Below are positions 1-64,000 of a DNA stretch of 64,000 nucleotides, one piece after another; the first letter of the stretch is position 1, and each line of letters opens with the position of its first letter. Source of the DNA: Melioribacteraceae bacterium (GTDB lineage Bacteria > Bacteroidota > Ignavibacteria > Ignavibacteriales > Melioribacteraceae); NCBI GenBank assembly GCA_026417375.1, contig JAOADJ010000037.1:62001-126000 (forward strand). Reading direction: 5' to 3'. The position numbers were made by a program, and so were the translations under genes. The notes under the pieces were generated by a model, which saw only the letters and a program-made list of their open reading frames with translations, had not been told where the DNA came from and searched no databases.

Positions 1-505
1 ACATCAGAAGTTTTGCTTTTTCTATTGTAAACTGAGCATGTGTATATGCTTTAAATTTTGGTATTAAAACATAACCATCATAACTAACTATTCCTGTATC
101 TTCTTCAATATATTTCCATCTTTTTAAAAGTTTTTGAGTTGTTTGAACATTAACAACTTTATCAAGTTCACTATCAATAACAACAAATTTTCCTTTTTGA
201 TAATTAACAACTGTGCACCAGTGTTCCCAATTTTTTACACTTAAAATACAAGGGTAACCTTTCTTTAAATGTTGCACTAATAATTTTCGTGCATCATTTG
301 GATTACTTGATTGAAAATGTTTTAACTGACAATTAAATCTACGAGCCGCACGAGTTAAACCAAATTCATCTGTTCCAGCCCACCATGTACTACCAGCAAT
401 TATTCCAATTTGATCTTCACCTTTGAAAACACCAAGCATTACAAGTGCATACTTTAAAGCAAATGGACCGCATTGATATTTATTTGGTTGAGGATAAAAA
501 CTCAT
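1..505 (-). CDS. C39-like/papain-like cysteine peptidase, partial at window edge
   Basis: The frame opens with ATG at 505-503 and runs without a stop to the window start, so the 3' end is missing (168 codons seen). Residues 11-14 read Q-C-G-P, the usual oxyanion-Gln and nucleophile-Cys motif of bacteriocin-processing-type C39 and other papain-like peptidases. His95, in E-H-W-C-T-V-V, and Asp111, in V-I-D-S, are in the right order to complete the triad. No signal peptide is visible, so it probably acts in the cytoplasm. It is divergent from the ATP-grasp gene at 598, with 92 bp between the two starts. The family call rests on motifs only; the substrate is unknown. Confidence 0.75.
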   Translation of the reverse strand, partial: MSFYPQPNKYQCGPFALKYALVMLGVFKGEDQIGIIAGSTWWAGTDEFGLTRAARRFNCQLKHFQSSNPNDARKLLVQHLKKGYPCILSVKNWEHWCTVVNYQKGKFVVIDSELDKVVNVQTTQKLLKRWKYIEEDTGIVSYDGYVLIPKFKAYTHAQFTIEKAKLLM

Positions 506-597
506 TTATCGCCCTAATAGATTGGAAACAAAAATAACAAATCTTTTGAAATGGCAAACTAATTTCTTTACTTTGTGCCCAAAATTTTAGAGAAATT

Positions 598-1659
598 ATG
601 AAAGTTGCAATAGTTTATAACGAATCATCTCCAGAAATTTACAATAAAGTAAAAGAAGATTTAAAGAAAGTACATTTTGAACCAAATTTCGATTTAGAAG
701 CACCAGATCCAATTTCTGAATTTAATTTTATGGTTGAAGCTTTGGAAAAAGAAGGGTATCAAGCTTATACCTTAAACATTAAAGATGATTTTTTTACTTT
801 TATAAAAGATTATGAAAAAAATAAACCTGACGTTATTTTTAACTTAGTTGAATTATATAAAGAGCAGCCAAAACTTGAAATGAATTTTACCGGGTTACTT
901 GAATTAATGGGAATTGCCTATACTGGTGCAACACCAATAGCTTTAGGAACTTGTCAAAATAAAACTTTAACCAAAAGATTAATAAGTACTTTGAATATTA
1001 GAACTCCTAAATTCAAGTTCATTAAAAATATGAATCAATCTTTTCGTTTAGGGTTAAACTATCCATTGATTGTTAAACCAGCTTATGAAGATGCTAGTGT
1101 TGGAATAGATAATAATTCAATTGTTAATAATGCAAAAGAATTAAAGAAAAGGGTTGAATATGTTTTTAATTCATTTCAACAACCGGCTTTAGTTGAAGAA
1201 TTTATTGAAGGCAGGGAATTAAATGTAGCTGTTTTTGGTGATAAAGAATTACAAGTATTGCCAATAAGTGAAATTGATTTTTCTGAAATGCCAAAAAATT
1301 TATATCCTATTGTAAGTTTTCAAGCAAAGTGGGATCCATTTCATGAAGCGTATCATAAAACTATTCCAGTTTGCCCGGCTCAACTACCAAAAGAAATAGA
1401 AGATGAAGCAAAAGAAATTGCAATGCAATGTTTTCGTGCTGTTGGTGTTAGAGATTATGCAAGGGTTGATATGCGTCTTTCAAAAAAGGATAATAAACTT
1501 TACGTCTTAGAAGTAAATCCCAATCCCGATTTACAAGAAGGTGCTGGGTTTATGCGTTCAGCTCATCAGGCTGGATATTCTTATTCTAAAATGTTGTCTT
1601 TAATTGTTGAATTAGCTTATAAAAGAAAAAGTGAAATAGATAAGAGATTCAGAAATTAA
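598..1659 (+). CDS. D-alanine--D-alanine ligase-like ATP-grasp protein
   Basis: A 353-aa ATP-grasp ligase of the Ddl-like branch. The central part has C-Q-N-K-x-x-x-K, then P-L-I-V-K-P-A with the ATP-binding Lys, an acidic V-E-E-F-I-E-G-R-E hinge, and a C-terminal Y-A-R-V-D-M-R ... E-V-N-P-N-P metal-binding signature. The N-terminal segment lacks the G-G-x-S-x-E motif of genuine Ddl, so peptidoglycan D-Ala-D-Ala synthesis is doubtful. A peptide or amino-acid ligase acting on another substrate is more likely. It is divergent from a C39-like peptidase, and its 3' end overlaps the convergent HAD gene by 4 bp. The reaction is inferred from the family; the substrate is unknown. Confidence 0.8.
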   Translation: MKVAIVYNESSPEIYNKVKEDLKKVHFEPNFDLEAPDPISEFNFMVEALEKEGYQAYTLNIKDDFFTFIKDYEKNKPDVIFNLVELYKEQPKLEMNFTGLLELMGIAYTGATPIALGTCQNKTLTKRLISTLNIRTPKFKFIKNMNQSFRLGLNYPLIVKPAYEDASVGIDNNSIVNNAKELKKRVEYVFNSFQQPALVEEFIEGRELNVAVFGDKELQVLPISEIDFSEMPKNLYPIVSFQAKWDPFHEAYHKTIPVCPAQLPKEIEDEAKEIAMQCFRAVGVRDYARVDMRLSKKDNKLYVLEVNPNPDLQEGAGFMRSAHQAGYSYSKMLSLIVELAYKRKSEIDKRFRN

Positions 1660-2420
1660 AACTTTTGTTTTAAAATATTTATTACTTCTTCTAAATCATT
1701 TACAATAAAATCTGGTTTTGCTTTTTCAATTATTTCTTTCGGAATATTTTTTTCTGAATTGAAAAATATTGTTTCAGCGCCGAGTTTTTTTGCGGGTTCT
1801 ATGTCAGTTTCAATGTCATCGCCAATCATTATAAACGGATCATTAATTTCAAGATTAAATAAACTTAAAGCAGATGCAAAATAAAGTTCAGAAGGTTTAC
1901 CAATTATTGTTGCTTCTTTTTTGGTTGCATATTCAATTGCAACAACGAATGGACCTACATCAAGCAAAAGACCATCTTCAGCAGTTTTCCAGGAACGTTT
2001 TTTATGCATTGCAATTAACTCTGCACCATCTTTTACTTTTCTGAATATATAATTTAATGTTTCAAAATCCCATTTTTTACCATAATCACCAATTATAATA
2101 GCTTGAGGGTTATCGTAATCTAGTAAACCACGAAATAAGGATTTAACATGATCGGTACAAAAAACAGCAACACGCCGATATCTTACTCTTGCATACATTG
2201 CTGCAGCTTCAACTGCAGTTAATATTGGAATTTTTGTGTGAATACCATTGAATTCAAAAAACTGACGTACATCATTTGTTGTTGATAAAGTTGAATTACT
2301 TAAAATACATGAAGGAATTTGGAGCTTGTTAATTAAATCAAAAAATTTTTCAACATTAGGAGCAATTTCTTTACCTATTCTTAAAACTCCATCTAAATCA
2401 ATTAATAGTGGTTTTTTCAA
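1656..2420 (-). CDS. HAD-IIA family (NagD-like) hydrolase
   Basis: A 254-aa haloacid-dehalogenase superfamily phosphatase. Motif I is D-L-D-G-V-L at residues 8-13, motif II is S-N-S-T near 42, a Lys lies in G-K-P-S near 176, and motif IV is G-D-D-I-E-T-D near 199. The cap lies between motifs II and III, as in the NagD/4-nitrophenylphosphatase class. The start appears to be TTG inside a TTGA overlap with the stop of the upstream cobalamin adenosyltransferase, with GAGG nine bases before it, so the two are probably translationally coupled. The physiological substrate cannot be told from sequence. Confidence 0.85.
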   Translation of the reverse strand: MKKPLLIDLDGVLRIGKEIAPNVEKFFDLINKLQIPSCILSNSTLSTTNDVRQFFEFNGIHTKIPILTAVEAAAMYARVRYRRVAVFCTDHVKSLFRGLLDYDNPQAIIIGDYGKKWDFETLNYIFRKVKDGAELIAMHKKRSWKTAEDGLLLDVGPFVVAIEYATKKEATIIGKPSELYFASALSLFNLEINDPFIMIGDDIETDIEPAKKLGAETIFFNSEKNIPKEIIEKAKPDFIVNDLEEVINILKQKF

Positions 2421-2941
2421 CTTTCTATTCCTCTTCTGGCTAAAATTCCTTTTTGATAATAATGTTTTACTTCATTCATTTCAGTAACTAAGTCGGCAAT
2501 CTCATAAATCTCTTTTGGACAATATCTTCCTGTTAAAATCAATTCAACGTTCTTGGGTTTAAGATTGATTATTTTTAACAATTCTTCAGTAGTTGTAAGA
2601 CCAAAATAAATAGCAACAAAAATTTCATCAAGAACTAAAATTTGAAATTCGTTTGATAGCATTTTATTAACAAAATCATCGAGCGCATTTTTAATTTTCA
2701 ATCTTTCATCTTCGGAAGGTAATTCTTTTCTAAATACAAAATCATCTTTTCCAACTTGTGCAAAAGAAATAAAATTTTTTAATAGTTCAAATATTTTAAT
2801 TTCATTGTATGGAAATTCTTTCATCAACATTAAAAAGTAGGATTTATAACCAAAACCAGCTGCACGAATTACCAGACCTATCGCAGCAGTTGACTTTCCT
2901 TTCCCGTTTCCGGTATAAACTTGTATAAAACCTTTTTCCAA
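2417..2941 (-). CDS. cobO: cob(I)yrinic acid a,c-diamide adenosyltransferase (CobO/BtuR type)
   Basis: A 174-aa CobA/CobO-type ATP:corrinoid adenosyltransferase, which transfers the adenosyl group of ATP to reduced cobalt in coenzyme B12 synthesis or salvage. The P-loop G-N-G-K-G-K-S-T is at residues 11-18. Downstream are V-L-D-E-I near 125 and L-T-G-R-Y near 155, as in the family (Walker B and the L-T-G-R motif). The reading starts at a TTG with no clear ribosome binding site; no ATG is available without losing the P-loop strand. It overlaps the HAD gene by 4 bp. No other B12 gene is in the window. Confidence 0.88.
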   Translation of the reverse strand: MEKGFIQVYTGNGKGKSTAAIGLVIRAAGFGYKSYFLMLMKEFPYNEIKIFELLKNFISFAQVGKDDFVFRKELPSEDERLKIKNALDDFVNKMLSNEFQILVLDEIFVAIYFGLTTTEELLKIINLKPKNVELILTGRYCPKEIYEIADLVTEMNEVKHYYQKGILARRGIES

Positions 2942-3007
2942 AATAATTGATTGTAATTTGTTAACTAAAATTAATGATAAAATTACAAGTAAAATAAAAT
3001 TATTTTT

Positions 3008-3196
3008 TTAACCCTTTTTCTTTAAAATTTTTTTTCTTTTTTCAATTTGTAATAAAATGTTTTTTTTCTCTTCTTCGGTGTATGTGATCCAATTGATTAT
3101 TTCTTTCATGGTTCTGAAACAGCTTATACAAAAATTTGTTGTGGGATTTATTTGGCATTTTCCATCGCAAGGTGAATGAAGACTTTTATTTTCCAT
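3008..3196 (-). CDS. DUF1289 family small Cys-rich protein
   Basis: A 62-aa protein with the DUF1289 pattern: S-P-C-x-x-x-C near residues 8-14, C-x-x-C at 23-26, then a W-x-x-x-x-x-E-E segment and a basic C-terminal helix. The four cysteines (10, 14, 23, 26) suggest a metal or Fe-S site, but this is not established. It begins with ATG at 3196. It lies upstream of the cobalamin adenosyltransferase on the same strand, 66 bp away. Function unknown. Confidence 0.8.
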   Translation of the reverse strand: MENKSLHSPCDGKCQINPTTNFCISCFRTMKEIINWITYTEEEKKNILLQIEKRKKILKKKG

Positions 3197-3268
3197 TTAT
3201 TAGTCTTTCTAAATGTTTAACTGTTAAAACAAAGTTTATCTGTTAAATAGTTCTATATAAAAAAAGAA

Positions 3269-3304
3269 AAGCCACACTCGAATTGAATGTGGCTTAAAAA
3301 TTAA
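3269..3304 (-). terminator. Intrinsic terminator of the RND efflux operon
   Basis: An inverted repeat AAGCCACA (3269-3276) / TGTGGCTT (3288-3295) lies 22-49 bp past the RND stop codon. Read on the minus strand, the stem is followed by a T-rich run (complement of 3258-3268). It is the expected factor-independent terminator for the operon that ends at 3318. Confidence 0.75.
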
Positions 3305-3317
3305 TTGTCAGAAAAAA

Positions 3318-6300
3318 TTACTTTTCAAAGTCTAAATTATTTTCATTTAATTTTACTGGTTCAACAACATTTTTAGAAAATTTAGAAATCACTTTTTTTG
3401 CAAAAGGAATAAATGCAATTTTAACTTCTTCAACTTTAGTATAAACTAAAGGCACTATTACTAAAGTTAAAAATAACGATGAAGTCAAACCACCAATTAA
3501 AGCCCAAGCTAAACCACTTTTCCATTCCGCACCTTGACTAACAGAAAGAGCAATGGGTAGCATACCAAAAATCATAGTTAAAGTTGTCATAAATATTGGA
3601 CGAATACGCATTCTTCCGGCATCAATTAATGCATCATGTAAGCTTTCTCCTAGGGCTCGTTGTACATTTGTTCTATCAACAAGTAGAATTGCATTTTTAC
3701 CGACTAACCCCACCAGCATTATAACACCAAGCATAGAAAAAATTGTCAGTGATTTCATTACAAGTGCAAGTGCGTATAAAGCACCAATCATTGCAAGTGG
3801 AATTGAAAAAAGAATTATAAATGGATATATGAAAGAATCATACAACATAACCATAATCATATATGTAAAAAGAATTCCGGCAAAAAGAGCTAGAAACATA
3901 TCTGCAAAAGATTCTTTTTGATTTTTAACCATACCAATAAATGAATATGAAACACCTTTTGGTAATTTGTATTCTTTCATTTTGTTTTCGAAATCTTGAG
4001 CAATACTTCCGCTAGGTCTTCCAATTGCTTGAGAATAAATAATAACTGAAGCACTTCTTGCTTGCCTTGTTAATTTGGTAGGTCCTGTTGATCTCGAAAT
4101 TTCAGCAAATTGCTTTAAATAAATTTGTTGACCAAATCTATTTGTAAAAGTAATATTTCCAAGTTCATCAGTTTTTGAACGATCGAATTGATCGAGAACA
4201 ACACGGATATCATATTCGGTATCACCTTCTCTTAATGTAGATGTATCATCACCTGTTAATGCTACTCTTAATGTTGCTCCAACTTCTGCTAAAGTTAAAC
4301 CATAACTAAGTAATTTATTCCTGTCAATTGTCACTTTTGTTTCGGGATTACCAGTTTCGGATGATAAACGAACATCTGCTGTTCCTGGAATCATTTTAAT
4401 AATTTTTGAAACTTCTTTTGCTGTTTCAATTAATTCGTCATTATCAGTTCCGGTTAATAAAATCTGAATCGGAGTATCATTTGCAGTACCAAAAATTCCA
4501 ACATCGTTTATTCTAACTTTTGCCCCGGCTATTTGTACAACCTTTTCTTTTATCTCATCTTTCACTTGTTGAGTGGTTCTTTTTCTTTGATTTTTGGGGA
4601 ACAATGTTACTGTAATTTCAGAATTATTTGGTGTTGAAAAACCAATTAATCCTTCACTTGATGAACCAACATTTGTATAAACTTTTTTCACTTCAGGAAT
4701 TTTTGCAATTGTTCCTTCAATTTGTTGTGATATTTTATTTGTCTGTTCAATAGTTGTTCCTGGTTTAAGTTCAACATTTACTGTGAATTCACCAGTATCA
4801 ACAGGGGACATAAATTCAAATCCTATTAAACCAATTGGAACTAATGCTAATGAAGAAAAGAAAAGTAACAAAGTAGCAATCCAAACTTTACCACGGTTTT
4901 TAAAACTCCATTTTAATAGTTCAATGTATTTATCAGTAAAATTGTGGAAGAAATTTTCAAACCAGATTGCAAACCTACCGAGTAAAGTGTTCTTTGTTAA
5001 TCGTTCAAGTTTTCCAAAGCGTGATGCAAGAAGTGGTGTTAATGTAAAGGAAACAAATAAACTCATTAAAGTAGATACAACAACAACAACTGAAAATTGA
5101 CGTAAAATATTTCCAACAATTCCACCTACTAAAGCTAAAGGCAAGAAAACAGATACGTCAACAAATGTAATTGCTAAAGCAGCAAAACCAATTTCGTTTC
5201 TTCCTTTTAATGCCGCTGTACGTTTTTCAGTTCCTTTTTCGAGATGATGATAAATATTTTCTAGAACAACTATAGAATCATCAACTAAAATTCCTACAAC
5301 TAAAGAAAGAGCAAGTAGTGTCATTAAGTTTAATGAAAATCCGAAAGCATAAATTGCAATAAAAGTTGAAATTAAAGATGATGGAATAGCAATTAAAATT
5401 ATAAGAGAGTTTCTAATACTATGTAAAAACATTAACATTACAATTGCAACAAGTATAACTGCAATAGCTAAATCTTCTTTAACGGCGTTTGCTGCATCAA
5501 TAGTAAAAACTGATGCATCGGATGCAATTTCAAATTTTAATCCGTCTGCAGCGTATTGTTCTTCAATATTTTTTAATTCTTTTTTAATTAACTCTGCAAC
5601 TTCAACTGTATTTGCATCATTTTGTTTTTGAATTATAATTCCGATTGTACTTTTAAAATTTAATCTTAGAACATTATTATAATCTTTAATTCCATCTTCA
5701 ACTTCTGCAACATCACTTAATTTAATTATTCCACCCTGACGCGACATTCCTATTGGTAAATTTTTTAATTCTTCAACCGAGCTTAATTTTCCAGATACAC
5801 GAACAATAAATTGTCCATCCTGATCTTTTATTTTTCCAGTTGGAAAATCTAAGTTAGATGCTTTTATAGCTTGGGTTATTTGCATTATTGAAAGATTATA
5901 TGCTTTAATTTTTTGTAAGTCGAGATTTACTTTTATTTCTCTTTGATCACCACCAACCAAAGCAACTTGCCCAACGCCTGTAATTCTTGAAAGTTGAGGT
6001 TGAATTTTATCTTTTATGAACTGATAAAGAGAACGTGAATCTTTATTTGATGTAACACCCATTCTTAATATCGGTAGTTCATCAAAAGCAAATTTAGAAA
6101 TTGTTGGAGTTTCGGCACCGGAAGGGAGATTGTTTTGTATTTGATTTACTTTCCTTTGAGCATCTTGCAATGATGTTTCTGTATTTGCAGACTGAAGTAA
6201 TTCAATTATTACAAAAGAAACACCTTCTAATGAAGAAGATCTTACTTCGGAAACTTTATCCATACCTGCAACTGCATCTTCAATAACTTTTGTAACACCG

Positions 6301-6482
6301 GTTTCAACTTCGTTGGGAGATGCACCCGGATAAACTGTTGTGATTGTAATGATTGGTGGAGAGAATTTGGGTAACAATTCATATTTAAGTTTTGAATAAC
6401 TAAACAATCCAATTGAAATTAATGCAGCAAACACAACAATTATTAACGAAGGTCTTTTTATTGATAATTCTGTAATTGTCAT
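3318..6482 (-). CDS. RND (HAE1-type) multidrug efflux permease, AcrB/MexB-like
   Basis: A 1054-aa inner-membrane proton-driven pump of the AcrB class, forming a tripartite system with the adaptor (6496-7557) and TolC-like channel (7576-8886) beside it. It has the usual duplicated layout: an N-terminal membrane helix, a large periplasmic loop, TM2-6, a second loop and TM8-12. TM4 carries the proton-relay pair V-D-D-S near residue 400, and TM10 has the matching Lys in V-G-K-N-A-I-L-L-V-D. The early loop reads Y-P-G-A-S-P-x-E-V-E, typical of HAE1 pumps. Length is normal. Drugs, detergents or bile-like compounds are plausible substrates, but specificity is not visible. Confidence 0.95.
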   Translation of the reverse strand: MTITELSIKRPSLIIVVFAALISIGLFSYSKLKYELLPKFSPPIITITTVYPGASPNEVETGVTKVIEDAVAGMDKVSEVRSSSLEGVSFVIIELLQSANTETSLQDAQRKVNQIQNNLPSGAETPTISKFAFDELPILRMGVTSNKDSRSLYQFIKDKIQPQLSRITGVGQVALVGGDQREIKVNLDLQKIKAYNLSIMQITQAIKASNLDFPTGKIKDQDGQFIVRVSGKLSSVEELKNLPIGMSRQGGIIKLSDVAEVEDGIKDYNNVLRLNFKSTIGIIIQKQNDANTVEVAELIKKELKNIEEQYAADGLKFEIASDASVFTIDAANAVKEDLAIAVILVAIVMLMFLHSIRNSLIILIAIPSSLISTFIAIYAFGFSLNLMTLLALSLVVGILVDDSIVVLENIYHHLEKGTEKRTAALKGRNEIGFAALAITFVDVSVFLPLALVGGIVGNILRQFSVVVVVSTLMSLFVSFTLTPLLASRFGKLERLTKNTLLGRFAIWFENFFHNFTDKYIELLKWSFKNRGKVWIATLLLFFSSLALVPIGLIGFEFMSPVDTGEFTVNVELKPGTTIEQTNKISQQIEGTIAKIPEVKKVYTNVGSSSEGLIGFSTPNNSEITVTLFPKNQRKRTTQQVKDEIKEKVVQIAGAKVRINDVGIFGTANDTPIQILLTGTDNDELIETAKEVSKIIKMIPGTADVRLSSETGNPETKVTIDRNKLLSYGLTLAEVGATLRVALTGDDTSTLREGDTEYDIRVVLDQFDRSKTDELGNITFTNRFGQQIYLKQFAEISRSTGPTKLTRQARSASVIIYSQAIGRPSGSIAQDFENKMKEYKLPKGVSYSFIGMVKNQKESFADMFLALFAGILFTYMIMVMLYDSFIYPFIILFSIPLAMIGALYALALVMKSLTIFSMLGVIMLVGLVGKNAILLVDRTNVQRALGESLHDALIDAGRMRIRPIFMTTLTMIFGMLPIALSVSQGAEWKSGLAWALIGGLTSSLFLTLVIVPLVYTKVEEVKIAFIPFAKKVISKFSKNVVEPVKLNENNLDFEK

Positions 6483-6495
6483 CTTTCAATTCCTT

Positions 6496-7557
6496 TTATT
6501 TGTTGAGTATCTCAACTTTTGTGTTGTCTTCTAAATTATTTTGTCCATTAACAACAATAATATCACCAACATTTAAACCATTAATTACCTGAACATAAAT
6601 TCCACTTTCTGAACCGATTACAATATTTTTAAGTTTTGCAATATTATTTTCAACAACATAAACCTGAGGATTTTTAACGCTACCAACTAAAGCTTCACGA
6701 GGAATTACAATAACGTCTCTGTTTTTAGTTGAATTTAATTCAACACGTGCAAACATACCTGCTCTTAAAAGATTTTTTGATTGGTTTACAATTGAAATTT
6801 CAGTTGGATAAGTATGAGCTTCATCTGCTTTATTGCTAATTGATTCAATCCGACCATTAAAAACAACGTTTGGATAAACATCAGTTGTTACTTTTACCTG
6901 GTCTCCGACTTTAAATGTTGCAGCATCAATTTCAGAAAAATTAATTTTTACCTTAACACGAGATAAATCAACAACATTTGCAACAAAAGTTGGTTGAGGT
7001 GCACCCTGAAGCATTGTTCCAACATCAACGTTTCTTGCTGTTATATATCCAGAAATTGGTGTTTTGATTTTTGTGTCCTCAAATTGTCTTTTGGCAACAA
7101 TGTATTGAGTTTCAGCCATAGCCAAACCAACTTTAGCTTGATCTAATTGTCCTTCGGTAATAGATTTTTCAGAATATAATTTTTGAAAGCGTTCAAAATC
7201 TTTTTTTGCTTTTTCGAAATTTGCTTCTGCACTCATTAATGCTGCTTTGCGTAATTCATCATCAACCTGAACAATAACAGAGTTTGCTTGTTTGTAATCT
7301 CCAACTTTTGCATAAACAGCAATAACTTTTCCGGATGTTTCTGAAAGAATGTTTACATCATTGTTTGCATAGATTGTTCCGGTTAATGTTAATTTAGTTT
7401 CAAGATTTTTCTTTTGAACTTTTTCTACAGTTACATAATAAGTTAAATCTATTCCGCCAGATGTATTAGCAGATAATTTCTTTTTATTGATTATTAATAT
7501 TGAAATAACAATTATCGCAATTACAACCAGTCCAATAATTAATTTCCAATTTTTCAT
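6496..7557 (-). CDS. RND efflux periplasmic adaptor (membrane fusion protein)
   Basis: A 353-aa HlyD/AcrA-type adaptor that bridges the permease and the outer-membrane channel. It has one N-terminal membrane anchor (about residues 3-23) and a lipoyl half-motif around I-L-S-E-T-S-G-K-V. A coiled-coil hairpin rich in A-x-x-x-K spans about 105-160, and the second lipoyl half contains I-K-T-P-I-S-G-Y-I. Beta-barrel and membrane-proximal domains follow. I start it at the ATG at 7557; an upstream TTG at 7572 overlaps the GGAG ribosome site, which sits nine bases before this ATG. The permease lies 13 bp downstream. Confidence 0.93.
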   Translation of the reverse strand: MKNWKLIIGLVVIAIIVISILIINKKKLSANTSGGIDLTYYVTVEKVQKKNLETKLTLTGTIYANNDVNILSETSGKVIAVYAKVGDYKQANSVIVQVDDELRKAALMSAEANFEKAKKDFERFQKLYSEKSITEGQLDQAKVGLAMAETQYIVAKRQFEDTKIKTPISGYITARNVDVGTMLQGAPQPTFVANVVDLSRVKVKINFSEIDAATFKVGDQVKVTTDVYPNVVFNGRIESISNKADEAHTYPTEISIVNQSKNLLRAGMFARVELNSTKNRDVIVIPREALVGSVKNPQVYVVENNIAKLKNIVIGSESGIYVQVINGLNVGDIIVVNGQNNLEDNTKVEILNK

Positions 7558-7575
7558 AAATGATTTCTCCAAAAT

Positions 7576-8886
7576 TTATTTACCAATTGATTTTTCTAAT
7601 TTTGCTTTTGCTAATTCATAATCAACAATTGAGGTGTTATAATTTGTCTTTGCTGAAATCAAAGCTGTTTCAGCATCAATTAATTCAGAGCTTGTTGAAT
7701 ATCCGTTTTTAAATTTTTCTGATGTAACTCTTAAGTTTTCTTCAGCTTGTTCAACATTTAATTTTGCAATGTCAATTTTTCTTTTAGCCTGATTTACATT
7801 TAGGTAGTTTTGAGTTACTTCAAGTGTAATTCCATCTTTAATTAAACCGAGCCCATCTTTTGCTTGCTCAAGCTGTGCAAGAGCTTGGTCAGTTTGATGT
7901 TTTGTAGTTAGCCAGTCCCAAACATTCATGTTGAGCATAATGCCCGCATCCCAGGTTCCATCAAATTTATTTTGTGTTGGCATAATTCGTTGATTTGGTT
8001 TTGAGTAGTAGTAATTTCCATAAAGAGCAATTTGAGGATACCATGATGATTGTGCTAAGGTTACTCCTGATTCGCTTGCACGAATTCGTGAATCTGCTGC
8101 TTTTATTTCTGGTCTGTTTTCAATTGCTTTTGAAATTAATAATGATAATTCTTCTGTTTGAAAAACATTTAAATTTACTTGCGATGTAATTTCTGTTTGC
8201 GTTTGCAATGGAATTCCAATTGTGTTATTCAATGCAATAATTGAGAGTTTTACTGCATTTTCTGCTTCAATTTGTTGATATAAAATATTTGAATATTGTA
8301 CTTCAAGCTTTAGCACATCATTTTTTGTCATCATTCCGGCTTTTTCTAAATTTTTAGCATCTGTTAAACGAGCTTTCATTTGCTCGACTGTTTCATCCAT
8401 TACTTTTTTAAATTGTTGAGCTTTGTAAACATTCCAGTAAGAATTTTTTATGTTAAAAAGTAATTCGCTTTTATCTTTGTTGAATTCTTCGTTTGTAGCA
8501 TTTGAGAGGTTTTCATTTAAATTAACATTTTCTGATAATCTGAAACCCATGAACAAAGGTTGTGATAAAGATAATTGAGTTGCATAATTGTCATAAATTC
8601 CGGGCATAATAGGAAAACTTCCGAAAGGTGTTGTAATTACAAATGGATCAACTTTACTTAAACGAGTGTATCTTGCGCTTAACTTTAATGATGGTAATCT
8701 CATTGCATTAGCTTCTTTGATTTTTGCTTCAGCACTTTTTACTTTCATTAATGATGAGTGAAGTATTTTACTGTTTTTTAAACCAATTTCAATCGCCTGA
8801 TCAATTGAAAGCTGCAATTTTTCTTGTGCAAATTGAATTGAAGATAAAAAGAACAGTGAGAGTAAAATTAATTTTAATTGTTTCAT
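7576..8886 (-). CDS. TolC family outer-membrane efflux protein
   Basis: A 436-aa outer-membrane factor. A Sec signal peptide (about 1-20) is followed by two repeated units of long amphipathic helices and short beta segments, with typical L-S-L-S-Q-P-L-F and A-x-x-x-I-x-x-x-x-x-E phrases. The start ATG overlaps the TetR stop (ATGA), and an AGGAG site lies about 10 bases upstream. It completes the TetR-TolC-adaptor-RND operon. Confidence 0.92.
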   Translation of the reverse strand: MKQLKLILLSLFFLSSIQFAQEKLQLSIDQAIEIGLKNSKILHSSLMKVKSAEAKIKEANAMRLPSLKLSARYTRLSKVDPFVITTPFGSFPIMPGIYDNYATQLSLSQPLFMGFRLSENVNLNENLSNATNEEFNKDKSELLFNIKNSYWNVYKAQQFKKVMDETVEQMKARLTDAKNLEKAGMMTKNDVLKLEVQYSNILYQQIEAENAVKLSIIALNNTIGIPLQTQTEITSQVNLNVFQTEELSLLISKAIENRPEIKAADSRIRASESGVTLAQSSWYPQIALYGNYYYSKPNQRIMPTQNKFDGTWDAGIMLNMNVWDWLTTKHQTDQALAQLEQAKDGLGLIKDGITLEVTQNYLNVNQAKRKIDIAKLNVEQAEENLRVTSEKFKNGYSTSSELIDAETALISAKTNYNTSIVDYELAKAKLEKSIGK

Positions 8887-9521
8887 AAATTTATTTCTCC
8901 TAAAGTTTCATTTTTAATTGTATTCCGATATTTTTTTCTTCCATCAGAAGTAAACAATCCTTCAAATAATATTTTGAGAATATCACCGAATGCTTGGTCT
9001 GCAGAAATAGGTAACTTTGATAAAGTTTCAGGATTAATTAAAGTATGAATAGCAGAAACATAAGCAAGAACAACGACTTCTGTGTTGATATCATTTCTGA
9101 AAATTCCACTTGCTATACCATCTTTAATTAAATTAGATAAATTTTTGTATGCCCGGTTTTCTCTAAATTGTTCAATATCATGCCAGATTTCGGGGTGACT
9201 TTTCATAATATCATGAACCATTGTACCTTCCAGCTTTTTTGAAATTATAGCAATGAAGTTCATGAATTTTTTAAGTTTTTCAATAAATGGTGTAGATTTA
9301 TCATTCATTAATTCATCAATGAAATTGTCAACTTCACATTTATTAAGATGAACCATTTCTTTTAAAATGTGTTCTTTATTTGAAAAATGTTTGTATAAAG
9401 TTTTTTTGCTGATATTTAATGAATTAGCAATTTCTTCCATTGTAACTTTTGAAAATCCAAAACGCTGAAACATATCTTCAGCTTTATGCAAAATTTTTTG
9501 TTTTATTTCTTTTTCTTCCAT
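8883..9521 (-). CDS. TetR/AcrR family transcriptional regulator
   Basis: A 212-aa TetR-type repressor, first gene of the efflux operon. The N-terminal HTH spans about residues 25-50 (T-M-E-E-I-A-N-S-L-N-I-S-K-K-T-L-Y-K-H-F), which is the family signature. The all-helical C-terminal half is the ligand-sensing and dimerisation domain. It overlaps tolC by 4 bp. A good inverted repeat upstream (9570-9597) suggests that it represses its own operon; the ligand is unknown. Confidence 0.92.
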   Translation of the reverse strand: MEEKEIKQKILHKAEDMFQRFGFSKVTMEEIANSLNISKKTLYKHFSNKEHILKEMVHLNKCEVDNFIDELMNDKSTPFIEKLKKFMNFIAIISKKLEGTMVHDIMKSHPEIWHDIEQFRENRAYKNLSNLIKDGIASGIFRNDINTEVVVLAYVSAIHTLINPETLSKLPISADQAFGDILKILFEGLFTSDGRKKYRNTIKNETLGEINL

Positions 9522-9569
9522 TATTAAGTTTTATTTTGTTAGTATTTCAAAATTACAAAAAGTATCTTA

Positions 9570-9597
9570 GGAAACGAAACACGTTTTTGACGTTTCC
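9570..9597. promoter_or_regulatory. Candidate TetR operator before the efflux operon
   Basis: Perfect 7-bp arms GGAAACG (9570-9576) and CGTTTCC (9591-9597) are separated by 14 bp. An inner AACG/CGTT pair (9573-9576 and 9582-9585) overlaps the left half. The site begins 49 bp upstream of the TetR start codon, where an autoregulated TetR promoter would lie. Binding by this TetR is inference. Confidence 0.55.
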
Positions 9598-9657
9598 AGT
9601 TCCTTAAAAGTTTCAATTTTTAAAAATTTTTTTTGAAAGTAGAAAAGAAGTGTTTTT

Positions 9658-10797
9658 TTATTTTTTTATTATTAATGAAGAAGAAACAATTGGTTTATTT
9701 ATAATCTTTTTTTCAATTAATGAATTTATAGCTTTTGCAGAAATTAATTTATAAATCCAAATCATCCATTCTTTATAGCTAACTTCATCTTTGAAATCGG
9801 AATTGAGATATTTCTTTAAAAATAATGTTTGACGAGATTCAAAGTAATTAATTAAATCCGGTTTAATGATATTTGTAATTTTATATAAATCATTAAAATT
9901 TCTATTATGAATTACCGGAATTGTGCTTTTGTTGTTTTTTATTATTTGAAGGGTTTTTAATCCTTCCGAAATATTTTGTGAAGGTTTGTAATTATTTATT
10001 TCGACAAACTTTATTAATTCGTTTATAATGTTTAGTTGAAAAATAGAATCATTAGTTTGTTTATTTTTATCAAAAAGTTTTACCAAATCAGAAGTTGGCA
10101 GTGTCGGAATGTTGTAATCAAATTTGTTTGATGAAAATGTTACAAATTGAAAGTTGGGATAGTTATATATATTAATTTCATAAATGCCTGGTGAAAAATA
10201 TTTTGAGTTATCATTTTCAATTAAAGCAAAATAGAACCTTTCATTTCCTCTTTGAGGAACAAAAGATTTAATAAATTCATTTTGAAAGTTATTTAATTGT
10301 AAGAAATCATTTACAATTGCACCCAGAATAAAAAAAGATATATCATTGAATGAATATTTTGTTAAAGGAAAAATTTTAGCTGATTCTTCTTTAATTTGTT
10401 TAAGTCGATCTTGAGTAATAATACTTAATTCATTTCCTAATGAATCAGTAAACTTAATTAATGAATTACCATTTTCATTATCAAGAATAAAAAAAGTAGG
10501 TAAGAAAATTTCATCTTTCTTTTTAATCAAACTATTTCCAAAAAGATGATTTATTCTATCATTCCATGTGCTGTCATTAATATTTAATTTCTTTGTTATC
10601 TCTTCCTTTTTAATTCTGTTATGTAAAAGAATTAAAATGTTTTTGTCAATTTTATCTAAATTGAATTTCAATGAGGTATTCGTAATTGATATAATATATT
10701 GTTCGTAATTTCTATTGATTAAATTTTCAATATCTTTTTTGGAAGAGCAGGATAATAAAAAAGATAAAACTAAAAGAATTAAAAATTTATATTTCAT
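9658..10797 (-). CDS. Lipoprotein of unknown function
   Basis: A 379-aa protein I do not recognise. It has a lipoprotein signal peptide with lipobox L-S-C at residues 15-17, so it is probably anchored in the periplasm or outer membrane. A stretch near residues 55-100 (E-E-I-T-K-K-L-N-I-N ... L-I-K-K) resembles a winged-helix fold, but DNA binding is unlikely for an exported protein. The C-terminal half is predicted alpha-helical, with W-M-I-W near 350. Its start overlaps the stop of the methyltransferase by 4 bp, so the two are co-translated. Confidence 0.7.
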   Translation of the reverse strand: MKYKFLILLVLSFLLSCSSKKDIENLINRNYEQYIISITNTSLKFNLDKIDKNILILLHNRIKKEEITKKLNINDSTWNDRINHLFGNSLIKKKDEIFLPTFFILDNENGNSLIKFTDSLGNELSIITQDRLKQIKEESAKIFPLTKYSFNDISFFILGAIVNDFLQLNNFQNEFIKSFVPQRGNERFYFALIENDNSKYFSPGIYEINIYNYPNFQFVTFSSNKFDYNIPTLPTSDLVKLFDKNKQTNDSIFQLNIINELIKFVEINNYKPSQNISEGLKTLQIIKNNKSTIPVIHNRNFNDLYKITNIIKPDLINYFESRQTLFLKKYLNSDFKDEVSYKEWMIWIYKLISAKAINSLIEKKIINKPIVSSSLIIKK

Positions 10798-11783
10798 GAT
10801 TTATAACCAATTAACAAATCCCAACCAAAACTTGTTGTTTTCTTTTCAATTTTTTTTATACCAGCGTTATAAAACCATTCTTTAATTTCTTTTTCGGAAT
10901 AAACATCACCAAACTCAGTTGAAACTAACATATTAATTGAAAAAATTGCGCCATCAGTTGGTTCAGTTTTCTCATCATTCATAATCCAATCTTTTATAAT
11001 AATCTGACCATTATTGTTTAAGGAATCGCAACATTTTTTTATTAATATCATATTTTGTTCGTAACTATTAATATGAATTATAGAAGAAAGAAAAATTAAA
11101 TCGTAATTACTATCAAAATCATCGAACAAATAATTTCCCTCTTTTAATATAATATTCTCTTTGTATATAAATTCATTAACATATTTCTGGGTAATTTGAA
11201 TTATTTCGGGCAAATCAAAAATTGTAGAAAAAATATTTTTATTCTTTTCAATAAAAGCCATTGAAAAAATTCCCGAGCCACCACCAACATCAAGCATTTT
11301 AGTTATATTATCTAAATCTAACATCGAAGCCAAAATTTTTGATTCTTTCAATGCTCTGAAATGCATTGCTGCAATGAAATATTCTTTTTGAATAATATCT
11401 TTTTTAGCTAATTCTGGTTTTCCTGTTTTAATAATGTCGGTTAAATTGTTCCAGTTTTTCCATATTTCATTTGTATGATATAACCCACCTATAAAATCAT
11501 TTTTCCCTTTAACTAAAAAATTTGAAGCAGCATCTGAATTGTAAAATTTATTTTTAACTTTTTTTAAAAGACCCAATCCTACTAATGCATTTAATAATCT
11601 TTTAGTTGAGTTTAAATTGCAATTTATTTTAAATGAAATTTCTTCAGCGGTTAATAAATGTTTATCAAGTATTGTAAAAATTTCAAGTTCAAATGCCGTT
11701 AATAAAATTCTACTTGCTTGAAAACCATAAGCAATTTCTCTTATTTTCTTCTGAGTCAAAATATCTTGATTTGAAATATTCAT
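10794..11783 (-). CDS. SAM-dependent O-methyltransferase-like protein (methyltransf_2 type)
   Basis: A 329-aa two-domain enzyme. The N-terminal winged-helix dimerisation domain (about 20-95) matches acetylserotonin/hydroxyindole O-methyltransferases. The C-terminal Rossmann domain has SAM motif I L-D-V-G-G-G-S-G near residue 165 and an acidic F-D-L-P later. It probably methylates a hydroxyl group on a small molecule; the substrate is unknown. It lies 11 bp downstream of the YitT gene and overlaps the lipoprotein gene by 4 bp. Confidence 0.85.
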   Translation of the reverse strand: MNISNQDILTQKKIREIAYGFQASRILLTAFELEIFTILDKHLLTAEEISFKINCNLNSTKRLLNALVGLGLLKKVKNKFYNSDAASNFLVKGKNDFIGGLYHTNEIWKNWNNLTDIIKTGKPELAKKDIIQKEYFIAAMHFRALKESKILASMLDLDNITKMLDVGGGSGIFSMAFIEKNKNIFSTIFDLPEIIQITQKYVNEFIYKENIILKEGNYLFDDFDSNYDLIFLSSIIHINSYEQNMILIKKCCDSLNNNGQIIIKDWIMNDEKTEPTDGAIFSINMLVSTEFGDVYSEKEIKEWFYNAGIKKIEKKTTSFGWDLLIGYKS

Positions 11784-11794
11784 TTTTATACTGA

Positions 11795-12730
11795 TTAAAT
11801 TCTTCTTCGAAAACCTTCACCGAGAACTTCGTGAACATTATAAATAATTACAAAAGCATGAGGATCAACCTCTTTTACCAAGTCAACCAATCTGGAAACT
11901 TCACGTAAAGGAACAACAGTCAAAAGCATTTCACGTTCGATATTTCTAAAAGCACCACGGGTATCAACTGCCGTAACACCTCTTCCAAGGTCGTGCAATA
12001 TCTTATCCTGAATTTCCTGAAACTTATCTGAAATTATATAAGCAGCGCGGGCATAATCAAAACCATCAATTATAGCATCAATTAATTTTGAAGAGACAAA
12101 CAAAAGAAATAAAGCATAAAAAGTTAAAGATAATGCAGGCTTTTCCGGTGAAAGTCCTTTTAATTCAATAATTATTCCGGCAAGTGCAATTACAAAGAAA
12201 TCAATTAACATAATTGACTGACCGGGTTTAATGCCAAATCTTTTATGCATAATAGAAGCAACTATATCGCTGCCTGCAGTTGTACCTTTGAATTTAAAAA
12301 TTATTCCAAGACCAACACCAACCAGTACAGCACCAATCAAAATAAAAAACAGAAAATCATTTTTTAATAAATCTTGCACAGTAGCTGAATCTTGTAAACG
12401 GATAAAATCAAAACCCGGAATATCACCGCGAAAGAAATCGATAAATAAAGAGCTTAGAGAAAAACCAACAAAAGTTCTTAATCCAAATTCTTTCCCAAGT
12501 TCTTTTAATCCCCAAATAAAAAGCGGAATATTAAAAAACCAAATCAATATACCGACAGGAATTTTATTTCCAGATAAATAATGCATTGCCATAGCTAATC
12601 CGCTTACACCACCGGGAACTACTTTAGCATCAACAAGAAAAACACCAATACCAATAGCCATAATTGCAGAACCTAAAATAATAGCTAAGTAATCAATAAT
12701 AGGATATTTTTTAAGAAATTTGTTTGACAT
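11795..12730 (-). CDS. YitT family membrane protein (DUF161 + DUF2179)
   Basis: A 311-aa integral membrane protein with about five to six hydrophobic helices in residues 10-215. One contains V-V-P-G-G-V-S-G-L-A-M, the hallmark of the YitT/DUF161 family. A soluble C-terminal DUF2179 domain (about 225-311) has G-R-G-V-T and a terminal V-H-E-V-L-G-E-G-F. Members are sometimes annotated as transporters, but the function is not settled. Confidence 0.9.
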   Translation of the reverse strand: MSNKFLKKYPIIDYLAIILGSAIMAIGIGVFLVDAKVVPGGVSGLAMAMHYLSGNKIPVGILIWFFNIPLFIWGLKELGKEFGLRTFVGFSLSSLFIDFFRGDIPGFDFIRLQDSATVQDLLKNDFLFFILIGAVLVGVGLGIIFKFKGTTAGSDIVASIMHKRFGIKPGQSIMLIDFFVIALAGIIIELKGLSPEKPALSLTFYALFLLFVSSKLIDAIIDGFDYARAAYIISDKFQEIQDKILHDLGRGVTAVDTRGAFRNIEREMLLTVVPLREVSRLVDLVKEVDPHAFVIIYNVHEVLGEGFRRRI

Positions 12731-12746
12731 TTTTATCTCGAATTAT

Positions 12747-12778
12747 CTGTTCAAAAATAAAGAGAGTAAATTGAACAG
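12747..12778. repeat. Inverted repeat upstream of the YitT gene
   Basis: Perfect 8-bp arms CTGTTCAA (12747-12754) and TTGAACAG (12771-12778) have a 16-bp spacer and lie between the small hypothetical gene and the YitT start. No T-run follows on either strand, so an operator or mRNA hairpin fits better than a terminator. Role unknown. Confidence 0.4.
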
Positions 12779-12784
12779 CAAAAA

Positions 12785-13111
12785 TTACTTATTCTTGCTT
12801 TGTTTATATAGAAGTTGTGTTTTAACTCTAAGAAGTTGCCGTTCAATAATAAGTTCAGCTAATTTTTCCGGTATAGTTGTTTTATCTTTTGAGTGCAAAA
12901 TTTCATTTAATTTTTTTTCGTCAACATCAATTCTATATAAGCTATTTAAAAATCGTTCATAATTACTAGACATTAGTTGTCTAACTTTTTCTGTGAAAAA
13001 TTTTTTTAATGCTTCAAAATCAACTTTAGTTGGTAAACTGTTTTTGTCTAATGAAAAATCATTATTTAATTTTTCAATCAATGATGGAAATAATTCTGGT
13101 TCTGTGTTCAT
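12785..13111 (-). CDS. Small conserved hypothetical protein
   Basis: A 108-aa predicted helical, soluble and charged protein, with F-T-E-K-V-R-Q-L-M near residue 38, L-Y-R-I-D-V-D-E near 64 and a basic C-terminus. I associate this type with small hypotheticals found across Bacteroidota-related genomes, but I cannot name a function. It starts with ATG at 13111, divergent from the pectin operon. An overlapping opposite-strand frame (12720-12962) is its shadow. Confidence 0.65.
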   Translation of the reverse strand: MNTEPELFPSLIEKLNNDFSLDKNSLPTKVDFEALKKFFTEKVRQLMSSNYERFLNSLYRIDVDEKKLNEILHSKDKTTIPEKLAELIIERQLLRVKTQLLYKQSKNK

Positions 13112-13209
13112 AATAATTTTTTTATTTACAATATAAAATAAAGCAAAAAAAATTAAAATAAAGGTTATAAATGAAACAAATAATTATGAATTCAGGCTTG
13201 CTATTTAGT

Positions 13210-13238
13210 TTGTCTTTTCAAAATATTTTCTATATTAT
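13210..13238 (+). promoter_or_regulatory. Sigma-70-like promoter of the first pectin operon
   Basis: A -35-like TTGTCT (13210-13215) and -10-like TATTAT (13233-13238) are separated by 17 bp, 41 bp before the start at 13279. The shared AGTAAACG site follows the -10 directly, so a bound repressor would cover the transcription start. Prediction from sequence only. Confidence 0.5.
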
Positions 13239-13252
13239 AGTAAACGATAAAG
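13239..13252 (+). promoter_or_regulatory. Candidate uronate-regulon operator, site 1
   Basis: The site reads AGTAAACGATAAAG. The core AGTAAACG recurs at 19851 and 25134, each upstream of a pectin or hexuronate gene. The T-A-A-A-C-G half resembles half-sites of LacI-family operators. No LacI-type gene is in the window, so the regulator is unidentified. Confidence 0.5.
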
Positions 13253-13278
13253 TCATTGATATAGACAAAAGGTGAAAA

Positions 13279-15339
13279 ATGAAATTTTTATACTTATTAT
13301 TTATTCCTTTTTTAATTATTGCTCAAAATAGAGAACAACAAAAAGACACATCATTTACTTTCAATTCAACAATTCAAAAAGTATTAAAAGATTTTCCGAA
13401 TGCAAAACCAGTTAAAATGGAAGAAGATTTTCTTTATAAGAAAAACATAACTTATAAAAAAATAGGTGAAAGAAAATTATTACTTGATTTATTTTTACAA
13501 AATAACAAAATAAAAAAACCAGCTGTTATATTAATTCATGGTGGCGGATGGAGAAGTGGAAACAAATCAATGGAAAAAAAATCTGCCAATGAATTAGCAA
13601 AGTTGGGTTACGCAGCAATTCCAATAGAATATCGCTTATCACCCGAAGCCAAATATCCAGCAGCAGTTGAAGATATTTATTCTGCGATTGATTATGTAAT
13701 TAAAAATTCTTCTTTATATAATATAGATAAAAATAAAATTGCATTGATGGGTGAATCTGCTGGTGGTCATTTAGCTTCTTTAGTTGGAATAAAATACAAT
13801 CAATTAAAAAATAAAAAAGTAATTAAAGCGGTTATAAATTTTGATGGAGTAATGGATATGACAACACCATCAGAAAGCGGAAAAGATACGATTCCAGATA
13901 AACCTTCATCCGGTAAACAATGGCTTGGGTATTCTTTCGCTGAAAAACCAGAACTTTGGAAAGAAGTTTCACCAGTTAATTTTATTGATGAAAATTCTCC
14001 AACTTTTCTTTTTGTAAATAGCTCAATAGATAGATTTCATGCAGGGAGAGATGAATCAATTTCTCAATTAAACAAATATGATATTTATTCTGAAGTTCAT
14101 GAAATAAAAAATACACCACACACTTTTTGGTTATTTCATCCCTGGTTTGATGAAGCAATTGGCTATGTAGAAAAATTTTTGAATAAAACCTTAATTAAAA
14201 ATCAAATAAATATTTCTGGTAACAAGTGGTCAGAAAGAATAATTGAATCATTTGTTAAAAGAAATCCAAAGTATATTGTTTATGATGAAAATCCGACAAT
14301 GCAAAAATGGAATTATGAGCAAGGATTAATGTTAAATGCTTTTAGACAAATGTATTATCACACAAACAACAAATTTTATTTTGAATACATTAAAAATAAT
14401 CTTGACCAAAATGTTCAGGAAGATGGTTCAATAACAACATACAAAGTTGATGAATACAATATCGATCAAATTGGTCCTGGAAGAGCTTTACTTTTTACTT
14501 ACCAAATGACAAAAAATGAGAAATATAAAAAAGCAGCAGATTTGCTTTTTCATCAATTAAAAACACACCCAAGAACTAAAAGCGGTGGATTTTGGCATAA
14601 GCAGATTTATCCATGGCAAATGTGGTTGGATGGATTATATATGGGTGCACCATTTTATACTGAATATTCCCTGATTTTTAATCAACCAAAAAATTATGAA
14701 GATATAATTCACCAATTCGAACTTATCTATGAAAAAACATATGATAAAAAAACCGGATTATTATATCACGCCTGGGATGAAAGCAAAGAACAACTTTGGG
14801 CGAATAAAGAAACTGGTCAATCTCCACACTTTTGGGGAAGAGCTATTGGCTGGTATATGATGGCTATTGTTGATGTGTTAGATTACTTACCTAAAGATTA
14901 TAAAAAGAGAAATTCATTGATAGAAAAATTAAAAACTCTTTCTTCAACATTAATGAAATTTAGAGATGAAAAAACAAAATGTTGGTACCAGATAATTGAT
15001 CTTCCGGATAGAAAACCAAATTATGTAGAAGCTTCAGCAACAGCTATGTTTGTCTATTCATTTGCAAAAGGAGTTAATAAAGGATATCTCGACAAAAAGT
15101 TTTTACAATATGCCTATGAATCATGGAAAGGAATACTAAAGGAATTTGTAAATGTTGACAAAAACGGATTAATCAATTTAGAAAAAACATGTCAGGGTGC
15201 AGGGCTTGGTGGTAAACCTTATCGCGATGGCTCTTTTGAATATTATATGAGCGAAAAAGTTAGAACTAATGATTACAAAGGATATGGACCTTTTTTACTG
15301 TCTTCAATTGAATTAGAAAGAGCTGGAATATTAAAATAA
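13279..15339 (+). CDS. Secreted carbohydrate esterase-GH105 fusion (pectin esterase / unsaturated rhamnogalacturonyl hydrolase)
   Basis: A 686-aa two-domain exported protein. After a signal peptide (about 1-16), residues 45-305 form an alpha/beta-hydrolase esterase with oxyanion H-G-G-G-W at 87-91, nucleophile G-E-S-A-G near 167 and a C-terminal T-P-H-T-F-W His. Residues 315-686 are a GH105 alpha/alpha barrel with W-L-D-G-L-Y-M-G, carrying the catalytic Asp, then H-A-W-D-E and F-W-G-R-A-I-G-W. GH105 enzymes release 4,5-unsaturated galacturonate from rhamnogalacturonan fragments; the esterase probably removes acetyl or methyl groups first. It is the first gene of the run with CE12, GH28 and CE8. 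Confidence 0.88.
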   Translation: MKFLYLLFIPFLIIAQNREQQKDTSFTFNSTIQKVLKDFPNAKPVKMEEDFLYKKNITYKKIGERKLLLDLFLQNNKIKKPAVILIHGGGWRSGNKSMEKKSANELAKLGYAAIPIEYRLSPEAKYPAAVEDIYSAIDYVIKNSSLYNIDKNKIALMGESAGGHLASLVGIKYNQLKNKKVIKAVINFDGVMDMTTPSESGKDTIPDKPSSGKQWLGYSFAEKPELWKEVSPVNFIDENSPTFLFVNSSIDRFHAGRDESISQLNKYDIYSEVHEIKNTPHTFWLFHPWFDEAIGYVEKFLNKTLIKNQINISGNKWSERIIESFVKRNPKYIVYDENPTMQKWNYEQGLMLNAFRQMYYHTNNKFYFEYIKNNLDQNVQEDGSITTYKVDEYNIDQIGPGRALLFTYQMTKNEKYKKAADLLFHQLKTHPRTKSGGFWHKQIYPWQMWLDGLYMGAPFYTEYSLIFNQPKNYEDIIHQFELIYEKTYDKKTGLLYHAWDESKEQLWANKETGQSPHFWGRAIGWYMMAIVDVLDYLPKDYKKRNSLIEKLKTLSSTLMKFRDEKTKCWYQIIDLPDRKPNYVEASATAMFVYSFAKGVNKGYLDKKFLQYAYESWKGILKEFVNVDKNGLINLEKTCQGAGLGGKPYRDGSFEYYMSEKVRTNDYKGYGPFLLSSIELERAGILK

Positions 15340-15352
15340 ATTTTGAGTTGGA

Positions 15353-16855
15353 ATGAAAAAAACATCTTACTTATTCTTAATAATTTTATCTTTTTTGTTT
15401 TTCAATTTTTTAATTCAAGAAAAGCCGACAATCTATTTAATCGGTGATTCTACATGTGCAGATAAACCGTTAGACGATAACCCGGAACATGGATGGGGAC
15501 AAGTTTTTCATAACTTCTTTTCAGATGATATTAAAATTGAAAATCATGCAAAAAATGGAAGAAGCACAAAAAGTTTTATAGATCAAGGATTATGGCAAGT
15601 TGTTTTAAATAAATTAAAACCTGGTGATTATGTGTTTATTCAATTTGGTCATAATGATTCTAAAATTAGTGATACAACACGTTATGCTGAAGCAAATACA
15701 ACTTATAGAAGAAATTTAATTCGTTACGTTGAAGAAACAAAGTCAAAAGGAGCAATACCAATTTTATTAACGCCGGTTAATAGAAGAAAATTTGATGATA
15801 GCGGAAAATTTATAGATCAACATGGTGATTATCCAAAAGTAGTCCGCGAAGTTGCAAATCAATTAAATGTACCTTTGCTTGATATTCATAGTAAGAGCTT
15901 AGAATTATTTTCAAAACTTGGCGCCGATAAAACAAAAGAACTTTTTTTAATTGGAGTTCAAAAGGGAGTCTTTAAATCATTACCTGATGGAAAAGATGAC
16001 AATACACATTTTACAAGAAAAGGTGCAATCGAAATAGCTAAATTGGTTGTGGAATCTATTCGGGAAATAAATTTAGATTTATCAAAATATTTAATTAATG
16101 AATTACCATTTTCAGAAGAAGGTAATGGAAAAGTAGTTGCTTTAGATTATCATTTCAACAAGGAATTAAAAAAAGATAAAGATGGTAAAGAAATTCAATT
16201 TCATTATACATGGGAAGATCGGGAAAATTCAGGATTTTATGAATTAGGAAATCTGATCGAAAATCTTGGTGCAAATTTATATGAAGTTAAAAATGCTCCG
16301 AATTATGAAGAATTATCAAAATTAAGTATTTACATTATTGTTGATCCAGATACAAAAAAAGAATCAGAAAATCCAAATTATATTGATGAAAAATCTATAG
16401 ATGAAATAGTTAAATGGGTTTATGACGGTGGTGTTTTGGTTTTATTGGCAAACGACTTTGGTAATTGTGAATTTGAAAAATTAAATAAACTTTCCGAGAA
16501 ATTTGGTATTCATTTTAATGAAATAAGTAGAAATAATGTAACAGGAACAGATTTTCACAAAGGAAAATTCGATAAGCTTCCAAATCATCCGATCTTTTTG
16601 AATGTAAATTCAATTTATATGAAAGAAATTTCCACATTAAAATTATCTGCAAATGCAAAAGCAATTCTAACGGATAATAATGAAGTAATCATTGCATCTT
16701 CTGAATATGGAAAAGGTTTTGTTTTTGCTGTTGGTGATCCTTGGCTATACAATGAATATTTTGATAACAGAAAACTTCCTAAAGAATTTGAAAATTACAA
16801 AGCAGCAAAAAATTTATTCAGTTGGTTGTTAAATAAATCTAAAAAAGTTAGATAG
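15353..16855 (+). CDS. Rhamnogalacturonan acetylesterase (CE12, SGNH) with C-terminal GATase-like domain
   Basis: A 500-aa exported protein. Residues 20-240 are an SGNH/CE12 esterase: block I is I-G-D-S-T with the catalytic Ser, block III has G-H-N-D, and the C-terminal D-x-x-H pair is in D-N-T-H-F. CE12 enzymes remove acetyl esters from rhamnogalacturonan galacturonate. About residues 255-500 form a separate Rossmann-like domain (Y-I-I-V-D-P-D ... W-V-Y-D-G-G-V-L-V-L-L-A-N-D) resembling the class-I glutamine-amidotransferase-like modules attached to some GH105/GH88 proteins. I see no catalytic Cys in it, so it is likely structural or binding. It starts 13 bp after the esterase-GH105 gene. 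Confidence 0.85.
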   Translation: MKKTSYLFLIILSFLFFNFLIQEKPTIYLIGDSTCADKPLDDNPEHGWGQVFHNFFSDDIKIENHAKNGRSTKSFIDQGLWQVVLNKLKPGDYVFIQFGHNDSKISDTTRYAEANTTYRRNLIRYVEETKSKGAIPILLTPVNRRKFDDSGKFIDQHGDYPKVVREVANQLNVPLLDIHSKSLELFSKLGADKTKELFLIGVQKGVFKSLPDGKDDNTHFTRKGAIEIAKLVVESIREINLDLSKYLINELPFSEEGNGKVVALDYHFNKELKKDKDGKEIQFHYTWEDRENSGFYELGNLIENLGANLYEVKNAPNYEELSKLSIYIIVDPDTKKESENPNYIDEKSIDEIVKWVYDGGVLVLLANDFGNCEFEKLNKLSEKFGIHFNEISRNNVTGTDFHKGKFDKLPNHPIFLNVNSIYMKEISTLKLSANAKAILTDNNEVIIASSEYGKGFVFAVGDPWLYNEYFDNRKLPKEFENYKAAKNLFSWLLNKSKKVR

Positions 16856-16864
16856 GTAAAAATT

Positions 16865-18547
16865 ATGAAAGTCAAAAAGCTAATTCTGTTCTTAACATTA
16901 ATTTCTATTACATTTACTTTTTCACAAAACACAAAAAACGATTTATCATTTTTGTTTAAAGATCTTCCTTTCAAAATGAAAACTTTAACTGTTCCAAAAT
17001 TTCCGAATAAAGAATTTTCAATTGTAAAATTTGGTGCTGTTGGAGATGGACAAACATTAAATACAAAAGCAATAAACGATGCAATTGAGGCATGCAGTAA
17101 ATCAGGGGGAGGAAAAGTAATTGTTCCGGCTGGTATGTGGTTAACAGGACCAATATTTATGAAAGATAATGTGAATCTTTATTTAGAAAAAGGTGCTCAC
17201 ATTCAGTTTACAAAAAATTTTAATGATTATCCTTTGATTGAAAGTAATTGGGAAGGTTATAATCAATTTCGTGCAACATCTCCAATAATGGGGAAAAATT
17301 TAAACAATATTGCAATAACAGGTTATGGAATAATAGATGGAGCAGGTGAAGTTTGGAGACCAGTAAAGAAATCAAAACTAACGGCAAGTGAATGGAAAGC
17401 TTTAATAAATTCTGGAGGTGTATTAGATTCAAAAGGAGAAACTTGGTGGCCATCCAAAGAAGCTCTTGAAGCAAATGAATTAATGCCAAGGTTAAGAAAA
17501 GAAAACAAACAATTAACAATTCAGGAAGCAGAAAAATATAAATTGTTTTTCCGTCCCGTGCTTTTAAGTTTTATTGAATGTAAAAATATTTGGCTTGATG
17601 GTGTAACGTTTCAAAATTCACCTGCTTGGAATTTACATCCATTACTTTGCGAAAATGTAATTCTAACAAATGTAATTGTCCGCAATCCATGGTATTCACA
17701 AAACGGTGATGGAATTGATTTAGAATCATGTAAGAATTCAATCATTTACAATTGCAAATTTGATGTTGGTGACGATGCAATATGTATGAAATCTGGTCGT
17801 GATGAAGAAGGTAGAAAACGTGGACGTCCAACAGAAAATGTAATTATCAAAGATTGTATTGTTTATCATGGACATGGAGGATTTACAATCGGAAGTGAAA
17901 TGTCAGGCGGTGTTCGTAATATAAAAGTTGATAATTGTAATTTTATTGGTACTGATATTGGTATCCGGTTCAAAAGCAACAGAGAACGTGGCGGCATTGT
18001 TGAAAACATCTGGTTAAGTAATATTTATATGAAAGATATTCCAACAGATGCTCTTAGTTTTAATATGTTTTATGGAGGATTTGCTCCAACTGATGATTCT
18101 CCTGCAGATGAAAAATCAAAATCAGCAAAAGCAATTCCAGTTTCGGAATCAACACCAATTTTCAGAAATATTTTTATGAATAATATTTATTGTGATGGAG
18201 CTAAAGATGCAATTATATTGCAAGGATTACCTGAAATGCCAATTGCAAATATTGAACTCAAAAATGTAAATATGAAAGCAGATCGTGGTATTTCAATATT
18301 TGATGCAACAAATATAAAATTTGAAAATGTAACTATTGCTTCCAAAGAACCAATTGTTAAAATAATTCAAAGCGAAAAAATATTTTTTAACAATTTAGAA
18401 CCAAAAGGCAACTTCAATACCATTATGAAAATCAATGGTGAAAAATCCAAAGATATTTTTGTTAAAGGGAAAAATGCATTAATGATAAAAGATAAAACTA
18501 TTTTATCGAATGAAGTAAATAAAGATTTAATTAAATATGAAAATTAA
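16865..18547 (+). CDS. GH28 polygalacturonase-type glycoside hydrolase
   Basis: A 560-aa exported right-handed beta-helix enzyme with signal peptide 1-20. GH28 signatures are all present: N-G-D-G-I-D (Asp), V-G-D-D-A-I (the Asp pair), G-H-G-G-F-T-I-G-S-E (His) and R-F-K-S-N (Arg-Lys). It hydrolyses alpha-1,4-galacturonide bonds, or galacturonosyl-rhamnose bonds in the rhamnogalacturonan branch; endo versus exo action cannot be decided. It has more than 100 residues beyond a minimal fungal enzyme, including an insertion near 170-215. Its 3' end overlaps the CE8 gene by 11 bp. Confidence 0.93.
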   Translation: MKVKKLILFLTLISITFTFSQNTKNDLSFLFKDLPFKMKTLTVPKFPNKEFSIVKFGAVGDGQTLNTKAINDAIEACSKSGGGKVIVPAGMWLTGPIFMKDNVNLYLEKGAHIQFTKNFNDYPLIESNWEGYNQFRATSPIMGKNLNNIAITGYGIIDGAGEVWRPVKKSKLTASEWKALINSGGVLDSKGETWWPSKEALEANELMPRLRKENKQLTIQEAEKYKLFFRPVLLSFIECKNIWLDGVTFQNSPAWNLHPLLCENVILTNVIVRNPWYSQNGDGIDLESCKNSIIYNCKFDVGDDAICMKSGRDEEGRKRGRPTENVIIKDCIVYHGHGGFTIGSEMSGGVRNIKVDNCNFIGTDIGIRFKSNRERGGIVENIWLSNIYMKDIPTDALSFNMFYGGFAPTDDSPADEKSKSAKAIPVSESTPIFRNIFMNNIYCDGAKDAIILQGLPEMPIANIELKNVNMKADRGISIFDATNIKFENVTIASKEPIVKIIQSEKIFFNNLEPKGNFNTIMKINGEKSKDIFVKGKNALMIKDKTILSNEVNKDLIKYEN

Positions 18548-19763
18548 AATTGCTTTAATTTTTTTGGGAATATTTATTTCAACACTTTCAGCTGAAGAAA
18601 AAAGATTTATAGTAGTAGCAAAAGATGGAAGTGGAAATTTTATTTCTTTAACCGAGGCAATCAATTCTCTTCCAATGTTTAATTATCAGCGTACAACAAT
18701 TTTTGTTAAAAATGGTATTTATAATGAAAAAATTAGAATTGATCAGGATTATATTACAATTGAAGGAGAATCCCGGGATTCAACAATTATTCAATTTTCA
18801 CAATTGAGAAGCGATTGGCAAAAGAATAAAGATTCAATTGGACCAGCAGTAATAAACATTTTTGGTGATGATTTTATTTTAAGAAATGTAACTGTAGAAA
18901 ACACACAACCGGAAATAGGTCCGCATGCATTTGCTATTTATGGAACCGGAAATAGAACAATAATTGTAAACTCAAATCTTAAAAGTAAAGGTGCAGATAC
19001 AGTTTCACTTTGGCGACATAAAGATGGAATGTATTATCATGCAAATTGTTATTTTGAAGGAAGTGTGGATTTCGTTTGTCCACGTGGTTGGTGTTATATA
19101 AAAGATTCAGAATTTTATGAACATAAAAAAACAGCTGCTGTATGGCACGCAGGTGGTGAAGACAAGAACCAGAAATTTGTAATTGTTAATTCAAAATTTA
19201 ATGGTGTAGATGATTTTGAATTAGGAAGACATCATTACGACGCACAATTTTATTTCATCAATTGCGTCTTTCCAGATAATATGAGTAGCAAAGAAATTTA
19301 TAGAGTTACTTATCCAAATGAACCTGAAAGAGACAGACCATTTAATTGGGGTAAAAGATATTTTTTTTACAATAATATATTTAATAATAAAAAATTTCCC
19401 TGGATTAAAAACAATATCGAAAAAGAATTAGCAAATAAAATAAATGCAGAATGGACATTTGATTATAAATGGAATCCCGAAAGAATTGATTCTCTTAAGA
19501 TTATTCAATATAAAATTCATCAAAATCAGTTACATCTTATATTAAAAGAAAAAGTAACTGTTATTAACAATCCAAAATTAAAATCATCGAATGGAAAAAT
19601 ATTTAATTACCTTTCTGGAGCCGGAAGCGATACACTGATTTTTTCTTCAAATAATAAAATTGAAAAAAAAGATTTAAAGCACCTGAAAATTATAAACGAA
19701 GGAAAAATTTTAGCATCACAAGCAACAGTTGTTAAAAGATATCTATCATTTAGATTGAAGTAA
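18537..19763 (+). CDS. Pectinesterase (CE8) with variant active-site motifs
   Basis: A 408-aa exported beta-helix protein of the pectin methylesterase family, which removes methyl esters from homogalacturonan. K-N-G-I-Y-N-E-K matches the family N-terminal motif. The catalytic Asp-Asp-Arg set appears kept: Asp in G-A-D-T, Asp in V-D-F-V and Arg in L-G-R. The surrounding motifs differ from the classical forms: Q-D-T is A-D-T, D-F-I-F-G is D-F-V-C-P, and L-G-R-P-W is L-G-R-H-H. About 110 C-terminal residues form an extra beta-rich domain. It overlaps the GH28 gene by 11 bp and ends the first operon. Confidence 0.85.
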   Translation: MKIKIALIFLGIFISTLSAEEKRFIVVAKDGSGNFISLTEAINSLPMFNYQRTTIFVKNGIYNEKIRIDQDYITIEGESRDSTIIQFSQLRSDWQKNKDSIGPAVINIFGDDFILRNVTVENTQPEIGPHAFAIYGTGNRTIIVNSNLKSKGADTVSLWRHKDGMYYHANCYFEGSVDFVCPRGWCYIKDSEFYEHKKTAAVWHAGGEDKNQKFVIVNSKFNGVDDFELGRHHYDAQFYFINCVFPDNMSSKEIYRVTYPNEPERDRPFNWGKRYFFYNNIFNNKKFPWIKNNIEKELANKINAEWTFDYKWNPERIDSLKIIQYKIHQNQLHLILKEKVTVINNPKLKSSNGKIFNYLSGAGSDTLIFSSNNKIEKKDLKHLKIINEGKILASQATVVKRYLSFRLK

Positions 19764-19850
19764 AAAAATTAAGTTAAAATTTAAGGAGCAAAAGAGTGTA
19801 CGATTTTTCTTGCTTATTAAAATAATTTTCCGCATTTTGTTAATAGATAA

Positions 19851-19877
19851 AGTAAACGCTTTAATTAATCGTTTACT
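19851..19877. promoter_or_regulatory. Palindromic candidate uronate-regulon operator, site 2
   Basis: Perfect 8-bp arms AGTAAACG (19851-19858) and CGTTTACT (19870-19877) are separated by 11 bp, 30 bp before the TonB-receptor start. Each arm repeats the core seen at 13239 and 25134, so this is the only site with both half-sites in inverted order. Confidence 0.6.
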
Positions 19878-19906
19878 AATTTAAATTATTTCATTTGGAG
19901 TTAACA

Positions 19907-22906
19907 ATGAAAAAGAAATTCTTACTATTTCTCATCTTAATCATAGGCACATCTAAAATATTTTCACAATCAACAATAACAGGAGTAGTTACAGATTCAG
20001 TTTCAAAAGATCCATTAATTGGTGCAAGCGTTCATTTACTAGGAACTGCATTCGGTAGTGCTGTTGATATTGAAGGTAATTATAAGATTATTAAAGTCCC
20101 TTCAGGAAACTATACAATTCGTGTTTCTTATGTTGGTTATAAAACTAAGGATGTAAAAATCTCGTTAAAAGAAAATGAAGTACTTAAAATTAATTTTCAG
20201 TTAATTGCTGATGTAATTGAAGGACAAGAAGTTGTTGTATCAGCACAGGCAATAGGACAAGCTGCAGCAATTAACCAACAAATTTCTTCTAATACAATTA
20301 TTAATGTTATCTCCGAACAAAAAATAAAAGAATTACCCGATGCTAATGCTGCAGAATCGATTGGTCGTTTGCCCGGTGTTTCTATCTTAAGATCAGGCGG
20401 AGAAGCAAATAAAATTATACTTCGTGGATTGAGCGATAAATATACAAGTGTTACAATAGATGGAATTAGAATGGCATCAACTGATGCTGAAAGTCGTGGT
20501 TTGGATTTAAGCACTATTTCACAAAATTCTCTTGCAGGCATTGAATTATACAAAGCTCTTACTTCAGATAAAGAAGCCGACGCAATTGCTGGTAGTGTTA
20601 ACTTAGTAACAAAAAAAGCTCCCTCATTAAGAGAGCTATCGATTACTACAAAAGGTAATTACAATCAGCTAATGAAATCTGCAGCTCAGTATGATTTATC
20701 AGCTAAATATGGTGAAAGATTTTTTGATGATCTGCTTGGTGTGCAATTATCTGGTACTTTAGAAAGTAAAATAAGAAGTAATGAACTTATCAACCTCGAC
20801 TACGATCAAACTATTAACAACCAAACAGATTATGAAATAAATAATTTTAGTTTACGTTTTACAGATGAAATAAGAAAAAGAAATGGGTTGAGTTTAATAC
20901 TTGATTATAACACACCGGATGATGGTTCAATAAAATTAAACACTGTTTATAACAGTACTGATAGAGATTACATTTATCATTCAAGAGATTATCCATCAGG
21001 TGGAGGAACTGGGGGAACTGTTACTTACGCGTTTAGAGATCGTGAACAAAAAATATCGACTTTTACTTCAGCTTTAACCGGAGACAACAATTTTTGGTTA
21101 TTTAAATTCAGCTGGGGAATATCATTCGCTCAGTCAAATTCTGATTTCCCATTTGACTATTACATTGATTTTCTAGAACCTTCAAATATCGGTGTATCCG
21201 GAATGAAAAACGCACCTCGATTAAAAACAAATCCGGAAAAAATAATTCCTTTCGCTTATAATAATTTTAAAGCTGCAACTTTATACACAGCAAATTACAG
21301 AACACAAGAAAACTTAGACATAGAACGTTCTGCTTATCTAAATATATCAAATCAATATTCATTCGGTAATTATGTTACGGGGGAAGTTAAGTTTGGTGGA
21401 AAATATAAATCGAAAAGTAAAAATAATATTACCTCTTTAACTTATGCTCCATATTATTTAGGTTATTGGCAACCCTACACTCTTACAGCTGATGGAAGAA
21501 TAGTTGCGAAAAATTTAAGTGGAACTTTCTTTGATGCCTTCTTCCAAAGATATTTACAAAATCCAATAAACAATACTCTTGCGTTCAGTGAATATCTTGA
21601 TTCTGATCCTGAAGCACGAAACATGTATGATATATACAGATTATATCCATTGATAAACAGAGATAAGATGCGTCAATGGTATGAGTTAAACAAAAATGGT
21701 GTTGATAAGAATGGCAAGAATTACGAATATTCTATAGACCCTTCTGAAAAAGCAAATTATTATGACGTTAAAGAAGATGTATCTTCAGCTTATGTAATGA
21801 ACACTCTTAAATTTGGACAAGATATTGTGTTCATCGCTGGTTTAAGAGTAGAAAAAGAAAATAATTTTTATAAATCTAAATATTCACCAATTCAAACTGG
21901 TGGATTTCCAATTCCTCCGGATGCTTCGCGGGATACTTCCGCTTCATTTAAGCAAACAATCTATTTACCAAACTTCCATGTAAATATTAAACCAACTAAT
22001 TTCTTAAGTGTTAGATTAGCAGCATACAAAGCTCTTGCTCGTCCCGATTTTAATATGAGATTAAATAAATATTTTGCATGGAGACCTGCATCTGTAAGTT
22101 CAACAAAACAATTAATCCTTGGTAATCCATTACTTAAAACTGCTCAGGCATGGAATTTTGAAATGAACACTTCAATATATGGAAACGAAATCGGATTAAT
22201 TTCTATTTCCGGTTTTTATAAAGAGATTAAAGATATGTATCATATGTTGAATGGATTAAATACATCTGGTAACAATATGATTGATGCTCTTGGTTTGAAA
22301 TGGAAAACTTTACACACTGGTACTTACGCACTAACTGTTCCATATAATTCACCAAAACCTACAAAGGTTTGGGGATTTGAATTTGAACATCAAATTAATT
22401 TTCAGTTTTTACCAGGATTATTAAAAAATATTGTTCTTAGTTATAATGCTTCAATTGTTAGAAGTGAAACCTGGTTGATAGCTGCAAAAACAGATACTAT
22501 CAAATATACTTTACCAGGATTTCCATTCCCATTTTATAAATATGAAGATAGAGCAATTGAAGTTAAGCAACAATTAGAAAACCAACCTAAATTTTTTGGA
22601 AACATTTCATTAGGATATGACATTGGAGATTTTTCAATAAGATTATCTTTATTCCATCAATCAGAATATAACTTATCATTTACACCAAGTGGAAGAGGAG
22701 ATCAGATAATAAATGCTTATAACAGACTTGATTTAGCTTTGAAACAAAAAGTTACAGATTATCTATCAGTTTTATTAAATGTTAGTAATCTAACAAATAC
22801 AAAAGAAGAAAATCTTATTTACAACAGAGTAAATGGTTACAAAATTCTAAATACAAGTGAAAGATATGGCTTAACCGCTGATCTTGGTGTAAAATTAGAA
22901 TTGTAA
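19907..22906 (+). CDS. TonB-dependent receptor (TIGR01782-like), pectin oligosaccharide import
   Basis: A 999-aa outer-membrane receptor: signal peptide, a carboxypeptidase-regulatory-like domain (about 22-105), a plug domain (about 120-240) and a 22-strand barrel. The plug reads P-D-A-N-A-A-E-S-I-G-R-L-P-G-V, the pattern of the Xanthomonas/Caulobacter-type family (TIGR01782) rather than SusC. No SusD follows; instead a T9SS-secreted beta-helix protein starts 29 bp downstream. I use the ATG at 19907, with GGAG seven bases upstream, not the TTG at 19895. It is a paralogue of the receptor at 40315. The ligand is inferred from context. Confidence 0.9.
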   Translation: MKKKFLLFLILIIGTSKIFSQSTITGVVTDSVSKDPLIGASVHLLGTAFGSAVDIEGNYKIIKVPSGNYTIRVSYVGYKTKDVKISLKENEVLKINFQLIADVIEGQEVVVSAQAIGQAAAINQQISSNTIINVISEQKIKELPDANAAESIGRLPGVSILRSGGEANKIILRGLSDKYTSVTIDGIRMASTDAESRGLDLSTISQNSLAGIELYKALTSDKEADAIAGSVNLVTKKAPSLRELSITTKGNYNQLMKSAAQYDLSAKYGERFFDDLLGVQLSGTLESKIRSNELINLDYDQTINNQTDYEINNFSLRFTDEIRKRNGLSLILDYNTPDDGSIKLNTVYNSTDRDYIYHSRDYPSGGGTGGTVTYAFRDREQKISTFTSALTGDNNFWLFKFSWGISFAQSNSDFPFDYYIDFLEPSNIGVSGMKNAPRLKTNPEKIIPFAYNNFKAATLYTANYRTQENLDIERSAYLNISNQYSFGNYVTGEVKFGGKYKSKSKNNITSLTYAPYYLGYWQPYTLTADGRIVAKNLSGTFFDAFFQRYLQNPINNTLAFSEYLDSDPEARNMYDIYRLYPLINRDKMRQWYELNKNGVDKNGKNYEYSIDPSEKANYYDVKEDVSSAYVMNTLKFGQDIVFIAGLRVEKENNFYKSKYSPIQTGGFPIPPDASRDTSASFKQTIYLPNFHVNIKPTNFLSVRLAAYKALARPDFNMRLNKYFAWRPASVSSTKQLILGNPLLKTAQAWNFEMNTSIYGNEIGLISISGFYKEIKDMYHMLNGLNTSGNNMIDALGLKWKTLHTGTYALTVPYNSPKPTKVWGFEFEHQINFQFLPGLLKNIVLSYNASIVRSETWLIAAKTDTIKYTLPGFPFPFYKYEDRAIEVKQQLENQPKFFGNISLGYDIGDFSIRLSLFHQSEYNLSFTPSGRGDQIINAYNRLDLALKQKVTDYLSVLLNVSNLTNTKEENLIYNRVNGYKILNTSERYGLTADLGVKLEL

Positions 22907-22935
22907 ATCAACAATATAAAAAAGAAGGAGGACCC

Positions 22936-24618
22936 ATGTTACAAAACAAGAACATTATTTTAATTTTAGTTCTTACTTTATTAATCTCAATGAGTATTAA
23001 TGCGCAGGTGTTAAGATTAAAACCATTTGATGGAACACCTGCTACATATTTAGTCGCTCAAATCAAAGCAGATACTTTAGCAAACAAAGGAATTTTACCA
23101 AACAGAATTTATGAATTAGAAAGTGGACAAATTTATTTAAACACAGAAGTATTTAACGTTGCTGCAAAATATACTTTAAGAATGAGATCCTCTGGAACAG
23201 CTAAACCAATTATCTATCAATATCCAAGTGGTACAGGAGCAAATCCTCAAAATCCTCCGGGACAATTATTCCAACTTAATGGTGGACATCTTGAAATGAC
23301 TAATATTGCAGTTTCAGGATATTTCGAACCACTTTATGATGCTTTTAATAATGTTCAGGGTGGGCTAATAAATACAGCTGCAGAAGGGTCAAGAATTATT
23401 ATTGATAAATGTTTATTAACAAACGTTAATGGTCAACCGGTAAGAACTGGTAGTGCCACAAAAGTTGTTAAGGTTACAAATTCTATTTTTGCTAACATGG
23501 GTGCATTAAGTACAAGTAACCTTGGTGCTGGAAAAGGAATCGATTTACGTGAAGCATCTTGCGACTCTTTAATATTAGTAAATAATACATTTGTAAATTA
23601 TCAGGATCGTGTAATTCGTCACTATAATTTTGCAAATCCTTTAGCTGGTACAGGTGGAATTAAATATTGCTTAATTGACCATAATACTCTTGTAAATGGA
23701 ATGGGCTTCCATGGAACGTTATCACTTGGTAATGTTGGTAAAGATGTTATTATAACAAATAATTTATTCCTTGATGGTTTTTCAGCTGGTGAAGATTCAA
23801 CTGATGCAACACGAACCGCAGAATGGGGTAACACAGGTGAAAAATATGCTAATGGTAATAACTATATGTGTTGGATTTTTACTGCTCCAAATGATACAAC
23901 AAAATGGAAAGTATCTAATAACTTTTATGCAATTTCAAAGGAAGGACAAGCATTTTTTGATAAATATAAATTTAAAGAAGGAAGTCCTTTATCACGTCAT
24001 ATAAGAAGCAAACTTGGTGCAAATGCTGCTAAAGCTTTCACAAAAGTAAACTTAACTATGAATAGAATTCCGAAACTTATGGTTAATATGATGGAATGGT
24101 ATTTGGATCCAAATGGTGGAAATAAAACAAAGAACACACCATCTTCAAAATGGGTTCGCGAATTACACGATATGGACAGAAGGACATATAAATACTTTAT
24201 AGACACTATGGATTGTGCATTTCCAAAAACAGTACCAGCATATTATTCAGCTGAAAGAGGATTTCCAGCTGGAGATTTGAATTGGTTCCCAGCTTTAAAA
24301 TCTATTTGGGAAAAAGGTGGAAGTGTTGATGTTGAAACTCATGATGAAATTCCAGTTGAATATTCATTAGAGCAAAACTATCCAAATCCATTTAATCCAA
24401 CTACAACTATTTCTTTTGTTATTCCCAAAAGTGGTTTAACAACTTTATCTGTTTATAACTTAATTGGTGAAAAAATAGCAACCATTGTAAATGAAAATTT
24501 AAATGCTGGTCATCATGAATTTAGTTTTAATGCTCAAAATTTACCATCGGGCATTTATTTCTATAAGTTAGAATCTGGTTCATTTAGTCAAACTAAAAAA
24601 ATGATATTAATGAAATAA
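22936..24618 (+). CDS. T9SS-secreted right-handed beta-helix protein (pectate lyase-like)
   Basis: A 560-aa exported protein: signal peptide 1-23, parallel beta-helix (about 50-300, with repeated N-N-T-F-V-N and D-H-N-T-L turns), a linker ending in G-D-L-N-W-F-P, and a C-terminal T9SS type A sorting domain (about 475-560) beginning N-Y-P-N-P-F-N-P. It is likely displayed on or released from the cell surface. No catalytic motif of a named lyase family is clear, so lyase or glycan-binding roles are both possible. It follows the TonB receptor and has the best Shine-Dalgarno of the window (AAGGAGG, 22925-22931). It is a paralogue of 43224-44855. Confidence 0.8.
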   Translation: MLQNKNIILILVLTLLISMSINAQVLRLKPFDGTPATYLVAQIKADTLANKGILPNRIYELESGQIYLNTEVFNVAAKYTLRMRSSGTAKPIIYQYPSGTGANPQNPPGQLFQLNGGHLEMTNIAVSGYFEPLYDAFNNVQGGLINTAAEGSRIIIDKCLLTNVNGQPVRTGSATKVVKVTNSIFANMGALSTSNLGAGKGIDLREASCDSLILVNNTFVNYQDRVIRHYNFANPLAGTGGIKYCLIDHNTLVNGMGFHGTLSLGNVGKDVIITNNLFLDGFSAGEDSTDATRTAEWGNTGEKYANGNNYMCWIFTAPNDTTKWKVSNNFYAISKEGQAFFDKYKFKEGSPLSRHIRSKLGANAAKAFTKVNLTMNRIPKLMVNMMEWYLDPNGGNKTKNTPSSKWVRELHDMDRRTYKYFIDTMDCAFPKTVPAYYSAERGFPAGDLNWFPALKSIWEKGGSVDVETHDEIPVEYSLEQNYPNPFNPTTTISFVIPKSGLTTLSVYNLIGEKIATIVNENLNAGHHEFSFNAQNLPSGIYFYKLESGSFSQTKKMILMK

Positions 24619-24625
24619 TTTAAGT

Positions 24626-24654
24626 GGAACCGGTGAAGAACCGGTTCCTTTTTT
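24626..24654 (+). terminator. Intrinsic terminator after the receptor/beta-helix pair
   Basis: A perfect 9-bp GC-rich stem GGAACCGGT (24626-24634) / ACCGGTTCC (24640-24648), with a GAAGA loop, is followed by six T. It is a textbook factor-independent terminator, 8 bp past the stop codon. Confidence 0.92.
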
Positions 24655-24661
24655 AACGTAA

Positions 24662-25078
24662 ATGAAAAAATTTATATATATAATTTTATTCGTAACTCAA
24701 ATAATTTTTTCTCAGCAACAAGAAAAAAAATTTGATATTGAGGATTGTGTAAATCCTTTTAATTCAGAGAAAATAGAAAGTACAAAAGTTGGATATCAAT
24801 ATTGGTTTGTTAATAAAGATTTTTTAGATGGACGTACAATTAAATTAAGTGTTGTCAAACCAAAATCTGCTACACATCCGCCACATAAACATATTGAAGA
24901 TGAATTCTTTTTTGTAATTGAAGGTAAGGCTGAGTTTTATTTAGAAGGCAAAACAAAACAGGTTGAAGGTTTTGCTTCTTTTTATTGCCCTTCAAATTAT
25001 GAACATGGAATTAAAAATATTGGTGATACAGTCTTAAAATATTTAGTGATAAAAAAATACCCGTTAAATAAAAATTAA
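24662..25078 (+). CDS. Exported cupin-domain protein (possibly KdgF-like)
   Basis: A 138-aa protein with signal peptide (about 1-18) and one cupin_2 barrel. The first metal motif is H-P-P-H-K-H-I-E-D-E near residues 76-84, and the second has P-S-N-Y-E-H-G near 113. Single-domain cupins in pectin loci include KdgF, which turns 4,5-unsaturated galacturonate into the linear keto form; KdgF is normally cytoplasmic, whereas this one is exported. The assignment is therefore only suggestive. It starts 8 bp after a strong terminator, so it may depend on read-through. Confidence 0.65.
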   Translation: MKKFIYIILFVTQIIFSQQQEKKFDIEDCVNPFNSEKIESTKVGYQYWFVNKDFLDGRTIKLSVVKPKSATHPPHKHIEDEFFFVIEGKAEFYLEGKTKQVEGFASFYCPSNYEHGIKNIGDTVLKYLVIKKYPLNKN

Positions 25079-25132
25079 TAAAATTTTTACTTGCACTTTA
25101 AAATTTTTTTCAAGATTTTTGCTTTAACTATT

Positions 25133-25148
25133 AAGTAAACGATAAAAT
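25133..25148 (+). promoter_or_regulatory. Candidate uronate-regulon operator, site 3
   Basis: The site reads AAGTAAACGATAAAAT, 32-47 bp before the transporter start. It matches site 1 (13239) over AGTAAACGATAAA without mismatch. A TTGCTT (25119-25124) upstream could serve as -35. Confidence 0.5.
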
Positions 25149-25179
25149 AGAATTTTTTCGCAATAAATTTGGAGTCACA

Positions 25180-26451
25180 ATGACTGCCACAAAACCCAAA
25201 ATAGGAAATTATCGCTGGACTATACTTGCCCTTTTATTTTTTGCAACTACAATAAATTACATGGACCGTCAGATTTTAGGAATTTTAGCTCCAACATTAG
25301 AAAAGGAAATTGGTTGGAATGAAATAGAATATGCTTCAATAGTTGTTGCATTTCAAGCAGCTTACGCAATCGGACTTTTATTAGTCGGTCGTTTAGTTGA
25401 TAAAATTGGAACTAAACAAGGTTATTCAATTTCATTAACGGGTTGGAGTTTATCTGCAGCTGCTCATGCTTTAGCTTCAACAGTAACAGGATTTTCAGTA
25501 GCAAGATTCTTTTTGGGATTGTTTGAAGCAGGTAATTTTCCAGCCGCAGTTAAAACTGTTGCCGAATGGTTTCCCAAAAAGGAAAGGGCTTTTGCTACAG
25601 GACTTTTTAATGCAGGTTCAAATGTTGGTGCTATTGTGGCTCCACTTGTTGTTCCCTGGCTTGCTATTACCTATGGTTGGCAAGAAGCTTTTATAGTAAC
25701 AGGATTAATCGGATTAATTTGGTTAGTTTTTTGGTATTGGCTATACGAAAAACCAGAAAAACAAAAAAGATTATCGAAAGCTGAACTTGAGTATATACAA
25801 TCAGATCCACCTGATCCACAAACTAAAATCCCTTGGCTTTCTTTAATGAAATATAGAGAAGCTTGGGCTTTTGCTTTAGCTAAATTTTTAACTGACCCTG
25901 TTTGGTGGTTTTATCTTTACTGGATTCCAAAATTTCTATACAAAACATATGGAATAACATTAGATAAAATTGGATTACCATTAATAATAATTTATTTAAT
26001 GGCTGATGTTGGAAGTATTGGTGGTGGTTGGCTTTCTTCTTTTTTCATTAAAAAGGGATGGACTATTACTAAAGGAAGAAAAGCTGCTATGTTAATCTGT
26101 GCATTATTAGTAATTCCAATTGTTTTTGCTTCACAAGCTGATGATATTTGGGTTGCTGTGGCATTATTAAGTTTAGCAACAGCTGCTCATCAAGGTTGGT
26201 CTGCTAATTTATTTACTACTGCTTCGGATGTATTCCCACGTAAAGCTGTTGGCTCTGTTGTTGGTTTTGGAGGTATGGCGGGTGCTATTGGCGGTATGTT
26301 AATCGCTTCTATCGCTGGATTTATTCTTCAATTAACTGGTAGTTATTTAGCTTTATTTATTATGGCTGGAAGTATGTATTTAATAGCTTTTGTATTACAC
26401 CATCTTTTAATTCCAAAATTTGAAGAAGTTAAAATTAATGAAACATTATAA
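25180..26451 (+). CDS. exuT: MFS transporter, hexuronate (ExuT-like) family
   Basis: A 423-aa inner-membrane major-facilitator protein with about 12 membrane helices and the anion:cation symporter (ACS/ExuT) hallmarks: I-N-Y-M-D-R-Q-I near residue 26, G-R-L-V-D-K-I-G in loop 2-3, and E-A-G-N-F-P-A-A near 116. It very likely imports galacturonate or glucuronate released by the exported hydrolases and feeds UxaC downstream. GGAG lies five bases before the ATG. Exact substrate (mono- versus oligouronate) is not shown by sequence. Confidence 0.88.
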   Translation: MTATKPKIGNYRWTILALLFFATTINYMDRQILGILAPTLEKEIGWNEIEYASIVVAFQAAYAIGLLLVGRLVDKIGTKQGYSISLTGWSLSAAAHALASTVTGFSVARFFLGLFEAGNFPAAVKTVAEWFPKKERAFATGLFNAGSNVGAIVAPLVVPWLAITYGWQEAFIVTGLIGLIWLVFWYWLYEKPEKQKRLSKAELEYIQSDPPDPQTKIPWLSLMKYREAWAFALAKFLTDPVWWFYLYWIPKFLYKTYGITLDKIGLPLIIIYLMADVGSIGGGWLSSFFIKKGWTITKGRKAAMLICALLVIPIVFASQADDIWVAVALLSLATAAHQGWSANLFTTASDVFPRKAVGSVVGFGGMAGAIGGMLIASIAGFILQLTGSYLALFIMAGSMYLIAFVLHHLLIPKFEEVKINETL

Positions 26452-26473
26452 ATGCTCCTCCTTAAATAATGTC

Positions 26474-26510
26474 AGGAAGACAGTTAATAAAATTGTCTTC
26501 CTTAAATTTT
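26474..26510 (+). terminator. Stem-loop after the transporter gene
   Basis: A perfect 9-bp stem AGGAAGACA (26474-26482) / TGTCTTCCT (26494-26502) with an 11-bp loop is followed by TAAATTTT. The U-tract is interrupted, so it may terminate only partly and lower expression of the downstream genes. Confidence 0.6.
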
Positions 26511-26519
26511 AGGTGATTT

Positions 26520-27755
26520 ATGAAAAGTAAATTTTTACTAATCTTAACATTTTTCCCATTATTAATTTTTGCACAAAGCAAAACTTTAACAATAAAACTT
26601 AAAAATGACATTAATAAAGATAGAGTTGATGCGTTAGTTGTTTTATGTACAAATGAATTAAATAAATTAAATAAATTAAATAAAAATATTGATTACCAAA
26701 CATTACAGATTTTTGATGGTAAAAAAGAATTAGCTTATCAAATAGAAAAAAAGAGTAATGACTGTAGTGATATTTATTTTGTTGTTGATATAAAAGCAAA
26801 GGAAAAAAAGAAAATAAGTTTACAGTGGGGTAAAAATAAAAAAAGTGAATTTCAACACCGTACTTATGCTGAACTTGCGATGAAAAATCCATCTAATTAT
26901 GATGGCAAAAAATTCAGAGGAACAAAATTTGAAAATGTTACTAAAATTAAAGTTCCATCAGTTCATACAGATCATGATGCACTTTTCAAATATGAAGGAC
27001 CTGGTTGGGAATCAGAAAAAGTTGGTTATCGTTTTTATTTAGATTGGAGAAATGCTACTGATATTTTTGGTAAAAAAATAAATGGATTGTTCCTTAAAAA
27101 TATTGGAGTTACAGATACAGTAGCAAAGGATGATTCATATCATAATATGCAAGATTGGGGAATGGATATTTTTAAAGTTGGTTCATCATTAGGAATTGGT
27201 TCAATCGGAATGATGATTGAACAAAAAGTAAACATGGTTTCAAAAACTGATAGTATTTATTGCGAAATTTCTAAAAATGGACCTGTTATTTCTGAAGTAA
27301 AAACAAATTACTTTGGCTGGCTTGTTGGAAATAAAAAATATAATCTCGAATCAAAATTATCAATTGCAGCTGGAAGCCGATTATCTAAACATTCAATATT
27401 AATTAAAGATGAACCGGATAATTTGGTAACTGGATTAGCAAAATATGAAGGGACAAAATTCATAAAAAGTAATAACAATAACGGATGGAATTTTATAGCT
27501 CTTTATGGTAAACAGTCCCTTGCAAATGATGATTTAGGCATTGCTCTTTTTTATAATCAAAAAGATTTGATTGAATTGACAGAAGATAATTTAAGTCATA
27601 TTGTAAAACTCAAAACTAATAATGGAAAACTTGAATATTATTTTGCTGCCGCTTGGCAACAAGAACCTAATGGTATAAAAAACCAAAAAGAATTTGAACA
27701 ATATTTATCAAACACAATTTTAGAATTAAATAATCCTATTAAAATTGAATATTGA
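26520..27755 (+). CDS. Exported DUF4861 family protein
   Basis: A 411-aa protein with signal peptide (about 1-18). The family core is visible as H-R-T-Y-A-E near residue 117, then E-G-P-x-W-E-S ... V-G-Y-R-F-Y-x-D-W-R-N near 162-185 and W-G-M-D-I-F-K-V-G near 218. DUF4861 proteins recur in polysaccharide loci of Bacteroidota-type organisms; I am not aware of a settled biochemical role. Its place between the uronate transporter and UxaC suggests processing or binding of uronate oligosaccharides outside the cytoplasm. A near-repeat encoding L-N-K-L-N-K-L-N-K lies near residue 48. Confidence 0.75.
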   Translation: MKSKFLLILTFFPLLIFAQSKTLTIKLKNDINKDRVDALVVLCTNELNKLNKLNKNIDYQTLQIFDGKKELAYQIEKKSNDCSDIYFVVDIKAKEKKKISLQWGKNKKSEFQHRTYAELAMKNPSNYDGKKFRGTKFENVTKIKVPSVHTDHDALFKYEGPGWESEKVGYRFYLDWRNATDIFGKKINGLFLKNIGVTDTVAKDDSYHNMQDWGMDIFKVGSSLGIGSIGMMIEQKVNMVSKTDSIYCEISKNGPVISEVKTNYFGWLVGNKKYNLESKLSIAAGSRLSKHSILIKDEPDNLVTGLAKYEGTKFIKSNNNNGWNFIALYGKQSLANDDLGIALFYNQKDLIELTEDNLSHIVKLKTNNGKLEYYFAAAWQQEPNGIKNQKEFEQYLSNTILELNNPIKIEY

Positions 27756-27766
27756 AAGAGGAAAAA

Positions 27767-29173
27767 ATGTATCCACTAAATCCTGATAGATATTTTGACC
27801 CAAATCCGACAATTAGAAATATTGCCAGAGATATTTATAACGAAATTAAAGATCTGCCTATCATTAGTCCTCACGGTCATGTTGATCCTAAACTTTTTGC
27901 TGAGAATAAACCATTCCCAAATCCGACTGAATTATTTTTAATTCCGGATCATTATTTATTTAGAATGTTATTCTCTCAGGGAATAAAATTAGAAGATTTA
28001 GGAATTCCAACAATTGATGGCAGCAAAGTTGAAACAGATCCACGAAAAATTTGGAAAATTTTCGGAGAAAATTATTTTTTATTTAATGGTACACCAAGCG
28101 GCGCATGGCTCGATTATGAATTCAATTTAGTTTTTGATATTAAAGAAAAATTGAATGGAAATAATGCACTAAAAATATATGATGAGCTTCAGGAAAAAAT
28201 TAATTCACCCGAGTTTTTACCAAGAACTCTTTTTGAAAAATTTAACATCGAAGTTTTATCAACAACCGATGCACCTTTTGATTCGTTAGAATATCACAAG
28301 CAAATAAAAGAAAGTGGCTGGTCCAAAAAAATTCTTCCCGCATTTCGCCCTGATGGAGTAACTGATCTTTCAAATGTTAACTGGGAAAAAAATATTAATA
28401 AACTTTCTGAAATAGTTGGTTACGAAATAAATTCATATAAAAAATTAATTCAGGCTTTAGAAGAAAGAAGAAAATATTTTATTGAACATGGAGCAACTTC
28501 AACAGATCATGGTGTTGTTTCACCACGAGCTCATGATTTAGGCGATGATGAAGCAGAAAAATTATTCCAAAGAAAATCAAATGGAAAATTAACAAAAGAA
28601 GATGCCGATAATTTTACTGCTCATATTTTAATGCAAATGGCCAGAATGAGCATTGAAGATGGTTTAGTAATGCAGATTCATGCAGGCGCTTATAGAAATC
28701 ATAATAAATATATTTTTGAAAAATTTGGTCCTGATAAAGGTGGTGACATTCCTACTACCTGTGAATACACAAAAAACTTAGAAGAACTGTTAAACAAATA
28801 TGGAAACAATCCAAATTTTACTGTGATTGTTTTTACACTTGATGAAACAAATTATTCTCGTGAATTAGCACCGCTTGCCGGATTATATCCTGCAATGAAA
28901 TTAGGTCCTGCATGGTGGTTTCATGATAGCATTGAAGGTATGATTCGTTTTAGGCAAAATATGACTGAAACGGCAGGTTTTTACAATACAGTTGGTTTTA
29001 TAGATGATACACGTGCTTTCGTATCCATTCCGGCAAGGCATGATTTAGCAAGAAGAATTGATTCCAACTTTTTAGCAAATATGGTTGCTCGTCATTTATT
29101 TGATATTGATGAAGCAATTCAAATTGCAAAGGATTTAACTTACAATCTTCCAAAAAAAGTTTACAAATTTTAA
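27767..29173 (+). CDS. uxaC: Glucuronate/galacturonate isomerase UxaC
   Basis: A 468-aa amidohydrolase-fold uronate isomerase. It converts D-galacturonate to D-tagaturonate and D-glucuronate to D-fructuronate. The N-terminal P-H-G-H-V-D-P motif (about 33-39) supplies metal ligands, and conserved family blocks include Q-I-H-A-G-A, F-T-L-D-E and K-L-G-P-A-W-W-F. I start at the ATG at 27767, preceded by AAGAGG; a TTG at 27752 is out-competed. It opens the run of cytoplasmic uronate genes. Confidence 0.95.
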   Translation: MYPLNPDRYFDPNPTIRNIARDIYNEIKDLPIISPHGHVDPKLFAENKPFPNPTELFLIPDHYLFRMLFSQGIKLEDLGIPTIDGSKVETDPRKIWKIFGENYFLFNGTPSGAWLDYEFNLVFDIKEKLNGNNALKIYDELQEKINSPEFLPRTLFEKFNIEVLSTTDAPFDSLEYHKQIKESGWSKKILPAFRPDGVTDLSNVNWEKNINKLSEIVGYEINSYKKLIQALEERRKYFIEHGATSTDHGVVSPRAHDLGDDEAEKLFQRKSNGKLTKEDADNFTAHILMQMARMSIEDGLVMQIHAGAYRNHNKYIFEKFGPDKGGDIPTTCEYTKNLEELLNKYGNNPNFTVIVFTLDETNYSRELAPLAGLYPAMKLGPAWWFHDSIEGMIRFRQNMTETAGFYNTVGFIDDTRAFVSIPARHDLARRIDSNFLANMVARHLFDIDEAIQIAKDLTYNLPKKVYKF

Positions 29174-29185
29174 CGAGGTATTAAA

Positions 29186-30724
29186 GTGAACATTGAAGAA
29201 CTTATTTCATTTAGTAAAAATAATTTATCAAATCAGTTAATTGATTTAATAATTGATGAAAACAATTTTAAAGTCTATTCTAAAAGTATTATAAATAAAG
29301 AAGAAACAACATTTTCAATTATTAAAGATAATCTCGAAAAGTTCTTGTTGATAGTTTCTCAATTTGAAAATCAATTGACAAATAAATTTGATGGCGAGAA
29401 GATTGATAATTCAAAATCTCTTTTAATTAAAATATGTAAACTAACTAATAATAATAGAAAAGCACTTCAAACAATTTTTGATTTTACAAATCCAACTACA
29501 ATTGGTAAAAATGATTCATTTGGTTTTGGAGATAGAATAGGTTTAGCTAATGCTGGTCATATTCGGTCATTAGAAAAAAGTATATTTAAACCAATACTTG
29601 CACAACAATCAATAAGAGAATTAACAAGAACAAATAGAACTGCTGAAGAAGTTATGGATGCTGCTGTTTGGGCGGTTTTTCAGGAAGGTTACAAAAATGG
29701 ATTCGGAGCAGATGCAGATCATTTAAAAACAACTGCAGATATTGATTTAACTTTTAATGCTGGTTTTACAATGTTTACTTTCGATCCGGGTGAGCATGTT
29801 GATAATAACGCAGATCATTATGATGAAAATAAATTATTAAGTGTTGTTGCTAATCTTCCATGGAAAGAACTTAACGATACCTTTCCTTCTGCCGAAAGAA
29901 GATATCTCAAGAAAAATTTTCTAATTAGTGAATATCTTACATTGCAAGTAAATGAAACTGAATTTCTTAAAGCATATGCAAAATATGGTAAAGCAATCGC
30001 ACACATAAAAAAATTATATGAACACTTAAAAAATATTTCTAATGGAAAACCATTCGAAGTTGAAGTAAGTGTAGATGAAACTGAATCAGTAACTTCAATA
30101 TTTGAACATTTCTTTTTTGCTAACGAATTAAAAAGATTAAATGTTGAATTCGTAAGTCTTGCACCACGATTTGTTGGTAGTTTTGAAAAGGGAATTGATT
30201 ATAAAGGTGATCTAAAATTATTTGAAAATGAATATCGTAAACATTTAGCAGTTACAAATTACTTCGGAAATTATAAGATAAGTTTACACTCAGGCAGCGA
30301 TAAATTTTCAGTATATAAAGTAATCGGGTCAATAAAAGGAGCAAACACACACGTTAAAACCGCTGGCACAAGTTATCTTGAAGCTTTGAAAGTTGTTGCA
30401 GCAAAAAATCCAAGTTTGTTCAGAGAAATTTATGATTTCTCATACGGACTTTATGAAACCGAAAAAAATTCATATCACGTTTCTGCTGATATATCAAAAT
30501 TGAAAAAAGAAAATGAAATTTCAGATGAAGAATTATTAGAACTTTTTTCTTCGAATGATGCCCGCCAGGTTTTGCACGTAACTTTTGGAAAAGTATTAAC
30601 CGAAAAAAATCTCAATGAATTTCTATTCAAAGAAAAAATTATTGATTGCTTAAAAGAAAATGAAGAAACACATTATGAATTTTTATATAATCATTTTAGA
30701 AAACATTTGGAGCCATTTGAATGA
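29186..30724 (+). CDS. uxaE: Tagaturonate 3-epimerase UxaE
   Basis: A 512-aa protein of the UxaE family first described in Thermotoga maritima, which interconverts D-tagaturonate and D-fructuronate and so lets galacturonate use the glucuronate branch. Recognisable blocks are F-G-F-G-D-R-I-G-L near residue 112, G-F-G-A-D-A-D-H-L-K near 173 and F-D-P-G-E-H-V near 197. The start is GTG with GAGG seven bases upstream. It overlaps the aldolase gene by 4 bp (ATGA), supporting coupled expression with UxaC and Eda. Confidence 0.9.
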   Translation: MNIEELISFSKNNLSNQLIDLIIDENNFKVYSKSIINKEETTFSIIKDNLEKFLLIVSQFENQLTNKFDGEKIDNSKSLLIKICKLTNNNRKALQTIFDFTNPTTIGKNDSFGFGDRIGLANAGHIRSLEKSIFKPILAQQSIRELTRTNRTAEEVMDAAVWAVFQEGYKNGFGADADHLKTTADIDLTFNAGFTMFTFDPGEHVDNNADHYDENKLLSVVANLPWKELNDTFPSAERRYLKKNFLISEYLTLQVNETEFLKAYAKYGKAIAHIKKLYEHLKNISNGKPFEVEVSVDETESVTSIFEHFFFANELKRLNVEFVSLAPRFVGSFEKGIDYKGDLKLFENEYRKHLAVTNYFGNYKISLHSGSDKFSVYKVIGSIKGANTHVKTAGTSYLEALKVVAAKNPSLFREIYDFSYGLYETEKNSYHVSADISKLKKENEISDEELLELFSSNDARQVLHVTFGKVLTEKNLNEFLFKEKIIDCLKENEETHYEFLYNHFRKHLEPFE

Positions 30725-31377
30725 GTCGAGAATTAATTCTAAATAAGATATTAGAAAGAAAAGCAGTTTCTGTTATTAGGTTAAAAGATTCAGGAAAATT
30801 AAAAAAGGTTATTGAAGCTTTAGAACAAGGTGGAATTACAGTTGCAGAAATTACAATGACTGTTCCAAATGCAATTGATTTGATTAAAAAAATTTCAAAT
30901 GAGGTTTCTGAAAATATAATAGTTGGTGTTGGATCTGTATTAAATGCAAAAACTGCTAACGAAGCAATTAAAGCAGGTGCAAAATATGTTGTTTCTCCAA
31001 TTCTAAAAAAAGAAATAATTGAAACATCTCATGAAAATGATATTCCTGTAATGCCAGGTTGTTTTACACCATCTGAAATTTATAATGCATATGAACTTGG
31101 AGCTGATATTATTAAAGTTTTTCCAGCTGATGTTTTAGGAATGAATTTCTTTAAAGGTGTGTTAGCCCCAATGCCATTCCTGAAATTAATGCCAACAGGT
31201 GGTGTTACATTAACAAATGTTACTGATTGGTTAAATGCTGGTGCAGTTGCTGTAGGATTAGGAACATCTCTCTTAAACAAAGAAGCAATTGAAAATGAGA
31301 ATTATGACTTATTAACTCAAAATGCTAAAATAATTACTGAAAGTATAAATCAATTTTTAATGAAGGTGAAGAAATGA
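30721..31377 (+). CDS. eda: KDPG/KHG aldolase
   Basis: A 218-aa class-I aldolase that splits 2-keto-3-deoxy-6-phosphogluconate into pyruvate and glyceraldehyde-3-phosphate. The TIM-barrel motifs are E-I-T-M-T-V near residue 43, G-V-G-S-V-L near 69, M-P-G-C-F-T-P near 111, the Schiff-base Lys132 in I-K-V-F-P-A-D, and P-T-G-G-V near 159. Both ends overlap neighbours by 4 bp. It is the shared end point of both uronate branches encoded here. Confidence 0.95.
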   Translation: MSRELILNKILERKAVSVIRLKDSGKLKKVIEALEQGGITVAEITMTVPNAIDLIKKISNEVSENIIVGVGSVLNAKTANEAIKAGAKYVVSPILKKEIIETSHENDIPVMPGCFTPSEIYNAYELGADIIKVFPADVLGMNFFKGVLAPMPFLKLMPTGGVTLTNVTDWLNAGAVAVGLGTSLLNKEAIENENYDLLTQNAKIITESINQFLMKVKK

Positions 31378-32219
31378 ATATCTCATTCGATGATATTAAA
31401 GACAAAGTTATTGTTGTAACTGGTGCATGTGGAATAATTGGAAGTGTTCTTTCAGAAGCTTTAGTAAAACATGGTGCTAAGGTTGCAATTCTGGATTATA
31501 AAAAAGGAAGATGTGAAGATTGTGCAAGAGATAAATATGCTAAAGAAGGAAAACCAGTTTTATGTGTAGTAGCAAATGTTTTAGATAAAGAAAGTTTAAT
31601 CGAAGCTAAAAAAACTATTAACGAAAAATTTGGAAAAGTTGATGTGCTTATTAACGGAGCGGGAGGAAATTCACCAAAAGCAACTACTCAGGATGAATTT
31701 GTAACAAATGAAAATTTAAACTCTCTTGAAAAAACATTTTTTGGGTTAGAGCTTGATGGTTTCAGAAATGTATTTGATTTAAATTTTTTGGGTACTGTTT
31801 TACCAACAATGGTTTTTGCTGAAGATATGATAAACAGAAATGGAGTTATTATAAATATTTCTTCAATGAATGCGTTTAGACCATTAACAAAAATTCCTGC
31901 TTATTCAGCTGCTAAATCAGCAGTTAATAATTTAACCGAATGGCTTGCTGTTCACTTTGCAAAAGTTGGCATTCGTGTTAATGCAATTGCACCAGGATTT
32001 TTCTTAACAAACCAAAACCGCTTTTTACTTACTGATGAAAAAACGGGTGAATTAACTAAACGTGGTAATCAGATAATTTCCAACACACCAATGGGTAGAT
32101 TTGGTGAACCTGATGAATTAGTCGGAACTCTTTTTTACTTAATTTCTGATTTATCAAAATTTGTAACAGGAGTTGTGATTCCTGTTGATGGTGGATTTAA
32201 TGCTTATAGTGGAGTTTAA
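31374..32219 (+). CDS. uxuB: SDR-type D-mannonate oxidoreductase (fructuronate reductase)
   Basis: A 281-aa short-chain dehydrogenase with T-G-A-C-G-I-I-G at the NAD(P) site, N-G-A-G-G near 95, catalytic Ser in I-S-S-M-N and Tyr-Lys in Y-S-A-A-K. A longer loop after N-G-A-G-G (about 97-125) is typical of the YjmF/UxuB-like SDRs that reduce D-fructuronate to D-mannonate. Context (UxaC, UxaE, Eda) supports this. It differs from KduD at 57064, which lacks the loop. Substrate not proven from sequence. Confidence 0.82.
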   Translation: MNISFDDIKDKVIVVTGACGIIGSVLSEALVKHGAKVAILDYKKGRCEDCARDKYAKEGKPVLCVVANVLDKESLIEAKKTINEKFGKVDVLINGAGGNSPKATTQDEFVTNENLNSLEKTFFGLELDGFRNVFDLNFLGTVLPTMVFAEDMINRNGVIINISSMNAFRPLTKIPAYSAAKSAVNNLTEWLAVHFAKVGIRVNAIAPGFFLTNQNRFLLTDEKTGELTKRGNQIISNTPMGRFGEPDELVGTLFYLISDLSKFVTGVVIPVDGGFNAYSGV

Positions 32220-32234
32220 TTAATGGGAGATAAA

Positions 32235-33317
32235 ATGACAAAAGTATTAGATATTAAACAAAATGCCGAATTAGATTTTCTTTCATTAGGCGCTTTAGTA
32301 CATCGTTTAGATCCGGGAATAATTCCTTTCAGAAAAGCAACAGAATGTTTAATTCATGTTAGTGGTGGTGAATTTAATGTTGCTGCTAATCTTTCTGATT
32401 GCTTTAAAATGAACACAGCAATTGCTACTGCTATGGTAAATTATCCAATTGGAGATTTAATAGCTGAACGTGTTAAAGCTATGGGAGTAAAACCATTTTA
32501 TAAAATGTTTAAACACAATGGTGTAAATGGTCCTAATATGGCAACTGTTTATAGCGATCGTGGTTTTGGTTCCCGTGCACCTGTTGTTTTTTATAATCGT
32601 TCTAATGAAGCAGCTTCATTTTTAAAACCTGGTGATTTTAATTGGAATGAAATATTTTCAAAAGGAGTTAAATGGTTTCATAGCGGTGGAATTTTTGCTT
32701 CGCTTTCCGAAACAACTGGTCAGTTAATTATTGAAGCAATGAAAGAAGCAAAAAATAGTGGTGCTATTACAAGTTTCGATTTGAATTATCGCGCTAAACT
32801 TTGGAATATTTGGGGTGGCGAACAAAAAGCCGCTGAAGTTATTAATGAAATTGTTAAATATGTTGATGTTCTTGTTGGTAACGAAGAAGATTTGCAAAAA
32901 GGTTTAGGAATTCCTGGTCCCGATGTTCATTCAAAATCAAAACTTGATCCTACTGTTTTCTTTGGAATGATTGATAATGTTATAAATAAATTCCCTCAGA
33001 TTAAAATTGTTGCTACAACTTTAAGAGAAGTTCACTCAACTAACAATCATAGTTGGAGTGCAGTTGCATGGATTAATGGTAAAACATATCAGGCGCCAAC
33101 TTGTGAACTGAATGTTTATGATCGTGTTGGTGGAGGTGATGGTTTTGCAGCAGGATTTATTTATGGGTTACTTAATAATTTATCAGAAGAAGAATCGTTA
33201 AAACTTGGCTGGGCTCATGGTGCATTGCTTACTACAACTCCCGGCGATACAACTATGGTTACTCTTGATGAAGTAAAAGCATTTGCTCAAGGTGGTTCTG
33301 CTAGAATTCAAAGGTAA
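32235..33317 (+). CDS. PfkB-family sugar kinase (KDG kinase-like)
   Basis: A 360-aa ribokinase-fold kinase with F-N-V-A-A-N near residue 47, substrate-loop D-L-N-Y-R-A-K-L-W near 178, N-E-E-D near 213 and the catalytic G-G-G-D-G-F-A-A-G near 292. It most resembles 2-keto-3-deoxygluconate kinase, which makes KDPG for Eda. A second KdgK-like gene lies at 57844, so this copy may have a different substrate, possibly another aldonate. I use the ATG at 32235 because GGAGATAAAATG is identical to the start context of the second kinase; an ATG at 32223 would add four residues. Confidence 0.85.
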   Translation: MTKVLDIKQNAELDFLSLGALVHRLDPGIIPFRKATECLIHVSGGEFNVAANLSDCFKMNTAIATAMVNYPIGDLIAERVKAMGVKPFYKMFKHNGVNGPNMATVYSDRGFGSRAPVVFYNRSNEAASFLKPGDFNWNEIFSKGVKWFHSGGIFASLSETTGQLIIEAMKEAKNSGAITSFDLNYRAKLWNIWGGEQKAAEVINEIVKYVDVLVGNEEDLQKGLGIPGPDVHSKSKLDPTVFFGMIDNVINKFPQIKIVATTLREVHSTNNHSWSAVAWINGKTYQAPTCELNVYDRVGGGDGFAAGFIYGLLNNLSEEESLKLGWAHGALLTTTPGDTTMVTLDEVKAFAQGGSARIQR

Positions 33318-33325
33318 TTGAAAAT

Positions 33326-34600
33326 ATGATTTATTTTGCTAAAGGAAATTGTAACGAAACTTTATCTGAAGATGATTTACGCGAAGGACTTTTTTCCTCT
33401 TTAGAAAAACTTGGTATAAAAGATAAAGTTCTTGCACTTCCACCTGATTTTACAAGGTTTCATTCACATGCAGGAATATTAACCAACCTTGTTTATAAAT
33501 ATTATGGAGAAAAATTAACCGATATACTTCCAGCTTTAGGGACTCATGCTCCAATGACTGAAAAAGAAATATTGGAAATGTTCGGTGATATTCCATTAAA
33601 TCTTTTTCGAACACATAGATGGAGAGAAGATTTAACTACACTTGGTGAAGTTCCTTCAGAATTTATATATAAAGTATCAGAGGGAAAATTAAATTATTCC
33701 TGGCCTGCACAAGTAAATAAATTATTAGTTGAAGGAAATTATGATTTAATTCTTTCAATTGGTCAGGTTGTTCCACACGAAGTTGTTGGAATGGCAAATT
33801 ATAATAAAAATATTTTTGTTGGAACGGGTGGCAAAGAAGGTATAAATAAAAGTCATTACCTTGGTGCTGTTTATGGAATGGAAAGAATGATGGGAAGAGC
33901 TGATACTCCGGTTCGCAAAGTTCTTAATTATGCATCTGATAATTTCGCTAAACATTTACCAATTGTTTATGTGTTGACTGTAGTTGGAAGAGATGTTTTT
34001 GGAAAACTTGGCGTAAAAGGATTATTTATTGGTGATGATTTCGAAACATTCAAACTTGCAAGTCAGCTTTCTTTACAGGTTAATTTTGAAATGCTTGATG
34101 AACCGTTAAAGAAAATTGTTGTTTATCTCGATCCATCTGAATTTAAAAGTACATGGCTTGGAAATAAAAGTATTTATAGAACAAGAATGGCTATTGCTGA
34201 CGATGGTGAGTTAATAATTCTTGCACCAGGATTAAAAGAATTTGGTGAAGACAAAGAAATCGATCGACTTATAAGAAAATATGGATATAAAACTACCCCG
34301 GAAATTTTGAATTATGTTGAACAAAATGATGAATTAAAAAATAATTTAAGCGCTGCTGCACATTTAATTCATGGTTCATCTGAAAACAGATTTAAAATTA
34401 TTTATTGCCCCGGAAATTTAACTAAAGAAGAAATTGAAAGTGTAAATTTTAGTTTTGGTGATTTAAGGAAAATGATGAATAAATATAATCCCGAAATTCT
34501 GAAAGATGGGTTTAACATTTTACCAAATGGTGAAGAAATTTTTTATATATCTAATCCTGCTCTTGGTTTATGGTCATTTAAAGATAGATTTATTGATTAA
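33326..34600 (+). CDS. LarA-family nickel-dependent racemase/epimerase (DUF2088)
   Basis: A 424-aa homologue of lactate racemase LarA, of the same length as the reference enzyme. Family-like features are P-D-F-T-R near residue 40, G-T-H-A-P-M-T near 72 with a candidate catalytic His74, P-H at 150-151, and G-G-K at 168-170 followed by His177. The last group is where LarA carries the catalytic His and the Lys that binds the nickel-pincer nucleotide. Homologues epimerise various 2-hydroxy acids, including D-mannonate/D-gluconate. The neighbours make mannonate (SDR) and use 6-phosphogluconate (Gnd), so a mannonate-gluconate 2-epimerase role is a reasonable inference. The cofactor genes larB, larC and larE are not in the window. 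Confidence 0.8.
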   Translation: MIYFAKGNCNETLSEDDLREGLFSSLEKLGIKDKVLALPPDFTRFHSHAGILTNLVYKYYGEKLTDILPALGTHAPMTEKEILEMFGDIPLNLFRTHRWREDLTTLGEVPSEFIYKVSEGKLNYSWPAQVNKLLVEGNYDLILSIGQVVPHEVVGMANYNKNIFVGTGGKEGINKSHYLGAVYGMERMMGRADTPVRKVLNYASDNFAKHLPIVYVLTVVGRDVFGKLGVKGLFIGDDFETFKLASQLSLQVNFEMLDEPLKKIVVYLDPSEFKSTWLGNKSIYRTRMAIADDGELIILAPGLKEFGEDKEIDRLIRKYGYKTTPEILNYVEQNDELKNNLSAAAHLIHGSSENRFKIIYCPGNLTKEEIESVNFSFGDLRKMMNKYNPEILKDGFNILPNGEEIFYISNPALGLWSFKDRFID

Positions 34601-34602
34601 TT

Positions 34603-35745
34603 ATGTCAGCAAAAATTAAAATAGTAGCCGATGATAAAATTCCTTTTCTAAAAGGTGTGTTAGATTCATTTGCCAAAATTGATTATTTAAATTACTTGCA
34701 AATTAAAAATGAAATTCTAAAAGATGTTGATGCCTTACTTGTTAGAACAAGAACAAAATGCAATAAAGAATTACTTGATAATACTTCTGTAAAATTTATT
34801 GCAACAGCAACTATTGGCTTTGATCATATTGATACAAAATATTGTGAAGAAAAAAACATCAAATGGTTAAATGCTCCCGGTTGTAATAGCAGTTCGGTAA
34901 TGCAATATTTTGCTTCTGCATTACTCAATATCGCAAAAAAGAAAAACATTTCCTTAAAAGAAAAAACATTAGGAATTATTGGCGTTGGTAATGTTGGTAA
35001 AAAAGTAGAAAAATTTGCTCGCACAATTGGAATGAATGTTTTGCTTAATGATCCTCCAAGAGAAAGAGTTGAAGGAAGTAAAAATTTTGTATCCCTTGAT
35101 TACTTAATTGCAAACTCAGATATAATAACATTTCACGTTCCATTAAATAGAAGTGGAATTGATAAAACTTATCACTTAGCTGATAAATTCTTTTTTGAAA
35201 AATTTAATACTGAAAAAATATTAATAAACACATCTCGTGGTGAAGTAATTAAAAGTGAAGATTTATTAAACGCAATTGAACACAAAAAAATAATAGCTTC
35301 AATACTTGATGTTTGGGAAAATGAACCGGAGATTGATTTAAAACTTTTAGAAAAAGTTGATATAGCTACTCCTCATATCGCCGGTTATTCAGCTGATGGA
35401 AAAGCAAACGGAACTGCAATTTGTGTTAATGAGCTAAACAAATTTTTCAATCTAGGATTAAATGAAAATTGGTATCCGGAAAAAATTCCTTCACCGGAAA
35501 ATCCACAATCAATAAATGTTGATTGTAAAGACAAAACAAATCAAGTAATAATTTTTGAAATTGTAAATCATACATATAAAATATTAGAAGATGATGAAAG
35601 ATTAAGAAAATCTGTTAAAACATTTGAACAGCAAAGAGCAAATTATCCGGTTCGACGTGAATTTAATTTTTACAAAGTCAATTTAATAAACAGTAACGAT
35701 GAAATTAAAAACATTGTTAGCAATCTCGGATTCAACTTAGAATAA
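34603..35745 (+). CDS. pdxB: 4-phosphoerythronate dehydrogenase PdxB-like
   Basis: A 380-aa D-isomer-specific 2-hydroxyacid dehydrogenase. The NAD site is G-I-I-G-V-G-N-V-G near residue 126; the catalytic Arg is in N-T-S-R-G-E, Glu in W-E-N-E-P-E and His in T-P-H-I-A-G-Y-S. The N-terminal L-L-V-R-T-R-T-K ... T-A-T-I-G-F-D-H and the roughly 90-residue C-terminal tail ending with Y-P-V-R-R-E-F match PdxB, which oxidises 4-phosphoerythronate in pyridoxal phosphate synthesis. It lies 2 bp after the LarA-like gene and 15 bp before gnd. Its place in a uronate operon is unexpected, and it may act on another hydroxy acid. Confidence 0.82.
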   Translation: MSAKIKIVADDKIPFLKGVLDSFAKIDYLNYLQIKNEILKDVDALLVRTRTKCNKELLDNTSVKFIATATIGFDHIDTKYCEEKNIKWLNAPGCNSSSVMQYFASALLNIAKKKNISLKEKTLGIIGVGNVGKKVEKFARTIGMNVLLNDPPRERVEGSKNFVSLDYLIANSDIITFHVPLNRSGIDKTYHLADKFFFEKFNTEKILINTSRGEVIKSEDLLNAIEHKKIIASILDVWENEPEIDLKLLEKVDIATPHIAGYSADGKANGTAICVNELNKFFNLGLNENWYPEKIPSPENPQSINVDCKDKTNQVIIFEIVNHTYKILEDDERLRKSVKTFEQQRANYPVRREFNFYKVNLINSNDEIKNIVSNLGFNLE

Positions 35746-35760
35746 AATAGAGGAAAAAAA

Positions 35761-37215
35761 ATGAACAACAAAGCAGATATTGGTTTAATCGGATTAGCAG
35801 TAATGGGGGAAAACTTAGTTCTTAATATGGAAAGAAATGGATTTACTGTTGCAGTTTACAACAGAACAACAGAAAGAGTTGATAATTTTATTAATGGTCG
35901 TGGTAAGGATAAAAATATAATTGGTTGCCACTCAATTGAAGAACTTGTTTCATCTTTAAAATCGCCAAGAAAAATTATGCTTATGGTAAAAGCAGGTAAA
36001 CCAGTGGACGATTTTATTGAACTATTAATCCCACATTTAGAAAAAGGTGATATAATTATTGATGGTGGTAATTCACATTTTCCTGATTCAACAAGAAGAA
36101 CAAAATATTTAGAAGAAAAAGGATTATTATTTATTGGAACAGGTGTAAGTGGCGGAGAAGAAGGAGCTTTAAATGGTCCTTCAATTATGCCTGGTGGTTC
36201 ACCAAAAGCGTGGGAATATGTAAAACCAATTTTTCAATCAATTGCAGCAAAAGTAGATGATGGAACTCCATGTTGCGATTGGGTCGGTGAAAATGGAGCC
36301 GGTCATTTTGTTAAAATGGTTCATAATGGAATTGAATATGGTGATATGCAATTGATTACAGAAGCATATCAAATTATGAAAGATCTTTTAGCAATGAATG
36401 CTGATGAAATGCACCAAGTATTTAAAGAATGGAATGAAGGGGAACTTCAAAGCTACTTAATTGAAATTACCCGTGATATTTTAGCTTATAAAGATGAAGA
36501 TGGTCAACCATTAGTTGATAAAATTTTAGATACTGCTGGTCAAAAAGGAACCGGCAAATGGACTGTGCTTGCAAGTTTAGAAACAGGAGCACCATTAACA
36601 TTAATTGGTGAAGCTGTTTATGCAAGAACACTTTCTGCATTAAAAGAAGATCGCGTTGAAGCTTCAAAAGTTTTATACGGACCAAAACCAAAGTTCGAAG
36701 GAGATAAAAAAGAATTTATCGAAGATCTGCGCAAAGCTTTATATGCATCAAAACTTGTTTCATATGCACAAGGTTATGTTTTAATGAAATATGCTGCAAA
36801 AGAATATGGATGGAATTTAAATTATGGTGGTATCGCTTTAATGTGGCGTGGTGGTTGTATTATTCGTTCAATCTTTTTAGGAAAAATTAAAGAAGCTTTT
36901 GATAGAAATCCTGATTTATCAAATTTACTACTCGATCCATTCTTTAAAGAAAAAATTCTTACAGCTCAGGATTCATGGAGAAAAGTTGTTGCTGCTGCAG
37001 TTGCAAATGGAATTTGGATTCCGGCTTTATCAACTGCATTGAATTATTTTGATGGTTATCGAAATGAAAGATTGCCGGCAAATCTATTACAGGCTCAGCG
37101 TGATTATTTTGGTGCGCATACTTATGAAAGAATTGATCGCCCTCGTGGTGAATTCTTTCATACTAATTGGACAGGAAAAGGTGGAACAACTGCTTCAACA
37201 ACATATAATGTATAA
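35761..37215 (+). CDS. gnd: 6-phosphogluconate dehydrogenase (decarboxylating)
   Basis: A 484-aa enzyme that oxidises and decarboxylates 6-phosphogluconate to ribulose-5-phosphate. The cofactor site is G-L-A-V-M-G-E-N-L near residue 11. Substrate motifs are V-S-G-G-E-E-G-A near 129 and catalytic Lys in H-F-V-K-M-V-H-N-G-I-E-Y near 184, and the C-terminal tail contains Q-R-D-Y-F-G-A-H-T-Y-E-R. Full length. It follows pdxB by 15 bp with an AGAGG site. Its place in the uronate operon suggests that gluconate carbon enters the pentose phosphate route here. Confidence 0.96.
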   Translation: MNNKADIGLIGLAVMGENLVLNMERNGFTVAVYNRTTERVDNFINGRGKDKNIIGCHSIEELVSSLKSPRKIMLMVKAGKPVDDFIELLIPHLEKGDIIIDGGNSHFPDSTRRTKYLEEKGLLFIGTGVSGGEEGALNGPSIMPGGSPKAWEYVKPIFQSIAAKVDDGTPCCDWVGENGAGHFVKMVHNGIEYGDMQLITEAYQIMKDLLAMNADEMHQVFKEWNEGELQSYLIEITRDILAYKDEDGQPLVDKILDTAGQKGTGKWTVLASLETGAPLTLIGEAVYARTLSALKEDRVEASKVLYGPKPKFEGDKKEFIEDLRKALYASKLVSYAQGYVLMKYAAKEYGWNLNYGGIALMWRGGCIIRSIFLGKIKEAFDRNPDLSNLLLDPFFKEKILTAQDSWRKVVAAAVANGIWIPALSTALNYFDGYRNERLPANLLQAQRDYFGAHTYERIDRPRGEFFHTNWTGKGGTTASTTYNV

Positions 37216-37238
37216 TTTAGAATGTATAACTCATTATT

Positions 37239-37266
37239 GTCATCCCGAGTGAAATCGAGGGATGAC
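37239..37266. repeat. REP-like palindromic element
   Basis: Arms GTCATCCC (37239-37246) and GGGATGAC (37259-37266) enclose GAGTGAAATCGA. This resembles the short dispersed intergenic palindromes (G-T-C-A-T-C-C-C-G-A-G type) common in Bacteroidota-related genomes. It sits between gnd and the transketolase gene and could also act as an mRNA stabiliser or weak terminator. Confidence 0.55.
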
Positions 37267-37337
37267 TACTAAATTAAATTTTCAATTCATGAAATAAATA
37301 TTGATTTATATTTGTTATTAAAAATTTTGGAGTAAAA

Positions 37338-39326
37338 GTGAATATTCAAAATCTTGCTGCCAATACAATAAGAATACTTGCAGCCGAAGCAATTCAAAAA
37401 GCAAATTCTGGTCATCCCGGTATGCCAATGGGGATGGCTGATGTTGCAACAATTTTATGGACAGAATTTTTAATTCATAATCCTGATGATCCAAAATGGA
37501 TATCAAGAGATCGTTTTGTTTTATCTGGTGGTCATGGTTCAATGTTGATTTATTCTCTTCTTCATCTATCGGGTTATAATGTAACTATTGATGATTTAAA
37601 ATCTTTTCGTCAATGGAATAGTAAAACTCCGGGGCATCCTGAATATGGACATTTAGAAGGCGTAGAAACAACAACAGGTCCTTTAGGTCAAGGATTTGGA
37701 AATGCAGTAGGAATGGCAATTGCATCAAAAATGCTTGGGGCAAGATTTGGAAATTTGTTTGATAAAAATTTTATTTATGCTTTTTGTGGTGATGGTGATC
37801 TGATGGAAGGAATCTCTCATGAAACAGCTTCTCTTGCAGGGCATCTTAAATTAAATAATCTTATTGTTTTTTATGATGATAATCAGATTACAATTGAAGG
37901 ACATACTCATTTAGCTTTTTCCGAAAATGTTGAAAAAAGATTTGAAAGTTATGGTTGGCAAGTTTTAAAAACAGATGCTTATAAGCATGATGAAATTAGA
38001 AAAGCAATTGTTGAAGCACAAAATGAAAAAGGAAAACCAACAATTATAATTTGTAAATCTACAATTGGTTATGGTTCACCTAATAAAGCAAATACACACG
38101 AAGTACATGGCTCACCTCTTGGTAAAGATGAAATTATAGCAACTAAGAAAAATCTTAACTGGAATTATGAAGAAGAATTTTTTGTGCCACAAGAAGTAAA
38201 AGAATTATATGATAAACGAAAAAAATATTTAAATGAAGAATATCAAAGATGGAATGATGAGTTTGAAAAATGGAAAAATGAAAACAACGAAAAAGCTGAA
38301 TTACTTGATAAATATTTAAATGGCTGGTTACCTGAAAATTTGGAAGCTGAATTAATAAATGCTGCACCAAAAGAAGCAAATGCAACTCGTTCAATTTCAA
38401 GTAAAATTATTCAAAAAATTGCACAACTTGTTCCAAACTTTGTTGGTGGATCAGCTGATTTAGCACCTTCAACAAATACATTAATGAATAATTATGAATC
38501 AATATCAGCAAATAATTTCTCCGGAAGAAATTTTCATTTTGGAATTCGTGAACATGGTATGGGAGCAATTGTTAATGGAATAATTTTATATGGTGGTTTT
38601 AAAGCATTCGGTGCTACCTTTTTTGTCTTTTCTGATTACATGCGTCCAACAATCCGTCTTGCTGCCCTAATGAAAATTCCGATGATAAATGTTTTTACTC
38701 ATGATTCAATTTTTGTTGGAGAAGATGGACCAACACATCAACCCGTTGAACATTTAGCAGTATTACGAGCAATACCAAACTCTGTTGTAATTCGCCCTGC
38801 AGATGGAATTGAAACAGCAATGGCTTGGTCATATGCATTAAGAAAAACTGATGGTCCTGTATCATTGATTTTAACACGTCAAAAAATTGATGCTTTTGAA
38901 AGAGAAAACACATTTGAACCTAATGATGTACTTAAAGGTGCTTATGTTGTTTCAAAAGAAAGAAATGATAAAATAGATTTTATAATTGCTGCTAGTGGTT
39001 CTGAAGTTCCTGTTGCTGTTTCAGCAAAAAAGATTTTAGAAAATGAATATTCAATTAGAGTTGTATCAATTCCATCAAGTGAAATTTTTGAACAACAAAA
39101 TGAAGAATACAAAAAAAGCATAATACCGAATGATGTTCCATTAATAATTATTGAAGCAGCAACAATGTTTGGTTGGGGTGATTTATTCCGTCAAAAACTT
39201 TTATTAATTGGAATGAATTCATTTGGTGCTTCTGCTCCTTACCAAAAACTTGCGGAAGAATTTGGATTTACAGGAAAATCTGTTGCAGAAAAAATTTTGA
39301 AGTGGCTTAATAACTATCAGAAGTGA
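37338..39326 (+). CDS. tkt: Transketolase
   Basis: A 662-aa thiamine-diphosphate enzyme of the pentose phosphate pathway. The N-terminal N-S-G-H-P-G-M-P-M-G, G-H-G-S near 60 and the G-D-G-D-L-M-E-G TPP/Mg site near 153 are followed by the second-domain G-E-D-G-P-T-H-Q-P-V-E-H block. Length matches bacterial transketolases. The start is GTG with GGAG five bases upstream. It lies 122 bp after gnd with a REP-like palindrome between, and its 3' end overlaps the convergent AraC gene by 10 bp. Confidence 0.96.
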   Translation: MNIQNLAANTIRILAAEAIQKANSGHPGMPMGMADVATILWTEFLIHNPDDPKWISRDRFVLSGGHGSMLIYSLLHLSGYNVTIDDLKSFRQWNSKTPGHPEYGHLEGVETTTGPLGQGFGNAVGMAIASKMLGARFGNLFDKNFIYAFCGDGDLMEGISHETASLAGHLKLNNLIVFYDDNQITIEGHTHLAFSENVEKRFESYGWQVLKTDAYKHDEIRKAIVEAQNEKGKPTIIICKSTIGYGSPNKANTHEVHGSPLGKDEIIATKKNLNWNYEEEFFVPQEVKELYDKRKKYLNEEYQRWNDEFEKWKNENNEKAELLDKYLNGWLPENLEAELINAAPKEANATRSISSKIIQKIAQLVPNFVGGSADLAPSTNTLMNNYESISANNFSGRNFHFGIREHGMGAIVNGIILYGGFKAFGATFFVFSDYMRPTIRLAALMKIPMINVFTHDSIFVGEDGPTHQPVEHLAVLRAIPNSVVIRPADGIETAMAWSYALRKTDGPVSLILTRQKIDAFERENTFEPNDVLKGAYVVSKERNDKIDFIIAASGSEVPVAVSAKKILENEYSIRVVSIPSSEIFEQQNEEYKKSIIPNDVPLIIIEAATMFGWGDLFRQKLLLIGMNSFGASAPYQKLAEEFGFTGKSVAEKILKWLNNYQK

Positions 39327-40285
39327 ATTTTATAAATCTCTCTCCATTTTTTAGGAGCGAGTTTTGTTTTACTTTTAAAGAATTTTGAAAAGTAGAATTG
39401 ATTTTCAAAACCCAATTCTTCAGATATCTCCGCTATGGGTTTTTCTGTTTGTGTTAGAAATAATTTTGCCTTGTGTAACTTTATATTAATTTGATATTGT
39501 AGCAAAGAGAGTTTAGTATAATCCTTAAAAATTTTTCTTAGTGATGAATAACTAATTCCTAATTCCTTGGAAAAATTTTTGTAATCAATGCTACAATTAA
39601 AATTCTCAAGGATAAAAATTTTAGTTTTTTTAATTACTTCTTCGTTTTTATAATTATCTGAAATAGTATTGATTTTAAGGTAATTAATATGAGCTATTAG
39701 TTTATAAAGTAAAGAAATAAGAAACTCGTTAAACCCAAGAGGGTTCCTATCGAAGTAATCAATCATTTGATCAAATAAATTTACTGTATCCTCATCTAAA
39801 CCAATTTTTAATACTTCAATTTTTTGCGAAAGTATTCCGTTTGATTGAAATTTTTTTACTTGCAAACCTGTAAATGTTACCCAATATTCTTTCCATCCAA
39901 TTTCTCTTAATGGTTTATACCTGTGCCATTCATTCGCTGGAATGAATATTAAATCGCCAGCTGTTAATTGTAAAAATTTTCTGGTTTTAGTGTCAAGTAC
40001 ACCATTGCCATCTGTAATGTAAACAAATGCATTTTCTGGCAATACTCTTCCAGATTCCCAAGTAAACATATACGGTTTAGGGTGGGTTGTAGGAGGATAT
40101 TTTGAGTTGGAATTGGTTAGGGCTTTACCTGCACTAGATACTTCCAATCCCCAAATTTCAGCTAAATTACAAATATTTGTATAATCAAACTTACTAAAAT
40201 TATTTTTAATCACGTTGATTAACCCTTTATCAAAAAATATATATTTTTTGTCAAAAAGTCTATTTACATAATTTCTACTTAACAC
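39317..40285 (-). CDS. AraC family transcriptional regulator
   Basis: A 322-aa regulator with an N-terminal cupin-like sensor (about 55-170, including the P-A-N-E-W-H-R-Y metal-fold phrase) and a C-terminal double HTH (about 225-318), with F-S-K-E-L-G-I-S-Y-S-S-L-R and I-S-E-E-L-G-F-E-N-Q-F-Y-F-S-K-F-F-K. It is divergent from the second TonB receptor and probably controls that locus in response to a sugar or uronate. The GTG at 40285 leaves only 29 bp to the receptor start; a second GTG at 40213 is an alternative that gives a roomier promoter region. Confidence 0.88.
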   Translation of the reverse strand: MLSRNYVNRLFDKKYIFFDKGLINVIKNNFSKFDYTNICNLAEIWGLEVSSAGKALTNSNSKYPPTTHPKPYMFTWESGRVLPENAFVYITDGNGVLDTKTRKFLQLTAGDLIFIPANEWHRYKPLREIGWKEYWVTFTGLQVKKFQSNGILSQKIEVLKIGLDEDTVNLFDQMIDYFDRNPLGFNEFLISLLYKLIAHINYLKINTISDNYKNEEVIKKTKIFILENFNCSIDYKNFSKELGISYSSLRKIFKDYTKLSLLQYQINIKLHKAKLFLTQTEKPIAEISEELGFENQFYFSKFFKSKTKLAPKKWREIYKIHF

Positions 40286-40314
40286 TATATTTTTTATAAA
40301 AAAAGTTAACCTCT

Positions 40315-43203
40315 ATGAGAAAAAAAAATCAGTTGTACGTTTCAATTTTGCTAATACTTCTTACTTCTTTTCAACTAATTGCTAACTCCAACAGTTTTAG
40401 AGGAAAAATTATTGACAAAGTCTCTCGTGAAACCTTACCAGGGGCAAGTATATTTATTAAAAACACAAATATTGGTGTTATTAGCAATTTAAATGGTGAT
40501 TTCCAGTTTAATAATCTAAAAGACGGTACTTATTTTTTTACAGTTAGATATTTAGGATATAATGACAAAGAAGTTAAGATTGAGTTATCAAATAACAAGA
40601 CAATCAATCAAACAATAGAAATTGAACAAAATTTTATAGAAGGTGAAGAAGTAGTAGTATCTGCACAAGCAGAAGCACAAAAATCTGCAATCAACCAGCA
40701 GCTTAATTCGCTTTCGATAAAGAATATTGTTTCAGCTAAAAAAATACAAGAAGTACCCGATGCTAATGCAGCAGAAGCCATTGGTAGGTTACCCGGAATT
40801 TCGCTAGTGCGAAATGGTGGAGAAGGTAGCAAGGTTATAATTAGAGGATTATCTCCAAAATATAATTCTATTCAAGTTGAAGGTGTTAAGTTAGCTTCAA
40901 GTGGGGCAGAAGATAGAAGCACAGACTTGAGTATGGTTTCTCCTTTTATTCTTGAAGGCATTGAGGTAACCAAAGCTCAATTACCAGATAAAGAAGCTGA
41001 CGCAATGGGTGGCAGCGTTAATTTTATACTTAAAGAAGCTTCTAATAAAGACAAGTTTGAAATAATAACTCAAACCGGCTTTAACGGTTTACAAAATAAG
41101 TTAGGTGATTATAAATTTGTTTTAAGTGGAAGCAAAAGATTTTTTGAAAATAAATTGGGAGTTCTTGCATTAGTAGATTTGGAAAGGAGAAATAGAAGTT
41201 CAGATGAGTACAATGTAAATTATACTAATCTTACTTCACCAGAAAAACGCGAAGAAGTTGATATATCTATTGGAAATCTATACTTATTAAAAGCTAACAG
41301 AATTCTTAACAGATTCGGCGCATCTCTAGTTGTTGATTATAAATTTGAAAACAGTAAAATAAAGTTTACCAATTTTGTCGGTCAAAATGATAACAAAAAT
41401 GAAAAAAGAATAAATAATTTACGCCCATTTCTTGCTGATGTTTTTTATTCTATGGAGGATAGAAACAACAAGCTATTAACGCTTACTAATTCGTTAAGAT
41501 ATGAGCACAACATAGATAATCTTCATTTTGACTTGGGTGTTTTTTATTCCTTTTCAGAAAACTCTTCACCTCAAGAAGTAATTTTTCAAGGTTACGAGCC
41601 GAATGCATTTGATACAAAGACTATAAAATACCAAATCCACCCAGAAAAACTTTCAACATATTTAGTTAACAATCTTGATGATGCTTATTTATATGATATT
41701 AGCAATGAAAAAAACTACTCAAAAGAGAGGCAACTATCATTTGAATTTAATATTAAGTACAGTCTTGATTTAAGTGATGATATTATTATAAAACTTAAAA
41801 CTGGTATAATGCTCAAAAATCAATACAAAGTTTATAATAAAGATGTTAGATGGATGCCAATTTCTTGGGGCGGAGGTGTTCCATCGAATTCAATTAAAAT
41901 GATTTTACAAAATTACCCTTGGATGCAAGTTAAAACTCCAATCGGTGCCTCAAGAATTCCTTGGGCTTACTTTTTGGAAGATCCATCTAATAAGCAAAGT
42001 TTTCTCGATAATAAGTACAGCCTTAAAAATGTTCCTAAATTAAATATGGTAAGAGAAATTAATACTCTATTATCAAAAGAGCTTTTAACTAGCTATCATA
42101 GATCAATTAAAGATGACTATAACGGTAATGAAAATTATTATGCTGGATATATAATGAGTGAAATAAACTTAGGCACACTTATAAATTTAATACCTGGGTT
42201 TAGATTTGAAAACAACAAAACTGAATATCTTGGAATTCGAGGTAATGATCAAACATTATTAGAACATATAGGCTACTCACATAAAGATACTTTAACAAAT
42301 CGAAATGAATCTTTTTTACTTCCTATGATTCATTTAAGAATTAAACCAGCTAATTGGTTTGACATAAGATTAGCATATACTCAATCTCTTTCAAGGCCAA
42401 ACTACAATCATATAATTCCATCATGGAATATTGGGTTGAATATGGTTACCTGGAATAATCCAAATCTGAAAACTTCACTTTCAAAAAATTTTGATCTATA
42501 TACATCTTTTTATACAAACGAACTGGGATTATTAACTGTTGGAGGTTTTTATAAAGAAATAAAAGATTTGATTTTCTGGTCCGGGATTAGAGCTATAATC
42601 GATCCTAATTTATATGGCTTAACAAAGAATGAGTCCGGAAAAACGATTTCGACTATGGTAAATAATCCATATACCGCATTTGTAAGTGGAATTGAATTAG
42701 AATGGCAAACAAATTTTTGGTTTTTGCCTGGCTTACTTAAAGGCATTGTATTAAACACAAACTATACTAGAGTATTTTCTACTGCCAGGTATCCACGCAC
42801 AGAAATTAAAACTACTTATTTAATGCAACCACCGTGGGTAAAAACAGTAAATATAGATACATTTTACGTTGCTAGACTAATAGATCAACCAAATGATATT
42901 TTTAATATAACAGTAGGTTACGATTATAAAGATTTATCACTAAGATTATCATACTTATACCAAGATGATATTTTCAAGCGAGATAATTTTTATGAAAAAT
43001 TAAGAGGTAATTCAATCGCATATAAAAGGTTAGATTTTACTGTTAAGCAAAAATTACCAATAGAAGGGCTGGATCTATTTTTCAACTACAATAATATACT
43101 TAATGCTGTTGAAACAGATGTAGTAAACGGCAACGGATACCCATCAAGAGAGCAATACTATCTTTATACAATTGACTTAGGTATAAGATACAAATTTAAC
43201 TAA
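40315..43203 (+). CDS. TonB-dependent receptor (TIGR01782-like), second paralogue
   Basis: A 962-aa outer-membrane receptor with signal peptide (1-23), carboxypeptidase-regulatory-like domain (about 28-100), plug with P-D-A-N-A-A-E-A-I-G-R-L-P-G-I near 155 and a barrel ending in aromatic strands. It resembles the receptor at 19907 over the plug, but the barrel is clearly divergent, which suggests a different glycan. Followed 20 bp later by a T9SS beta-helix protein, as for the first receptor. No SusD gene is present. Likely ligand: rhamnogalacturonan oligosaccharides, by context. Confidence 0.9.
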   Translation: MRKKNQLYVSILLILLTSFQLIANSNSFRGKIIDKVSRETLPGASIFIKNTNIGVISNLNGDFQFNNLKDGTYFFTVRYLGYNDKEVKIELSNNKTINQTIEIEQNFIEGEEVVVSAQAEAQKSAINQQLNSLSIKNIVSAKKIQEVPDANAAEAIGRLPGISLVRNGGEGSKVIIRGLSPKYNSIQVEGVKLASSGAEDRSTDLSMVSPFILEGIEVTKAQLPDKEADAMGGSVNFILKEASNKDKFEIITQTGFNGLQNKLGDYKFVLSGSKRFFENKLGVLALVDLERRNRSSDEYNVNYTNLTSPEKREEVDISIGNLYLLKANRILNRFGASLVVDYKFENSKIKFTNFVGQNDNKNEKRINNLRPFLADVFYSMEDRNNKLLTLTNSLRYEHNIDNLHFDLGVFYSFSENSSPQEVIFQGYEPNAFDTKTIKYQIHPEKLSTYLVNNLDDAYLYDISNEKNYSKERQLSFEFNIKYSLDLSDDIIIKLKTGIMLKNQYKVYNKDVRWMPISWGGGVPSNSIKMILQNYPWMQVKTPIGASRIPWAYFLEDPSNKQSFLDNKYSLKNVPKLNMVREINTLLSKELLTSYHRSIKDDYNGNENYYAGYIMSEINLGTLINLIPGFRFENNKTEYLGIRGNDQTLLEHIGYSHKDTLTNRNESFLLPMIHLRIKPANWFDIRLAYTQSLSRPNYNHIIPSWNIGLNMVTWNNPNLKTSLSKNFDLYTSFYTNELGLLTVGGFYKEIKDLIFWSGIRAIIDPNLYGLTKNESGKTISTMVNNPYTAFVSGIELEWQTNFWFLPGLLKGIVLNTNYTRVFSTARYPRTEIKTTYLMQPPWVKTVNIDTFYVARLIDQPNDIFNITVGYDYKDLSLRLSYLYQDDIFKRDNFYEKLRGNSIAYKRLDFTVKQKLPIEGLDLFFNYNNILNAVETDVVNGNGYPSREQYYLYTIDLGIRYKFN

Positions 43204-43223
43204 CACTAAAAAGGAGAGTAACA

Positions 43224-44855
43224 ATGAAGAAATTTTTATTAATTCTATTTGTATTGTTTACCACTAAATTATATTATGCGCAAGCAGCCGATACTGTTCT
43301 TGTTCCTACAGTGTATAAGGGTTCTCCACTAGGCGCTATCAATAGATTTATTTTGGGCGATACTACAGCAGATGGAAAAAGAAAAAATGTTAATAGATTT
43401 TATAAACTGAAAAGAGATTCCATTTATTTTCTAAATGGTACTTTGACTGCAAAATTTCCTTTGCGAATAATTGCTGATAAGCCAACAGCTAGAAGTAAAC
43501 CTGCTATTATTGCACAAGGTGTTTTAGCAGATGGAAAAAGCTTAGTGGTATTTATACAATGTAATGATGACGGTTACTTTAGAAATATTTATTTCCAAAC
43601 AGCACAACCTACAGGCATAGGTGAATCTACAATTACTGTACAAGCGTTTAAAAATAATGGTGTTTATCAATTTGATGGTTGTTACTTTGAATGGGGACTT
43701 TTCTTAACAGTTGGAGTTTATGCAAAGGACACAAAATTAAAATTTGAAGACTGTTATGTTAGAAATGTTCAAAATACAACTTCAGTTTGGAATGGTAGAG
43801 GTATAAGTTTTCAAAACAACCCTGTTGATACTGTAATTATTAGAAATAATACCTTCTTTGATATGAATAGCTGGTTTTTGCAAGGTCAAACTGGCCCAAT
43901 TAAGTATGCACTAGTTGATCATAATACAATAGTCAACACTGTTAAATGGCCTATTCATTGGCAAAGAATAACAAATGCTGTTTTTAGTAATAATTTGTTT
44001 TACAATGTTCACAGTTATGGTGAAACAGCTGCTGACAAAGCAGGCCAAGATGTTGATGGGTTAAACTTTGGTATTTTTAATCTTTTCCCACTGGATGCCT
44101 CATTTACTATTAAAGAAGCTGATAGAAAAATTAAATTACATAATAACAACTGGTACTACTCAATAGTAATAAAGGATTACTGGAAAACCGAAAAACTCGA
44201 GAACAATCCTTTTATGAACACAAGAACACAAGATATGTTTACTAACAAAACAAAGTGGCCTCTACTTTCTGAAAAAAACACAACTAATTTAGACCCACTT
44301 TTTGATAATGAAGGTAACGGCGCATCACAGATGGTTGATTGGATGTTAAAAATGAGAGCTGCTTTACCAACTTCATGGTGGGGATGGGATCCAGATAAAG
44401 ATAGATTTGGTGTTCAGTGGCCATTACCAGAAAAATTAACCTATAAAAATACTACTTTATTGAAAGGTGCGGATGGTGGATTTCCGATTGGTGATTTAAA
44501 CTGGTACCCAGAAGAAAAAGCTAAATGGTTAAAATGGTTACTTACCTCTGTGGAAAAAGATGAAAGTATATTACCTACAGAGTTTGTATTAGCTCAAAAT
44601 TATCCAAATCCTTTTAACCCAGAAACAGTTATTTCATTTGCAATTCCTACTCATGGTAATGTATCACTCGAAGTTTATGATGTACTAGGCAGAAAAGTTT
44701 CAACATTAGTTAATGAAAAAATGACCCCTGGAAATTATAATGTTATATGGAATGGTAAAGATTATAATGGAAATTCTTTAGCATCGGGAGTTTATATTTA
44801 TAAGTTATCAACCGATAAATATTCTTTAACTAAAAAGATGATGCTCTTAAAGTAA
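43224..44855 (+). CDS. T9SS-secreted right-handed beta-helix protein, second paralogue
   Basis: A 543-aa exported protein: signal peptide (1-20), beta-helix region (about 75-260, with R-N-N-T-F-F and D-H-N-T-I turns), a linker with G-D-L-N-W-Y-P near 430 that matches the protein at 22936, and a T9SS sorting domain (about 454-543) starting N-Y-P-N-P-F-N-P. No clear catalytic signature. AAGGAG precedes the start. Surface glycan binding or pectate-lyase-like cleavage are the main possibilities. A perfect terminator follows 27 bp after the stop. Confidence 0.8.
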   Translation: MKKFLLILFVLFTTKLYYAQAADTVLVPTVYKGSPLGAINRFILGDTTADGKRKNVNRFYKLKRDSIYFLNGTLTAKFPLRIIADKPTARSKPAIIAQGVLADGKSLVVFIQCNDDGYFRNIYFQTAQPTGIGESTITVQAFKNNGVYQFDGCYFEWGLFLTVGVYAKDTKLKFEDCYVRNVQNTTSVWNGRGISFQNNPVDTVIIRNNTFFDMNSWFLQGQTGPIKYALVDHNTIVNTVKWPIHWQRITNAVFSNNLFYNVHSYGETAADKAGQDVDGLNFGIFNLFPLDASFTIKEADRKIKLHNNNWYYSIVIKDYWKTEKLENNPFMNTRTQDMFTNKTKWPLLSEKNTTNLDPLFDNEGNGASQMVDWMLKMRAALPTSWWGWDPDKDRFGVQWPLPEKLTYKNTTLLKGADGGFPIGDLNWYPEEKAKWLKWLLTSVEKDESILPTEFVLAQNYPNPFNPETVISFAIPTHGNVSLEVYDVLGRKVSTLVNEKMTPGNYNVIWNGKDYNGNSLASGVYIYKLSTDKYSLTKKMMLLK

Positions 44856-44882
44856 TATCTTTCGGTTCATAGTGCCTCCCAC

Positions 44883-44917
44883 GAATGAATGTAGTATTTT
44901 ACTACATTCATTCTTTT
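44883..44917 (+). terminator. Strong intrinsic terminator after the second receptor pair
   Basis: A perfect 14-bp stem, GAATGAATGTAGTA (44883-44896) / TACTACATTCATTC (44900-44913), with a TTT loop, is followed by TTTT. The frame at 44885 begins inside this stem, which argues against that ATG as the real start of the next gene. Confidence 0.85.
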
Positions 44918-44932
44918 AATATTTATTACTAT

Positions 44933-45841
44933 ATGAAAATGATAAAAATTATATTACTAATCACTTTACTTATGTCAATAAATCTGTTTGCAAAAAAGTA
45001 TAGACTTATATTTTTAGGTGGACAGTCAAATATGACGGGCTTTGGTCTAACTAATCAATTGCCCTCTGAATATTTAACCATTTGTAATTATGTTAAAGTT
45101 TTTTGCGGAACACCTAAAAACGATTGTGATAATTCTTTGTCTCTTGGAATTTGGGATAACTTAAAACCCGGATTTGGTGATGGATTTTATTTTAATGGTA
45201 AAAATTTTTACTCTGAAAAGTTTGGTCCCGAATTATCTTTTGGAAAAGAAATAAAAAAATTTTTTAATGATGGTATTGCAATAATTAAATATACTAAAAA
45301 TGGTGCTTCTATTCATTCAAATGCTGCAGGACAATTTGGCTGCTGGGAGCCAGATTTTGAAAAGTGCAATAAAATAAATCAATTTGACCATTTCCTGAAT
45401 GTTGTATATTCAGCTTTAAGTTTTGATGATATTGATTGTGATGCTGTTAAAGATACATTAATACCAACTGGAATTATTTGGATGCAAGGTGAAAGTGATG
45501 CAACTATTTCAGAAGAAATTGCTTTTAGTTATAAAGAAAATTTAACAAATCTAATTAATAAAATTAGAGAGGCTTTTAACAATAAAGATATACCAGTTGT
45601 TATCGGAAAAATAAGTGATTCTTTTAAAGGAAACAATGAAGAAAATAGAATTTGGAAGTTCGGTAAAATAATAATGCAACAACAAGAAGATTATGTTGCC
45701 CAAAATAAAAATGTTAGTATTGTTAGAACAACATCAAATTATGGTTATTCTGATAAATATCATTATGATACAAACGGTTATATTGATCTTGGTAAACAAT
45801 TTGCAAATGAATTAATTAAACTTATTAAAAATGAAAAATAA
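44933..45841 (+). CDS. SGNH carbohydrate acetylesterase (sialate O-acetylesterase/CE6-like)
   Basis: A 302-aa exported esterase. The signal peptide is followed by the Ser block G-G-Q-S-N-M near residue 28. The middle block is W-M-Q-G-E-S-D-A near 182, and the C-terminal D-x-x-H is in D-K-Y-H-Y-D near 278. This layout fits CE6/DUF303-type acetylesterases, here probably acting on acetylated pectin or side chains. I use the ATG at 44933; the ATG at 44885 lies in the terminator stem and would put charged and polar residues before the signal peptide. The 3' end overlaps the next gene by 11 bp. Confidence 0.85.
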   Translation: MKMIKIILLITLLMSINLFAKKYRLIFLGGQSNMTGFGLTNQLPSEYLTICNYVKVFCGTPKNDCDNSLSLGIWDNLKPGFGDGFYFNGKNFYSEKFGPELSFGKEIKKFFNDGIAIIKYTKNGASIHSNAAGQFGCWEPDFEKCNKINQFDHFLNVVYSALSFDDIDCDAVKDTLIPTGIIWMQGESDATISEEIAFSYKENLTNLINKIREAFNNKDIPVVIGKISDSFKGNNEENRIWKFGKIIMQQQEDYVAQNKNVSIVRTTSNYGYSDKYHYDTNGYIDLGKQFANELIKLIKNEK

Positions 45842-47165
45842 AAAATCACTTCTTTTAATTTATCTAGTATTCAATTATATCATTAATTCTCAAAATATTT
45901 ACCTTGATCCAATAAATGGTAAAGTAAATTTTTCTGGTAGCTTAAAATCACCACTCTCTTCACTTGAATTATCATTAAAAAAAATTAATTTAAATAAAGT
46001 GGATACAATTTTTTTGCTTAGTGGATTTCATGGTAATAACATTTTACTTAAAAAAAATAATTCAAAAAATATTGTGATAACTGCCTTTAAGGATTCTAAA
46101 CCAATTATATCAAATTTAGAAATTGAAGGAAGTAACATAGAAATTTCAAAAGTATATTTTTATCCGAATGGTTACGATATTTCTAAGTACTTACTACATA
46201 AAAATTTTGATAATGGGACTTTACTTTTAATAAATAAAAATTCAAATAATATTGTAATTAAAGATTCATATTTCTATTCAACTGAAAATTCTGATGATTG
46301 GGAACTTGCTGATTGGAGAAAAAATGTAGTAAGTGGTATTAATGATTTTGGTATCAATAATAAAGTTATAAATAATAAATTTTACAACATTGCATTCGCA
46401 ATAGAATTTGCGAACACTGCTAAATACTCTCAAGTTATAAATAATCATATAGAAAACTTTTCCGGTGATGGTATTAGAATTTCAAGTGCAGATAGTATTC
46501 TTGTAAAAGGAAATAAAATAATTAACTCGGTTGAACTTGATGAAGATCCAATAGTTGGAAATCATGAAGATGGAATACAAGCTTGGGTTTTACCAGATGA
46601 TGAAGATGGAATTCATGGATTAGTTGTTGATGGTAACTATATTCAAAATTATTCTAGCTTCAAAAAGTTTAAAGGAATTTTGCAAGGAATTGGTTTTTTC
46701 GATGGCCCATATCATAATTGCAAGTTTACAAATAATATTATTGTTGTTGAACATGCACACGGAATTGCTCTTTATGGAGCAGTCAACTGTGAAGTTTTAA
46801 ATAATACTGTATTTCCTTTCCCAAATACTTTTCCTTACAAACTTGGTCCACCTTGGATTATGATAACTTCAACTAAAAAAGGTTTTAAAAGTTTTGATAA
46901 TATAGTTGCTAATAACTTGACAACAGATTTAATAATGGAAAGTGAAAATAGCATTGTTAAAAATAACGTTGTTAATTGTGTAGCTTTTAAGTTAATAAAA
47001 GATTATGAAAAGTTCGATTTTTCACCAAAACCAAATTTTAAATATCAAGAAAAGAAAATCATAGATGCTGGTTCTAACGAATATTTCTCAGAATTTGATT
47101 TCAATGGAATTAAAAGAGAAAAGGATAAAGTAGATATTGGTGCAATTGAACTAATTGAAAAATGA
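45831..47165 (+). CDS. Exported beta-helix protein, no sorting domain (duplicate A)
   Basis: A 444-aa protein with signal peptide (about 1-20) and a right-handed parallel beta-helix across most of its length. It is clearly homologous to the next gene: shared blocks include F-S-G-D-G-I-R near 205, G-N-H-E-D-G-I-Q near 241, L-Q-G-I-G-F-F-D-G near 276, E-H-A-H-G-I-A-L-Y-G-A near 303 and L-G-P-P-W-I near 335. It lacks the C-terminal T9SS domain, so it may stay in the periplasm. The conserved acidic and His residues in the N-H-E-D-G-I-Q block look catalytic or metal-binding, but I cannot assign a lyase or hydrolase family. Confidence 0.75.
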   Translation: MKNKKSLLLIYLVFNYIINSQNIYLDPINGKVNFSGSLKSPLSSLELSLKKINLNKVDTIFLLSGFHGNNILLKKNNSKNIVITAFKDSKPIISNLEIEGSNIEISKVYFYPNGYDISKYLLHKNFDNGTLLLINKNSNNIVIKDSYFYSTENSDDWELADWRKNVVSGINDFGINNKVINNKFYNIAFAIEFANTAKYSQVINNHIENFSGDGIRISSADSILVKGNKIINSVELDEDPIVGNHEDGIQAWVLPDDEDGIHGLVVDGNYIQNYSSFKKFKGILQGIGFFDGPYHNCKFTNNIIVVEHAHGIALYGAVNCEVLNNTVFPFPNTFPYKLGPPWIMITSTKKGFKSFDNIVANNLTTDLIMESENSIVKNNVVNCVAFKLIKDYEKFDFSPKPNFKYQEKKIIDAGSNEYFSEFDFNGIKREKDKVDIGAIELIEK

Positions 47166-47168
47166 GTT

Positions 47169-48791
47169 ATGAAAAATTTTAATTTACTAATACTTCTTTT
47201 TGTTATTACTACTTCAATATTGCCTAAAAAAATTCACATTAATCCAAGTTCTGGAAATATTAATAATGATGGTTCAAAAGAAAAACCATTTAATACTCTA
47301 GCAGATGTAATGATTTATAAACATTCTTTAATACAATCTGGTGATACTTTAATTTTATATAACGGATTACACGGCGAAAATATTTTTATTAAAGGGAACT
47401 ATGATAAGCGTATAACTATCATATCAGAAAAAAATAATTTGCCCAAGATCAAAAATCTTTTAATTAATGCCACCAATGTTCTGATTAGAGGATTAGTAAT
47501 ATCACCCGAATTTTATAATTATCAAGGAAATCCTAAAACTGAATATGATAATGGAACAATAATTGAAATTTCTAAATCATCTAGTAATATAGAAATAGAT
47601 AGTTGTGAAATATTTTCTGTCAAAAAAAATTCATCATGGTCATTATCAGATTGGAGAAGAAAAGTTTGGAATGGTTTGTGGATTGAAGGGTTTAATGTGA
47701 AAGTAACACTTAATAAAATTTATAATGTTGCATATGCAATTCATACATTCGATAAGACAAATACAATAATTGAAAAAAATTTAATAGAAAACTTCTCTGG
47801 TGATGCAATTAGGTTAGTCGGAACGTTAAAAGCAAAAGTTCTAAACAACACAATAAAAAATTCAATCGAATTAGATGAAAACACTTCTGTTGGAAATCAT
47901 GAAGATGGAATTCAAGGTTGGAATGATAACGATAGTTTGTTGGTTTCCGGTAATCTTGTAATCAACGAAAGTAGAAGTAAAAATTTTGCTGGCTATTTGC
48001 AAGGTATAGTTTTTTTTGATGGTTCAATTAGCAATAGTAGATTTGAAAATAATATTGTTTTAACAGAACATTGGCACGGTATAACTTTATATGGTGCTTA
48101 TAACTGTCAAATAGTTAACAATACAGTATTTTCTTATCCATATGAAGAACCTTTTACTTATGGCCCACCATGGATCCAAATTAATCCTAAAAAAGATGGC
48201 ACAAAAAGTAACAACAATTTTGTGTACAACAATCTAACAACAAGGTTATCAATAAATTCTGACAATACTTTGGTTAAGAATAATGTTGGGGATAGATATG
48301 CATATGACTTTGTTAAAGATTATAAACAACTAAACATTAATCCAAAACCAAATTTTGAAAAATTAGGTGTTAAAATAATAGATGCTGGTATAACTGAATT
48401 AGCTCCTAAATATGATTACGCTGGTAAGCCAAGACCAATAGGTAATGGAATAGATATTGGTGCTATTGAATTAGATGAGTTAACAACTATAGGTCAGTTT
48501 AGAAATAATAAAGTAAACAATATTATTTTATCAACATTCCCAAATCCATTTAATAATACAACTAAAATAGCTTATATAATTCCGAAAGAAATATTTTATG
48601 ATAATTTAAAAATTAAAGTTACTATTTATGATGTTTTAGGAAATATAATTGAGGAAATAAAAGATGATATATTAAAAAACAATCAAGGTGAATTTTATTT
48701 TGATGCCAACAAATTAGCATCGGGAATATATTTTATAAATTTTTCATACAAAAACTTTAATACATCAAAAAAAATAGTGTTAATGAAATGA
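47169..48791 (+). CDS. T9SS-secreted beta-helix protein (duplicate B)
   Basis: A 540-aa exported beta-helix protein, homologous to the gene before it over about 440 residues: F-S-G-D-A-I-R, G-N-H-E-D-G-I-Q-G-W, E-H-W-H-G-I-T-L-Y-G-A and Y-G-P-P-W-I recur in order. A C-terminal T9SS sorting domain (about 454-540, F-P-N-P-F-N) is added, so this copy is surface-exposed or released. Likely a polysaccharide lyase or hydrolase of unknown family. It starts 3 bp after the previous stop and overlaps the next gene by 4 bp. Confidence 0.78.
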   Translation: MKNFNLLILLFVITTSILPKKIHINPSSGNINNDGSKEKPFNTLADVMIYKHSLIQSGDTLILYNGLHGENIFIKGNYDKRITIISEKNNLPKIKNLLINATNVLIRGLVISPEFYNYQGNPKTEYDNGTIIEISKSSSNIEIDSCEIFSVKKNSSWSLSDWRRKVWNGLWIEGFNVKVTLNKIYNVAYAIHTFDKTNTIIEKNLIENFSGDAIRLVGTLKAKVLNNTIKNSIELDENTSVGNHEDGIQGWNDNDSLLVSGNLVINESRSKNFAGYLQGIVFFDGSISNSRFENNIVLTEHWHGITLYGAYNCQIVNNTVFSYPYEEPFTYGPPWIQINPKKDGTKSNNNFVYNNLTTRLSINSDNTLVKNNVGDRYAYDFVKDYKQLNINPKPNFEKLGVKIIDAGITELAPKYDYAGKPRPIGNGIDIGAIELDELTTIGQFRNNKVNNIILSTFPNPFNNTTKIAYIIPKEIFYDNLKIKVTIYDVLGNIIEEIKDDILKNNQGEFYFDANKLASGIYFINFSYKNFNTSKKIVLMK

Positions 48792-50527
48792 TAAAAAAAA
48801 TAACATTAGTCTTATTTTCACTCATAATAGCAAACACCAACATTTCTTCTCAAAATATTCAGTTTTATTCAATCAAAAAGTTCAAACCATTGTTACCAAA
48901 ATCAATTAGTGATATTGAGTTTATAGATTTAGATAATGATGGTGATCCAGATGTAATGAAATATATTACAATTGATGGAGTGCATATTCAATGGATTGAT
49001 GATGATGATGATATGAAAATTACTGATGTTGAAGGTGATACAGATTCTGATTGTTTAATGATTGATAGAAATAAAGATGGTCTTTACGGTGCTTGGAATG
49101 ATCTAATAATAGATTTTAATGATGAAGATAAAGATGGAAAAGCTGATTTAGTTGGTTATTATGATTACTCTGATAAAGATGATAAAGGTTTATGGCAAGC
49201 TCATTATTGGTGGTTTATTGATTACGATAAGGATGGAATTTATAATTATGTTGATTGGAACAGCTTAGCTCTTGAAGGTTGGAAAATTAGCAAGACATCT
49301 AAATTCTATCCCGATTACAATGGGAATTCAACTTTTCTAAAAATTCATACAAATACTTTTAATATTGAGGACTTAAGATATAATTGGGAAAATCCATTTC
49401 ATTTTTACGACTTTGATAATGATGGTTTATCAGAAATGGTTATTCGATATATTGATGAACCAATACTTCTGAAAAACATTGATACAAATATTGAAACAAG
49501 AAGTGTAAAATTAACTGGTAAAATAAAAGATGTAAGAATTAGTGTTGATATTGATAATGATTCTAATCCAGATAATGAACTTGATTTTGATTTATCCTTA
49601 AGATTTATTGGCGATGGATTCGATTATTCTGATCAAGTTCAAAAATTCAAGTCATTGAAAGGAATTGCTGAAGCAAACAAATTTTTTATTGATGACAGAA
49701 TTAGAAAACTTGATGAACTAATATTTACAAGCAGAGAAAAAGCATATCCATTTATCTTTACAAGAGGAAAATGGGATCAAGTATGGTTTACTTTTGATGA
49801 AGATGATGATTGCAACAGATGGGAACGTGTTGAACTATATGAACCTAAAGATCCTTACCTAATTGGAGAACATAATGGTGGTATAGATAATAACCCTCAA
49901 GCTGATCCAGCTGGCGATAGAGGTGAATGGGATTTAGATTTTTCTGGTAAAGGACAATTATACATTTCAAGTATTGATAATAAAATACATTTATATGGTG
50001 CGGAAAAAGGTGCTTGGAGAATTGATTATGATGCAAAATATTTTCAGAATTGGGGCGGTTGGCGTGGTGGTAATAATCTTCAACCAACTATCAAACATTT
50101 AACTAATCCAGAAAATGCTCCACTTGTTTTATATCATGATAAAAACAATGATGGTTATTTTGATTATATAGAATTTGATTTTAACGGAGATAAAGTAATT
50201 GATGAAAATTACAGCTTTGATACAATTAAAATTAAAAATAATCTTATTGCTATTGATAAATTTATCTACTCAGATTTCAAAAAAATGTTTGTGGACTTAG
50301 CAAATAAAAATTGGAAGGATGCAATTGAATACTTAAAGTTTGCTAAGTCAATTGGAATAAACACAAACTGGGATGCATATTTCTTAGAAAGCAAATCAAT
50401 ATGGGAAAAGTATAATAATTCATACTGGTTGAAATTTTATCTATTCCAAGATTTGAAAAATTATGCTTTACTTAAGAATGATAAAGAACAACTAAAAAAA
50501 ATAATACACAAATATTTTACTAACTAA
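48788..50527 (+). CDS. Exported protein with many Asp-rich Ca-binding loops, unknown function
   Basis: A 579-aa protein I do not recognise as a named family. After the signal peptide (1-22) it has at least eight EF-hand/dockerin/FG-GAP-like loops: D-x-D-N-D-G-D-P-D at 47-55, then loops at 93-98, 112-117, 145-150, 208-213 and 254-262, and two near 450-470. Aromatic clusters lie between them (W-Q-A-H-Y-W-W near 136-142), and a helical tail spans about 490-579. Such loops bind Ca2+ in propeller or lyase folds, including PL11 rhamnogalacturonan lyase, though PL11 blocks are not evident. Its place between beta-helix genes and the GH78 gene suggests a polysaccharide-active or binding role. Confidence 0.7.
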   Translation: MIKKITLVLFSLIIANTNISSQNIQFYSIKKFKPLLPKSISDIEFIDLDNDGDPDVMKYITIDGVHIQWIDDDDDMKITDVEGDTDSDCLMIDRNKDGLYGAWNDLIIDFNDEDKDGKADLVGYYDYSDKDDKGLWQAHYWWFIDYDKDGIYNYVDWNSLALEGWKISKTSKFYPDYNGNSTFLKIHTNTFNIEDLRYNWENPFHFYDFDNDGLSEMVIRYIDEPILLKNIDTNIETRSVKLTGKIKDVRISVDIDNDSNPDNELDFDLSLRFIGDGFDYSDQVQKFKSLKGIAEANKFFIDDRIRKLDELIFTSREKAYPFIFTRGKWDQVWFTFDEDDDCNRWERVELYEPKDPYLIGEHNGGIDNNPQADPAGDRGEWDLDFSGKGQLYISSIDNKIHLYGAEKGAWRIDYDAKYFQNWGGWRGGNNLQPTIKHLTNPENAPLVLYHDKNNDGYFDYIEFDFNGDKVIDENYSFDTIKIKNNLIAIDKFIYSDFKKMFVDLANKNWKDAIEYLKFAKSIGINTNWDAYFLESKSIWEKYNNSYWLKFYLFQDLKNYALLKNDKEQLKKIIHKYFTN

Positions 50528-50529
50528 AT

Positions 50530-52956
50530 ATGAAAAAACTAATAATATTTCTTTTTGTTATTTATATAAACACGGTTGCTCAAGAAAGTGATGTTAAGAT
50601 TAATTATCAAGGAAAAGATTACACAAAATTAAAACATGCTTGGATTGCGCAATGGATAACACATCCAACAGAATCTACACTTGATTTTGGTGTATTTTTT
50701 TTTAGGAAAGATTTTCATTTAACAGAAGTGCCTCATGAATTTTTAATTTACACTTCTGCTGATAATAAATATAGATTATTTGTCAATGGAAATTATGTTG
50801 GCTTTGGTCCAGCAACTGGAGATATCAATAATTATTTCTATGATACGTATGATATCTCAAAATATTTACAAATTGGGAAAAATGTAATTGCAGTTGAAGT
50901 AATTAATTTTGGGGAATTTAGAAGAGCAGCGCAACAAACATTTCAAACAGCATTCATTCTTCAAAGTAAAGATACATCTTTAGCAAACCTCAATACTGGA
51001 CAAACAAATTGGAAGGTAACTAAGAATAATGCTTATTCATACATTCCATTCACACCAGATTCATTAAAAACATATTATGCAGCTGGTCCGGGTGAATTAA
51101 TTGATTACAAACATTTCCCATCAAATTGGAATCAAATAAATTATAATGATACAATTTGGCAAAATGCACGAAGAGCAACTGTTGAATTTGCTGTAGGCAA
51201 AGGTTTTCTTTACGGAAGCACTTGGTTTTTGGTTGAAAGAAATATTCCATATTTAAAAGAAGAAAAAGAATACTTTAAAAAATTTGTTTACAATAAAAAT
51301 GCTCTTGTTGATACAATTAATGTTGGTAAAAACATTGTAGTTAAAAAAAAATCAAATGCTACAATACTATTTGATATGACTTATCACACTACTGGCTATC
51401 CAGAATTGACTTTTCGAAATGGAGCTGGAAGCAAAATTAAAATAACATACTCAGAAGCATTATTCAAAAAGATAAACGAGAATGAAAAAGTAACAGATGG
51501 TAATCTATTATTCGTTGATTTAAAAGGGAACAGAAACGATTGTACCAATAAAGAAATATTTGGCTATTATGATATTTTATTCCCAGAAGGAAAAAATGAA
51601 TCCATTACTTTCAAACCTTTCGGCAAAAGAACTTTTCGCTTTGTTCAACTTGATATTCAAACGAAAGATGATGAATTAATTATAGAAGATTTTTACAATG
51701 TTTATACTGGATATCCTTACAAACAAGTAGCTGAATTTAAAACTAATGATGCGCTACTAAATAAAATTTGGGATGTATCATGGCTGACAATAAAAAATTC
51801 CTCTGATGATACTTTTATTGATCCATACTACGAACAACTTCAATACATTGGTGATACACGCATAGAAGCACTTGTTGCTAAATATATGACTGGCGATGAA
51901 GGTTTATTCAAAAAGGCACTTGAACAATTTGACCAATCGAGAATACCAGAAGGCTTAACACAAAGTAGATATCCTTCATACATCGTTCAAATAATTCCAA
52001 CCTATTCATTGATGTGGGTAAATATGTTGCATGATTATTTGTATTATGGCAATGAACCTTATTTTATTAAAAAGTTTTTACCCGGGATGAATTCAGTTTT
52101 AAATTGGTTTATTCAGAAAATTGATTCTACCGGATTACCAACAAATTTAACATGGTGGAATTTTACAGATTGGACAGATGGTTTCCCAAATGGAATTCCA
52201 CCCGGTGCAGATGATTCTTATTCAGCAAATGTTTCAATGCAATTATTATTAGCATTAAAAAATGCTACTGAAATTTCTAAGTACTTTAATGAACTTGACT
52301 CATTTAGAAAATATGAAAAGCTTTACAAGAAGTTAAAGAAAAAAATAAACGAAAAATTTTATGACAATAAAAAAAATCTTTTTGCTGAAACTATTGATGA
52401 AAACATCTATTCTCAGCATACAAATATATTTGCAATTCTTTCTGATGCGGTTGATAAGCCAAAACAAAAAGAGTTAATGAAAAAAATTCTGAATGATAAA
52501 TCATTAATTCAAGCAAGTATTTATTTCAGATTCTACCTTTTTAGAGCATTACAAAAAACAAAGAATGGAAATACATATACAACACTTTTACAACCATGGC
52601 AAAATATGATTTCACAAGGAATGACAACTTTTGGTGAAACAGATATTAATCCTCGTTCAGATTGCCATGCATGGAGTGCAAGTCCCGGATTTGATTTCTT
52701 GCATACAATAGTTGGTATTTATCCAACTAAAATTGGGTTTAACGAATTTAATATTGAACCAAATTTAGGCAATCTAAAATTTGTTGAAGCAAAATATCCA
52801 ATAAGAAATGAATTTATTTCTGTAAAGTATTCTAAAGAAAATTCTCAATTAAAGGTAATGATTGATATACCAAACAACATAACGGCTTCTTTTATCTATA
52901 AAAATAAAGTTTATAAAATTAAAAATGGCGTTAATGAATTGAACATAAAGTTATGA
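50530..52956 (+). CDS. GH78 alpha-L-rhamnosidase
   Basis: An 808-aa exported enzyme that removes terminal alpha-L-rhamnose, here probably from rhamnogalacturonan. Order: signal peptide, N-terminal beta-sandwich domains (about 30-390) with Y-T-S-A-D-N-K-Y-R-L-F-V-N-G, an (alpha/alpha)6 barrel (about 400-720) and a C-terminal beta domain. The active-site block D-P-Y-Y-E-Q-L-Q-Y-I-G-D-T-R near residue 433 matches GH78, and S-D-C-H-A-W-S-A-S-P supplies the later conserved His. It overlaps the GH2 gene by 4 bp. Confidence 0.92.
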   Translation: MKKLIIFLFVIYINTVAQESDVKINYQGKDYTKLKHAWIAQWITHPTESTLDFGVFFFRKDFHLTEVPHEFLIYTSADNKYRLFVNGNYVGFGPATGDINNYFYDTYDISKYLQIGKNVIAVEVINFGEFRRAAQQTFQTAFILQSKDTSLANLNTGQTNWKVTKNNAYSYIPFTPDSLKTYYAAGPGELIDYKHFPSNWNQINYNDTIWQNARRATVEFAVGKGFLYGSTWFLVERNIPYLKEEKEYFKKFVYNKNALVDTINVGKNIVVKKKSNATILFDMTYHTTGYPELTFRNGAGSKIKITYSEALFKKINENEKVTDGNLLFVDLKGNRNDCTNKEIFGYYDILFPEGKNESITFKPFGKRTFRFVQLDIQTKDDELIIEDFYNVYTGYPYKQVAEFKTNDALLNKIWDVSWLTIKNSSDDTFIDPYYEQLQYIGDTRIEALVAKYMTGDEGLFKKALEQFDQSRIPEGLTQSRYPSYIVQIIPTYSLMWVNMLHDYLYYGNEPYFIKKFLPGMNSVLNWFIQKIDSTGLPTNLTWWNFTDWTDGFPNGIPPGADDSYSANVSMQLLLALKNATEISKYFNELDSFRKYEKLYKKLKKKINEKFYDNKKNLFAETIDENIYSQHTNIFAILSDAVDKPKQKELMKKILNDKSLIQASIYFRFYLFRALQKTKNGNTYTTLLQPWQNMISQGMTTFGETDINPRSDCHAWSASPGFDFLHTIVGIYPTKIGFNEFNIEPNLGNLKFVEAKYPIRNEFISVKYSKENSQLKVMIDIPNNITASFIYKNKVYKIKNGVNELNIKL

Positions 52957-55277
52957 TAAAAAAAATCTTTTATATATCTGTCTTAATAATTCACTCATTA
53001 GTCTTTTCTCAAATTGGTGATACAATAAAACTTAATGGAATTGTAGATTTTCAACCAACATATAAATCTTTTCCACCAGAAAAATTTGAATATAAAATTA
53101 AAGTACCGGGATTAGTTGATTTCGCAGAACCAAAATTGCCTTTCTATGAGGAAATATTTAATGGCAAAAATAAACCGAGATATTATTGGTATAAATTTAA
53201 TTTTAACATAAGTAATTCTCTAAAAGGAAAGTTTTACTCATTAAAGATTTTAAAGAGTAGTTACTACACTCAAGTATATTTGAACGGTTTTGATTGCGGT
53301 ACTTATTTACAATCAACAACACCTATTGAAATTAATATAACAAAGTTTATTCGACTAAATGAAACAAATGAATTGTTAGTAAGAGTTGCTGATATTTCAT
53401 TTTTACCGAAAGAAGCAGCAACTGGTGTTGACAGAGAAAAAATTGCATACATTCCCGGTATTTGGGATGTTATCTTTATTAAAGTAACAAATGAAATTAA
53501 AATTAAAAATCAGATTGTTCTTCCATATCTCGAAAAGAAAAAATTAATAGTAAAATATTTGATAGAAAATCTGAGTGATAGGTTTGATAGAGATCTTGAA
53601 TTAACAAATACATTTTTTACTGTAAAATCAGAAATAAAAGAAAAAGGAAATACTTTATATTCATTTGAAGTAAAAAGCAAAATACAATCAACAAAAACTC
53701 AAGAACTACATAATGAAATTGATTTTGAAAATCTAAAATTATGGAATACAGTTACACCAAATTTATATTCGATTGAATCTAAAATTATTATTGATTCAGT
53801 TGAATTCAAGAATTATGGAAATCAAGAAATAAAAAGAACAGCATCATTTCAACCCTATTTAAGTGATGTGGATGTAAAAAGATTTGGAATAAGAGAATTT
53901 AAATCAAAAGAAAATTATTTCACTTTAAATAGTAAAAGAATTTTTTTGACTGGTTCAACAATTACACTTAATAGATTCTTGGAAGATAAAGAGAGAGCAG
54001 ATTTACCTTGGAATAAAGAATGGGTAAAAAAATTAATTATTGATTTACCTAAAAAATTTGGATGGAACACATTAAGAATTAGTCTTGGATTGCTTCCAGA
54101 CTTTTGGTATGATCTCGCTGATGAATATGGAATCTTACTTCAAAATGAATATCCAATGTGGAATTTACGTGGCGAAAATTCAGAACTAAAAAAAGAATTC
54201 ACTAATTGGATTTGGAACGATGCAAATCATCCATCAATAGTAATTTGGGATGCGCTAAATGAAAATGTCAATGATTTTATTGTGAAAGAATTAATACCAG
54301 AACTTAAAAAAATTGATAACACAAGAATTTGGGATGCTGGCTGGACTGGCTTTGATGGCAAACTTAATCTTGAAATGAAAGAAATTCATTGGTATTCGCT
54401 CGGTCATGGTTGGTGGGTTAATGATAATTATGTTACTACTCAAAGAAACAAATATAGATTTGGGTCGCTACAAAATAATTATAATTTACTTGATGAATAT
54501 AAAAACTCCACTATTCCATTGCTATTAAATGAATATGGTTGGTTTTGGCAAAATAGAGAAGGAACTCGTTCAGCCATTAGAACTTATGGAGAATTTAGAA
54601 CAGATGATGTAATTCCATTTACAAAAAATTATGAATATTTTGAAATGGATGGTACACAATTATATTCTTACAGAGATATTTATGATTATTACTTAGGTCA
54701 AAATGCATCTAAAGAAGAAAGAGAAAATTTTCAATCATACATACTTAACATTGAAACTGAATTCCTACGTGCTAGTAAATATTTTGCTGGTGTTTTATCA
54801 TTTAGTTATTTATCTAATAATAATGGTTACACTGGTGATTGGTTTGAATCAGAAATAACAAAACTAATACCCAAAGAACCACTATTTGCCCAAGCAAATT
54901 CCATGAGACCATTTGCTACTTTTATTGATCTTGAAGATGGTCGTTACTTAAAAAATCCAGTTTTTTATAAACCGAAAGAAAAAATTAAAATTAACCTTAT
55001 TGCAGTAAATGATACTGATTCGTTAAAAAGTGGTAACGTTAAAATTTCATTAATTAACACGCAAAATAAAATAGTTAATCAAAAATCTTTTAATATTATA
55101 TTGACTGAATTTGAAAGGAAACAAACACTTTTCGAAATAGCTTTGCCAGATTATGAAGATAATTTTTTAGTTAAAAGCGAATTATATAATAAAGAATATA
55201 AAACTACACAAGTAAGTATAAGATATATTCGTGCTTCAAATAAAAATATCTTTCCTAAATTTGTATTCGGTAAATAA
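52953..55277 (+). CDS. GH2 family glycoside hydrolase
   Basis: A 774-aa exported protein with the GH2 layout: a sugar-binding jelly roll (about 25-180, with Y-L-N-G-F-D-C-G), an Ig-like domain (about 180-300) and a TIM barrel (about 300-600). The acid/base Glu is in W-D-A-L-N-E-N near residue 433, and the nucleophile Glu probably in L-L-N-E-Y-G-W near 527. A further C-terminal beta domain follows. GH2 covers beta-galactosidase, beta-glucuronidase and others; pectin side-chain galactose or glucuronate fits the context, but specificity is not visible. Overlaps GH78 by 4 bp. Confidence 0.85.
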   Translation: MIKKIFYISVLIIHSLVFSQIGDTIKLNGIVDFQPTYKSFPPEKFEYKIKVPGLVDFAEPKLPFYEEIFNGKNKPRYYWYKFNFNISNSLKGKFYSLKILKSSYYTQVYLNGFDCGTYLQSTTPIEINITKFIRLNETNELLVRVADISFLPKEAATGVDREKIAYIPGIWDVIFIKVTNEIKIKNQIVLPYLEKKKLIVKYLIENLSDRFDRDLELTNTFFTVKSEIKEKGNTLYSFEVKSKIQSTKTQELHNEIDFENLKLWNTVTPNLYSIESKIIIDSVEFKNYGNQEIKRTASFQPYLSDVDVKRFGIREFKSKENYFTLNSKRIFLTGSTITLNRFLEDKERADLPWNKEWVKKLIIDLPKKFGWNTLRISLGLLPDFWYDLADEYGILLQNEYPMWNLRGENSELKKEFTNWIWNDANHPSIVIWDALNENVNDFIVKELIPELKKIDNTRIWDAGWTGFDGKLNLEMKEIHWYSLGHGWWVNDNYVTTQRNKYRFGSLQNNYNLLDEYKNSTIPLLLNEYGWFWQNREGTRSAIRTYGEFRTDDVIPFTKNYEYFEMDGTQLYSYRDIYDYYLGQNASKEERENFQSYILNIETEFLRASKYFAGVLSFSYLSNNNGYTGDWFESEITKLIPKEPLFAQANSMRPFATFIDLEDGRYLKNPVFYKPKEKIKINLIAVNDTDSLKSGNVKISLINTQNKIVNQKSFNIILTEFERKQTLFEIALPDYEDNFLVKSELYNKEYKTTQVSIRYIRASNKNIFPKFVFGK

Positions 55278-55297
55278 AATATTACCTGAGAAATAAA

Positions 55298-56209
55298 ATG
55301 AAAATTGCAATTCTTACAATAATTGTTGTTTGTATCTCGTCTTATAATATTTACTCGCAATATCAAATATTAAAATTATGGGAAAGTAAAATTCCATATC
55401 AAAACAAAATCGAAGATGAAGTTTATGAACCAAACAACATCAAAATAATTGCAAAAGTTAATGTGCCCTCAATAGAAATCTTTTCACCATCCGAAAGAAG
55501 TTCGAACAAAAAAGCTGTTATAATTTGTCCTGGTGGCGGTTATAAAGTTCTTGCTTATGACTGGGAAGGAATTGATGTTGCAAGATGGCTTTCTTCTAAT
55601 GGATACACTGCAATTGTATTGAAATACAGATTGCCCGATTCTACAACTATGAATAAAAAAGAATTTGTTCCACTTATTGATTTGCAAAGAGCAGTAAGGT
55701 TAGTAAGAGCTAATGCAGACAAATGGAAAATCGATAAAAATAAAATTGGTATAATGGGTTTTTCTGCTGGAGGTCATCTCGTTTCAACTTTTGGAACTCG
55801 ATATGGAAATAGCTTTCATGAAAAGGTTGATTCAATTGACTTTGTTGATGACAAACCAAATTTTATGATTCTTGCATATCCAGTTGTTACATTCAAAGAA
55901 GAATTTACACACAAAGGATCAAGAAAGTTTTTAATCGGAAATCGGCCATCAACTGAAATGGTAAAATATTTTTCTAATGAACTTTATGTAAGCGAAAAAA
56001 CACCACCAACTTTCATTTTTCATGCTCAAGATGATAAATCAGTTCCAGCAGAAAATTCTATTTTGTTTTATGAAGCATTAACTAAAAATAAAATAAAAGC
56101 AGAACTGCACATTTTTGAAGAAGGTGGACATGGGTTTTCACTTGCAAACAGCGCTACTTCATTAAAAAAGTGGCTTGAAATTTTATTAAATTGGCTTGAA
56201 AAATTTTAA
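55298..56209 (+). CDS. Exported alpha/beta-hydrolase esterase (acetylesterase-like)
   Basis: A 303-aa protein with signal peptide (about 1-20) and an alpha/beta-hydrolase fold of the BD-FAE/acetylxylan-esterase type. The oxyanion motif is P-G-G-G-Y near residue 79, the Ser nucleophile is in G-F-S-A-G-G-H near 154, an Asp is in H-A-Q-D-D-K-S-V-P near 248 and the His in E-G-G-H-G-F-S near 282. It probably deacetylates pectic oligosaccharides before uptake. Nine bp separate it from kduI. Confidence 0.85.
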   Translation: MKIAILTIIVVCISSYNIYSQYQILKLWESKIPYQNKIEDEVYEPNNIKIIAKVNVPSIEIFSPSERSSNKKAVIICPGGGYKVLAYDWEGIDVARWLSSNGYTAIVLKYRLPDSTTMNKKEFVPLIDLQRAVRLVRANADKWKIDKNKIGIMGFSAGGHLVSTFGTRYGNSFHEKVDSIDFVDDKPNFMILAYPVVTFKEEFTHKGSRKFLIGNRPSTEMVKYFSNELYVSEKTPPTFIFHAQDDKSVPAENSILFYEALTKNKIKAELHIFEEGGHGFSLANSATSLKKWLEILLNWLEKF

Positions 56210-56218
56210 GAGGTTTGT

Positions 56219-57052
56219 ATGCAAGTTCGTTATTCACCAGATCCACATGGATTTAAAAAATTATCAACTGATGAATTGAGAAAATCTTTTCTCATAGAAA
56301 ATTTATTTCAGATTAATGAAATACCAATGGTTTATTCTGATGTTGACCGTTCAATAACAGGAAGTGCTGTTCCGGTTGGGAAATCATTAAAACTTACTGC
56401 TACTAAAAAGGAAATGGCTGCAGAATATTTTTGTGAAAGAAGAGAACTTGGAATTATTAACATCGGGAAAAATGGTTTTGTTGTTGTTGATGGAAAAGAA
56501 TATCAAATGAACTTCAAAGATGCTTTATATATCGGAAAAGGTTCAAAAGAAATTGAATTTAAAAGTGAAGATGATAATAATCCTGCTCAGTTTTACTTTG
56601 TAAGTTATCCGGCACATAAAGAATTCCCAATTCAACATGTAAAATATGAAGATGCAATTCATCGTCATCTCGGTTCAGTTGAAACATCAAACAAAAGAAC
56701 AATTCATCAATATATTTTGCCAGAAAAATTTCCAACCTGTCAATTAGTAATGGGATTAACAGAACTTGAAGATGGGAGTGTTTGGAATACAATGCCACCA
56801 CATACACATCAACGAAGAAGCGAAGTTTATATGTATTTCAACTTAAAACCAGAAGCATTTGTAGTTCATTTGATGGGTGAAGCTCAAGAAACAAGACACA
56901 TCATAATTCGTGATCGGCAAGCTGTGCTTTCAACAAGTTGGTCTATGCATGCTGGTTGTGGAACTGAAAGCTATTCATTCATTTGGGCAATGGGGGGTGA
57001 AAATCAGGTGTTTGATGATATGGATGCTATCTCTATGAAAGATTTGAAATAA
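56219..57052 (+). CDS. kduI: 5-dehydro-4-deoxy-D-glucuronate isomerase
   Basis: A 277-aa zinc cupin that converts 5-keto-4-deoxyuronate (DKI) to 2,5-diketo-3-deoxygluconate (DKII), the first step for unsaturated galacturonate. Near-identical length to E. coli KduI. The zinc ligands are in P-P-H-T-H-Q-R-R-S-E-V-Y (two His and a Glu, about 194-202) and M-H-A-G-C-G-T (His near 244). The N-terminus R-Y-S-P-D-P and the C-terminal Q-V-F-D-D-M-D are also family-typical. It forms a three-gene set with kduD and kdgK. Confidence 0.96.
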   Translation: MQVRYSPDPHGFKKLSTDELRKSFLIENLFQINEIPMVYSDVDRSITGSAVPVGKSLKLTATKKEMAAEYFCERRELGIINIGKNGFVVVDGKEYQMNFKDALYIGKGSKEIEFKSEDDNNPAQFYFVSYPAHKEFPIQHVKYEDAIHRHLGSVETSNKRTIHQYILPEKFPTCQLVMGLTELEDGSVWNTMPPHTHQRRSEVYMYFNLKPEAFVVHLMGEAQETRHIIIRDRQAVLSTSWSMHAGCGTESYSFIWAMGGENQVFDDMDAISMKDLK

Positions 57053-57063
57053 ATGGAGGTTAA

Positions 57064-57828
57064 ATGATTTTAGATAAATTTAGTTTAAAAGGAAAAACAG
57101 CAATTGTTACCGGTGCTAATAAAGGTATTGGGCAATACTATGCAAAAGCTTTAGCTGAAGCAGGAGCAGATATTATTATAAGCGCATCATACGAACAGGA
57201 TTTTTCAGAAACAGAAAAAATTATTAATGATGCTGGCAGCAAATTTAAAGGTTATGTGTGCGATTTTTCTGATAGGAAAGATCTTTACAATTTTATTGAA
57301 CAAGTAAAAAAAGATTTTTCCAAAGTTGATATTCTTGTTAATAATGCCGGCACTATTTTACGTAAACCAATAGCTGAACACCCAGATGAATATTGGGATA
57401 AAGTAATTGAAGTTAATCTATCAGCTCAGTTTATTTTAACCCGAGAGTTTGGAAAAGAAATGGTTGAACGTGGTTATGGAAAAATTGTTTTCATTGCATC
57501 TTTACTTTCTTTTCAAGGTGGAATTTTAGTTCCTGGTTATGCAGCAAGTAAAGGTGGAATAAAACAATTAACAATGGCTTTTGCAAATGAATGGGCAAGT
57601 AAAGGTGTAACTGTAAATGCAATTGCTCCGGGTTATATTGCAACAGATAATACTAAAGCACTACGGGAAGATCCTGTTAGAAATAAAGCTATTCTTGATA
57701 GAATTCCTCAAGGCAGATGGGGAACTCCCGAAGATTTAATGGGAACTGTAGTTTTTCTTTGCAGTGATGCTTCTAATTATTTAAACGGAAGTGTTGTAAC
57801 CGTTGATGGCGGTTGGATGGGTCGTTAA
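57064..57828 (+). CDS. kduD: 2-dehydro-3-deoxy-D-gluconate 5-dehydrogenase
   Basis: A 254-aa SDR that reduces DKII to 2-keto-3-deoxygluconate. NAD site T-G-A-N-K-G-I-G near residue 19, N-N-A-G near 94, and catalytic Ser and Tyr-Lys in I-A-S-L-L-S and Y-A-A-S-K-G-G-I. The C-terminal V-D-G-G-W-M-G-R is the usual KduD ending. GGAGG precedes the start. It lies 11 bp after kduI and 15 bp before kdgK. Confidence 0.94.
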   Translation: MILDKFSLKGKTAIVTGANKGIGQYYAKALAEAGADIIISASYEQDFSETEKIINDAGSKFKGYVCDFSDRKDLYNFIEQVKKDFSKVDILVNNAGTILRKPIAEHPDEYWDKVIEVNLSAQFILTREFGKEMVERGYGKIVFIASLLSFQGGILVPGYAASKGGIKQLTMAFANEWASKGVTVNAIAPGYIATDNTKALREDPVRNKAILDRIPQGRWGTPEDLMGTVVFLCSDASNYLNGSVVTVDGGWMGR

Positions 57829-57843
57829 TCAATAGGAGATAAA

Positions 57844-58878
57844 ATGAAAAAGAAAATTGTAACATTTGGTGAAATTATGTTAAGACTTTCAACTCCCGGT
57901 TTTACACGGTTTGTTCAAACAAAAAATTTTGACGTAACATTTGGAGGTGGAGAAGCCAACGTTGCTGTTTCTTTATCTAATTATGGATTTGATTCATACT
58001 TTGTAACAAAATTACCCAAACATGAAATAGGTCAATCTGCAATAAATTATTTAAGAAGTTTTGGTGTTAAAGATGATTTTATTATTCGTGGTGGTGAAAG
58101 AATTGGTATTTATTTTTTAGAAACAGGAGCAAGCCAAAGAGCAAGTAAGGTAATATATGATCGTGCAAATTCTGTTATTTCAAAAATGAAAAAAGATGAA
58201 GTTGATTGGGAAAAAGTTTTTGAAAATGCAATTTGGTTTCATTGGACTGGTATTACTCCTGCAATCGGAAAAGATGCTCAGGAAACATTGAAGTTTGCAT
58301 GTGAAATAGCAAAAAAGAAAAATGTAATAATAAGTTGTGATTTGAACTTCAGAGCTAAAATGTGGAGCGAACAAGAAGCCCAGGAAGTAATGAAACCATT
58401 AATGAAATATGTTGATGTTTGTATTGCAAACGAAGAAGATTCTGAAAAAAGTTTAGGATTGAAAGCTGATGAAACTGATATTCATGCAGGCAAATTAAGT
58501 GAAGAAGGTTACTTTAATGTTGCAAAAAAATTGAAAGAAACTTACGGATTCAAAACCGTTGCCATTACTTTAAGAGAAAGTTATTCAGCAACAAAAAATG
58601 GATGGAGTGCTTTACTTTTAGATGATAAAGATTGTAAAGAACCTTATCGTTCTAAAAAATATGAAATTGATATTGTTGATCGTGTTGGTGGTGGAGATGC
58701 TTTTGCAAGTGGATTGATTTATGGGTTATTAGAAAAAAACAATTCAAAAGATGCCCTTGAATTTGCTGTTGCTGCCAGTTGTTTAAAACATTCTATTCCC
58801 GGAGATTTCAATTTAGTTTCTGTTGACGAAGTTGAAAAGCTTGTAAAAAGTGGTGGCTCAGGAAGAGTAGAACGTTAA
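57844..58878 (+). CDS. kdgK: 2-keto-3-deoxygluconate kinase
   Basis: A 344-aa PfkB-family kinase that makes KDPG from KDG for the aldolase at 30721. N-terminal [17 protein letters not shown] near 38, D-L-N-F-R-A-K-M-W near 168, N-E-E-D near 196 and the catalytic [11 protein letters not shown] near 281. The start context GGAGATAAAATG is shared with the paralogue at 32235. Position directly after kduD makes KDG the natural substrate. Confidence 0.92.
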
Positions 58879-58916
58879 AAATCTATTATTTATATAATGA
58901 GTATATGGGTGAAGAA

Positions 58917-58946
58917 GGAAGCTTCTATAATTTAATAGAAACTTCC
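58917..58946. repeat. Imperfect inverted repeat between kdgK and the antitoxin gene
   Basis: Arms of 12 bp with one mismatch (GGAAGCTTCTAT at 58917-58928 and ATAGAAACTTCC at 58935-58946) around a 6-bp loop span the antitoxin's 3' end. It could serve as a weak bidirectional terminator for the two convergent genes; no long T-run follows. Confidence 0.45.
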
Positions 58947-59230
58947 AATTGACCACCAAGACCATTTTGAATTATTTTTTCTAAAGTTGAAAACCGTACT
59001 TCTTTAATATTATTTTCAATTTTAGAAATATATGATTTCGAGGTTCCTACTTTTTTTGCCAATTCATCTTGAGTTAAACCCTTTTGAATTCTTGCTTGGT
59101 GAAGTAAATAACCTATTTTAAAATTTTTGTACCCTTTTTCTAATTCATCACGTTTTTTAGTTCCACGCTTTCCATAGTTTTTTCCTTTGAATTCTTCTAA
59201 AGTAATAATGTTTTTATTTTTCATTTTCAT
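58925..59230 (-). CDS. HigA-like antitoxin (XRE-family HTH)
   Basis: A 101-aa protein with a central Cro/C1-type HTH (about 41-95): I-Q-K-G-L-T-Q-D-E-L-A-K-K-V-G-T and S-K-S-Y-I-S-K-I-E-N. Such proteins neutralise a RelE/HigB mRNA-cleaving toxin and repress their own operon. It overlaps the 3' end of the toxin frame by 17 bp; toxin-first order is typical of higBA. Confidence 0.85.
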   Translation of the reverse strand: MKMKNKNIITLEEFKGKNYGKRGTKKRDELEKGYKNFKIGYLLHQARIQKGLTQDELAKKVGTSKSYISKIENNIKEVRFSTLEKIIQNGLGGQLEVSIKL

Positions 59231-59560
59231 ATTCCATTTTAATTTTTATTGCTTTCTTAATTTCTTTATGTGGAGTCTTTTGTGATTTTTTTTGAAATCC
59301 ACTTGTAACTACAATAATTTTTTCCTTTTCAAAGAAGCAAAAAATCCTGTAAATATCACTCCCAATTTGAACTCTAATTTCATATAATCCATCTGTGTTT
59401 TCAATGTGTTTTATATAGTTTCTTGGCACTATTTTAATATCTTCAATTAATTCAAATGTCCAAATAATCTTATCTTTAACTCTTTGACTTAATTTTTCAA
59501 AGAAAGATTGAAAATAATTTTTATAAAAAAAATCTTTCTATATTTCTTTTCGTTTTTCAC
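59214..59560 (-). pseudogene. HigB/RelE-family toxin, apparently frameshifted near the N-terminus
   Basis: The frame at 59429-59214 encodes the HigB (Gp49-like) core: H-I-E-N-T-D-G-L-Y-E-I-R-V, then Y-R-I-F-C-F-F and F-Q-K-K-S-Q-K-T-P-H-K-E-I. Extending this frame upstream gives the expected missing part (F-F-E-K-L-S-Q-R-V-K-D-K-I-I-W-T), but it runs into a TAG with no start codon. A GTG at 59560 opens a second frame (K-N-E-K-K-Y-R-K-I-F-F) that would join it if the 8-base T tract (A8 on the plus strand, 59525-59532) had one more T. So the toxin is either broken by a one-base loss, expressed through slippage, or affected by a sequencing error. Residues from 59429 alone lack the first helices and are probably inactive. 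Confidence 0.7.
59525..59532. repeat. A8/T8 homopolymer at the toxin frameshift
   Basis: Eight A on the plus strand (T8 in the toxin coding strand) sit exactly where the two toxin frames must join. One more T would give a continuous frame of about 115 codons. Confidence 0.75.
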
Positions 59561-59629
59561 AAAGCTAAAATATGTTATGTTTCACTTTAGTGCAACACTT
59601 TTAACAATAAAAATTATTAAATGTCTATA

Positions 59630-60415
59630 TTAATAAGAACACGAATCATTCAAGCTTGAGATGAATGAATTTATTTCACTCATTTCTTTTTTATTTAAAA
59701 TCATTTTTATAATTGCACTTCCAACAATTACTCCATCGCAATAAGGAGCAAGTGATTTAACATTTTCTGCATTTGATATTCCAAATCCAATCATCATTTT
59801 ATTTTTTTTAATCAGAGAATAAGTTCGTTCAAGATTTTTAAATGTATTTTCGTCAAAATTATTTCTTATTCCAGTTGTACCTGTTACACTTACGCAATAA
59901 ACAAATCCTTCACTTAGTTCATCAATTTTTTTAATTCTTTCGTTTGATGATGTTGGTGTTGTTAATAAAATTTTTTGTAAATGTAAAAATTCATTTGTAA
60001 AAAATGAGTTGTATTCTTCATATGGTACATCGGGAATTATTAATCCAGAAACTCCGGATCTTATTGCATTATTACAAAATTTTTCTGAACCATATTTTAA
60101 AATTGGATTAGCATACCCCATTAAAATTATTGGTTTGTTTGAATAGTTTTTTAATTCGTAACACATTTCAAAAATTTCATCAATGTTTATTTTGTTTTCA
60201 AGTGCAATTTGAGAAGAAGCTTGAATAATCGGTCCATCTGCAAGAGGATCAGAAAATGGAATTCCAATTTCAAGCAAATCAGCACCATTGTCTAAAACAT
60301 TTTTAGCTAATTCTATAAATTCTTTTTTTGTTGGAAAGCCAGCTGTTAAAAAAATTGACAAAGCTTTTTTTCTATTATTGTTAATTGTTTTAATGTATTC
60401 TGAAATGTTTATCAT
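59630..60415 (-). CDS. trpA: Tryptophan synthase alpha chain
   Basis: A 261-aa TIM-barrel subunit that cleaves indole-3-glycerol phosphate to indole. Catalytic Glu in L-E-I-G-I-P-F-S-D-P near 48, Asp in I-I-P-D-V-P-Y-E-E near 128, and phosphate-site G-F-G-I-S-N-A near 210 and G-S-A-I near 231. Its start shares one base with the trpB stop (TAATG), the classical coupling of trpB and trpA. It is the last gene of the trp run. Confidence 0.95.
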   Translation of the reverse strand: MINISEYIKTINNNRKKALSIFLTAGFPTKKEFIELAKNVLDNGADLLEIGIPFSDPLADGPIIQASSQIALENKINIDEIFEMCYELKNYSNKPIILMGYANPILKYGSEKFCNNAIRSGVSGLIIPDVPYEEYNSFFTNEFLHLQKILLTTPTSSNERIKKIDELSEGFVYCVSVTGTTGIRNNFDENTFKNLERTYSLIKKNKMMIGFGISNAENVKSLAPYCDGVIVGSAIIKMILNKKEMSEINSFISSLNDSCSY

Positions 60416-61617
60416 TAAATTTTTCCCCCTAAAGAATCAATTATTGTATTTAAATCTTTATCACCTCTTCCACTAATATTAATAATTACAATTTCATCTT
60501 TAGAAAGATTTGGAATTAATTTTTTTAGAAATGCAACCGCATGAGCACTTTCAAGGGCTGGTAAAATTCCTTCATGCTTAGAGAGGAAAATTGTTGCTTC
60601 TAAAGCTTCTTCATCAGTTGAATATTCATACTTAACTTTTTTAATGTCTTTCAATAAACTATGTTCTGGTCCTACACCAGGATAATCCAAACCAGCAGAA
60701 ATTGAATGAACATCAGAAATTTGTCCATAATGATCTTGTAGTAAATAAGTTTTCATTCCTTGAAAAATTCCGGGTGAGCCAAGTGTTAATGTTGCACAAT
60801 GTTTATTTGTATTAATTCCATAACCAGCTGCTTCAACACCAATTAAGTTTACTTCATCATCATTTAAGAAAGGATAAAAAATTCCAATGGCATTAGATCC
60901 ACCACCAACACATGCTATAATATAATCAGGTAATCTTTTTTCAATTGATAAAATTTGTTCTTTGGTTTCAATTCCAATTATTGATTGAAAATCTCTTACA
61001 ATCATTGGATAAGGATGAGGACCAACAACAGAGCCGATTATATAATGAGTGTCATTTACATTTGTTACCCAATCTCTGATTGCTTCGTTTGTTGCATCTT
61101 TTAATGTTTTACTTCCTGAAGTAACTGGAATTACTTCAGCACCCATCATTTTCATTCTGAATACATTTAACTTTTGTCTTTCAATATCAACTTCTCCCAG
61201 GTAAATAACACATTTCAAACCAAACTTGGCACAAACTGTTGCAGTTGCAACACCATGCTGACCAGCACCAGTTTCTGCAATGATTCTTTTTTTACCAAGT
61301 TTTTTTGCAAGCAATATTTGACCAAGTGCATTGTTTAATTTGTGTGCACCAGTGTGACAAAGATCTTCACGCTTTAAATAAATTTTTGCTTTACCAAAAT
61401 ATTCTGTTAATCTTTTTGCAAATGTTAATGGTGTTGGTCTTCCATTGTATTCTCTTTGAAGTAATTCAAGTTCAGTTAAAAAATCTTTATCATTTTTTTG
61501 ATTTATGTATAATGTTTCAAGTTCTTCTAATGCATGAATTAAAGTTTCAGGTACATATTTACCTCCATAAGAACCAAATTTTCCAGATTTGTCCGGATAA
61601 TTATAATTTATTTTCAT
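60415..61617 (-). CDS. trpB: Tryptophan synthase beta chain
   Basis: A 400-aa PLP enzyme that condenses indole with serine. The N-terminal [11 protein letters not shown], the PLP Lys in H-T-G-A-H-K-L-N-N near 92, E-T-G-A-G-Q-H-G near 115, the phosphate loop G-G-G-S-N-A-I-G near 238 and the final S-G-R-G-D-K-D are all present. TrpB1-type, full length. Overlaps trpF by 4 bp. Confidence 0.97.
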
Positions 61618-62231
61618 TGAAGTGCCTTTGTTAATTTTTTATAAGTGCTGAAAAAATTTTTGACTTTTTTATGATCTTTTTTTCCCGGGTGCAATTCAAT
61701 TGAAGATGATAAATCAATTGCCGCAGGTTTAATATCATTAATAATTATCGGGAGAGATTCTAAATCAATTCCACCTGAAAGAATAATTCTGTTTAAAAAT
61801 TGTTTAGGAATTAATTTCCAATCGAATTTAATTCCTGTTCCTCCATATTCATTTTTTTTGTATGTGTCGAGCAAAATATTTGTTGAGTAATTATCTAATA
61901 TATTCCAGTTAAAATTACTATCTATTCTGAGAGTTTTAATAACTGGTACAAATATTTTTTTTATGTAATTAATATCTTCATCACCATGAAGTTGAACAGT
62001 ATTTAATTTTGTTTGAAATGCAATTTCATTTACAATTTCAGGGTCTTCATTTACAAAAACACCGACAGAAAAAATAAAAGGTGATAATTGAGAAATTATT
62101 TCTTTGGCTTTGATTGGTTCAATATATCTTTTACTTTGTTTATAAAAAACAAAACCTAATGCATCAGCTCCACATTCAACAGAAAATAGTGCATCTTCCA
62201 GATTTGTTATTCCACATATTTTAATTTTCAT
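61614..62231 (-). CDS. trpF: Phosphoribosylanthranilate isomerase
   Basis: A 205-aa TIM barrel with K-I-C-G-I-T at residues 3-8 (catalytic Cys), D-A-L-G-F-V-F near 23, V-Q-L-H-G-D near 78, D-T-Y-K near 121 and catalytic Asp followed by L-S-S-S-I-E near 178. Converts phosphoribosylanthranilate to CdRP. Overlaps trpC by 11 bp and trpB by 4 bp. Confidence 0.93.
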
Positions 62232-63015
62232 TTTTACACCAGTTAGAAAATAATTGTAATTCTTTTTCTATATCATTTGATTTCATAAAATGTTCACCAA
62301 CTAAAACTGCATTTATTTTTTTTGATTTTAATTTCTCTATATCGTTTTTGGATGTGATTCCACTTTCTGAAACGGTTATAATATCAGATGGAATTAATTT
62401 TAACAATTCGAATGTAGTGTTAATATTTACATTAAATGTTTCGAGGTTGCGATTATTAATGCCTATAATTTTATTAAGAGAGAAATCAATTTTATCAAGT
62501 TGTTTCGGTGAATGGATTTCCAATAAAACATCAAGATTAATTTCCTGAGCAACATTTGTAAAATATTTTATTTGCTCAGAAGATAGAATTTCAGCAATTA
62601 ATAAAATAGCATCAGCACCATTGGACTTTGCTTCAAAAATTTGAATTTCATCTATAATAAAATCTTTACGTAACAAAGGAGCTTTTTTTATTGAAGCAAT
62701 ATCTTTTAGAAATGTAATATCTCCCATGAAAAATAATCTATCTGTTAAAATCGAAACTGCGTCAACTGAATTATTAAAATAGATTTTACTTATATCAATG
62801 TGATTAAAGTTTTCTCTAATTATACCTTTCGAAGGACTGGCTTTTTTTATTTCTGCAATTAAATTTAATTGTCCTTTTTTTGAAATAGATTTTTCGAAAT
62901 AAAAATTATGACAATTAAAGAATTGTGAATCTTCAAAACTTTTTTGAGAAAATTTATTTTTAAGATTCAATACCTCTTCTTTTTTGGCTTCTAAAATTTT
63001 TTCTAGAATATTCAT
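62221..63015 (-). CDS. trpC: Indole-3-glycerol phosphate synthase
   Basis: A 264-aa TIM barrel with N-terminal K-K-E-E-V, catalytic Lys in A-E-I-K-K-A-S-P-S-K-G near 55-63, L-L-R-K-D-F-I near 114, I-G-I-N-N-R-N-L near 184 and S-E-S-G-I near 215. Closes the indole ring from CdRP. Four-bp overlap with trpD and 11-bp overlap with trpF; stand-alone, not fused to TrpF. Confidence 0.94.
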   Translation of the reverse strand: MNILEKILEAKKEEVLNLKNKFSQKSFEDSQFFNCHNFYFEKSISKKGQLNLIAEIKKASPSKGIIRENFNHIDISKIYFNNSVDAVSILTDRLFFMGDITFLKDIASIKKAPLLRKDFIIDEIQIFEAKSNGADAILLIAEILSSEQIKYFTNVAQEINLDVLLEIHSPKQLDKIDFSLNKIIGINNRNLETFNVNINTTFELLKLIPSDIITVSESGITSKNDIEKLKSKKINAVLVGEHFMKSNDIEKELQLFSNWCKNEN

Positions 63016-64000
63016 TTGTATTTTTCACCAAATTCTTTCAGTTGCATTAATTTTTGTAAAGTTTTTCCGGATTGAATAGCATCATCAGCAATTTCAATAC
63101 ATTCTTTCAAATTATCAGAAACACCAGCAACTTTTAATGCCATTGCTGAATTTGCAACAACAACTTTATAAGAAGGTGTTTTTTCTTTTTCTGAAAAAAT
63201 GTCAAAAATTATTTTTGCATTTTCTTTACTGCTTCCACCTTTAATATCATCAATGTTTATTTTGTTGAATCCAAATTCTTCTGGTGACAATTCATAAACA
63301 TTTATGAAATTATGTCCATTTGTTTCTATAACATTAGTTGGATGTGTTAATGTAATTTCATCGTAGGAATTATTTGTACAAATAAAAGATAAACTTTTGG
63401 AGTCTAAATACTTTGAAGATTCCGACATAAGCTTTGCAGTTTCTAAATTAAATGTACCTATTAATTGTCTTTTAACATTTGCTGGATTTGTTAATGGTCC
63501 GAGAATATTAAATATTGAACGAAACTCAAGTTCTTTTCTGATAGGTGCAACATGCTTCATTGCCGGGTGATAAAGTGGTGCAAATAAAAATGCAATTCCA
63601 ATTTCATTCAATGCTTTCTCTGATAATTCAAGTGAAAGCTGAACATCAACACCAAGTTCGTGTAATACATCTGAGCTTCCACTTTTACTTGAAATAGAAC
63701 GATTACCATGTTTTGCAACTTTAACTCCGCATGAAGCAACAACAAATCCAACCGCAGTTGAAATATTAAATGTGCCAGAGCAATCACCACCTGTTCCACA
63801 TACATCAATTAAATTATCATCTTCGCATTTGATAGGAATTACCTTTTCTCGCATTGCTTTTATAAATCCGGCAATTTCTTCAGGTGTTTCCTTTTTCATT
63901 TTTAAAGCAGTTAGTAAAGAAGCAATTTGAGAATTATTTACTTCTCCACTCATAACTGATAACATTACTTTATAAGCTTCATCAAAAGTTAAATTATTGC
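63012..64000 (-). CDS. trpD: Anthranilate phosphoribosyltransferase, 5' end cut by window
   Basis: The frame is open to the window edge. Upstream of the ATG at 63965 it continues through L-T-F-D-E-A-Y-K-V, a typical TrpD N-terminal helix, so that ATG is internal and the true start lies outside. Visible motifs: D-V-C-G-T-G-G-D near residue 48 of the 63965 frame, N-I-S-T near 59, K-H-G-N-R-S-I-S-S-K-S-G-S near 80 and the G-P-L-T-N-P-A block near 147. It transfers phosphoribose to anthranilate. Gene order D-C-F-B-A on the minus strand, with trpE/trpG presumably outside. Confidence 0.95.
   Translation of the reverse strand, partial: NNLTFDEAYKVMLSVMSGEVNNSQIASLLTALKMKKETPEEIAGFIKAMREKVIPIKCEDDNLIDVCGTGGDCSGTFNISTAVGFVVASCGVKVAKHGNRSISSKSGSSDVLHELGVDVQLSLELSEKALNEIGIAFLFAPLYHPAMKHVAPIRKELEFRSIFNILGPLTNPANVKRQLIGTFNLETAKLMSESSKYLDSKSLSFICTNNSYDEITLTHPTNVIETNGHNFINVYELSPEEFGFNKINIDDIKGGSSKENAKIIFDIFSEKEKTPSYKVVVANSAMALKVAGVSDNLKECIEIADDAIQSGKTLQKLMQLKEFGEKYK

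Follow-up and report, generated by a model that had tools for sequence, protein, structure and literature searches.

The 64,000-nucleotide window analyzed here, from a contig of a Melioribacteraceae bacterium, carries in its first half pectin-type genes assigned by Pfam to GH28, a pectinesterase, a GH88/BD-FAE fusion, UxaC, UxaE and DUF4861. It also contains an operon (40315-58878) encoding a TonB receptor, beta-helix proteins, a SASA esterase, the protein under study, named P0001, and GH78, GH2, BD-FAE, KduI, SDR dehydrogenase and PfkB kinase proteins (Pfam). P0001 comprises 579 aa and is translated from an ATG-initiated forward-strand frame free of internal stops (48788-50527). The gene shares 4 bp with the upstream beta-helix gene, which ends at 48791, and is separated by 2 bp from the GH78-type gene starting at 50530. 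The initial annotation had described a protein of this length with these two junctions, between beta-helix genes and GH78/GH2 genes, all of which our translation and Pfam assignments confirmed. The operon and P0001 comprise the following features:

40315-43203, forward strand: TonB-dependent receptor (Pfam)
45831-47165 and 47169-48791, forward strand: two beta-helix genes directly upstream of P0001 (Pfam), the second with a T9SS sorting tail
48788-48853, forward strand: putative Sec signal peptide, approximately residues 1-22; hydrophobic stretch without a lipobox, probable cleavage site at its end
48926-48952, forward strand: putative calcium loop 1, DLDNDGDPD, residues 47-55; exact Dx[DN]xDG motif; D47, D51, G52 and P54 common to core and distant family members
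48998-49039, forward strand: Asp-rich loop with degenerate motif, residues 71-84
49064-49081, forward strand: putative calcium loop DRNKDG, residues 93-98; exact motif
49121-49147, forward strand: putative calcium loop DEDKDGKAD, residues 112-120; exact motif
49220-49237, forward strand: putative calcium loop DYDKDG, residues 145-150; exact motif
49409-49435, forward strand: putative calcium loop DFDNDGLSE, residues 208-216; exact motif within the signature WENPFxFYDxDxDGxSE, among the best-conserved stretches
49547-49561, forward strand: degenerate putative calcium loop DIDND, residues 254-258
49796-49810, forward strand: degenerate putative calcium loop DEDDD, residues 337-341
49817-49825, forward strand: R344-W345-E346, candidate active-site residues outside the calcium motifs, present in 44/44 core and 6/6 distant members; putative catalytic role
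49919-49990, forward strand: R378, E380, Y392 and H401, candidate active-site patch on successive predicted strands, including the degenerate loop at 382-387; putative role
50138-50164, forward strand: putative calcium loop DKNNDGYFD, residues 451-459; exact motif
50177-50191, forward strand: degenerate putative calcium loop DFNGD, residues 464-468
50267-50521, forward strand: C-terminal helical part, approximately residues 494-578 (AlphaFold2 model, DSSP)
50530-52956, forward strand: GH78-type alpha-L-rhamnosidase (Pfam; PDB rhamnosidases 2okx and 3cih)
52953-55277, forward strand: GH2-type glycosidase (Pfam)
56219-58878, forward strand: KduI-like isomerase, SDR dehydrogenase and PfkB kinase (Pfam)

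Unsaturated uronates released by lyases are usually processed by a KduI isomerase, an SDR dehydrogenase and a PfkB kinase, so some lyase is to be expected; the beta-helix proteins and P0001 are alike candidates. The PL11 domain PF18370 (RGI_lyase), an N-terminal domain of PL11 enzymes, had no match anywhere in the host genome. For GH88, the single host-genome match among those listed lies in the window at 13279-15339.

P0001 is strongly acidic (pI 4.6) and contains 80 Asp, 19 Trp, 35 Tyr and 37 Phe residues. Six exact Dx[DN]xDG motifs start at residues 47, 93, 112, 145, 208 and 451, compared with a mean of 0.134 in shuffled sequences, and none of 10,000 shuffles reached six. Together with five degenerate Asp loops at residues 71, 254, 337, 382 and 464, they bear out the ‘at least eight’ calcium loops counted previously. 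Passages of PMC3123361 describe Dx[DN]xDG as calcium-binding in many unrelated proteins, including the blades of the PL11 lyase YesW. The loops of P0001 are accordingly putative calcium sites, with calcium most likely serving to stabilize the fold. The hydrophobic, Sec-type N-terminus, in which a lipobox scan found no lipobox, agrees with the earlier description of an exported protein.

Searches against known families returned little for P0001. Its sole Pfam match at E values up to 1 was FG-GAP_3 at residues 31-56, with 20.8 bits and thus under the gathering cut-off of 26.9; traces of this domain appeared in 5 of 18 family members (Pfam, E up to 0.1). NCBIfam models gave no match at E values up to 10, phmmer with P0001 found none among PDB sequences, and a PDB search with a profile from the 18-member alignment produced chance-level matches only. 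Relatives of P0001 were not found in viral contigs, phages or plasmids, and no description of such a family was found in the literature searched. The initial annotation could not place the protein in a known CAZy family, and the same holds for Pfam, NCBIfam and PDB sequences. The family is nevertheless a real one that lacks a name in these libraries. Membership in PL11 was rejected, as no PL11 sequence match was obtained and Pfam at E values up to 1 gave FG-GAP_3 alone. The ulvan dehydratase P29_PDnc, considered as a relative, was set aside because a passage of PMC8511951 predicts such enzymes with PL37.

A phylum-wide draw contained relatives of P0001 in 2 of 296 genomes, its own being one, and a collection of species genomes yielded 16 family loci in Bacteroidota, Planctomycetota and Acidobacteriota. 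Profile searches in groups around known carriers found the family in 2/295, 5/248, 24/140, 6/241 and 2/26 genomes, tallies that count the known carriers and weak matches in G665, G918 and G1062 (E about 1e-4 to 7e-4). The family is thus rare and patchy. For comparison of neighborhoods, we used 50 loci with flanks, a subset of the members found, from which the three weak matches were excluded; also left out were L002, which is the gene of L109, L112, which coincides in position with L018, and L086, whose family frame was not called as an ORF; L017, L014, L015 and L085 are clipped at contig ends. A tree of the 50 members, midpoint-rooted for drawing only, comprised 44 core and six distant members, with P0001 as the first branch within the core.

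In six of the 50 loci (L018, L084, L087, L110, L111 and L113), DUF4861 (PF16153) lies C-terminal to the family domain, and a DUF4861 profile built in this study recovered the same fusion proteins. L017, clipped at a contig end, has almost the same sequence as L018 across the stretch they have in common. Since L084 sits in the core and L018, L087, L110, L111 and L113 belong to the distant clade, the fusion is seen in two distinct parts of the tree. A stand-alone DUF4861 gene is present in the window at 26520-27755, the product of which had no match in the PDB; no paper on DUF4861 was found in the literature searched.

SusD-like genes occurred in 25 and SusC-like genes in 23 of the 50 loci, which, together with the TonB receptor in the window, identifies the family as a component of SusC/SusD-type loci. 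The family thus recurs in glycan-utilization loci, among genes for the degradation of complex sugars from plants and algae. Pfam analysis of 64 proteins selected from all neighbors of the 50 loci revealed, on the lyase side, PL8, PL14, heparinase-II/III-like and BNR_4 members, and among glycosidases GH2, GH3, GH29, GH31, GH43, GH88, GH92, GH95, GH106 and GH141-like proteins, in addition to sulfatases and esterases. One BNR_4 neighbor is PL25-like, another closely matches the Bacteroides proteins 5mvh and 5muk and, less strongly, rhamnose-glucuronate lyases, and a third had no good PDB match; the 5muk group is presumably GH145. L009 shows a similar arrangement, with beta-helix homologs at the second and third gene positions upstream of the family gene. 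Counted by eye from listed positions, heparinase-II/III genes lie within 10 kb in one of 28 family loci (23 genomes) and GH88-family genes in at least four of the 28. The family shows no strong link to lyase markers. As very different enzyme sets adjoin it, no single substrate is implied, and a common substrate for the whole family was rejected. The limitation to rhamnogalacturonan suggested by the initial annotation was not supported by this comparison, given relatives beside GH29, GH95, GH92, GH3, GH43, PL8, PL14, heparinase-II/III-like and sulfatase genes.

The lipobox pattern was present in none of the 50 members, with L006, L014 and L085 among the rows that are uninformative because of contig ends or over-extended frames. 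Pfam detected no T9SS sorting tail in any of the 18 members analyzed, unlike in the neighboring beta-helix protein. For a Bacteroidota-like cell, these features suggest a location in the periplasm, probably just inside the outer membrane. Surface glycan-binding proteins usually bear a lipobox and occupy the slot next to SusD; in the P0001 family, a same-strand SusD-like gene directly precedes the family gene (offset -1) in 3 of the 24 loci that contain such a gene. With no lipobox and few SusD-adjacent genes, a soluble periplasmic enzyme fits better than a surface binding protein.

An AlphaFold2 model of P0001 reached a pLDDT of 78.6 and a pTM of 0.80, and a second model of the trimmed relative L004, built with the same set of relatives, reached 79.6 and 0.78, respectively. 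Confidence was low around R344-E346 in the P0001 model, with residues 346-349 below a pLDDT of 50. Foldseek at E < 0.001 returned no PDB match for either model and no match among BFVD viral models for full-length P0001. The best VIA-align matches listed were OspA-type sheets at a Z score of 6.6 (rmsd 6.5 over 218 aligned residues; rmsd 8.1 over 204), a value in the range of unrelated models, followed by porins, MORN and shell proteins, and both models gave sheet-like matches. The VIA matches listed included no lyase, whether of PL11 or another family, a result that is compatible with a lyase fold as well. Most motif loops sit between consecutive strands in both models, and the first, N-terminal motifs are 19-24 residues apart, so hairpins suit this spacing better than propeller blades. 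The predicted fold is possibly new. The analogy to PL11 drawn previously was not sustained, as the genome contains no PL11 domain, the models are sheet-like and the N-terminal motifs recur at ~20 residues.

Thirty-four alignment columns are common to the 44 core members (≥97%) and the six distant ones (6/6): D47, D51, G52, P54, D71, D88, D93, D105, D145, G179, F183, E201, P203, F204, D208, D212, E216, R220, D268, W329, E338, R344, W345, E346, R378, E380, Y392, D397, H401, D413, D451, G456, D459 and D464. Many of them are loop Asp residues. R220, R344, W345, E346, R378, E380, Y392 and H401 lie outside the calcium motifs; all were found in 44/44 core members except for E380 (43/44), and R378, E380, Y392 and H401 are carried by successive strands in the AlphaFold model. 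Such conservation beyond the calcium motifs is typical of active sites but seldom seen in binding proteins. We therefore regard the conserved Arg/Glu/Tyr/His set as a candidate active site and infer that the family has enzyme activity; alternatively, the invariant charged residues may have a structural role or coordinate calcium.

On this basis, the reading we favor, with roughly even confidence, is that P0001 is a soluble periplasmic enzyme from an undescribed, calcium-stabilized family of glycan-degrading proteins. The chain would form a curved, largely single-layer beta-sheet followed by the helical C-terminal part, with calcium-binding Asp loops as fold-stabilizing connections between strands. 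An acidic or deoxysugar-containing oligosaccharide might enter through the TonB/SusC porin and would then be bound and cleaved by R220, R344, E346, R378, E380, Y392 and H401, with P0001 acting alongside the GH78 and GH2 enzymes. Both elimination, as in a lyase, and hydrolysis are candidate chemistries. Against an enzyme stands the lack of homology to a known one, by sequence or fold, in Pfam, NCBIfam, PDB and Foldseek searches.

The same lack of a match to a known catalytic fold would suit a calcium-dependent protein without catalytic activity that binds glycans or acts as a scaffold, retaining imported oligosaccharides or aiding neighboring enzymes. Such a role would agree with the abundance of aromatic residues and with enzyme partners that vary as they might for a helper, and passages of PMC3123361 include one fungal lectin, from Psathyrella velutina, among the proteins with the calcium motif. 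We nevertheless consider it unlikely in view of the Arg/Glu/Tyr/His set that is invariant across 44 core and six distant members, the absence of lipoboxes (0/50) and the rare adjacency to SusD (3/24). The interpretation of the initial annotation is partly supported. An unplaced, exported calcium-loop protein linked to glycan degradation is borne out, and its cluster also encodes KduI, SDR and PfkB proteins. Of the two roles proposed, a new lyase or a binding protein, the latter is the weaker in view of the missing lipoboxes and the invariant residues.

A narrower enzymatic role, that of a calcium-dependent lyase on the rhamnogalacturonan backbone that resembles PL11 in action without belonging to it, would match the pectin-type window with KduI, SDR, PfkB and GH78 and the lack of a PL11 domain in the genome; calcium motifs and calcium dependence are described for PL11 enzymes in passages of PMC8787155 and PMC3123361. 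We rate this role as distinctly improbable, because the two adjoining beta-helix genes are equally good lyase candidates, relatives occur in fucose-, sulfate- and other glycan loci, the models are unlike a propeller and the location appears periplasmic rather than extracellular. Very unlikely, in our assessment, is an ordinary integrin-like FG-GAP propeller with calcium blades that AlphaFold misfolded. The below-cutoff FG-GAP_3 matches in 5 of 18 members and the shallow, 18-row alignment would be consistent with it, and a passage of PMC3123361 indicates that calcium-blade propellers may give weak FG-GAP matches. However, the models of two different queries both gave sheet-like matches (pTM 0.80 and 0.78), and the 19-24-residue N-terminal spacing is too short for four-stranded blades.

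Extending the enzyme reading, P0001 might found a new class of carbohydrate-active enzymes, a tentative proposal that we hold to be somewhat unlikely as a whole: an undescribed single-layer calcium-loop sheet with an Arg/Glu/Tyr/His site, working in the periplasm of several phyla on different acidic or deoxysugar-containing glycans, sometimes in two steps with DUF4861. Many enzymes are required to process complex acidic glycans, and for several of the steps none has been assigned. With ~580 aa, a fixed polar set, a presence in at least three phyla and no entry in Pfam or NCBIfam, the P0001 family offers a concrete candidate for one such step and a lead to DUF4861 as well.

Compared with known systems, DUF4861 proteins constitute a distinct domain that is absent from P0001 and itself has no assigned function. 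Surface glycan-binding proteins of SusC/SusD loci belong to the same kind of gene cluster, whereas the P0001 family has no lipobox (0/50), rarely follows straight after SusD and possesses a strong invariant polar set. PL11 enzymes of the YesW type share the Dx[DN]xDG motifs, the secreted, all-beta, carbohydrate-active character and, in this window, the pectin context, but the predicted fold and motif spacing of P0001 appear unlike an eight-bladed propeller. FG-GAP or integrin-type calcium-blade proteins resemble P0001 in their Asp-rich loops, whereas the conserved residues of the P0001 family reach far beyond these loops.

The source genome contains a single GH88-family match, a gene in the window (13279-15339) that fuses a BD-FAE-type esterase to a GH88/GH105-type domain. 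A DUF4861 (PF16153) gene at 26520-27755 stands alone, adjoining genes for an MFS transporter and UxaC/UxaE; elsewhere, this domain occurs fused to relatives of P0001, the exported calcium-loop protein. Two proteins with a T9SS tail (22936-24618 and 43224-44855) are each encoded immediately 3′ of a TonB receptor, in the position of the SusD slot of other loci, and Pfam detected no domain besides the tail in the 22936-24618 protein.

Among loci carrying a P0001 relative, three encode a further protein immediately 3′ of this family gene:

L013 11675-13903, 650-740 aa downstream protein
L084 5902-7872, 650-740 aa downstream protein
L085 6933-9011, 650-740 aa downstream protein

Neither copy scanned (L013 and L084) had a Pfam match. 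Immediately 5′ of the family gene, L101 (6961-8781) and L102 (10969-12789) encode a protein combining a PL14-like domain, PKD, malectin and a T9SS tail, with the Pfam run covering the L101 copy of this pair. In L009, from a Bacteroidales genome, two 1250-aa proteins (1183-4929 and 5063-8833) lie 5′ of the family gene and share about 30% identity with the window's beta-helix pair (45831-47165 and 47169-48791) directly upstream of P0001.
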